34,943 bases of DNA. It comes from Rhodospirillales bacterium. Its GTDB lineage: Bacteria; Pseudomonadota; Alphaproteobacteria; Rhodospirillales; Magnetospirillaceae. Positions 1 to 34,943 of this stretch are shown piece by piece. Made by a program: the position numbers and the translations under genes. Each line of letters begins with the position of its first letter. The stretch's first letter is position 1. The stretch lies in assembly GCA_014379805.1 (NCBI GenBank), contig JACMLB010000298.1, positions 1-34,943 of the forward strand. Direction: 5' to 3'. The notes under the pieces were generated by a model. The model was not told the origin of the DNA. It saw nothing but the letters and a program-made list of their open reading frames with translations, and did not search any database.

Positions 1-573
1 GCCGATGGGAAAGGGCGGCCACATCCAGGTTTCCGGGCCTTTGCGCTGGAACATGCAGCGTTGCGTGGGTTTACCCAAGGTATCGAGCACCTTTTGCGCC
101 GGCTCGCCCAAAGACAGGCCCGAGAAGGTGGCGGGCATTTCCGTGGGCGGGCCGATCAGTTGGACCGCCACCACCACCTTGTCCTGATAGGTCACCACGT
201 AATAGGGCTCGGGGATCGAGCGCTGGTGGATGGGGTAGACCCGGGCTTCGGTGCGTAAGTCCAACTCGTTGATGTTGGTGGCCTCACCCAGCAATTCTTC
301 CACCTGACCGATGCCGTCGGCGATGGCCACCGCGCCCACCTTCAGGCAGGGCAGGAAAGTCACGGGTTTCTCGCGCCCGACCATGGCGGCGCCTGCGTCG
401 TGTTCGACGGCGCAGGCCAGCCCCCGTCCGGGCACCCGGTGGAATTGGTTGGGCGTGATGGTGTCCGAGGCGGCACCGGGCTCGCCGATGCCGTCGGGAC
501 CGCGACACGGCACCTGGGCGAAGGCGGGCAGGCTGAGGGCGGCCAGTACGGCGGCAAGGATGGGTGTGCGCAT
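1..573 (-). CDS. Secreted protein of unknown function, 3' end outside window
   Basis: Reading from an ATG at 573 toward the left edge gives 191 codons with no stop, so the C-terminus lies outside the window. The N-terminus (MRTPILAAVLAALSLPAFA, then QVPC) is a clear Sec signal peptide, so the product is probably periplasmic or exported. The mature part has several Cys residues. Two stretches of similar pattern occur, IADGIGQVEELLGEA and SLGEPAQKVLDTLGKP. This G-x-x-V-x-x-x-LG-x-P pattern recalls SmpA/BamE-like repeats, but I do not claim membership. The gene starts 31 bases after the serine protease gene and may be the last member of that operon. No good Shine-Dalgarno sequence precedes the ATG, so translation may rely on readthrough or coupling. 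Function unknown. Confidence 0.7.
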   Translation of the reverse strand, partial: MRTPILAAVLAALSLPAFAQVPCRGPDGIGEPGAASDTITPNQFHRVPGRGLACAVEHDAGAAMVGREKPVTFLPCLKVGAVAIADGIGQVEELLGEATNINELDLRTEARVYPIHQRSIPEPYYVVTYQDKVVVAVQLIGPPTEMPATFSGLSLGEPAQKVLDTLGKPTQRCMFQRKGPETWMWPPFPIG

Positions 574-604
574 GGGGCAATGATAGGCAAGGTGCCTGCC
601 CTTG

Positions 605-1663
605 TCACTCCTGCGCAGCCGCCTCCACTTTGACCTCCAGGTTCTGCTGGCGGCCCGCGCGGTCCACCGCCAGTTCCAGACGGCTGCCCACGCGGGTCAG
701 GCCGATGCGGTTACGAAGTTCCGTGGCCGAGCGCACCTCGTCGCCATTGACCGCCAGCACCACATCGCCCGGCTTCAACCCGGCGCGGGCGGCGGGGCTG
801 CCGGGCTCCACGTGCACCACGGCGGCGCCTTGTGCCCGGTCCGTACCCAGCTTGCCGGCAAGGTCGGGGGTCAGGTCCTGAATGGCGATGCCGATGCGGC
901 CACGATGGACCGAGCCGTGCTGGACCAATTGCTGCATGACCGAGCGGGCCATGTTGATGGGAACAGCAAAGCCGATGCCGATATTGCCGCCGCCGGGGGC
1001 CAGAATGGCGGTGTTGATGCCGATCAGTTCGCCCTTGAAATTCACCAGGGCGCCGCCCGAATTGCCGGGATTGATGGAGGCGTCGGTCTGGATGAAATCC
1101 TCATAGCCCTCGATCCCCAGGCCCGAGCGGCCAATGGCCGAGACCATGCCAGAGGTCACCGTCTGGCCCAGCCCAAACGGGTTGCCGATGGCGAGGACGA
1201 AATCGCCCACCTGCACCTTGTCGGAATTGCTCATGGGAATGTCGAACAGAGAATTGCCGTCGATCTTCAGCACGGCAATGTCGGTGGCTTCGTCGCGGCC
1301 CACCAGCTTGGCGCGGAAGGTGCGGTTGTCCTTGGTGGTGACGTCGATACGGTCGGCTTCCTCGACCACGTGGTTGTTGGTCAGCACATAGCCGTTGCGG
1401 GCATCGACGATGACGCCCGAGCCGGCGGCGCGGGTCTCGCGCTTGGGCATGCGCGGCAAGTCGAAGAAGCGGCGAAAGAACGGATCGTTGAGCAGCGGAT
1501 TTTCCGCCGCCGGCGACACCGCGCGGATGGAGATATTCACCACCGCCGGCGTCACCTTCTGTACCAGGGGCGCCACCGTGGTGGTAACGGTTTCGGGCAA
1601 TTGGGCCGAGACCGGCAGCGACGCCGCCAGCAGCAGAACAGCCAGAACCATCCCCCTCATCAT
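605..1663 (-). CDS. HtrA/Deg-family periplasmic serine protease, one PDZ domain
   Basis: A 352-residue protein with a signal peptide (about residues 1-20, ending PVSA), then a trypsin-like protease domain and a single C-terminal PDZ domain (about 255-345). The catalytic triad is visible: His98 in TNNHVVEEAD, Asp128 in DEATDIAVLKID and Ser202 in NPGNSGGAL. Family members degrade or hold misfolded envelope proteins in the periplasm. One PDZ and a length near 350 resemble DegS, but the cleavable-looking signal peptide suggests a soluble enzyme rather than a membrane anchor. A strong ribosome site (AGGAGGAT) lies 3 bases before the first of two adjacent ATG codons, placing it better for the second. 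The gene follows the M48 peptidase by 9 bases, so the two are surely cotranscribed. All catalytic residues are present. Confidence 0.93.
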   Translation of the reverse strand: MMRGMVLAVLLLAASLPVSAQLPETVTTTVAPLVQKVTPAVVNISIRAVSPAAENPLLNDPFFRRFFDLPRMPKRETRAAGSGVIVDARNGYVLTNNHVVEEADRIDVTTKDNRTFRAKLVGRDEATDIAVLKIDGNSLFDIPMSNSDKVQVGDFVLAIGNPFGLGQTVTSGMVSAIGRSGLGIEGYEDFIQTDASINPGNSGGALVNFKGELIGINTAILAPGGGNIGIGFAVPINMARSVMQQLVQHGSVHRGRIGIAIQDLTPDLAGKLGTDRAQGAAVVHVEPGSPAARAGLKPGDVVLAVNGDEVRSATELRNRIGLTRVGSRLELAVDRAGRQQNLEVKVEAAAQE

Positions 1664-1672
1664 GCGATCCTC

Positions 1673-2608
1673 CTATCGTCGTCCCGGCCACCACCAACGC
1701 GGGGCCGGCGGCAGGCCCAACAGGCTGGGCATCATCAGGGATTCGGGGACCAGCAGCCATTGAGGCAAGGGTTGCGGCGCCAGTTCGCGCAGGCGCTCGA
1801 CCCGTTCCTCCATGGTCGGATGGGTGCGAATCCAACGGCCCCATCCCCCACGGGTCAGCCGCTCCCAATTATTGACGCCTTGCAGGCGTTCAATGCGGTC
1901 CAGCGCACGGATCAGCCCCTCGGGGTCGCCGGTCAGCTCCGCACCGCCCGCATCGGCGTCAAATTCTCGGGTGCGCGACAGTTTCAGCGTCAGCAGATCG
2001 TTGACCATGGGCGCCACCACCAGCAGCGCCAGGGCGATGGTGGGCGACTGGTCCAGGCTGGGCAGATAAAGCAGGATCAGGAACACGCCGAACAGGGACA
2101 GCATGCGGGTCAGCCGCCCGGCGGCCTCGGCCAGACGCAGCAGCTTGAGGTCGCCGCTGCGCAGGTGGCTGGTCTCGTGGGCCAATACGGCGGCCAGTTC
2201 ACGGCCCGGCAGATGGCGCAGCATTCCGTCAGACAGGGCAATGGTGCCGTCGGCACCCCAGCCAGTGGACAGCGCCACCAACTCGCGCCGGGGGATGTAC
2301 AGCAGGGGCGGTACTTGCTCCAACCCGGCGCGGGTGGACAATTCGCGCATGATGCCGTGCAGGCCGGGCGCCTCGGCGGGGGCTAGGGGCACGGCGCCGT
2401 ACAGCGCCTTCAACAAGGTGGTGGAGCGCACCGGCTGCACCAGCAACACCAGCACCGTTCCAATGACCGCCCAGACAATGCCCTCGGGACCCACCACCAG
2501 CCAGCCGATCATGGCCATCCAGGCGCCGATGCCCGCCAGGATCAACAGCGATTGAGTGCGGTTGCGGCGGTGGTGACGGGCGAGAACTGCGCTGTTCAAG
2601 CGGGGCAT
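1673..2608 (-). CDS. M48-family membrane zinc metallopeptidase (HtpX-like)
   Basis: A 311-residue integral membrane protein. Two hydrophobic segments lie near the N-terminus (about 19-38 and 40-58) and two more in the middle (about 168-184 and 188-206). The zinc site is HETSH (His144, Glu145, His148), with Glu215 in SRTREFDADAGG as the likely third ligand. This HExxH plus downstream ExxxD arrangement is typical of M48 peptidases such as HtpX, which cut damaged membrane proteins. The start is 5 bases after the stop of the J-domain gene, implying translational coupling. The gene sits between a chaperone and a periplasmic protease, so a role in membrane protein quality control is a reasonable inference. 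It is not close enough by eye to call htpX itself. Confidence 0.88.
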   Translation of the reverse strand: MPRLNSAVLARHHRRNRTQSLLILAGIGAWMAMIGWLVVGPEGIVWAVIGTVLVLLVQPVRSTTLLKALYGAVPLAPAEAPGLHGIMRELSTRAGLEQVPPLLYIPRRELVALSTGWGADGTIALSDGMLRHLPGRELAAVLAHETSHLRSGDLKLLRLAEAAGRLTRMLSLFGVFLILLYLPSLDQSPTIALALLVVAPMVNDLLTLKLSRTREFDADAGGAELTGDPEGLIRALDRIERLQGVNNWERLTRGGWGRWIRTHPTMEERVERLRELAPQPLPQWLLVPESLMMPSLLGLPPAPRWWWPGRR

Positions 2609-2613
2609 GGCCG

Positions 2614-3468
2614 TTACATTCCGGCGCGCGGATCATAGGGGTGACTGGCGCTCCAACGGGCGACAAAGGCGGCCAGTTCGTCATCCATGCGGTCGGGCAG
2701 CACTACCTTCAGCGAGACATACTGGTCCCCGCCCTTGATGCCCTTGCCCTTCAACCGCAGCTTGGTTCCGGTGTTGGAGCGCGGCGGCACCGTGACCGTC
2801 ACCCGGCCAGTCAGGGTCGGCACGGTGATCTTGCCGCCATTGACCGCCTCGGCCAGGGTTACCGGCACTTCCACCTGGATATCGTCGCCATTGCGGGTGA
2901 ACAGCCGGTGGGGCGCCACATGGATTTCCAGCAGCAAATCGCCGCCCGATTCCCCCTGGCCCTTCAGCCGCAGGGTCTGGCCGTCCTTGATGCCGGCGGG
3001 AATGGAGATACCCAGCATGCGCCCGCCCACATCCACCCGCTTGACCGCGCCCTGGGCGGCATCAGCCAAATCCACGGTCAACGCGTGGCGGATGTCCTGG
3101 CCGCGTGCAGTTTTGGCACTGAAGCGGTCGCCGAACAGATGCTCGAACAAATCTTCCGCCCTGCTGCCGCCATCGCCGAACGAGAAGTTGTAAGCCCCGC
3201 GCGCACCAGCGCCGTGGGCGGCGGAATAGGCACGGGCAAAGGTCTCGCGGCCCTCGGCGTCGATTTCGCCCCGGTCGAAGCGGGCGCGCTTGGTGGGGTC
3301 GGACAACAAGTCATAGGCAGCACTAATCTCGCGGAACCGAGACTCGGACTCCTTGTTGTCCGGGTTCATGTCGGGATGATGCTTTTTGGCGAGCTTGCGG
3401 TATGCCTTGCGAAGCTCATCCTCGCTGGCACTCGGCTTGACACCCAGGATGTCATACGGGCTGCGCAT
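2614..3468 (-). CDS. DnaJ-class co-chaperone (CbpA-like, no zinc finger)
   Basis: A 284-residue J-domain protein. The J domain fills residues 1-70, with HPD at 31-33 as the DnaK-activating motif and the usual YDILGV start. A linker of about 50 residues (some Gly/Ala/Phe) leads to the two-part C-terminal substrate-binding domain (about 125-270, with [20 protein letters not shown] and [12 protein letters not shown]). The four CxxCxGxG zinc repeats of true DnaJ are missing, so it belongs to the CbpA/DjlA-like type II class. It is first in a run with the M48 peptidase and the HtrA protease, which fits a stress-response operon. The ATG at 3468 is the natural start because the J domain begins at once. 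Confidence 0.92.
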
Positions 3469-3539
3469 GGGTCCTCACTTCGCCCCAATCGGCGGCGTTG
3501 CGTTGTACCGAAACCCCATCAGGCAATCCCGGCCCTAAC

Positions 3540-3567
3540 GATTTAGGCCGCGCCAATGCGCCGTCAA
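3540..3567 (-). promoter_or_regulatory. Candidate promoter of the J-domain/M48/HtrA operon
   Basis: On the minus strand, CTTGACG (TTGACG at 3567-3562) is followed after 16 bases by TAAATC (3545-3540), about 70 bases before the J-domain start. The -35 half is good and the -10 half is weak. The CTTGAC form is also seen in alphaproteobacterial heat-shock (RpoH) promoters, but no CCCAT-like -10 is present, so the sigma factor is open. Confidence 0.3.
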
Positions 3568-3925
3568 GGGCAACTGCTGTCCCGCTTTTTCTCCCCAAAG
3601 ATTGGTGCCGTTGCATGCGGAGAAATCCAGCCGCAACGCAGATGGGCCCGGATGGCGGGTGCGCCGAAGCCTTGTCCAATGAAGACCGCTGATCCACATT
3701 ACCAAAGCTTAATCCCGCCGAAAGGTGGCCGTAAGGTGGGAACCGGCATTCTCCTCGTCATCAAGCAGGGATGTACCGACGGTTTTAGCGCTCCCCGTCC
3801 AGCATCCGGCTCAGGCGGACCCGAACTCCCCCGCCGATCGGACGCCCCACTTCTCCCCCGGAGTGGTGCGAGACTAACGGACCCGGCCCCTCCCCCCCCC
3901 GGCAAGGTTCGTCCAAATGAAAAAC
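3568..3925. other. Gene-free stretch between divergent operons
   Basis: The open frames across this region have no recognisable domains, are rich in Pro/Arg/Ser and change character against the flanking genes, so I treat it as non-coding. It must contain the promoter of the two-component pair that begins at 3997, because only about 35 bases separate the hairpin at 3926-3962 from that gene. I see no other clear element. Confidence 0.5.
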
Positions 3926-3962
3926 GCCCCCGCAGCTTCCCCCCCTGGCTGCGGGGGCTTTT
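3926..3962 (+). terminator. Strong hairpin with T-tract, terminator or leader attenuator
   Basis: An 11-base perfect stem (GCCCCCGCAGC at 3926-3936 with GCTGCGGGGGC at 3948-3958), an 11-base C-rich loop, then TTTT. An A-tract (AAAA at 3921-3924) on the other side also gives a T-tract on the minus strand, so it could work in both directions. No gene ends here on either strand. It lies 34 bases before the response regulator start. Confidence 0.7.
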
Positions 3963-3996
3963 CATGTGCGGTGTTGCAAGAGTAAGGTCCGAGCCC

Positions 3997-4674
3997 ATGC
4001 GTATTCTGCTCATCGAAGACGATCAAGAGGCGGCGGCCTATCTGGCCAAGGGCCTGCGCGAGGCCGGGCACAATGTGGACCACGCCGCCAATGGCACCGA
4101 TGGCCTGTTCCTGGCCACCTCGGAACGCTATGACGTGATGGTGGTGGACCGCATGCTGCCGGGGCTGGACGGGCTGACCATCATCCAAACGCTACGCACC
4201 GCCGGCAACGCCACGCCGGTGCTGATCCTGTCGGCTTTGGGCAAGGTGGATGACCGGGTGCGCGGGCTTAAGGCCGGCGGCGACGATTATCTGGTCAAGC
4301 CCTATGCCTTCGCCGAATTGATAGCCCGCATCGAGGCTCTGGGCCGGCGCGTCACCAGCAACCAGCCCGACACCAAATTGAAGGTCGAAGATTTGGAGAT
4401 GGACCTGCTGGCGCGCACCGTTGCCCGCGCCAGCCGAGATATCGATTTGCAGCCACGGGAATTCCGCCTGCTGGAATACCTCATGCGTCATGCCGGTCAG
4501 GTGGTGACCCGCACCATGCTGCTTGAAAACGTGTGGGAGTATCATTTCGACCCCCAGACCAATCTGATCGACGTGCATATCAGCCGCTTGCGCCAGAAGG
4601 TGGACAAAGACTTCGACCAGGCGCTGATCCATACCGTGCGCGGCGCAGGATATACCCTCCGTGCGGCCCGCTAG
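3997..4674 (+). CDS. OmpR/PhoB-family response regulator
   Basis: A 225-residue DNA-binding regulator. The receiver domain (1-115) has the acidic pair in IEDDQ, the phosphoacceptor Asp51 in VVDRMLPGLDG and Lys101 in YLVKPYAF. The winged-helix effector domain (about 130-223) has the family pattern PREFRLLEYLMRHAGQVVTR and the DVHISRLRQKVD recognition segment, ending HTVRGAGYTLR. The ATG at 3997 was chosen because the receiver starts there; the longer upstream frame is low-complexity and crosses a terminator-like hairpin. Its 3' end overlaps the next kinase gene by 14 bases, so the two form a cognate pair. The signal cannot be told from sequence. Confidence 0.93.
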   Translation: MRILLIEDDQEAAAYLAKGLREAGHNVDHAANGTDGLFLATSERYDVMVVDRMLPGLDGLTIIQTLRTAGNATPVLILSALGKVDDRVRGLKAGGDDYLVKPYAFAELIARIEALGRRVTSNQPDTKLKVEDLEMDLLARTVARASRDIDLQPREFRLLEYLMRHAGQVVTRTMLLENVWEYHFDPQTNLIDVHISRLRQKVDKDFDQALIHTVRGAGYTLRAAR

Positions 4675-6049
4675 CTTCCCCCTGCCCCCGTTGCTGCGCG
4701 CCACCACCTTCCGGCTGGCGCTGTCGTATCTGGGCATCTTCACCGTCTCGGCCATGGCGCTGCTGGCGCTGGTATCGTGGAGCACCTCGGTTTTCATCGA
4801 GTGGCAGGTTCAGGAAACCGTGGAGGCCGAGGCCACCGGCCTGTCCGAGCAATACCGCGAGCGCTCCATCCAGGGTCTGGCCGAAGTCATCGGCAACCGC
4901 GCCAATCAAGACCTTGAGCGCCGCGCGGTTTATCTGCTGCTGGCGCCTGACGGCACCCGCATCGCCGGCAATCTGTTCGGCTGGCCCAATGAACCGGGCG
5001 ACGCCAGCGGCTGGGTGCGCTTCACCATCGAACGCATGGACGACGCCCATTTCGCCACCGAAGTGCTGGCCCGCACCTATGAACTGCCCGAGAATTACAA
5101 GCTGCTGGTGGGCCGCTCCATGCACGACGCCCGGCGGGTCAAATCGGCCATCAACCGGGCGCTGGGCTGGGGTTTGGCGCTGACCGTTCTGCTGGGCATC
5201 ATCGGCGGCTATTTCACCAGCCGCCACATGCTGACCCGCGTGGAAGCCATGAGCCGCACGGCCCGGCGCATCGTCGGCGGCGACATGACCAGCCGCATGA
5301 AGCTGACCGGGACGCGGGACGAATTCGACCAGCTCGCCACCAGCTTCAACGAGATGATGGACGAAATCGAACGGCTGGTGGAAGGCATCCGCACGGTCAC
5401 CGACAACATCGCCCACGATCTGCGTACGCCACTGAACCGCCTGCGCTCGCGCATCGACGTGGCGTTGATGACCAAGACCGATACCGCCGATCTGCGCCGC
5501 ACCCTGGAAGAAACCGTTATCGAGGCCGACCGCCTGCTGGCGACCTTCAGCGCCCTGCTTGCCATCAGCAACGCCGAGTCAGGCCAACGCCTGCACAACT
5601 TCCAGCCGCTTAACCCGGCGCAACTGGCCCAGGACGTGGTCGAACTTTACGAACCCCTGGCCGAGGAAAAGGGCATCGCCATGGCCTGCCATGCGGACCC
5701 CGATCTATCGCTGCAAGGCGACCGGCATTTGATGTTCCAGGCCCTGGCGAACCTTGTGGACAACGCGGTCAAATACACCCCGCCGGGTGGCACCGTGGCT
5801 GTCACCGTGGCCGGCACGTCCTCGGGAATCGAGGTGACCGTGGCCGATTCCGGGCCGGGCATCCCTGCCGACTCCCGCGACAAGGTGCTGGACCGGTTCG
5901 TGCGGCTGGACTCCACCCGCTCTACTCCTGGAAACGGCCTGGGCCTGTCCCTGGTCAAGGCGGTGGCGCGGCTGCATGGCGCCAATCTGGTGCTGGACGA
6001 CAACGCGCCGGGGCTGTTGGTGCGCATGGTGTTTACGCGAGTGGCTTAG
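4661..6049 (+). CDS. Membrane HAMP sensor histidine kinase
   Basis: A 462-residue kinase, partner of the OmpR-type regulator just upstream. It has two membrane segments (about 17-40 and 165-187) enclosing a periplasmic sensor region of about 125 residues, then HAMP (about 188-240), HisKA with His252 in AHDLRTPLNRLRS, and a HATPase domain (N-box LVDNAVKYT, G1 DSGPGIP, G2 GNGLGLSL). The start is a GTG inside the end of the regulator gene; the next Met codon would fall inside the first membrane segment. The layout (short periplasmic domain, EnvZ/QseC-like order) suits detection of an envelope or solute signal, but I cannot name it. Its stop overlaps the stop of the convergent PEBP gene. Confidence 0.92.
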   Translation: MRPASFPLPPLLRATTFRLALSYLGIFTVSAMALLALVSWSTSVFIEWQVQETVEAEATGLSEQYRERSIQGLAEVIGNRANQDLERRAVYLLLAPDGTRIAGNLFGWPNEPGDASGWVRFTIERMDDAHFATEVLARTYELPENYKLLVGRSMHDARRVKSAINRALGWGLALTVLLGIIGGYFTSRHMLTRVEAMSRTARRIVGGDMTSRMKLTGTRDEFDQLATSFNEMMDEIERLVEGIRTVTDNIAHDLRTPLNRLRSRIDVALMTKTDTADLRRTLEETVIEADRLLATFSALLAISNAESGQRLHNFQPLNPAQLAQDVVELYEPLAEEKGIAMACHADPDLSLQGDRHLMFQALANLVDNAVKYTPPGGTVAVTVAGTSSGIEVTVADSGPGIPADSRDKVLDRFVRLDSTRSTPGNGLGLSLVKAVARLHGANLVLDDNAPGLLVRMVFTRVA

Positions 6050-6771
6050 GCCCGCGCATATTCCCCCATGATTTCCGCCTCGGCCAGCACATAGGGCCGC
6101 GCCGCTGCGACCACGTCCCGCACTGATGCCTCGGCGGGAACCGGTAGCCGGTCGGTGGACAGGGCGCACAGGCGGAAATGGTAGTGGTGGGTGCCGTGGC
6201 GCTGCGGTGGGCAAGGGCCGCCATAGCCGCGCTTGCCGAAATCGTTGATCCCTTGGTGCAGCGGGCCGCGGGCCGCGCCCTCTTCCAATTGATGGCGGTC
6301 GGGCGGGATGTCGTAGGCGGCCCAATGGTGGAAAGTGCCCTTGGGGGCGTCGGGGTCTTCGCAATAGACCAGGAAGCTGCGGGTATCGTCCGGTTCGCCC
6401 TGCCATTCCAGAGGCGGCGACATGTCCTCGCCCTCGCAGGTGTAGACCGGCGGAATGGTGTCGCCGGACTCGAAAGCGGGGGAATTCACCTGCAGGCGAT
6501 GGCGCGGGTATTGCTGTTCCTCGTCCTGGTCGGTCAGGCCGGGGAACGAGCCCTGATTTTCCACCGCCAGCAGGGGCTCCACCGGTTCGGGGTGATCCAC
6601 CTCTTCCCGCTCCGCCGCCGGGTTGGGCAAGGTCGGGGGTGGGCTCATCTGGATGGCTAGCTCGCTGCGCGCCATTTGCCAGTGATCCAGGGCACGGCCT
6701 TCTGGCCGGCCCTCGCGCTCCCAAATGTGATAGGCGCGCTCGCGGATCGTCTGCTCGGGAATTTCACCCAT
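6046..6771 (-). CDS. DUF2934-PEBP (YbhB/YbcL-like) fusion protein
   Basis: A 241-residue protein with two parts. Residues about 7-40 (TIRERAYHIWEREGRPEGRALDHW is the core, given in pieces: IRERAYHIWE and GRPEGRALDHW) match the short DUF2934 domain common in alphaproteobacteria. Residues about 90-235 are a YbhB/YbcL phosphatidylethanolamine-binding-protein fold, with CEDPDAPKGTFHHWAAYDIP and GKRGYGGPCPP followed by HGTHHYHF. No signal peptide is seen, so it is probably cytoplasmic. The start at 6771 is set by GAGGAGG 9 bases upstream; a longer frame would begin at a TTG lying inside that ribosome site. The ligand or partner is unknown. The DUF2934 and PEBP domains are joined by a Pro/Glu-rich linker. 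Confidence 0.85.
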   Translation of the reverse strand: MGEIPEQTIRERAYHIWEREGRPEGRALDHWQMARSELAIQMSPPPTLPNPAAEREEVDHPEPVEPLLAVENQGSFPGLTDQDEEQQYPRHRLQVNSPAFESGDTIPPVYTCEGEDMSPPLEWQGEPDDTRSFLVYCEDPDAPKGTFHHWAAYDIPPDRHQLEEGAARGPLHQGINDFGKRGYGGPCPPQRHGTHHYHFRLCALSTDRLPVPAEASVRDVVAAARPYVLAEAEIMGEYARA

Positions 6772-6827
6772 GGCGGCAGCCCTCCTCAACAGGAACTTGG
6801 CTGATCTGGCCTACCGCCCGGGCTCCG

Positions 6828-7070
6828 TCACCCCCCCTCTACCAATGCGTGACCATAGCCGGCAAGGGCCAGCACATTGGCCAGCGCCTGACGCCGGGCG
6901 TCCGGCGGCAAGCGCCGGGGCTCGGGGTGCTCTGGGTCAAAGAATAAAGGTTCGCCGCGACGTGGAAGCCGACCGAATTGGCGCTTGAACAGTACCCGCC
7001 GGTACTCAAGCACACCGATCAACTCCAACGTCATCGGCAGGGCCTTGGGCCTCTTGCCGCTGATTTTCAT
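6828..7070 (-). CDS. Small basic protein of unknown function
   Basis: An 80-residue protein beginning MKISGKRPKALPMTLELIGV and rich in Arg/Lys/Pro. I recognise no domain. The ATG at 7070 has GGGAGG 8 bases upstream, a better start than the GC-rich extension to 7121. Its coding look (acceptable codon use, convincing ribosome site, no competing frame) supports a real gene. It lies between the PEBP gene and the divergent kinase block and is read in the same direction as the PEBP gene, about 56 bases before it. Confidence 0.55.
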   Translation of the reverse strand: MKISGKRPKALPMTLELIGVLEYRRVLFKRQFGRLPRRGEPLFFDPEHPEPRRLPPDARRQALANVLALAGYGHALVEGG

Positions 7071-7237
7071 GTTGTTTTCCTCCCGATCCGGCGACTTTAT
7101 CCGAAGCAATCCCAACGCCACCAGTTAGCCCCATGGCCGATCCCCATGGCCGTTCGAGGTATATCCTTCGCTTGTTTGATTGCGTCCGCATGCCGTGCCG
7201 GGGGACAATGCCCCGTTGGGACAGAGGGAATGGCGGT

Positions 7238-9628
7238 ATGGCTGGTTGGGGGGTCGTCAGGCGGATCAAGGCGGGGGTGAACGCTGTTCGCGGCTGCACG
7301 ACGTCACACTGCGCCAGCCAGGAACGGCTGGCCCAATTGCTGTTGGCGGCGCCGGCGGTGGTTTATGCCGCCCGTTGGGACGCCGCCATGACGGTTACCT
7401 TCATCAGCCCCAACATCCGCGACATGACCGGCCATCGGCCCGAAGACTTCCTCGAAACCCCCGGCTTTTGGCACACGCATCTTCATCCCGATGACGTCGC
7501 CCACCTCGAAGCGGCAAGGCCCGTCTTTTTGGAACGCGGGCACGCCTCATGGAAATACCGCTTCCGTCATGCCGACGGCAGCTACCGCTGGACCCGTGAC
7601 GAGATCAAGCTGATCCGCGGCGCGGACGGCCAGCCCCTGGAAGTGGTGGGGGCGTGGCTGGATATCACCGAGCACCGTCAATCCGAAGAAGCTCTGGCCG
7701 CCAGCGAAGAACAGCTGCGCGCCACCGAACGTCTGCTGGCCGACGCTTTGGAAAGCAGCGACGACGCGTTCTCTCTGTTCGATTCCGAAGACCACCTGCT
7801 GCGCTTCAACAGCCGCTACCGCGACCTTTACCCCACCATCACCGAGATGATCCGTCCCGGCGTCACCTTTGCCGAATTGCTGCGGGCCAGTGCGCTCCGC
7901 GGCCAGTATGACGGCGTCTCTCCCGCCCAGGCCGAGGAATGGGTGCGCGACCGCCTGACCCGCCACGCCGCCGCCACCGGAGCGTTCGAGCAAAAACTAT
8001 CCGACGGACGCTGCCTGGAAATCGTCGAGCGCCGCACCGCCGATGGCGGCCGGGTCGCCATCCGCCGCGACGTCAGCCCACGCAAGCGCGTCGAGGAAGC
8101 CCTGCGCCGCGAACTGGCCTTCGAGCAAACCCTGATCGATGCCCTGCCCCTGCCGGTCTTCTTCAAGGGCTGCGACGGCCGCTACCTGGGCTGCAATACC
8201 AAATTCGCCGAAGCCCTGGGCCTGCCCATGGACAAGATCGTGGGCCGCACCCTGCAAGAGGTCATGCCGCCCGAGAAGGCTGAAGAATACGCCCGTGCCG
8301 ACGCGGAAATCCTGGCCAACCCCGGCGCCGTCCAAAGCTATGAAACCACCATGAAATGGGGCGACGGCAGCATCCGCCGGCTGAATGTGTTCAAGGGCAC
8401 CTTCCGTGGCGCCGACGGCACCGTGGCCGGCTTCATCGGCTCGCTGATCGACCTGACCCAGCAAAAGCGGGCCGAGGAGCAATTGGTTCAGACGGCCAAG
8501 CTGGCAACGCTGGGCCAAATCGCCTCGGAAGTGGCGCACGAGCTGAACCAGCCCTTGTCCATCATCCGCATGTCGGCGGAAAGCTGTCTGCAAACCTCGG
8601 ACAACGCCCCCCCCGCGCCCGATCAGATCGAGCGCAAGCTGTCCATCATCTGCGGCCAAGTGGCCCGCATGTCCGAGATGGTCAACCATTTGCGCTCGTT
8701 CAGCCGCACGGAAAGCGGCGAGAAGCGGGCGTTCTCCCTGGCCCAAGTGGTCCAATCGGCGGCCCATCTGCTGTCGCCCCATTTCCAATTGGACGCCATC
8801 ACTTTGGTGACCGATGTGGAGGCCGCCTGCCCCGAGGTTTGCGGCTATCCCAACCAGATCGAACAGGTGGTGCTGAACCTGCTGGCCAATGCCCGCGACG
8901 CCGTGCGCGCCCATTGCCCCACCGGCCAGGGCCGCGTGGAATTGCGCCTGAAGGCCGAGAACGGTTGGGCTCAGCTGATGATCATGGATAATGGCGGCGG
9001 CATTCCAGACCCCCTGTGGCAGACCGTGTTCGACCCCTTCTTCACCACCAAGGCCGATGGTGCCGGCACCGGATTGGGGCTGTCCATCAGCGCCAACATC
9101 GTCGCCGGCATGGCCGGCCATATCCAGGGCCGCAACCTGGGCGCCGGTGCGTGCTTTACCGTGTCGTTGCCGCTGCACCGTGCCACCGGCAATTCCCAAG
9201 ACCAGAGCGAGCCCCATCTGCCGCCCGCCATCTGCGCCCCCGCCCCGGTCCAGGGCGGTCCACGCGGCCGCATCCTGGTGGTGGACGACGAGGCCCTGGC
9301 GGTGGATTGCATCGCCGAATTCCTGCAAGGCCGTGGCTTCCAGGTGGTCACCGCCACCGGCCCCGGCCCGGCTTTGGATTTGGCGCGCGAATATCGCCTG
9401 GACATGGTCATCACCGACATGCGCATGCCCGGTATGGAAGGGGGGGCACTGCTGGAACGCCTGCGCAGCCGCTCGCCCTTGCTGCCCGCCGTGCTGATGA
9501 CCGGCGGCCCGGTGCCGGCCGGCCCGGCCATCCCCGGATCGGTTATCCTGCGCAAGCCGCTGGCCTTGAACCAATTGGCCTGCGAGGTCGACATGCTGCT
9601 GGCCGAACGCAAGGGGGCGTCATGCTGA
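7238..9628 (+). CDS. Triple-PAS hybrid histidine kinase with C-terminal receiver (kinase 1)
   Basis: A soluble kinase of about 796 residues with no membrane segment. In order: a PAS_3-type fold (about 30-150, ending VVGAWLDITEHR), a PAS_7-like fold (about 165-285, FSLFDSEDHLLRFNSRYRDLYP), a third PAS (about 290-415, LPVFFKGCDGRYLGCN), HisKA with His434 in AHELNQPLSIIRMS, HATPase (NLLANARDAV, DNGGGIPD, GTGLGLSI) and a receiver with Asp727 in ITDMRMPGMEG and Lys in LRKPLAL. The NQPL H-box places it with NtrB/DctB-like (HPK4) kinases. The start is uncertain: 7238 has AGGGA 8 bases upstream, while 7133 has no ribosome site. Its end overlaps kinase 2 by 7 bases. It is probably a cytoplasmic redox, gas or small-ligand sensor, by inference from PAS domains only. 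Confidence 0.88.
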   Translation: MAGWGVVRRIKAGVNAVRGCTTSHCASQERLAQLLLAAPAVVYAARWDAAMTVTFISPNIRDMTGHRPEDFLETPGFWHTHLHPDDVAHLEAARPVFLERGHASWKYRFRHADGSYRWTRDEIKLIRGADGQPLEVVGAWLDITEHRQSEEALAASEEQLRATERLLADALESSDDAFSLFDSEDHLLRFNSRYRDLYPTITEMIRPGVTFAELLRASALRGQYDGVSPAQAEEWVRDRLTRHAAATGAFEQKLSDGRCLEIVERRTADGGRVAIRRDVSPRKRVEEALRRELAFEQTLIDALPLPVFFKGCDGRYLGCNTKFAEALGLPMDKIVGRTLQEVMPPEKAEEYARADAEILANPGAVQSYETTMKWGDGSIRRLNVFKGTFRGADGTVAGFIGSLIDLTQQKRAEEQLVQTAKLATLGQIASEVAHELNQPLSIIRMSAESCLQTSDNAPPAPDQIERKLSIICGQVARMSEMVNHLRSFSRTESGEKRAFSLAQVVQSAAHLLSPHFQLDAITLVTDVEAACPEVCGYPNQIEQVVLNLLANARDAVRAHCPTGQGRVELRLKAENGWAQLMIMDNGGGIPDPLWQTVFDPFFTTKADGAGTGLGLSISANIVAGMAGHIQGRNLGAGACFTVSLPLHRATGNSQDQSEPHLPPAICAPAPVQGGPRGRILVVDDEALAVDCIAEFLQGRGFQVVTATGPGPALDLAREYRLDMVITDMRMPGMEGGALLERLRSRSPLLPAVLMTGGPVPAGPAIPGSVILRKPLALNQLACEVDMLLAERKGASC

Positions 9629-11529
9629 ACCGCCGCCGCCGCGTCGCCTTCCTGCTGATGACGGCGACGCTTGCGGTCACTGCGCTGGTGGCGAATGGAC
9701 AATGGGACCGTCACCTTCAGGAAGCCGCCGGGTATCGCGGCCACGAATTGCACGAGGTGCAGGAAAGCCTGTCCGCCCTGCACCGCGAGCTTGCCATGGT
9801 GAACCTGCTGATTGGCGGGGCCAATCAGGGGGCGGTGAACGAGTATTTGATGGCGCGCCGCCATGAATTCTCGCCGGTGCGCTGGCTGGGCTATGCGCCC
9901 GCTGCGGGCGAAGCACCGCGCATGCTGTTGGGCTCGGCGGTCATGGCCCAATTCGACCACCGCAATGACCCCGCTTTGACCGCCTTGCTGAGCCGCATGG
10001 CCGAAAGCAATCCGGCGGCCGGAATACCTGAGACCTATCGGGGCATTGCCTCGCTGGCCCTGGCCCTGTCGGCGCCGGGCGACGGCAAGGGTGCCGCTTT
10101 GGTGGCCTTGGTCGACATGGACGAGCTGCTGCGCGAGACCATGCTCGACATCGACCATCTGCCGCTGCGGTTGGAATTCACCCTGGACGGCACCACCCTG
10201 GGCCAATGGCCGCCGGGCAGCCGCCACGATGCCCATCGTTCGCACATCATCATGCCCCTGTCCGTGGGCACTGCCCGCTTCGCCGTGGCGTTCAGCTCTC
10301 CGCGCTGGACGGAAGCGCCATGGGCATTGCCACTGACCGTGCTGTTCGCCGGTCTCAGTTTGGTGGCAGCATGGTTGCTGGGTGGCCGCAAGCCCGCCGC
10401 CGTGGCGAAGGTCACCGTCCCGGCCTTTGCCGACCATACGAATGTGCGTGCCGCCCGCATGAGTCGGCTGTGGCAGGTGGGCGAGGTGACCGCCTCGCTG
10501 GGTCATGATTTCGGGCAGCCGCTCAACGTCATCCGCCTGACCGCCGAGGCGGCGCTGGACGCCCTGGATCACCACCGCGCCGACCCCGACCGCATGCGCC
10601 GCAGCCTGAATGCGGCGGTGGATCAAAGCCGGCGCATGCAGGCCATGATCGATGCCCTGCTGGCAGGCACCCGCCGCCCGCAGGACCCGCCCCAAACGGT
10701 GCAGCCGGTGGCCGTCATACGCCACGCCCTGTCATTGGCCCTGCCGCGTCTGCGGACCCAATCCATCCGCCTGATCTGGCATGCCGATCTTGCCACGCCC
10801 ATGGTCAGCGGTCATGGCGTGCGGCTGGAGATGGCGATCACCAATGTGCTGACCAATGCCGCCGATGCCCTGGCCGCCCGCATGCTGACTGGTCACACGG
10901 CGGAACCGGCGGTATTGCGGGTCGCCTGCCGAGAGGAAGCAGGCGACGCCCTGATCACGGTGGAGGATAACGGCCCCGGCCTCCCGCCCGACCTTCGCGC
11001 AGCCCTGGCGTTGCCCCAAGGCGGGACCGGCATCGGCCTGACCGTGGCCCTGGGCATCATCGCCGAAATGGGCGGCAGCGTGGAGTTCGAAGACGCCTCG
11101 CCCGGCACGCGCGTGACCATCCGCCTGCCGGCTTCAACAGGGGCGCGCTCGGTGCTGGTGGTGGATGACGAGGCCGAAGCTGCCGGGGAAATCGGCGATT
11201 ACCTTGCCGGCCAGGGGTGGCACGTGCGGATGGCCAGCGGCGGCAACGAGGCTGTGCGGCTATTTGACCAAGCGCCATGCCATGCGGTGGTTACCGATTT
11301 GAACATGGCCGATGGCGATGGCTGGCGGCTGATCGAGCATTTACATGCTCGCGACCCAGATCTGATTATTATCGCGGTCACCACCGCCCAAGGCGAAGAC
11401 GCCCGCCGCGCCGTCACCGCCGGCGCCGTCATGGTGCTGCGCAAACCGGTTGGGCTGGAGCAAATCGCGCAAGAGTTGGATGAACTGGTCGCCTATTATG
11501 GCTCACGGAAAAAGTCATTCCGCAAATAG
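9622..11529 (+). CDS. Membrane hybrid histidine kinase with periplasmic sensor (kinase 2)
   Basis: A 635-residue hybrid kinase. A membrane segment at about 8-26 and another at 234-254 enclose a periplasmic domain of about 205 residues that resembles a CHASE-type sensor (inferred from layout and the FSPVRWLGYAPA pattern). Then come HisKA with His295 in GHDFGQPLNVIRLTAE, a HATPase domain (NVLTNAADAL, DNGPGLPP, GGTGIGLTVALG) and a receiver with Asp559 in VTDLNMADGDG and Lys in VLRKPVGL. The H-box has Asp after the His where kinases 1 and 3 have Glu. The ATG at 9622 lies inside the end of kinase 1, so the two are translationally coupled and may act on the same output. The longer in-frame extension upstream of 9622 only mirrors kinase 1. 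Confidence 0.9.
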   Translation: MLNRRRRVAFLLMTATLAVTALVANGQWDRHLQEAAGYRGHELHEVQESLSALHRELAMVNLLIGGANQGAVNEYLMARRHEFSPVRWLGYAPAAGEAPRMLLGSAVMAQFDHRNDPALTALLSRMAESNPAAGIPETYRGIASLALALSAPGDGKGAALVALVDMDELLRETMLDIDHLPLRLEFTLDGTTLGQWPPGSRHDAHRSHIIMPLSVGTARFAVAFSSPRWTEAPWALPLTVLFAGLSLVAAWLLGGRKPAAVAKVTVPAFADHTNVRAARMSRLWQVGEVTASLGHDFGQPLNVIRLTAEAALDALDHHRADPDRMRRSLNAAVDQSRRMQAMIDALLAGTRRPQDPPQTVQPVAVIRHALSLALPRLRTQSIRLIWHADLATPMVSGHGVRLEMAITNVLTNAADALAARMLTGHTAEPAVLRVACREEAGDALITVEDNGPGLPPDLRAALALPQGGTGIGLTVALGIIAEMGGSVEFEDASPGTRVTIRLPASTGARSVLVVDDEAEAAGEIGDYLAGQGWHVRMASGGNEAVRLFDQAPCHAVVTDLNMADGDGWRLIEHLHARDPDLIIIAVTTAQGEDARRAVTAGAVMVLRKPVGLEQIAQELDELVAYYGSRKKSFRK

Positions 11530-11602
11530 CCTTCAGGCCGATCGGGACTTGAATTCGGCACCGGAACAACGCTACGAAAGATATAAGAAGGAGAGCCGGC
11601 GC

Positions 11603-12229
11603 ATGCGCATTATTCTTGCCGACGACCATGTGATGATCCGCGAAGGTTTACGGCCGTTCGTGGAACGCATAGCCGCCGACGCAATTGTCCAGGAAGCCGG
11701 CAGCCTTCCCGATGTTTTGGCGCTGTTGAAAGATGGACCGGCGGACCTTGTCATCCTCGACCTCAAGATGCCCGGCATGAACGGCTATCAGGGTCTGGTC
11801 ACCCTGCGTCAAATGTTTCCACAGATGCGGTGCGTCATGCTGTCGGCGGTGGCCGATCGCGACCATGTGCTTGAGGCCATCCGCCTTGGTGCCGACGGCT
11901 TCATCCCCAAGCATCTGTCGGGCGCCGCCATGGTGTCGGCGCTGCAATTGGTGCTGTCGGGCGAACGGTTCATCCCCGCCATGCTGATGGAACGCAGCCG
12001 CGACGCAGCCGAGGGCGATATCGGCGGCGATTTGATCAGCAAGCTGACGCCCCGTGAACGCGACATCCTGCGGCTGCTGCGCGAAGGTCTGCCCAACAAG
12101 GTCATCGCCAACCGTCTTGAGGTCAGCGAAGTGACGGTCAAGTCCCATCTTGGCAACGTCTTCCGCAAATTGGGCGTCCAAAACCGCCTTCAGGCAATGC
12201 GCCTAATGGTTGACAGCGAGCCGCTTTAA
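11603..12229 (+). CDS. NarL/LuxR-family response regulator (regulator 1)
   Basis: A 208-residue regulator: receiver 1-120 with Asp53 in ILDLKMPGMNG and Lys103 in FIPKHLSG, then a LuxR-type helix-turn-helix (about 146-205, LTPRERDILRLLREGLPNKVIANRL split around residue 165) with EVTVKSHLGNVFRKLGV as recognition helix region. AAGGAGAG precedes the ATG at 11603 by 8 bases, fixing the start. It lies 73 bases after kinase 2 and 87 before kinase 3. It closely resembles regulator 2 (PGMNG, LVLSGE, PNKVIA, FRKL all shared), so the two arose by duplication. It likely takes phosphate from one of the neighbouring kinases; direct transfer or transfer through the kinase receivers are both possible. Confidence 0.92.
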   Translation: MRIILADDHVMIREGLRPFVERIAADAIVQEAGSLPDVLALLKDGPADLVILDLKMPGMNGYQGLVTLRQMFPQMRCVMLSAVADRDHVLEAIRLGADGFIPKHLSGAAMVSALQLVLSGERFIPAMLMERSRDAAEGDIGGDLISKLTPRERDILRLLREGLPNKVIANRLEVSEVTVKSHLGNVFRKLGVQNRLQAMRLMVDSEPL

Positions 12230-12316
12230 TCTCCGTTTACAACATACCTTCCGCCGTCTTCCACCCCCTTGGATCTAGTGTCATAATCGCTTTGGCTCAG
12301 GTAGGGGGGATTGTTC

Positions 12317-14626
12317 ATGGCCGGAAAGGGCGCGAAGCCATTGCGGGCGGTTCTGGCGGCCATTGCAGCCTTTTTGCGCCCCGGGCGGGCGGCATCATCC
12401 CAGTTGTCCTGGCGCACCCTTGCCCATGAACACATCATCGAAGGCTATGCCCTTTGGGATGCCGAGGACCGGCTGATCGAGCAGGCGGGCTTCCTCAACG
12501 ATTACCTGCCGCAATTGGCCGAATGGCAGCGCCCCACTGGCCGGCAAATCATTACCGCCCTGGTGGAATCCGGTCAGGTCACCCCGTTGCCCGGCAGCGA
12601 CCGCGAACAAACCATCGAGACCATGTGCCGGCTGCGCGGGAAAATCCCCGGTCTGCGGTCCTTCCGCATGGCTGACGGCCATGTCTTCCTGGCCCGCACC
12701 CTGGATTTGGGCCAGTCGTGCCACGCCACGGTTTTTTCCAACATCACCGAATTCAACAAGACACAGCAGACTTATCGGGTGCACGAAGACACCTTCCGCG
12801 ACGTCTTTGAATCCGCGCCCGCCATGGTGGTGCTGCTGGATGCCGCCCAGCACCCGCTGGCGGTGAACCGGGCTTTCCGGACCACCTTCGGCCACCCGCT
12901 GGAGCATCTGGCCGAACTGGGGTGGGACGGCATCCTGCACCCCGACGAAAACGCCGCGCCGTGGAGCCCCGGGACGCGGCGCTTTGTCCGCGCGGACGGC
13001 GCGGTGGTGCGCGGCGTGGTGCGAGTAACCCCGGTGCACAACGCCGATGGCCGCAACCTGGTCACCATCGAAGATGTGACCGCGCGCTGGGACGCGGAGG
13101 AACGTGTCCGCCTTCAGGCTTTGTTGCTGGAGCAGATCGGCAGCGCGGTGCTGGCGGTGGATCGCCATGGCCGCGTCGTCTACGGCAACCCCGCCGCCCA
13201 GACCCTGTTCCAGTGGAGCGACGCCGTGCTGCCCGGCACCCCGGTAGAGCGCCTGCTGGGCAGCGAAATCCGCGCGGCCATGGACTCGGATGTTACCGAG
13301 ATCGAACTTGAGGGCGCCACCTGGACCGGCAGCCATTTCCCCGTCCAAATCGGTATCGCGCGCATGGAGGACGGTGCCGGCAACCCCGCCGGTGCGGCCC
13401 TGGTGGTCAGCGACCTTACCCCGCGCCGCGCCCTTGATCTTCAGCTCATGCACTCGGCCCGTCTTGCCACCCTGGGCGAAATGGCGGCCAGCATTGCCCA
13501 CGAATTCAACCAGTGCCTCCACGTGATCCGCCTGGCGTCCGAAGCCTTGCGCATGGATCTGGGCGACGACGCCCTTGACCCCACCCGCGTGGCGAAACGG
13601 TGCAACAACATCCTAAGCCAAGTGGACCGCCTGACCGAAATGGTCGGCCACATGCGGACCATCAGCCGGCGCGACAACGCGGGAAAACGCCCGTTCCGCC
13701 CGCAAGGCGCGCTGGATACGGCGGTTCGCATGATGGAACCGCTGTTGAAGGTCGAGGGCATCACCCTGGTGCAACAGGGCCGCCTGGGCCACCGCAGCAC
13801 CATCGGCCATCAGGTCCGGCTGGAGCAGGTGTTGCTGAACCTGCTGAACAACGCCCGTGATTCCATCCGCGAACGCTTCGACCGCGACGGCAATACGGGC
13901 GGCACCGTCACCATCGTCTGCACCGCCGAGAACAACCGGCTGCGCATCAAGCTGAGCGATGACGGCACCGGCGTCCCCGACAATGCCGGGCATCATATTT
14001 TCGAGCCGTTCTTCACCACCAAGGACGAAGGCCGCGGCTGTGGCCTGGGCCTGTCCATCAGCCGGGGCATCTGCAGCGAGATGGGCGGCAGCCTGACCTT
14101 CCGCAATCTGGAGCGCGGCGCCGAATTCACCATCGACCTGCCTGGGTTGGAACCGATCGCGGCAGAGGAAACCCCGCTTCCTCCCGCCCCCATGGCCGAA
14201 CTGCATTGGACCGACGCCCAGGACGACGACGACTTCACCGAGGAACGCCGCCTGCTGCTGGTGGATGACGAAGCGCTGTCGGTCATGATGGTGTCCGAAT
14301 ATCTGGAGCGTCAGGGCTATGTGGTGGACACCGCCTATGACGGGCTGGAAGCCCTGGAAAAATGCCGGACCCACGTCTATCACGCCGTCATTACAGACAT
14401 CCGCATGCCGCGCATGGACGGCCATGAACTGATCGACCAATTGGACGAGCTGCAGCCCGGAACGCCTGTCATCGTGGTGACGGGGCATCTGAAAGAAAGC
14501 CACGTCACCGAGTTGGGCGCCAACGTGGTGGCTATGATGTCCAAGCCATTTCAGCTACAGGATTTACGAGACCATTTATCCCGCCTCGACCACCACAGTG
14601 AATCACGAGAGAAAGAGGGAGTCTGA
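12317..14626 (+). CDS. PAS-rich hybrid histidine kinase with C-terminal receiver (kinase 3)
   Basis: A 769-residue kinase without clear membrane segments. A PAS_7-like region (about 40-150, EGYALWDAEDRLIEQ), two further PAS folds (about 160-265 and 270-375), HisKA with His395 in AHEFNQCLHVIRLASE, HATPase (NLLNNARDSI, DDGTGVPD, GCGLGLSI) and a receiver with Asp694 in ITDIRMPRMDG and Lys in SKPFQL. In the H-box the usual Pro of NQPL is replaced by Cys. The start at 12317 (ATG) follows AGGGGGGA by 6 bases; a TTG two codons earlier would lie too close to it. Regulator 2 begins 2 bases after the stop, so they are coupled. The kinase core is a paralogue of kinases 1 and 2. Confidence 0.9.
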   Translation: MAGKGAKPLRAVLAAIAAFLRPGRAASSQLSWRTLAHEHIIEGYALWDAEDRLIEQAGFLNDYLPQLAEWQRPTGRQIITALVESGQVTPLPGSDREQTIETMCRLRGKIPGLRSFRMADGHVFLARTLDLGQSCHATVFSNITEFNKTQQTYRVHEDTFRDVFESAPAMVVLLDAAQHPLAVNRAFRTTFGHPLEHLAELGWDGILHPDENAAPWSPGTRRFVRADGAVVRGVVRVTPVHNADGRNLVTIEDVTARWDAEERVRLQALLLEQIGSAVLAVDRHGRVVYGNPAAQTLFQWSDAVLPGTPVERLLGSEIRAAMDSDVTEIELEGATWTGSHFPVQIGIARMEDGAGNPAGAALVVSDLTPRRALDLQLMHSARLATLGEMAASIAHEFNQCLHVIRLASEALRMDLGDDALDPTRVAKRCNNILSQVDRLTEMVGHMRTISRRDNAGKRPFRPQGALDTAVRMMEPLLKVEGITLVQQGRLGHRSTIGHQVRLEQVLLNLLNNARDSIRERFDRDGNTGGTVTIVCTAENNRLRIKLSDDGTGVPDNAGHHIFEPFFTTKDEGRGCGLGLSISRGICSEMGGSLTFRNLERGAEFTIDLPGLEPIAAEETPLPPAPMAELHWTDAQDDDDFTEERRLLLVDDEALSVMMVSEYLERQGYVVDTAYDGLEALEKCRTHVYHAVITDIRMPRMDGHELIDQLDELQPGTPVIVVTGHLKESHVTELGANVVAMMSKPFQLQDLRDHLSRLDHHSESREKEGV

Positions 14627-14628
14627 CC

Positions 14629-15303
14629 ATGGAGATCCTGCTCGCCGACGACCATGCCATGGTGCGTGACGGGTTGGTGCCCTTCCTCGAGCGCCTCGAG
14701 CCCGGCACGACCGTGCTGGAAGCCTCGACCTTCGAGGAAGCGCTGGCAGCCGCCCGCGCCACCGGCAATCTGGGCATGGCCATTCTCGATCTTTACATGC
14801 CGGGCATGAACGGGCTGGGCGGCCTTGCCACCTTGCGCCGCGACTTCCCCGACCTTCCCATCGTCATTCTGTCGGGCTCCACCAAGCCCGAGGACGCCTT
14901 CCAGGCTATCGAGGCCGGCGCCTGCGGCTTCGTGCCCAAGACCATGCGGGGCGAGACCATCATCGGCGTGCTGCGCCTGGTGCTGTCGGGCGAGAAGTAC
15001 ATCCCGCCCTTCCTGTTCGAGCACCGCGACAGCATCGGCACCACTGCGACAGCCGCCGCCGCCAGCATTCCCCCCGGTTCACCGCTGGCAACGCTGACCC
15101 CGCGCGAACGCGACATCCTGGACATGATCGTGGACGGCGCCCCCAACAAGGTGATCGCCCGCGCCCTGACGCTGCAAGAGGTGACCGTGAAGGCCCATCT
15201 GCGCAACATGTTCCGCAAGTTGAACGTCGCCAACCGAACCGAAGCGGCCCGTGTCGCCCTGGTTGCCGGTATGACCGGGCGCAAGGCGTTGGAGAAGGTT
15301 TAG
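14629..15303 (+). CDS. NarL/LuxR-family response regulator (regulator 2)
   Basis: A 224-residue regulator: receiver about 1-120 with Asp54 in ILDLYMPGMNG and Lys104 in FVPKTMRG; an Ala/Pro-rich linker of about 25 residues; LuxR helix-turn-helix (about 155-212) with LTPRERDILDMIVDG and EVTVKAHLRNMFRKLNVANR. A ribosome site (GAGGGAG) sits inside the end of kinase 3, and the gene starts 2 bases after that stop, so kinase 3 is its likely partner. The close likeness to regulator 1 suggests overlapping or competing targets. It is the last gene of the signalling series before the AT-rich insert. Confidence 0.93.
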   Translation: MEILLADDHAMVRDGLVPFLERLEPGTTVLEASTFEEALAAARATGNLGMAILDLYMPGMNGLGGLATLRRDFPDLPIVILSGSTKPEDAFQAIEAGACGFVPKTMRGETIIGVLRLVLSGEKYIPPFLFEHRDSIGTTATAAAASIPPGSPLATLTPRERDILDMIVDGAPNKVIARALTLQEVTVKAHLRNMFRKLNVANRTEAARVALVAGMTGRKALEKV

Positions 15304-15344
15304 ACTAGGTTTACGTGCATAAGCCGCTTTAGTTCCGGTGGTAA

Positions 15345-15369
15345 GTAATTAGTGCACTGTCACCGTAAT
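15345..15369 (+). repeat. Left inverted repeat of the AT-rich cassette
   Basis: Core AATTAGTGCACTGTCACCG, which reads in reverse complement at 15923-15947 with three transitions in 25 bases. Similarity continues loosely outward (CCGGTGGT on the left, CCGTGGT on the right) with small gaps. Confidence 0.7.
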
Positions 15370-15388
15370 TCAACGGAAAGACAAACAC

Positions 15389-15877
15389 ATGATGGAGTTT
15401 ATGTTATCTGCGAGGTTCTTGCTGGAAAATGCTAATGTCGATTGGGGAGATTTGGTGTGGGCCTATGAAAGACAGCTCATTAGCTGGAAAGATTTAGTTG
15501 AGATCGCACAGCAAAAAGTTGGTCTCAGGAAAGCTAGCCTCCTTGAAGTTAAGCTTTCAAACGTTGGGAAGGACAATTCTTGGAGCGCTTTCGATATCGC
15601 TTCGAAATTAATTCGCGGGCCAATTTCAGAGGAGTTTATCAAAAAAAAATGGCTTTACCTGTGTCTCCTTTATGTTTATAGGCTAAATGTTAGCAACGGT
15701 GAAAAGCTTTCATTTGTTGAAAGCATATATGCTGAGTTTGATTATCCAGATGAGATCTCCGGATTTATTAGATATATTCCGCCAGCCCCTGATGATGCAT
15801 ACGATCCAAGCCTGCATTCCATTGAAGAAAATGAGAGGCATTTATTTAAAAAGATGACGAATTTCTTAAATTCGTAA
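15389..15877 (+). CDS. DUF2247-family protein in AT-rich DNA, possible orphan immunity protein
   Basis: A 162-residue acidic, cytoplasmic-looking protein. The pattern matches what I recall of DUF2247: an N-terminal VDWGDLVWAYERQLISWKD, a central KKKWLYLCLLYVYRL, and a C-terminal FDYPDEISGFIRYIPP followed by YDPSLHSIEEN. The family has no known biochemical role; similar small proteins often sit among toxin-immunity genes, but no toxin is present here. The DNA is far more AT-rich than all neighbours and uses A/T-ending codons (AAA, TTA, GAT) rarely seen around it, which indicates recent transfer. Inverted repeats bracket the gene. GGAAAG lies 11 bases before the first ATG; a second ATG follows directly. 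Confidence 0.75.
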   Translation: MMEFMLSARFLLENANVDWGDLVWAYERQLISWKDLVEIAQQKVGLRKASLLEVKLSNVGKDNSWSAFDIASKLIRGPISEEFIKKKWLYLCLLYVYRLNVSNGEKLSFVESIYAEFDYPDEISGFIRYIPPAPDDAYDPSLHSIEENERHLFKKMTNFLNS

Positions 15878-15922
15878 TTCAAGAAAACCCTTCCTTTATG
15901 AAGGTGTGGTTGCACTTCAGGG

Positions 15923-15947
15923 ATTGCGGTGACAATGCACTAATTGC
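15923..15947 (-). repeat. Right inverted repeat of the AT-rich cassette
   Basis: Core CGGTGACAATGCACTAATT, the reverse complement of the left repeat apart from three transitions. It lies 45 bases after the stop of the DUF2247-like gene. Confidence 0.7.
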
Positions 15948-16035
15948 ACCACGGAGGCACGGAGATGCCTCGCCAAACGGAGCCCGAATCGGGTCCCGAT
16001 TAGTAGCTACCTCCGCGTCTCCGTGCCTCCGTGGT
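15948..16035. repeat. Intergenic inverted repeat with 18-base perfect arms
   Basis: Arms ACCACGGAGGCACGGAGA (15948-15965) and its exact reverse complement (16018-16035) with a 52-base interior. Inside lies a second dyad, AATCGGG-T-CCCGATT (15987-16001). The 'CACGGAGGCACGGAG' motif is a form of intergenic repeat I recognise from many bacterial genomes. Being between a plus-strand and a minus-strand gene end, it could act as a bidirectional transcription stop, though no T-tract follows. Confidence 0.75.
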
Positions 16036-16138
16036 TCAAAATCCCTGTCCATTTTTGGATGCTGAAAATCAAACCGGACAGCCGTGGGACAAGCCCGGCC
16101 ATGACGAAGGTAGGGAGTCAGTCGGATCGCAGAACGCT

Positions 16139-17977
16139 CTAATCCGCCCACTCCAACTCGACCGGGGCGTTTTCGTCCAAGGGGAAACGCACTTCCACTT
16201 GAGTGCCGGTGGCGCGATGCACCGCCAAGGTGCCGTGGATTTGTTTGACCAGAACGCCGACCATGCGCAATCCAAGGGACTCACCGTCGAAGTCCATTTG
16301 GCGCGTGGCATCGGTGCCGTCATCGGCCACCACCAGCGAGCCCTCATTCTCGCCAATTGCGGCCATATGGATGGTGAGCCGGCCACCTTGTTCGGTGAAG
16401 GCGTGCTTGAGGGCATTGCTGACCAATTCGTGGACGATCAGGGCCAGCGGCTCCGCCTTGTCCACCGGCAAAGGCAGGCTGCCCGCGCCGATATCCAAGC
16501 GGACCCAATCCTCGCGCACGCCGTACATGCGGAACAGATCGACGCATAGGGCGCGAACATATTCCACGAAATCCACCGAGGCGACGCTTTCCTGCGTGTA
16601 AAGCAGTTCGTGCACCTTGGCCAAGGACAGGATGCGGCCGCAGGCTTCCTCGAACTTGCGGCGCAACGCCGGGTCGGTCATGCGCCAGCCCTGCATCTGC
16701 AGGATGGACGAGACGATCTGAAGGTTGTTCTTCACCCGATGATGGACCTCCATCATCAGCACGCGATTGTCGTTGAGCGACGCCTTGAGCTCTTCCTCCA
16801 TGGCCTTGCGGGCGGTGATATCGCGGATACAGGCCACCACCGCCTCGCCCTCGGCCACCGCCGATACCTGCAATTCCAGGCAGATGCCGCCCCAGCGGGC
16901 GGAGCGCACGACTTCCTTGGTCAGCGGACGGGCATGCACAAGGACGTCACGGCTCAACCGTTCCAGCGGCACCATGATGTCCTCGGGCAAGCCACCTTCG
17001 CGCCAGGTGCGCGCGGCCAATTCCCGGCTGGTACGGCCAAAGAACTGCTCGCCTGCGCGGCTAAGGAAGCGGATACGCCCGGATGCGTCGAACATGATGA
17101 CCGGGTCCACGGTGGCGTCCAACACCGCGTCCAGGGTGGTGGCGTGGCGCGACACTTCATCGGACAGGGCCTTTTCGCGGGCCATGGCACCGAATATCAA
17201 GGATTGCGGCCGGCGCAGGCCGCAATCGACTACCGCCTTTAGGAACAACCAGGCGCTGACGATTTTGAGCCCATGGCCGATGAAATTCGCCACTCCATAA
17301 AGGTCGGAATAGCCCGAAAATGCCAGTTCGGTCGCGATCTTGGCCATGACACATCGGACCAGCAGGGTATAAATCTGCGGATCGAAATCCTTAGCGCTAC
17401 GGCGCAGGCGCACCAGCACGACCAGGAACAGGCCAGCCAACGCCCATTCGAACCCCATCTTGAACGGGGTGACGCCCTCGCCTTCGACAAAGGTTCGCGG
17501 CCAAAAATCGGCGAAGACGGACGCCATCAAGACCGCAGTAACCAGCGAAAGCGCGGCGATGACCACCGGGACCGAGTAGCGGCGCTGGGATGACCACACC
17601 GCTACCAGCAGGCTGATGGCCTCGATCAGGCGGGCCGACAGCCATAATTGGGTGGACAGATTGCCGCCGTGATTGTCGAAAATCATCAAGCCCTTGTAGC
17701 CAAGGGTATGAATGGTATCGATGCCGCCGACGAACAGGGCGCTCAGGCCCAGCAGCAGCAGGTAGTTGCGGCCGATCCAATCGCGCGAATACCACGTGAC
17801 CACGCAGGCGGCGATGCCGACCACCACCGAGAACATCTCGGCCAGGGTGTGGAACAGCAGGAAATTATTGGCCCAGATGACGCACAGTACCACGACCAAC
17901 AGGCTGAAACCGGCCACCGCGCCCCAGGAACCTGCTCCTGACGGAAGTCCCCGTAATTTCAACCGTCCGTAGTCCAC
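16139..17977 (-). CDS. MASE3-PAS-HisKA_2 membrane histidine kinase (kinase 4)
   Basis: A 612-residue kinase. The N-terminal about 255 residues form a multi-pass membrane sensor with the MASE3 pattern (FHTLAEMFSVVVGI, GGIDTIHTLGYKG, NLSTQLWLSARLIEA). A PAS domain follows (about 280-390, VDPVIMFDASGRIRF, ending CIRDITARK), then HisKA_2 with EVHHRVKNNLQIVSS (His412/413) and a HATPase (VHELVSNALKHAF). The ATPase G1 box is DDGTDAT rather than the usual DxGxG, and the G2 region SLGLRMVGVLV is normal for HisKA_2 kinases. The start at 17977 has no strong ribosome site. The regulator gene at 18086-18715 lies just upstream in the same direction and is the likely partner. MASE3 ligands are not known to me. 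Confidence 0.88.
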   Translation of the reverse strand: MDYGRLKLRGLPSGAGSWGAVAGFSLLVVVLCVIWANNFLLFHTLAEMFSVVVGIAACVVTWYSRDWIGRNYLLLLGLSALFVGGIDTIHTLGYKGLMIFDNHGGNLSTQLWLSARLIEAISLLVAVWSSQRRYSVPVVIAALSLVTAVLMASVFADFWPRTFVEGEGVTPFKMGFEWALAGLFLVVLVRLRRSAKDFDPQIYTLLVRCVMAKIATELAFSGYSDLYGVANFIGHGLKIVSAWLFLKAVVDCGLRRPQSLIFGAMAREKALSDEVSRHATTLDAVLDATVDPVIMFDASGRIRFLSRAGEQFFGRTSRELAARTWREGGLPEDIMVPLERLSRDVLVHARPLTKEVVRSARWGGICLELQVSAVAEGEAVVACIRDITARKAMEEELKASLNDNRVLMMEVHHRVKNNLQIVSSILQMQGWRMTDPALRRKFEEACGRILSLAKVHELLYTQESVASVDFVEYVRALCVDLFRMYGVREDWVRLDIGAGSLPLPVDKAEPLALIVHELVSNALKHAFTEQGGRLTIHMAAIGENEGSLVVADDGTDATRQMDFDGESLGLRMVGVLVKQIHGTLAVHRATGTQVEVRFPLDENAPVELEWAD

Positions 17978-18085
17978 CGATTGCCCTTATGCCCGACGCC
18001 ACCAAGCATCGGCGACGTCACGGTAATATCAGGGCCGGCGCCACAGTGCGAGCCCACCTTAGAACTACCCAATCGTTCGAAAGAA

Positions 18086-18715
18086 CTACTCGATGAGTCC
18101 GCGGCGGATGGCGTAGGTTGCCAGATCGGCCGAGTTATGCAGATCAAGCTTTTGCATGATCTTGGTGCGATGGGTCTCCACCGTCTTGATGGCGATGGAC
18201 AAGGTGTCGGCGATCTCGCGGTTTTTCAACCCCTGGGCGATCAGCCGCAGGACCTCGCGCTCGCGGGCGGTCAGCGCCACGTTCGAGGTATCGGCGCCGT
18301 CCAGGAACTCACGCACCTGCTCTTGATTGAGCCCCGGACCAAGGTACTGCTTGCCGGCGCGCACCGAAGTGATGGCGGCCATCAGCTCGTCATGGCCCAG
18401 CTTCTTCAAGGCATAGCCATCCGCTCCGGCGGCCAATGCCTCGGCCACGCGGCGCTCGCAATTGGCGACGGTCAGGATCAGCACGCGGGTCTGGGGAACG
18501 GCCCGCTTGACGCGGCGGGTGGCCTCGACCCCGTCCAGCACCGGCATGGACAGATCCATCAGCACGATGTCGGGCTTAATCGCGACGGCCATCTCGACGG
18601 CGACAGCACCGTCCTCGGCTTCGCCGACGATCTCCACATCATCGGACTTCAACAGGGCGGCGAGCCCCTGGCGCACGAGTTGCTGGTCCTCGGCGATCAG
18701 GATACGAATGGGCAC
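18086..18715 (-). CDS. NarL/FixJ-family response regulator (regulator 3)
   Basis: A 209-residue regulator: receiver (1-122) with Asp54 in VLMDLSMPVLDG and Lys104 in YALKKLGH, linker, then LuxR helix-turn-helix (about 147-205, LTAREREVLRLIAQGLKNRE and KTVETHRTKIMQKL). It belongs to the mainstream NarL branch and is not close to regulators 1 and 2. I chose the GTG at 18715 because AAGGAGG lies 8 bases upstream and the receiver fold begins right there; an ATG at 18769 would add 18 residues without a ribosome site. The gene precedes kinase 4 by about 108 bases. The region 18716-18901 between it and the divergent NifX-like gene holds both promoters. Confidence 0.9.
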   Translation of the reverse strand: MPIRILIAEDQQLVRQGLAALLKSDDVEIVGEAEDGAVAVEMAVAIKPDIVLMDLSMPVLDGVEATRRVKRAVPQTRVLILTVANCERRVAEALAAGADGYALKKLGHDELMAAITSVRAGKQYLGPGLNQEQVREFLDGADTSNVALTAREREVLRLIAQGLKNREIADTLSIAIKTVETHRTKIMQKLDLHNSADLATYAIRRGLIE

Positions 18716-18901
18716 GCGAACGTCCTCCTTTGAAGTCTTAACCATCGTTCGGATAGAGACCGCGCGCACAATGCCCTAAATCCGCACGGGAATCGAGAGC
18801 CGACGCCTGCGTGTGGCGTAGAGAAAACACTCCCCCCTTGCCCCCGGCACAGGATTGCGTGTTTCATGGGCACAAGATGATATCTGGGGAGATTTTGGGC
18901 A

Positions 18902-19288
18902 ATGCGGGTCGCCATCGCCAGTTCCGATTACACCAAAGTCAGCGGCCACGCCGGACGCGCCCGCAAATGGCTGCTGTTCGACGTGAGCGAAGACGGCAGC
19001 ATGGGCGCGCCGTCACGGGTGGAGCTGGAGGCCGAAATGGTCTTCCACTATTTCGAACACGACCGGCCCCATCCGCTGGACGGCATCCATGCGATCATCG
19101 CCCATTCGGCGGGCGAGGGCTTCCTGAAACACATGGAAAAGCGCGGCATCACCGTCGCCTTGACCGCCGAGACCGACGCGGTGAAAGCGGTGGCCGGCTA
19201 TCTGGCCGAAACCTTGTCCCCACCCAAGCCCCGACCCATCGGTGCGCTGCTGTGCAAGACGTTGGATTTGTTCAGCAAGCATAAGTGA
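18902..19288 (+). CDS. NifX/NifB C-terminal-like FeMo-cofactor-binding domain protein
   Basis: A 128-residue stand-alone protein beginning MRVAIASSDYTKVSGHAGRA, with IHAIIAHSAGEGFLKHMEKRGI and a C-terminal AVKAVAGYLAETLS. This is the ribonuclease H-like fold of the dinitrogenase iron-molybdenum cofactor family (PF02579; NifX, NafY, VnfX and the C-terminus of NifB). Such proteins bind iron-sulfur or FeMo-cofactor intermediates, but single-domain members also occur outside nif clusters with no known role. No other nif gene is in the window, so a nitrogenase role is only possible. The ATG at 18902 has GGGGAG about 11 bases upstream. A bidirectional terminator follows. Confidence 0.8.
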   Translation: MRVAIASSDYTKVSGHAGRARKWLLFDVSEDGSMGAPSRVELEAEMVFHYFEHDRPHPLDGIHAIIAHSAGEGFLKHMEKRGITVALTAETDAVKAVAGYLAETLSPPKPRPIGALLCKTLDLFSKHK

Positions 19289-19319
19289 TGGGGCGGGCAT
19301 CACCCCAAGAAAACAAAAA

Positions 19320-19341
19320 GGGCGCCCCGCGGCGCCCTTTT
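19320..19341. terminator. Bidirectional rho-independent terminator
   Basis: Stem GGGCGCC (19320-19326) with GGCGCCC (19331-19337), loop CCGC, TTTT on the plus side and AAAAA (19315-19319) on the other. It lies between the convergent ends of the NifX-like gene and der, serving both. Confidence 0.88.
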
Positions 19342-19345
19342 CATT

Positions 19346-20749
19346 CTACTTCTTTTCAGCGTACGGGTTCTTGCCGCCACGCACATGCAGCCGCAACGGT
19401 ACGCCGGGCAGGCCGAAGGTGTCGCGCAGGCCGTTGATGAGATAGCGCGAATAGGCCTCCGGCAAGTCATCGGGCTTGGAAGCGAAGATGATGAAAGTCG
19501 GCGGGCGGCTTTTCGCCTGGGTCATGTAGCGGATTTTGATGCGCTGACCGCCATGCAGGGCCGGCGGCGGGTGGTGCGCGATCACGTCTTCCAGCCACTG
19601 GTTAAGCTTGGACGTCGGAATGCGGCGGTTCCACACCTTATGGGCGTCCAGCACGCCGTCCATCAGGCGCTCGATGCCTTGGCCGGCCAGGGCGCTGATG
19701 GTGATGGTGGGCAGACCGCGGGCCTGCGCCAACGAGGTCGCCAACCGGTCCTGGAGCCGCTTCAGCGCCTCTTCCGGCTTGGCTACCGTGTCCCATTTGT
19801 TGATGGCGATGACCAGCGCGCGGCCTTCTTCCACCACCATGCGGGCGATGGTCAAATCCTGCTTGTCCAGGATGGCGTCGCATTCCATCACCAGCACCAC
19901 CACTTCGGCCAAACGGATGGCTTCCAGGGTGTTAGTGACCGACAGCTTTTCCACCGGGTCGGCAATGTTGGCGCGCTTGCGCAGGCCAGCGGTATCCACC
20001 AAGCGGATGCGGCGTCCGCGATGCTCCCATTCGGTGGAGATAGCGTCGCGGGTCAGACCGGCCTCGGGGCCGGTCAGCATGCGGTCTTCGCCCAGCAGGC
20101 GGTTCACCAGGGTGGATTTGCCCACATTGGGGCGCCCGGCGATGACCAGTTGCAGCGGGCGCTGCGGGCGGTTGTCTTCCTCTTCCTCCACCTCAAGGAT
20201 GATTTCCTCGTCGGTGAAGGGCTCCTCTTCTTCCTCGAAATTCAGCAGACCGGCCTTTTCGGCATAGGGCTGAATGGCGAAGAACAGGTCGGACATCCCC
20301 TCGGCATGTTCCGCCGACAGCGGGACCGGATCGCCCAGGCCGAGACCGAAGGATTCGTAATAGCCGGGCTCGCCCGCCTTACCCTCGCACTTGTTGGCGA
20401 CCAGGATCACCGGCGTCTTCACCTTGCGCAGCAAATCGGCGAAGTGGCGGTCCAGCGGCGTGACACCGGCACGGGCGTCGATGAGCAGCAGGCAGACATC
20501 GGCTTCCAGCACCGCCATGTCGGTCTGCTTACGCATGCGCGCCTCGATGGAATCGCCAGTGGCGTCCTCGAAGCCGGCGGTGTCGATCACGCGGAATTCC
20601 ATGCCCAGCAGGGAGCCGTCGCCCTCGCGGCGATCGCGGGTCACACCCGGCATGTCATGGACAATGGCGACCCGGCGCCCAACCAAGCGGTTGAAAAGCG
20701 TGGATTTGCCGACATTGGGTCGGCCTACGATGGCAACAGTAAAAGTCAT
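19346..20749 (-). CDS. der: GTPase Der (EngA), ribosome assembly
   Basis: A 467-residue protein with two GTPase domains in tandem, which is diagnostic for Der. Domain 1 begins at residue 3 (P-loop GRPNVGKST, switch DTAGFED, NKCE), domain 2 starts about 205 (second [21 protein letters not shown]), and the C-terminal KH-like domain begins about 385 and includes [15 protein letters not shown]. Der acts in the cytoplasm in maturation of the 50S subunit and is essential in most bacteria. The start at 20749 is one base after the bamB stop (TGA-T-ATG), so it is translated by coupling; a 9-residue upstream extension is not needed. An acidic insert ([18 protein letters not shown]) joins the two domains. 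Operon order YfgM-like, bamB, der is conserved in proteobacteria. Confidence 0.97.
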
Positions 20750-20750
20750 A

Positions 20751-22067
20751 TCAGCGGTATGCCACCAAATCTGCATCGTTGGTAAGGAAGTAAATGGTGT
20801 TGGACGCCACCGACGGCGGGATGGTTACCCCATCGGAGACTTTGATCCGGCCCAACACTTCGCCCGAATAGGGCGACAGCGAGATCAGCTTGCCGTTCGA
20901 GCTGCCCAGCAACAGGCGGTCCGAAGCCAGCACCGGGCCGGCCCAGACGATCCGGCCCTCGCGGTCCTCTTCGTTGTCCCACACCTGCAACTGGGTCACC
21001 CACAGAACGCGACCGGTCTTGGAATCCAGGGCCACGGCCTCGTTCTTGTTGCTGACCAGGAACAGGTAGTCGCCGCCCACCCAGGGGCTTTGAATGCCGC
21101 CGATCTCGCGCTCCCACAGGCGCCGGCCCGAGCGCAGGTCGATGGCGACCAGCAAATCCGCATGGCCAATGGCATAGACACGCCCGCGATCGATGATGGG
21201 GCGGCCACGGATGTCGGACAGGGTGGCAACGTTGTCGGTGCGGCGCACGGTGGTCAGTTGGTCCTGCCACAGCACGGAGCCGTTATCGACGCGCAGGGCG
21301 AACAGCTCGCCCGAGGAATAGGGCACCACCACCACATTGCCGTCCACCGCCGGACTGGAACCGCCCAGCAGGCTGGCACCTTCCGAGATGCCCTGATGGG
21401 TCCACAGCACGGCGCCATCGTCGGCGGCCAGGGCGTGGGTCTGGTTGTCCACGGTGATGATGAAAACACGGCCGCCGCGCACGGTCGGGGCGCCGCGCAT
21501 GGGGCCGGAAAGGCTTTGGCGCCAAATCACCTTGCCGGTCTTGGCCTCCAGCGACACCACTTGGGCAAAACCGGTGGAAACGAAGATCTGGCCTTCCTCA
21601 TAGGCGAGGCCACCGCCGGCGAAGGTATCGTCTTCGTCCTTGGGCGCCACGTCACGCGACCACACCTTGGACCCGGTCTTGGCATCCACGGCACGGACTT
21701 CGGCCCCGGCATCCATGGTGTAGACCCGGCCTTCGGCGACGATGGGCTGGGCCAGCAGACGCGCACGCTTGCCCGATCCCGCGCCGATGTCGGTGCGCCA
21801 GACGCGGTCCAGACGATCGCCCACTTCCATGTGGTGCATGGCGTGGTTGGCATAGCCGCCGGCCTGGGGCCAATCCTCGTTGGCCTCGGGCGGCGGCAGC
21901 TTGATCTCGATGGCCGAGCCCTTAAGCTCGGCTTCCAGGGTGTTTTCCCGGGTCAGCACCGAAATACGCTTACCCGGCAGCGGCGGATTGGAATTTCCAC
22001 CCAGCCAGCTGGAGCACGCGGCCACGCCCATGGAGGCCACCACGACCAAAGCCAGACGACGAATCAT
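20751..22067 (-). CDS. bamB: BamB-like outer-membrane assembly lipoprotein (PQQ-type beta-propeller)
   Basis: A 438-residue lipoprotein. The signal sequence ends in a lipobox with the lipid-bearing Cys at position 18 (SMGVAACSS). The rest is a run of PQQ-type propeller repeats with the recurring pattern VxALDxKTGKxxW (for example [55 protein letters not shown]). BamB works with BamA to fold beta-barrel proteins at the inner face of the outer membrane. Its position between a YfgM-like gene and der is the classical context for BamB. The ATG is preceded by GGGGA at short distance. Confidence 0.93.
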
Positions 22068-22085
22068 GGCAGTTCCCCTGAGAAA

Positions 22086-22766
22086 TTAGCCTTTGGCCTT
22101 GGCGCCGGAGGCGGCAAGCAATTCAGCGGCACGGGCACGCACGCCCTGGGGCGCTGCCGGGTCGTCGGCGATCTTGCGGAACAGCTCGGCGGCCTTGGCC
22201 TCGTCGCCGCGCTTGGTGGCGGCCAGGGCCAGCACCTCGCGGGCGGAGTGGCGCCACGGGCTTGATTCCACGGCCAGCTTTTCCACCATCTTCTCGACCA
22301 CAGCCGGCTCGGCGCCATCCAACTTGAGATAGGCGGCCTTCAGCACGGCCAGATCGCGGTAAACCTCGTCGGCGCCGCTGGCGGCCACACGATCATACAG
22401 CGCGATGGCGCCGTCACGATCGCCGGCATTCAGCTTAATGTCGGCCAGCTTCATGTCGGCCAGCACCCGATACCCCGCGCTGCCATCGGCGGCGAGACTG
22501 CCCAAGGCGGCCAGCGCCTCGTCCCGCTTACCCTGCTCCAGCGCCTGAATGGCGGCGGCGAAGGCGGCCCCGGACTGGACGCGCTGCTTGGTCTGCCAAG
22601 TGCTCCAGCCCTGCCAGCCGGCCACCGACAACACCAGCGCCACGGCGGCGCCTACGGCCAGATTGCCGTATTTCCGCCAGAGCTGCTGCATCTGCTCGTG
22701 CCGCAGCTCGTCATCCACCTCTTGGATCAGCAGATTGGCCGAGGCATCGTCATTCTTGGTGGTCAA
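22086..22766 (-). CDS. YfgM-like TPR membrane protein
   Basis: A 226-residue protein with a short cytoplasmic N-terminus ending LWRKYGN, one membrane segment (about 34-54) and a periplasmic helical repeat region (TPR_21 type: GAAFAAAIQALEQGKRDEAL and ALYDRVAASGADEVYRDLAV). YfgM in E. coli is linked to the SecYEG translocon and periplasmic chaperones. The start codon is TTG: GGAGAG lies 7 bases upstream of it, and the first residues (TTKNDDASANLLIQEVDDEL) match the family. It precedes bamB by 18 bases and is probably the first gene of the operon with bamB and der. Confidence 0.87.
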   Translation of the reverse strand: MTTKNDDASANLLIQEVDDELRHEQMQQLWRKYGNLAVGAAVALVLSVAGWQGWSTWQTKQRVQSGAAFAAAIQALEQGKRDEALAALGSLAADGSAGYRVLADMKLADIKLNAGDRDGAIALYDRVAASGADEVYRDLAVLKAAYLKLDGAEPAVVEKMVEKLAVESSPWRHSAREVLALAATKRGDEAKAAELFRKIADDPAAPQGVRARAAELLAASGAKAKG

Positions 22767-22846
22767 GGAAGGGCTCTCCAGAGATCGAACAGGCGTAACA
22801 TAGTCTGCCCCGCCGCCAGAGGCAAACCTAGCGTGAGGTCAGAGGC

Positions 22847-23401
22847 TTACTCGCCCCTCCATTTAATGGAACAGCCCATGGACGGCACCTGAACGGAGGG
22901 GCCGCATCCGGCTTCCGCCACCTGGGCCATGGCCTCGAACAACTCGCGCCGGGCGTCGGCGGGACCGGCGTCGCGGCGCGATGCGTCCAGCCGTCCACGG
23001 TATTGCAGGCCAAGTCCGGCATCGAAACCGAAGAAATCCGGGGTGCATACGGCGCCATAGGCCCGCGCCACCTCTTGGGTCTCGTCCAGCAGATAGGGGA
23101 AGGTAAAGCCGTGGCGGGCAGCGAAGGTCTTCATGTTATCGAAGGAATCCTCGGGATAGGCGTGGGCGTCGTTGGACATGATGGCCGCAACGCCGATGCT
23201 CAGCCCCTGCAACTGCCGTGCGTCGCGCACCAACCGGTCCGCCACCGCCTGCACATAGGGGCAATGATTGCAGATGAACATGACCAGAAGACCCTTGGCG
23301 CCGCGCACGTCCGTCAGGCTCCACTGCCGTCCGTCGATGCCGGGCAGGTGGAAATGGGGGGCCTTCCAGCCGAAATCGCACACCGGCGTTTCCACCGCCA
23401 T
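22847..23401 (-). CDS. Thioredoxin-fold (AhpC/TSA-like) redoxin
   Basis: A 184-residue cytoplasmic protein of the redoxin type. The segment FICNHCPYVQAV holds a CxxC pair (Cys44, Cys47), preceded by GWKAPHFHLPGIDGRQWSL as in peroxiredoxin-like proteins. The pattern DxxFGFDAGLGLQYRGRLD is typical of a branch called 'thioredoxin family protein' with an extra conserved Cys near the end (PSMGCSIKW). It likely reduces a substrate with the CxxC pair, but the substrate is unknown. I place the start at 23401 where GGAGG lies 5 bases upstream; the frame runs on to 23473 without support. It is divergent from the lipoprotein gene at 23516. Confidence 0.86.
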   Translation of the reverse strand: MAVETPVCDFGWKAPHFHLPGIDGRQWSLTDVRGAKGLLVMFICNHCPYVQAVADRLVRDARQLQGLSIGVAAIMSNDAHAYPEDSFDNMKTFAARHGFTFPYLLDETQEVARAYGAVCTPDFFGFDAGLGLQYRGRLDASRRDAGPADARRELFEAMAQVAEAGCGPSVQVPSMGCSIKWRGE

Positions 23402-23515
23402 GACCACCTCCGCACGAATTAAGCTATGTTGGCCCAGCCTATGGGAAGAAACCCTTTGACCCTTGGCCGGCATTGGGCCGACAATATAGCGGATCGGACA
23501 ATGGGGTCATAGAAC

Positions 23516-23896
23516 ATGATCAGGCGCATCGCCCCCCTGGCAGGGTTTCTGCTACTTTCCGGCTGCACTTGGATCGACCAAGAGGGCTTCAACGCAGGAA
23601 TGTCGGCGCCCAGCCCCGCTGTGGCCCTGGTGAATCTTGAAGTCCTTAGCGTCATCAATACCAAGAAGACACTGACCGACCACGTGGCCACCTGGGTCAC
23701 CGGCAAGGATTGCTCCACCATTCGCGCCCAGCGCGAGGGGGCATGGTGCACGGAATGGCCGGGTCCGCCGCCGCCGCAACAGCAGGTCTATTGCTATGCC
23801 TCGCTGGCGCGGCCCAGCTGCTATGCGCAGCCCTATAACGAAGGCAACGACCGCCTGATCGGCTTCGTGCCCGCCCCCACACCGTTGCGCCGCTGA
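23516..23896 (+). CDS. Small lipoprotein of unknown function
   Basis: A 126-residue protein with a lipoprotein signal sequence (MIRRIAPLAGFLLLSGC, lipid Cys at position 17). The rest has several Cys (DCSTIR, AWCTEW, YCYASLARPSCYAQPY) that could form disulfides in the periplasm, and a Pro-rich stretch (GPPPPQQQ). I recognise no family. The ribosome site is weak. It shares a 110-base divergent region with the redoxin gene and converges with the small gene at 23938-24114. Confidence 0.7.
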   Translation: MIRRIAPLAGFLLLSGCTWIDQEGFNAGMSAPSPAVALVNLEVLSVINTKKTLTDHVATWVTGKDCSTIRAQREGAWCTEWPGPPPPQQQVYCYASLARPSCYAQPYNEGNDRLIGFVPAPTPLRR

Positions 23897-23937
23897 CCCT
23901 TCATCACCGGGACGCCCTGGCCAGAAGCGACGGACAG

Positions 23938-24114
23938 CTAGCGCCGCTCGCCCATGCGCTCGGCGATCTGGCGCATGGAATTGCCGATTTCCGGCTGATA
24001 CTCGGCTAAGGTCGAGGCAAGACGATGACCCAAAGCGCGGTCGAATGGCCGGCCGCAGGCTTCGGCTTCAAGGATTTGGGCAAGCTGGCTGATGTCGTGC
24101 AGGCGGTAGTCCAT
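23938..24114 (-). CDS. Tiny protein, paralogue of the next upstream small gene
   Basis: A 58-residue protein, MDYRLHDISQLAQILEAEACG at the start, all helical in look and rich in Glu/Ala/Leu. An AAGGGAG site 8 bases before the ATG at 24114 supports it. It aligns almost end to end with the protein of 24182-24385: RxHDIxQLAxxxEAE, a D/R pair, then LAxxxxxxxPxIGxSxxxIxxRM. No known domain. It is probably cytoplasmic, perhaps a small binding or regulatory protein. Being two copies side by side argues against a chance frame. Confidence 0.6.
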   Translation of the reverse strand: MDYRLHDISQLAQILEAEACGRPFDRALGHRLASTLAEYQPEIGNSMRQIAERMGERR

Positions 24115-24181
24115 GGCGGTCACTCCCTTGCAATAACCCAGTTATGGGGATTGCAATGCTGCAGTGCAACCGACAGTTCGA

Positions 24182-24385
24182 TTACAAAACAGCAGTCTGG
24201 GCAGCGCCGTCCTGGGGCCGAGATTCCATCCGCGCGACGATCATGTTCAGACTGGCGCCGATATGGGGATGATCCAAGGCCACCAGACGTGCCAAGGCGA
24301 CGGCATGTTCCCGATCGATCAGGTGGCCTTCGGATTCCGCCTCGATAAGGCTCGCCAATTGGCGAATGTCGTGCCACCGGCTCAT
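24182..24385 (-). CDS. Tiny protein, paralogue of the next downstream small gene
   Basis: A 67-residue protein, MSRWHDIRQLASLIEAESEG at the start, with AGGAAAG 9 bases before the ATG at 24385 (a GTG extension to 24406 is less likely as it would include that site). The pattern shared with its neighbour is HDI-x-QLA-x-x-(I/L)EAE, then LARLVALDHPHIGASLNMIV against LASTLAEYQPEIGNSMRQIA. Its C-terminal tail (RPQDGAAQTAVL) is unique. Function unknown. A 22-base dyad (24448-24469) lies about 60 bases upstream and could be an operator. Confidence 0.6.
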   Translation of the reverse strand: MSRWHDIRQLASLIEAESEGHLIDREHAVALARLVALDHPHIGASLNMIVARMESRPQDGAAQTAVL

Positions 24386-24447
24386 AAGACGGGCTTTCCT
24401 AACCACGCTGACGTTGCGCGGATAATACCACCCACTTACGGTAGAGT

Positions 24448-24469
24448 GAATAGGGCCAGTGCCCTATTC
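24448..24469. repeat. Perfect dyad upstream of the tiny paralogues
   Basis: GAATAGGGC (24448-24456), CAGT, GCCCTATTC (24461-24469), an exact 9-base inverted repeat. TTGTGTC follows on the plus side. It could be an operator or a hairpin of a transcript; no gene ends immediately before it on the plus strand. Confidence 0.65.
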
Positions 24470-24551
24470 TTGTGTCAGTTTGTGATACTACGGTACGACC
24501 AGTTGCGGGGCGGAGTGCTTTTTAAACGAAACCCGGCAGTCGCTCCCCGGC

Positions 24552-24657
24552 TTGTCATCCCGAACGAATATGAGGGATCTCCGCTGGCACGCCGGTTGGG
24601 GAGTTCGCATTGGCCAATGCTCAGGATGAGATTCCTCGCATGCGCTCGGAATGACAA
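24552..24657. repeat. Intergenic repeat with inverted ends, copy A
   Basis: Ends TTGTCAT (24552-24558) and ATGACAA (24651-24657) with further imperfect complementarity inward (CCGAACGAATATGAGGGATC against GATTCCTCGCATGCGCTCGG). It matches copy B at 27362-27462 in its outer parts, including 'CGAACGAAT' and 'GAGGGAT', and 'AGGATGAGAT' near the right arm. The interior differs. It lies downstream of glgP and upstream of the tiny genes in their shared direction. Confidence 0.75.
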
Positions 24658-24720
24658 TTCCTGGGGGCCGCCTGGGGAAGCGGCTGCCGGTTTTGAGCTA
24701 AACCGGACAGCCGCGCGCCC

Positions 24721-27180
24721 TCAGTTCGTCTTGACGTTCCAGATGTCGCGGGCGTATTCGGCCACCGTGCGGTCGGACGAGAACTTGCCCATGCGGGCGA
24801 CGTTCAGGATGGCCTTGCGGTTCCATTCGTCCGGATTGCGGTACAGCTGATCCACCCGATCCTGCGCCGCCATGTACAGCGCATAATCGGCGCTGAGCAG
24901 ATAGTGGTCGCCATTGGTCAGCAGCTCGACCACCGAGCGGTAGCGGTCGGTCTGATCGGGCGAGAAATAGCCGCTGCCGATCATGTCCAACGCTTTCTTC
25001 AAATCGTCATTGCCGTTGATGGCGGCCATGGCGTCGTAGCCGTCAATACGGCGGCGGGCGACGTCCTGGGCCGTCAGGCCGAACAGGAACATGTTCTCCT
25101 CGCCCACTTCCTCGCAGATTTCCACATTGGCGCCGTCCCAGGTGCCGATGGTCAGCGCCCCGTTCATGGACATCTTCATGTTGCCGGTACCCGAAGCCTC
25201 GGTGCCGGCGGTGGAGATCTGTTCGGACAGTTCAGCCGCCGGCATGACCAGCTCGGCGGTGGAGACGTTGTAGTTGGGGACGAACACCACCTTGAGCTTA
25301 GTGCCCACCAGGGGATCGTTGTTGACCACGTCGGCCACGTCATTGATCAGCTTAATGATCATCTTAGCCACATGATAGCCCGGCGCCGCCTTGCCGCCGA
25401 TGATCACGGTGCGCGGCACCACGTCCAAGGTCGGGTTGGCACGGATGCGCGAATAGCGGGTGACCACGTGCAGCACGTTCAGCAGCTGACGCTTGTATTC
25501 GTGGATGCGTTTGATCTGCACGTCGAACAGCGAGTCCACCTCAATGTCCACGCCCAAACGCTGGCCGATGACGAAGGCCAGATGCTGCTTGTTGGCGCGC
25601 TTGACGGCGGCGAAGGCCTTGCGGAAGGCGGCGTCCTCGGCAAACGGCTCCAGCTTCTTCAACTGGTCCAGATGGGTGGCCCAGCCCTTGCCGATTTTGG
25701 AATCGATCAGCTTGGACAAGTCCGGGTTGGCCGCCAGCAGCCAACGGCGCGGCGTGACGCCGTTGGTCTTGTTGTTGATCTTGCCGGGGCTGAGATGCTC
25801 GAAATCCGAGAAGATGGTGGATTTCATCAGGCCGGTATGGATGGCGGCGACGCCGTTGACCTTGTGGCTGCCGACCACCGCCAGATGGGCCATGCGCACG
25901 CGCCGGCCATTGTCCTCGCCGATGATGGAGACCCGGCGCAGCAGGTCCGAATCGCCGGGATGGCGGTGCCGCACGTCTTGCAGGAATTCGTGATTGATCT
26001 GGAACACGATTTCCATGTGACGCGGCAGGATGCGCTCGAACATGTCCACCGGCCAGGTTTCCAGCGCCTCGGGCAGCAGGGTGTGGTTGGTGTAGGCGCA
26101 GCAGCGCTTGGACAGGCCCCAGGCGCGGCTCCACTCCAACTGATGCTCGTCCACCAGCACACGCATCAGCTCGGCCACCACCAAGGCGGGGTGGGTGTCG
26201 TTCAGCTGGACGGCGACCTTTTCCGGCAGCATGTCCCAATCGGTATGGGACTTGCGGAAGCGGGCAAGGATGTCCTGGATGGACGCGGCGACGAAGAAGT
26301 ATTCCTGCTTGAAGCGGAGCTCCTTGCCGCGCGAAGTGATGTCCGACGGGTACAGCACCTTGGACAGCGTCTCGGATTCGTTCTTATCGCGCACGGCTTC
26401 GATATAATTGCCGGCGTTGAAGTACTTCAGATCGAATTCGCGGGTGGATTTGGCCGACCACAGGCGCAGATTGTTTACGGTTTTGCCGTCGTAGCCAGGG
26501 ATGGGAATGTCATAGGCCATGGCCATGACTTCCTCGGTGTCCATCCACTGAGCGCGGGTCTGGCCCAGCACGTCCTTGTAATGGACCACGCGGCCACCGA
26601 AGCGCACCGGATAGATTACGCCGGGCCGGGGGAATTCCCACGGATTGCCGTAGCGCAGCCAGTTCTCGGGGCTTTCCACCTGCCAGCCATGCTCGATGTG
26701 CTGGGTGAACATGCCGTAATCGTAGCGGATGCCATAGCCGAAGCCGGCGACGCCCTGAGACGCCATGGAATCCAGCAAACAGGCAGCCAGACGGCCCAAG
26801 CCGCCATTGCCCAGCGCCGCTTCCACTTCCCAGCCGACGATCTCGTCGAAATCCAGGCCCATCTCGTCGATGGCGGCCTTGAACTGGTCGTACATGCCCA
26901 GATTGATCATGGAATTAACCAGCGTACGGCCGATCAGAAATTCCATGGACATGTAATAGACGCGCTTCTGGTCCTGCTCGTAATAGCGGTTGAGCGTGGG
27001 CATCCAGCGTTCGGACAGCCGATCGCGAACCGTATAGGCGGCGGCCATGAACCAATCGCGCGCGGTGGCGCTGACGGGCTCCTTGCCGACAGAGTACAGC
27101 AGGTGGCTGGCGAGGCTGTCGCGGATACCCTTGACGTCACCGTCAAGACGCTTCACCTCGGAGGGCCCGACACGGCTCAT
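24721..27180 (-). CDS. glgP: Glycogen/starch/alpha-glucan phosphorylase
   Basis: An 819-residue enzyme, full length for the family. It removes glucose-1-phosphate units from glycogen with phosphate, using pyridoxal phosphate. The PLP lysine is Lys669 in GTGNMKMSMNG (E. coli numbering near 663). Other family signatures: YYMSMEFLIGRTL, GNGGLGRLAACLLDSMA, NDTHPALVVAELMRVL, NKTNGVTPRRWL and KRIHEYKRQLLNVLH. AGGA lies 7 bases before the ATG. The neighbouring truncated treY points to an original link between glycogen use and trehalose making. No other glg gene is visible. The repeat-rich region on its 5' side has its promoter. Confidence 0.97.
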   Translation of the reverse strand: MSRVGPSEVKRLDGDVKGIRDSLASHLLYSVGKEPVSATARDWFMAAAYTVRDRLSERWMPTLNRYYEQDQKRVYYMSMEFLIGRTLVNSMINLGMYDQFKAAIDEMGLDFDEIVGWEVEAALGNGGLGRLAACLLDSMASQGVAGFGYGIRYDYGMFTQHIEHGWQVESPENWLRYGNPWEFPRPGVIYPVRFGGRVVHYKDVLGQTRAQWMDTEEVMAMAYDIPIPGYDGKTVNNLRLWSAKSTREFDLKYFNAGNYIEAVRDKNESETLSKVLYPSDITSRGKELRFKQEYFFVAASIQDILARFRKSHTDWDMLPEKVAVQLNDTHPALVVAELMRVLVDEHQLEWSRAWGLSKRCCAYTNHTLLPEALETWPVDMFERILPRHMEIVFQINHEFLQDVRHRHPGDSDLLRRVSIIGEDNGRRVRMAHLAVVGSHKVNGVAAIHTGLMKSTIFSDFEHLSPGKINNKTNGVTPRRWLLAANPDLSKLIDSKIGKGWATHLDQLKKLEPFAEDAAFRKAFAAVKRANKQHLAFVIGQRLGVDIEVDSLFDVQIKRIHEYKRQLLNVLHVVTRYSRIRANPTLDVVPRTVIIGGKAAPGYHVAKMIIKLINDVADVVNNDPLVGTKLKVVFVPNYNVSTAELVMPAAELSEQISTAGTEASGTGNMKMSMNGALTIGTWDGANVEICEEVGEENMFLFGLTAQDVARRRIDGYDAMAAINGNDDLKKALDMIGSGYFSPDQTDRYRSVVELLTNGDHYLLSADYALYMAAQDRVDQLYRNPDEWNRKAILNVARMGKFSSDRTVAEYARDIWNVKTN

Positions 27181-27361
27181 TCTACGTCCTTCCCGCCTAT
27201 GGAATACCGCTTAGGGAGTGGCCCGGAGCCCCCCCTGAAGTCAAGGCGATTCATTCGCGAATTGGGCTATTTGGCGTGCAGAAGTGGAATTATCACAGTT
27301 CTGCGGTCGCCAAAGGCGCGCATTGGGTCGCAACGCACAGATGGCCGACGCCGCCTAGCCA

Positions 27362-27462
27362 TTGTCAACCCGAACGAATGTGAGGGATTTCCGCTTGGCA
27401 CACCGCGTCAGAACCGGCACGCGCCCTACCAGGATGAGATCCCTCACATTCGTTCGGGGTGC
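27362..27462. repeat. Intergenic repeat with inverted ends, copy B
   Basis: Perfect 18-base arms: CGAACGAATGTGAGGGAT (27371-27388) and its reverse complement (27439-27456), spaced by 50 bases. The outer part matches copy A at 24552-24657. The copies flank glgP on both sides. Confidence 0.8.
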
Positions 27463-27483
27463 CTTTCGACGCGATCGCCAACC

Positions 27484-27517
27484 CCCAAAAGAAAAGGGGT
27501 AGCCGAAGCTACCCCTT
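27484..27517 (-). terminator. Rho-independent terminator of csp
   Basis: On the minus strand, AAGGGGTAGC-TTCG-GCTACCCCTT (stem 27517-27494) is followed by TTCTTTTGGG. The 10-base perfect stem with a TTCG tetraloop is very stable. It lies about 96 bases after the csp stop codon. Confidence 0.85.
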
Positions 27518-27612
27518 AACCTTCAGAACATGTTTCCCAGGCCGCGCTGAACCACACCACCCGCCAATGACGGAAGGTATAAGCCTAGCGCTAGCGCCCG
27601 GGCTAACAGCCC

Positions 27613-27819
27613 TTAGACTTCACGCAGGTTCGCGGCCGAAACCTTGCCCTGCTGGCCCTTTTGCAGCTCATAGCTGATCTTTTGGCCTTCCTGCAGAGAG
27701 CCGAGGCCCGAGCGCTCAACGTCCGAGATATGAACGAACACGTCCTTCGAGCCATCTTCCGGCTGAATGAAGCCATAACCCTTGGTCGCGTTGAACCACT
27801 TGACGGTGCCGACAGACAT
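27613..27819 (-). CDS. Cold shock domain protein (CspA family)
   Basis: A 68-residue single cold-shock domain, [20 protein letters not shown], with RNP1 (KGYGFIQ) and RNP2 (VFVHIS) intact. It binds single-stranded RNA/DNA and melts RNA structure. The start at 27819 matches the family exactly and has GGAAAT about 6 bases upstream; the longer frame upstream is non-coding. The upstream region to 28011 is about 190 bases, holds a large inverted repeat and may be part of a long structured leader, as with other csp genes. A strong terminator lies downstream, so the gene is likely monocistronic. Confidence 0.95.
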
Positions 27820-27937
27820 AGTATTTCCAATGCAGCTAAGTGCCGTCACGCGGTAATCGCGCGGCGGATCAGACTTTAACGTAGGGCGGGGTAGCAGGCT
27901 CGGCGCTCGATCACGAGCTTTGAGAGCAGGCCGAACA

Positions 27938-27998
27938 ACGAAAGTTTGATGAAGGGAATTTAGGCCGTTCTGCGGCCATTTGCAATTCAAACTTTCGT
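27938..27998. repeat. Large inverted repeat between treY and csp
   Basis: Perfect 12-base arms ACGAAAGTTTGA (27938-27949) and TCAAACTTTCGT (27987-27998), with a second dyad inside (GGCCG-TTCTG-CGGCC, 27963-27977). On the minus strand it starts 14 bases after the treY stop and ends about 120 bases before csp. It may terminate treY or fold in the csp leader. Confidence 0.7.
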
Positions 27999-28011
27999 TC
28001 TGGCCAAAATA

Positions 28012-30015
<2,004 letters not shown>

Positions 30016-30212
30016 CTATCCGAATAAGCCTTTGTAAAAATTGGGATTTCTCGACAAACGGGCAAACGGCTAGCGCCGAAATTGCCGCCTAATACGTGTG
30101 GGTAACCGGCTGATTTTGACCACTTCGGGATATGGACGTGGCAACGGCGTGGCAACCGATTGCGCCCTCGCCCCCCTTAACCACATCCCCCTGGAGACCA
30201 ATGGAGAACAGG

Positions 30213-31661
30213 ATGGCTGAGAATCGCGGGGTGAAACTGACGCCACGGCAATGGGCGAATTTGGCCTTCGATCCGGCCCAGGCGGCGGGAAAGAAAGAAG
30301 TCATTTATAAGGACACCGTCACCCGCGGCCTGGAATTGCGGCTTTCGCCCACCAGCCGCGCTTGGCGGTATCGCTATCGCTATGCCAGCCAAGAGGCCCG
30401 GCGGATCACCATCGGCGATGCCAATCTGATCGGCTACGACGCCGCGAAAAAGCAGGCGGATTCCTACAATCTGGAACTGGATCATGGCCGCGATCCCAGC
30501 CTGATCGATTACCGCCCGAAGACCGCCAGCACCCTGCGCCATGTGGTGGATCACTACATGACCAAGCTGTCGGACGAGACCACCACAAAGGACAATGTCG
30601 CCCGCGTGGTCAAACGGCTGCTGACCGATCACGGCGACCGACCGCTCATTAATTTGGACAGCCGGTTGATCCACGGCTGGCTTAACCAAACCATGTGGCG
30701 GGCGGCCATCGCGAGTGACCTTCAAAAGATTTCCAGCCGAAAAATGGCGTCATCGCTGTATCGCCACGTGAACGGCGGTGTGGAAGTCAGAGCGTGCGGT
30801 CTGACCAGTGCCCTGGTGCGCTATATGACCTCCGCCTTCAACCGGGCCATGAGCCCCATCAGCGGCCTGGACATGCCACCGGGCTACAAGAATCCCTTCA
30901 GCAACATGCTGTCGGAACTCACCTGGATGAAGGACTACTTGCCGGACAGCTATGCCCGATCCTGGGGCAGCGAGGAATGGAAGGACATCATGGCCGGCCT
31001 GGACGCTTGCTATCTGGCGGCGCGGATCAAGGACACCCTGGATCACCGCTCGGGCCCCTCGCCCACTGGGTTGCGCTGCCTTCACCTGATCATGCTGACC
31101 GGCACCCGCCCCGAGGAAATACAGTCGCTGCGGTGGGACCAGTTGGAGCCGTGTTCCACCGTCATCGGGGGAACCACCTTCAAAGTGGCCCGGATCGTCA
31201 AGGACCGGCACAAGACGTGGGGCAAGACCGGGCGGCCCCGGCAGATCATCGTCGCCAAACTGGGTATGAAGGTGCTGGAGGACCAAAAGAATTGGCTGCA
31301 CGCCAACGGCCTTTCCGCCAGCCCCTGGGTTTTTCCCACACCGGGCGGCAAGCGCACCCGGAAAGACGGAAGCCCCGCCAAGCCCTACCTTGCCGACGTC
31401 AAGGATTATGCCAAAGCGGTGTCCGAGCGGTGTCAGCGGAACCTTGACCTGCAAACCTACAATTTTCGATCCGCCTACATCAATTTCGCCCTGGACTCCC
31501 TGGGCATGAATTGGCTGGAGGTGGTCGCCGAGAATGTCGGCCATGTGAACAGCTCCACCACCCTGCGCTATTATCAGAGGAACCGCTTGGACAAGCTCAT
31601 CGAGGGGGCGGTGAAAGCCGATCACGCCTTCGCGGAAATGATCGGATCGGGACGCCGTTGA
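30213..31661 (+). CDS. Tyrosine-type site-specific integrase (P4-like)
   Basis: A 482-residue recombinase. The N-terminal arm-binding part (about 1-95, YKDTVTRGLELRLSPTS, then RRITIGDANLIGYDAAKKQA) resembles the DUF4102 domain of P4-type island integrases. The catalytic domain (about 280-475) has Arg299 in TGTRPEEIQSLRW, Arg419 in LQTYNFRSAYINF, His444 in NVGHVNSSTT and the nucleophile Tyr453 in TLRYYQR. The usual HxxR box is YNFR here, so the first His is Tyr416. Two starts fit (ATG 30201 after GGAG at 5 bases, ATG 30213 after GGAG at 6). It faces inward, away from the broken treY, as expected for an island integrase near its attachment site. Confidence 0.92.
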   Translation: MAENRGVKLTPRQWANLAFDPAQAAGKKEVIYKDTVTRGLELRLSPTSRAWRYRYRYASQEARRITIGDANLIGYDAAKKQADSYNLELDHGRDPSLIDYRPKTASTLRHVVDHYMTKLSDETTTKDNVARVVKRLLTDHGDRPLINLDSRLIHGWLNQTMWRAAIASDLQKISSRKMASSLYRHVNGGVEVRACGLTSALVRYMTSAFNRAMSPISGLDMPPGYKNPFSNMLSELTWMKDYLPDSYARSWGSEEWKDIMAGLDACYLAARIKDTLDHRSGPSPTGLRCLHLIMLTGTRPEEIQSLRWDQLEPCSTVIGGTTFKVARIVKDRHKTWGKTGRPRQIIVAKLGMKVLEDQKNWLHANGLSASPWVFPTPGGKRTRKDGSPAKPYLADVKDYAKAVSERCQRNLDLQTYNFRSAYINFALDSLGMNWLEVVAENVGHVNSSTTLRYYQRNRLDKLIEGAVKADHAFAEMIGSGRR

Positions 31662-31670
31662 TGGTTGTCG

Positions 31671-32126
31671 TCAATGCTGAACGGGAGACAGCAGCGCCGC
31701 TAACAACGGGTGAAGTTTGGCGGCGAAAGGGTTAACCACGGTGACGCCACGCCAAGTGAACCCATCCTGCAGATCCTCGGAGAGCAGCAGCCGGCAACGG
31801 GCGTCAGCGGCCACCGCCAGAATCAGGGCATCCCAAATCTGCAAACCATGATCGGCCACCAGATCCATGGCCGCCAACAAGGCTTGGTCGGTGGTGTCAT
31901 GCACCGGCATGGCATCGCGCCAAGACAGAATCGCCGCACGGGCGTCAGCCCCGCTACGCTTCACCTTGGCGGTCAGAACGCGGAACAACTCGCCCAGAAC
32001 CTGCACGGGAAGGATGGCCGCGCCTTCCGGCAGCGCTCGGATGACGTCCAGCGCCTTGGCTTGCCGGGCACTGTCGTTGACGCCCTCGGCATAGGCTAAC
32101 AGGTTAGTGTCGAGGGCGACGATCAT
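31671..32126 (-). CDS. PIN-domain toxin (VapC-like ribonuclease)
   Basis: A 151-residue PIN protein. Acidic residues of the active site are visible: Asp6 in MIVALDTNLLAYA, Glu46 in VQVLGELFRVL, Asp99 in LQIWDALILAVA and Asp118 in LLLSEDLQDG. Such toxins cut RNA when not bound by the antitoxin; targets are often tRNA. The ATG overlaps the stop of the antitoxin gene by 4 bases (ATGA), the classical arrangement. It ends 9 bases from the convergent integrase stop. The pair may stabilise the element against loss. All catalytic residues are intact. Confidence 0.9.
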   Translation of the reverse strand: MIVALDTNLLAYAEGVNDSARQAKALDVIRALPEGAAILPVQVLGELFRVLTAKVKRSGADARAAILSWRDAMPVHDTTDQALLAAMDLVADHGLQIWDALILAVAADARCRLLLSEDLQDGFTWRGVTVVNPFAAKLHPLLAALLSPVQH

Positions 32127-32368
32127 GCTGAGACCTCGTCCTCATACAATTCATCGCGGTTCCAGGTGACGCCAACGGCAGGCTGGCCCTGCAACCGGGC
32201 CAGCAACGCCTGCCGCGCCGTCTTCGGCTCGGCCCCTCCGGAAGTCGCAGGCTTGATGGTGGCCACGGGCATCCCCCGCGAGGTGACCGTCACCGTCTCC
32301 CCGGCCTGCACGTCACGCAACAGGCGGGAGAAATGACGATTGGCATCGGCGGCAGAAATATTACGCAT
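32123..32368 (-). CDS. Phd/YefM-type antitoxin
   Basis: An 81-residue protein: MRNISAADANRHFSRLLRDV and GETVTVTSRGMPVATIKPA match the Phd/YefM DNA-binding N-terminus (AxxxFxxLLxxVxxGExVxITxxGxPVAxI). The C-terminus (VGVTWNRDELYEDEVSA) is the kind of tail that covers a toxin active site. It likely also represses its own promoter. Start 32368 has GAGGT 5 bases upstream. Phd-type antitoxins paired with PIN toxins are well known. It is first of the two-gene operon. Confidence 0.9.
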   Translation of the reverse strand: MRNISAADANRHFSRLLRDVQAGETVTVTSRGMPVATIKPATSGGAEPKTARQALLARLQGQPAVGVTWNRDELYEDEVSA

Positions 32369-32464
32369 CGGACACCTCGGGCGTTGATCGAGGGCATTAT
32401 CAGAGCGGTGAGGATTCGAAGGCAAGCGCAATGTAGTGAGATCACTACTTTTGTTGGGGTGGGT

Positions 32465-34051
32465 TCATCGCCCATGCCCAAGATCGTGGCTGTGCGTGAT
32501 GATGGGCCGGCCTTGGTAGAACATCACCCGATCTCCCGGTTCCACGTCGCGGGCAGCCTCCTGCGCCTTGCGGGTGGCGGCCTGGAGGTAATGGATGCCG
32601 CCCTGCTGCCATACCAAAGCGGGGCCGCCGCCCGGGTCGCGCTGGCCGAGATAGGTGAACTCGCCACCGAGGGCTGCCGACCACGGCTGATATGGGGCCG
32701 CTGCCGGGGCGGGGTCATTAGGACGAGCGGCCGGGGCCGGCGGCTTAGGCATTTGGGGGACGTCATAGGACGCAGGGCGGGGTATGCCGGTCTCGCGCCG
32801 GGCCAGTTGGGAAAGCGCCTGGGTGTCGCCCCGCGATGCTTCGCGTTGCAGCCAGTCGGGCCAGGGCGTCAGCGGATGCTCGGAGCGGATCTTGGCGATG
32901 CCGTCCTTCTCCTCCTGGCGGGAACGGACCAGCAGGGTGCCGCGCTGGCGGGCCAGTTCGCGGTATCGGGCCGGCTTGTCGGGCGCCAGCGCGGCCAGCC
33001 AGTCATGGGCCAGTTTCTGCCGTTCCTCGCGGTGCCACAGCGCCACCTGCTGGCGGAACAGGCGCTGCTCGCTCCGCCACGCGGTGATGCGCCGCGCCCG
33101 CGTTTCCACCACCGCCTGCCGTTCCGCCCGATAGCGGGCGACAAGCGGCGGCACCCTAGCCTGATCCAGCGGACGCGGTTGATAGGTCTGCCGCGCCACC
33201 TCTTTGCCTTGGGCCGGCTGATAGGGACCACAGGCTTTGACCAAGGCGCCCATGGACAGGCTGCGGTCGACACTGGAGGCCTTCACCGCGCGGTCGGGTT
33301 TGGTGACATCTGCAAGCACCAGCCCGGCGCCACGCGGTTTGATCTCCAGGCCGTGCAGGGCGGCCGCCTTGTGCAGTTCTGGCCAGCCCTTCTCCTTGGC
33401 CGCCAGCAGATCGTCACGGGCATTGTCGCGCACCCAACGGGCGAAGCTCGCCAAGCCCGAATGGGCTTCCATGTCGGCCGCCCGGCCCTTCACCAGCGCC
33501 AGTGAGGCATCGTCGCGGCCGAGTCCGTGATGGGTGCGGGTGAGGCCCAGCGCCATCTCCAACTCGTGGCATGCCGTCATCAGCTTACGCTGGCCGAAGG
33601 ACGGATCGGCGCATTTGAAGGTCTCGGGATGAACGCGATTAAGCGCCACGTGCAGATGGGCATGGTCGGTGTTGACGTGCAGCGCCGACAGCCGTTGATG
33701 GTCGGCCATGCCCAAAGCGGCGCACAGGGTATCCTCGATCTGGTGCAATTGCCTATCGCTGGGCCGTTCACCAGCCGGGAAGGACACCACCAGATGCAGC
33801 GTCTTGTTGGCGGCGCGGCTGTTGCACGCCTGGGTGTTGCGGATCTGCAGCATGGCCAGCCGTACCTCGTCGGTGCCGCAATTGGTGACGCGAGACCACG
33901 CCACCTTCTTGCCGCCATGGGCGTCGTCGGTGACATAGAGCGCGAGCCGTTCCGCCGCAGTGCTGCGACCCTCGGCCTTGGCATCGGTGATGTAGCGCCC
34001 CAGCCGGACGAAATCGCCACTGGTGCGAGCGGGAACGATCTTGGCGATCAT
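32465..34051 (-). CDS. traI: MOBP-type relaxase (TraI of IncP-like)
   Basis: A 528-residue DNA relaxase. The N-terminus MIAKIVPARTSGDFVRLGRY closely parallels RP4 TraI, with Tyr20 in the RYITD segment as the DNA-cutting tyrosine. The metal-binding motif is HVNTDHAHLHVALN (His125, His132, His134). Other shared parts: VTNCG, NKTLHLVVSFPAGERP, IEDTLCAALGMADHQR, and DMEAHSGLASFARWV. It nicks oriT and remains bound to the 5' end during transfer. RP4 TraI is longer; this one ends after an Arg/Gln-rich helical region and a short C-terminal domain (GDRVMFYQGRPIITHSHDLG). Start 34051: GGTGGAG 8 bases upstream; ATGA overlap with the preceding small gene. The frame upstream of this start is not relaxase. 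Confidence 0.94.
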   Translation of the reverse strand: MIAKIVPARTSGDFVRLGRYITDAKAEGRSTAAERLALYVTDDAHGGKKVAWSRVTNCGTDEVRLAMLQIRNTQACNSRAANKTLHLVVSFPAGERPSDRQLHQIEDTLCAALGMADHQRLSALHVNTDHAHLHVALNRVHPETFKCADPSFGQRKLMTACHELEMALGLTRTHHGLGRDDASLALVKGRAADMEAHSGLASFARWVRDNARDDLLAAKEKGWPELHKAAALHGLEIKPRGAGLVLADVTKPDRAVKASSVDRSLSMGALVKACGPYQPAQGKEVARQTYQPRPLDQARVPPLVARYRAERQAVVETRARRITAWRSEQRLFRQQVALWHREERQKLAHDWLAALAPDKPARYRELARQRGTLLVRSRQEEKDGIAKIRSEHPLTPWPDWLQREASRGDTQALSQLARRETGIPRPASYDVPQMPKPPAPAARPNDPAPAAAPYQPWSAALGGEFTYLGQRDPGGGPALVWQQGGIHYLQAATRKAQEAARDVEPGDRVMFYQGRPIITHSHDLGHGR

Positions 34052-34167
34052 GCCAGCCGCTCCACCTGGGCGGCCAACTGGTCGCGCAGCCGGGCGATCC
34101 GGGCGGCCAGTGCTGACGTCCCCGCCAGCCGCTGCACCTCGCCCAATTCGCCATCGTTGGTGGTCAT
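34048..34167 (-). CDS. Small coiled-coil-like protein overlapping the relaxase start
   Basis: A 39-residue open frame, MTTNDGELGEVQRLAGTSAL followed by AARIARLRDQLAAQVERLA, helical and coiled-coil-like. GGGAG 8 bases (or AAGGG close) before the ATG at 34167 supports translation, and its stop overlaps the relaxase ATG by 4 bases. This suggests translational coupling. In RP4 the gene before traI is traJ, an oriT-binding protein; this one is far shorter and I cannot claim homology. It may be a relaxase accessory peptide or simply a coupling leader. Confidence 0.5.
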   Translation of the reverse strand: MTTNDGELGEVQRLAGTSALAARIARLRDQLAAQVERLA

Positions 34168-34217
34168 GCCCTTGCTCCCTTGCCATCGCGTCGAGCCGCA
34201 GGCGATGTAAGCAACCG

Positions 34218-34251
34218 GGTTTGTGGGCCCACAAACCACATCTTGTCACCG
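34218..34251 (+). other. Candidate origin of transfer (oriT) with nic site
   Basis: A perfect 20-base palindrome, GGTTTGTGGGCCCACAAACC (34218-34237), followed by ACATCTTGTCACCG. The ACATCTTG-T core resembles the MOBP nic core (ATCCTG in RP4; CACATCCTGTCCCG in R64 as I recall), placing the nick between 34245 and 34246. The distance from the inverted repeat to the nick is 8 bases, the same as in RP4. It lies about 170 bases upstream of the relaxase gene, where oriT is expected. Confidence 0.65.
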
Positions 34252-34617
34252 CTTCACTCTGCACAAGCAAGATAATCCCCGCGCAACTCAGCGGAACAGA
34301 GCGCAAGTGTGGCTATCTGTATGAAACGGAGCGTAACTCCGCCGAACTCAGCACAAGGCCGAACGAGTCCTCAACATTCCAGAAAAAGGACATGCCGATA
34401 CCATGACCTTCGGCGATAGGACTTGCGGAATCAGAGAGCGGCGCCGTTTTGCCCCGATGGGACTACCGCCTTCGGCGGGTGGCGGGACAATCCGGACCGC
34501 CCATATGTCTAGACAGGATGGCGACGGACGAGCAATCAACCCGACCCATCCCACAGAAGGCTCGCCCCACGAGGGACGGGCCTTCTGCATGTTTGCGACA
34601 TTGTTGGCGAAGTAGAC
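34252..34617. other. Gene-poor stretch upstream of oriT candidate
   Basis: No open frame here convinces me. It contains three loose copies of a pattern GAAC-x-x-AGC-x-CAAG or CTCTGCACAAG (34256-34266, about 34289-34306 and about 34342-34358) that could be binding sites for transfer proteins, and an imperfect dyad with CAGAAGGC (34554-34561) and GCCTTCTG near 34580-34587. Confidence 0.4.
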
Positions 34618-34640
34618 CGCGCCGGCCGCAGGCCGGCGCG
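34618..34640. repeat. GC-rich perfect hairpin
   Basis: CGCGCCGGCC (34618-34627), GCA loop, GGCCGGCGCG (34631-34640), a 10-base perfect stem without a T-tract. It is between the gene-poor stretch and the partial gene on the right, possibly a barrier to transcription or a recognition site. Confidence 0.65.
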
Positions 34641-34677
34641 CCGGGGGCTACCCCTTTCGGGCTATCCATTGGAGAGT

Positions 34678-34703
34678 GGCCGCGTCCCCGAAGAGACGCG
34701 GCC
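34678..34703. terminator. Hairpin just after the partial right-edge gene
   Basis: GGCCGCGTC (34678-34686) and GACGCGGCC (34695-34703), 9-base stem, 8-base loop. It starts 7 bases after the stop of the gene at 34710-34943 in that gene's direction. There is no clear T-tract on the minus strand, so termination is only likely. Confidence 0.5.
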
Positions 34704-34709
34704 CTTGGC

Positions 34710-34943
34710 TTACGAGACCTTATCCAACAGCCGCTTGGCCCGCTGTTCCATCTCAAGCCGCGCGTCCTGGTGCTCCTTGGCGCGCGCCACGGCGGTGATG
34801 CCCTGGACGAAGTCAAAGATGCTCTCGGCCGCCCTGCCGCCCAGGGGCGACCGACCCGCACCGCTTGCGGCCGCAGCGCCAGCGGAGGACGGGCGGCGTC
34901 CGATTTTTTGTCTGGCGATGCGAAGCCGCTCTGCGGCGGCGGA
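34710..34943 (-). CDS. Partial protein of unknown function, 5' end outside window
   Basis: Reading leftward from the edge gives 77 codons and a TAA at 34710-34712. The visible part starts SAAAERLRIARQKIGRRP, passes through an Ala/Gly-rich linker (SSAGAAAASGAGRSPLGG) and ends in a helical charged segment (AVARAKEHQDARLEMEQRAK, then RLLDKVS). I recognise no family, though the layout (basic N-part, linker, coiled coil) is like accessory proteins encoded near relaxases. It reads in the same direction as the relaxase, upstream of the oriT candidate, so it is part of the element. Confidence 0.55.
   Translation of the reverse strand, partial: SAAAERLRIARQKIGRRPSSAGAAAASGAGRSPLGGRAAESIFDFVQGITAVARAKEHQDARLEMEQRAKRLLDKVS

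What the first reader, a model, noticed from the sequence alone, without database searches (positions are those of the whole stretch)
7238..15303. Array of three paralogous hybrid kinases and two paralogous LuxR-type regulators
Seen: kinases 1-3 share the core H(E/D)xxQxLxxIR(L/M)xxE, similar ATPase and C-terminal receivers, but have different sensors (three PAS; periplasmic membrane; PAS_7 plus two PAS). Regulators 1 and 2 share long segments. Overlaps of 7 bases and a 2-base gap imply coupling. Inference: several inputs feed into two similar outputs, with receivers on the kinases acting as phosphate sinks or switches. No HPt domain is visible in the window, so the route of phosphate is an open question.
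Basis: partly seen in the sequence, partly recalled or inferred. Interest (0 to 1): 0.62.

Follow-up and report, generated by a model that had tools for sequence, protein, structure and literature searches.

The report
Histidine kinase shrunk to one domain
A cluster of three bacterial sensor kinases and two gene regulators is an ordinary signalling array here, but in related species the third kinase has shrunk to a stub as small as 65 amino acids that keeps only the phosphate-carrying histidine part, a natural example of a kinase apparently turning into a simple phosphate-relay protein.

Summary
In detail: K1 (7238-9628), K2 (9622-11529), R1 (11603-12229), K3 (12317-14626) and R2 (14629-15303) are FixL-like hybrid kinases and NarL/FixJ-type regulators in one array. 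The reading "several inputs into two similar outputs" is only partly supported: in trees each gene is an old lineage, K2-like kinases lie beside R1 in other genera, and the K3 slot stays beside R2, so K2-R1 and K3-R2 look like ancestral pairs with K1 added.

The new point comes from 13 orthologous R2 loci. The K3 slot is a full kinase in 4, a phosphoacceptor (DHp) domain plus receiver without ATPase in 5, a 65-aa DHp alone in 3, empty in 1. The phosphoacceptor histidine is kept in 8 of 8 reduced forms; the 65-aa ORFs evolve under purifying selection. In all six genomes with K1 and a reduced K3, K1 and K2 are one protein and K2's receiver is dead; K1's motifs are intact in 10 of 10.

Likely: K3's DHp is R2's phosphodonor; where reduced, it must be phosphorylated in trans, most simply by K1, working like ChpT or Spo0B. 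Stand-alone HisKA proteins are a known class; the evolutionary series is the variant. Nothing biochemical was tested.

The parts
7238..9628 (+). K1: soluble hybrid kinase, PAS_3-PAS_7-PAS_4-HisKA-HATPase-REC; the only one of the three with all examined catalytic motifs intact in every genome that has it (10 of 10)
   Evidence: start supported by ortholog N-termini
8495..9172 (+). K1 DHp + ATPase core; phosphoacceptor His codon 8537-8539
9622..11529 (+). K2: membrane hybrid kinase, CHASE/dCache-like periplasmic sensor, HisKA (His codon 10504-10506), HATPase without F-box, REC; overlaps K1 by 7 bases; its lineage is associated with R1
11603..12229 (+). R1: NarL/FixJ-type response regulator (REC + GerE)
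12230..12316 (+). R1-K3 gap with a -10-like CATAAT box at 12282-12287, seen as CATA(A/C/G)T in the same gap of the 7 genomes printed; possible separate promoter for K3-R2
   Evidence: by eye, no statistics
12317..14626 (+). K3: soluble hybrid kinase, PAS domains-HisKA-HATPase-REC; orthologs elsewhere reduced to DHp-REC or DHp only
13454..14143 (+). K3 DHp + ATPase core; His codon 13499-13501. The DHp half is the part kept in all 8 reduced orthologs
14629..15303 (+). R2: NarL/FixJ-type response regulator, 2 bases after K3; the gap is 2-10 bases in the 12 loci that have a K3 slot

Best explanation
The array is two ancestral kinase-regulator pairs, K2-R1 and K3-R2, of the FixL/FixJ kind, preceded by a third hybrid kinase K1. 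In the window K3 is a complete kinase: it should autophosphorylate on the histidine of its DHp domain and pass the phosphoryl group directly to R2, with its C-terminal receiver as brake or sink, so no HPt is needed. In sister lineages only the DHp hairpin of K3 (with or without the receiver) has been kept next to R2. That stub has no ATPase domain, so it must be phosphorylated in trans, most simply by K1, either from K1's receiver (His-Asp-His-Asp relay) or by K1's ATPase domain. K3's DHp then works as a ChpT/Spo0B-like histidine phosphotransferase for R2. K2 may be on the same road for R1: its ATP lid has lost the F-box, it is fused to K1 in six genomes, and there its receiver has lost the phosphoacceptor. 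Shown by sequence: domain make-up, lineages, loss of domains, invariance of the histidine, purifying selection. Inferred: every phosphotransfer step, its direction, and the direction of evolution (full to reduced).
For: K3-slot states in 13 orthologous R2 loci: full kinase 4 (window, L023, L024, L165), DHp-REC 5 (L026, L027, L028, L130, L131), DHp only 3 (L029, L030, L032/L160), none 1 (L025). Phosphoacceptor His and H+4 Gln kept in 8 of 8 reduced forms, always as H-D-A-N-Q. H+7, a position in the kinase-regulator contact region (recalled), is His in 11 of 11 K3-slot proteins aligned, Ser in 10 of 10 K1 and Asn in 10 of 10 K2. dN/dS of the three DHp-only pairs: 0.081/0.51, 0.182/0.70, 0.178/0.57; DHp part of L130-L131 0.042/0.54; Fisher p 3e-6, 4e-4, 1e-3, 6e-9 with rounded site counts. 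AlphaFold2: helical hairpin, residues 4-29 and 35-57, mean pLDDT 89.4. K1 motifs intact 10 of 10; K2 F-box 0 of 10; K2 receiver Asp lost in 6 of 6 fusions. K1-K2 fusion in all 6 genomes that have K1 and a reduced K3. Lineage pairing K2-R1, K3-R2. Precedents: ChpT's DHp hairpin is residues 20-83 and ChpT does not autophosphorylate (PMC3433190, passages); DHp and ATPase of EnvZ work on separate chains (PMC3591291, passages).
Against: No biochemistry. G022 and G030 have DHp-REC + R2 but no K1, no R1 and no K2 ortholog, so K1 cannot be the donor there; in G030 (L026) the receiver has also lost its acidic residues. K2 keeps the N-box Asn and G1 in 10 of 10 and both G2 glycines in 8 of 10, and kinases without an F-box exist (recalled), so K2 is not secured as a pseudokinase. 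The eight reduced forms may stem from one event, so counts are not independent. dN/dS between the DHp-only and DHp-REC groups reaches about 0.4 (L160-L130, L160-L131). DHp-only is seen only in records titled MAG. Genuine HPt proteins exist in all 13 genus genomes and could serve the receivers.
Confidence: 0.55

Rival explanations
1. Convergent wiring, the first reader's view: all three kinases phosphorylate both regulators directly, and the three receivers are sinks or switches.
For: Cores and regulators belong to one subfamily (33-49% identity) and lie in one array with conserved order; K1-K2 overlap.
Against: K2-R1 and K3-R2 lineages travel as pairs; H+7 differs strictly between the three DHp lineages; a possible separate promoter precedes K3.
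Confidence: 0.2
2. The DHp stub is not a donor but a dedicated phosphatase or titrating partner of R2 (or a heterodimer subunit of K1/K2): R2 is phosphorylated by another kinase directly and the stub switches it off.
For: CheA3, which lacks its own ATPase, is both donor and phosphatase (PMC3591291, passages); PhyT is both inhibitor and phosphotransferase (PMC5898713, passages). DHp-REC persists without K1 in G022 and G030.
Against: The residue at H+4 is Gln in all stubs, not the N/T of the phosphatase motif HE/DxxN/T quoted in PMC3591291; but Gln does not exclude phosphatase activity. The phosphoacceptor His itself is invariant.
Confidence: 0.2
3. The reduced K3 forms are decaying remnants kept only as a leader that couples translation to R2.
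For: 2-10 base gap to R2 in 12 of 12 loci with a K3 slot; stepwise loss of domains.
Against: Purifying selection and an invariant phosphoacceptor in 8 of 8; open frames in 8 genomes (frame lengths 66 to 274 aa, no stops inside).
Confidence: 0.05

Closest known systems
FixL-FixJ and hybrid FixL (hFixL-FxkR) systems
   Same: PAS-sensing HisKA kinase with HExxQ H-box (FixL-core chimeras are among the best solved-structure matches of K3) and, for FixL, a NarL/FixJ-type regulator; hFixL is a FixL variant working with FxkR (PMC7888657, passages); that hFixL carries a receiver is recalled
   Different: Three kinases and two regulators in one array; no curated NCBIfam cut-off for a named kinase or regulator was reached in the rows shown; [quoted passage not shown] signal unknown
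ChpT / Spo0B dimeric histidine phosphotransferases (pseudo-histidine kinases)
   Same: DHp helical hairpin with a phosphoacceptor His, kinase-like, no autokinase activity (ChpT; hairpin residues 20-83, PMC3433190, passages); relay CckA-ChpT-CtrA (PMC9981736, passages)
   Different: ChpT keeps a degenerate ATPase domain; the stubs here have none. The donor here is unknown
PhyT-type phosphotransferases
   Same: Kinase-derived alphaproteobacterial phosphotransferase with degenerate ATPase and a dual inhibitor/donor role (PMC5898713, passages)
   Different: HRxxN motif, membrane-anchored, partner PhyR is a sigma-factor mimic
Stand-alone HisKA proteins and split histidine kinases
   Same: 1556 of 42417 HisKA proteins in SMART lacked HATPase; CheA3/CheA4 work as a split kinase (PMC3591291, passages). 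An Azospirillum survey classes stand-alone HisKA proteins as phosphotransfer proteins and counts one, in A. brasilense CBG497 (PMC4618731, passages). Hik36/Hik43 (PMC7656254, passages)
   Different: The split kinases characterised in these papers are CheA-type; here the bare HisKA hairpin, below Pfam's cut-off, sits in the slot of a full hybrid kinase of sister species

Membership tests
FixL-like (HisKA, HExxQ H-box) hybrid histidine kinase | HisKA + HATPase_c + C-terminal Response_reg above Pfam cut-offs | tested here: met
   K1, K2 and K3 in the window
FixL-like (HisKA, HExxQ H-box) hybrid histidine kinase | N, G1, F and G2 boxes of the ATPase domain | tested here: inconclusive
   all present in 10 of 10 K1 and 3 of 3 K3 in the table (L165 not in it); F-box absent in 10 of 10 K2
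FixL-like (HisKA, HExxQ H-box) hybrid histidine kinase | Direct phosphotransfer to a NarL/FixJ-type regulator | not testable with these tools
   needs purified proteins
NarL/FixJ (LuxR-type) response regulator | Response_reg followed by GerE HTH above cut-off | tested here: met
   R1 and R2; best solved-structure match of R2 is NarL
HPt domain (PF01627) | Match to the Hpt profile | tested here: not met
   6 reduced proteins scanned, no Hpt match at E <= 0.05; the three 65-aa proteins match HisKA at 21.1, 20.3 and 18.7 bits against a cut-off of 26.9, L028's at 17.7, L026 and L027 not
ChpT/Spo0B-type histidine phosphotransferase | Helical hairpin carrying a phosphoacceptor His | tested here: met
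   (sequence and predicted monomer)
ChpT/Spo0B-type histidine phosphotransferase | Degenerate ATPase-like C-terminal domain | tested here: not met
   no such domain in the 65-233 aa stubs; so not filed as a member, only as working alike
[quoted passage not shown]
   only a single chain was modelled
Split histidine kinase | DHp without ATPase on one chain | tested here: met
   8 of 13 loci; 6 of these 8 scanned with Pfam
Split histidine kinase | A partner ATPase chain that phosphorylates it in trans | not testable with these tools
   K1 or the K1-K2 fusion is a candidate in 6 of the 8; none known in G022 and G030

The most novel reading that the evidence does not exclude
The locus catches the birth of a kinase-derived phosphorelay. 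Three autonomous hybrid kinases collapse, within one genus, into one fused kinase (K1-K2) plus a free 65-residue DHp protein. K2's and K3's DHp domains become the histidine phosphotransferases of R1 and R2, and the 65-aa form would be among the smallest natural histidine phosphotransferases, invisible to standard annotation.
Probability: 0.35. Interest if true: 0.75.

Novelty: new variant of a known kind. Interest (0 to 1): 0.5.

Why it matters
How histidine phosphotransferases such as Spo0B and ChpT arise from kinases is usually inferred from end products. Here full, half-reduced and fully reduced forms of one kinase sit in the same chromosomal slot of related species, next to the same regulator. 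One DHp-REC form lies in G021, whose single contig is 4,365,796 bases long, the length given for the M. gryphiswaldense MSR-1 genome in PMC4754748 (passage); if that inference is right, the test can be done in a laboratory strain. It also warns that bare DHp proteins can score below the Pfam cut-off and match no NCBIfam model (one tested), so regulators without an obvious kinase may have hidden partners next door.

Tried and rejected
A recent tandem duplication as origin of the array was rejected: each kinase and regulator has its own clade across species. Rfam found no RNA in the window at gathering thresholds. Solved-structure search with the 65-aa protein gave only five designed proteins, best E 0.0039. 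Foldseek on the hairpin model is not significant by E-value (best 0.21), as expected for two helices, although chains of the kinase HK853 (6rh8, 2c2a, 4jav) rank first, third and fifth. Wider occurrence: the DHp profile matches 57 of 297 genomes sampled from the order at E <= 1e-7; matches over 90 bits are in 12 genomes, all in the window's genus; the other rows are under 50 bits and in frames of 384 aa or more, so this stub family looks genus-restricted at that sensitivity.

Whether the fusion of K1 and K2 caused the reduction of K3 was left open: G022 and G030 have the reduced form without K1 and K2. The tree that includes the slot's own DHp and REC columns puts the 8 reduced forms on one side of a branch at 97/97, R2 alone at 73/67; direction (full to reduced) is inferred from complete outgroup kinases. 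For the kinase tree 10 of 67 domain matches were dropped before building, leaving 57 rows; both trees carry long-branch warnings and use selected loci, not all those fetched. The K2 sensor model varies between the five predictions (mean pLDDT 78.2 down to 46.9).

Literature (PMC open library only; subscription papers not searchable): no paper; some searches gave lists. Passages were read of PMC3591291, PMC9981736, PMC5898713, PMC7888657, PMC4754748, PMC7656254, PMC3433190, PMC12471899 and PMC4618731; the others were seen as listings only. None of what I saw describes this locus; stand-alone HisKA proteins as a class are in print (PMC3591291, PMC4618731).
Full report
WHAT IS THERE. The window is bases 1-34943 of contig C427 of a 439-contig, 79%-complete assembly whose nearest named relatives are Magnetospirillum. 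From 7238 to 15303 it carries, all on the + strand, K1 (796 aa), K2 (635 aa), R1 (208 aa), K3 (769 aa) and R2 (224 aa). Pfam gives PAS_3/PAS_7/PAS_4-HisKA-HATPase_c-Response_reg for K1, HisKA-HATPase_c-Response_reg for K2, PAS-HisKA-HATPase_c-Response_reg for K3, and Response_reg-GerE for both regulators. K2 has two hydrophobic segments around a sensor whose model (mean pLDDT 78, four sequences) aligns best with CHASE and dCache domains (AHK4 Z 14.0, rmsd 3.2, 193 residues; PcrK Z 12.6; many dCache rows at 11-12).

NOT A LOCAL DUPLICATION. In a tree of 57 kinase cores (10 of 67 matches dropped beforehand) K1 (10 rows), K2 (10) and K3 (4) each form one group against the others (100/92, 98/82, 100/99). 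K2's nearest outside relatives are kinases directly upstream of R1 orthologs in other genera (L162, L163, L164). K2 and K3 group at 91/81; K1 lies in a polytomy with, among others, hybrid kinases that sit beside R2-like regulators, one of them on contig C1 of the same genome. The tree carries long-branch warnings. In a tree of 63 regulators R1 (16 rows, 100/98) and R2 (13 rows, 99/100) are separate. R2's best own-genome match is the C1 regulator, not R1.

PAIRING. R1 occurs without an R2 ortholog in G029 and G017 (loci L159, L161), and beside a K2-like kinase in G032, G014 and G015. R2 with a K3-slot protein occurs in G022 and G030 without K1, R1 or a K2 ortholog (the best K2 matches there, 37% and 36%, are at the level of the C1-type kinases). 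G028 has R1, K3 and R2 but no K1 and no K2 ortholog. The simplest reading is two old pairs, K2-R1 and K3-R2, with K1 as a third partner.

THE K3 SLOT. Thirteen orthologous R2 loci were examined: those of 12 of the 13 genomes of the genus (G029 has none) and of G010. The slot before R2 is a full kinase in the window, L023, L024 and L165 (the last with broken frames that also affect neighbouring genes); DHp plus receiver without ATPase in L026, L027, L028, L130 and L131; a 65-aa DHp in L029, L030 and L032/L160; and absent in L025. Examples: L029 6810-7007, L030 9799-9996, L032 10129-10326. Each slot gene ends 2-10 bases before R2. The phosphoacceptor His is present in 8 of 8 reduced forms, in the shared context F-[VI]-H-D-A-N-Q-[CS]-L-H-[VI]-I-R. 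At H+7 the K3 slot has His in 11 of 11 aligned (and in L165), K1 Ser in 10 of 10, K2 Asn in 10 of 10; H+8, H+11 and H+12 overlap between lineages. That H+7 lies in the regulator-contact region is recalled, not tested. The receivers of L027, L028, L130 and L131 keep the examined residues, that of L026 has lost them.

REAL GENES. Between L029 and L030 there are 19 synonymous and 11 nonsynonymous differences (dS 0.51, dN 0.081); L029-L160 0.70 and 0.182; L030-L160 0.57 and 0.178; the DHp part of L130-L131 0.54 and 0.042; the highest ratio between groups is about 0.4 (L160 against L130 and L131). Fisher tests with rounded site counts gave p 3e-6, 4e-4, 1e-3 and 6e-9, and 2e-6 for L028-L131. HisKA is matched only below the cut-off in the 65-aa proteins (21.1, 20.3, 18.7 against 26.9 bits), and the one tested matches no NCBIfam model, so such ORFs would probably be annotated as hypothetical. 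The predicted structure is a hairpin. ChpT's DHp hairpin spans residues 20-83 with His33 (PMC3433190, passages), so the stub is about the size of that hairpin alone.

PARTNERS. K1 and K2 are one polypeptide of 1126-1142 aa in L028, L130, L131, L029, L030 and L160, exactly the six genomes that have K1 and a reduced K3. K1's His, N, G1, F and G2 residues and receiver Asp and Lys are intact in 10 of 10, with Ser for Thr in the receiver of the six fusions; K2's His is kept in 10 of 10, its F-box in 0 of 10, its receiver phosphoacceptor in 4 of 10, lost in all six fusions. The K2-like kinase of G032 keeps the F-box and has no receiver. Reduced slots fall on one side of a branch (97/97 with DHp, REC and R2; 73/67 with R2 alone), so this may be one event followed by loss of the receiver in one sublineage (DHp-only group 100/100).

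MECHANISM. In the window nothing demands an HPt: a FixL-type kinase can phosphorylate a NarL/FixJ-type regulator directly (established for FixL-FixJ, recalled), and K3's best solved-structure matches include LvrB and FixL-core chains. In the reduced genomes the stub has no ATPase, so it needs a donor. K1 is the only partner with all examined motifs. Two routes are open: K1 His - K1 Asp - stub His - R2 Asp, as in CckA-ChpT-CtrA (PMC9981736, passages), or phosphorylation of the stub by K1's ATPase domain in trans, as for CheA3/CheA4 and split EnvZ (PMC3591291, passages). G022 and G030 show that another donor must exist there, or that the stub acts as phosphatase or sequestering partner of R2, as PhyT partly does (PMC5898713, passages). 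Hpt matches number 11 to 28 per genome in the genus, so a route through true HPt proteins is not excluded.

VERDICT. The window array itself is ordinary, and the same genome seems to have another kinase-regulator array on contig C396. Stand-alone HisKA proteins are a recognised class (PMC3591291; PMC4618731). The comparative series, one slot going from full hybrid kinase to DHp-REC to bare DHp beside the same regulator while its neighbours fuse, is a new variant of that known kind; the searches listed under Tried and rejected showed no description of it.

Noticed in passing
window 15389-15877: A DUF2247 gene (Pfam E 1.2e-29) with GC 0.39, against 0.60-0.67 for the neighbours measured; no match in the printed tblastn rows of the relatives: probably a recent import.
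   Followed up: partly
window 30132-34306: Arm-DNA-binding/integrase-type protein (30132-31661; integrase domain just under its cut-off) and a MobA/VirD2-type relaxase with TraI-like middle domain (32465-34306): looks like part of an integrated mobile element.
   Followed up: no
window 16139-18769 (- strand): MASE3-PAS-HisKA_2 kinase and a LuxR-type regulator, about 100 bases apart, conserved downstream of R2 in L023, L024 and L165. In L028, L130 and L131 only a weak kinase match (28-30%) remains, and in L029 and L030 no kinase match was printed while the regulator stays.
   Followed up: partly
own genome contig C396, about 3864-7331: Kinase and regulator matches in the order kinase-regulator-kinase-regulator: probably a second array of the same general type.
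   Followed up: no
window 12230-12316: The R1-K3 gap carries a CATA(A/C/G)T box in the 7 genomes printed, so K3-R2 may have its own promoter.
   Followed up: partly
L160 (G024) R1 and L165 (G028) several genes: Broken reading frames; in G028 several neighbouring genes are affected, which suggests assembly indels rather than gene decay.
   Followed up: partly
L161 3902-7750 (- strand): In G017 a 1282-aa ORF lies between the PEBP gene and R1, where K1-K2 lie in the window; not identified.
   Followed up: no
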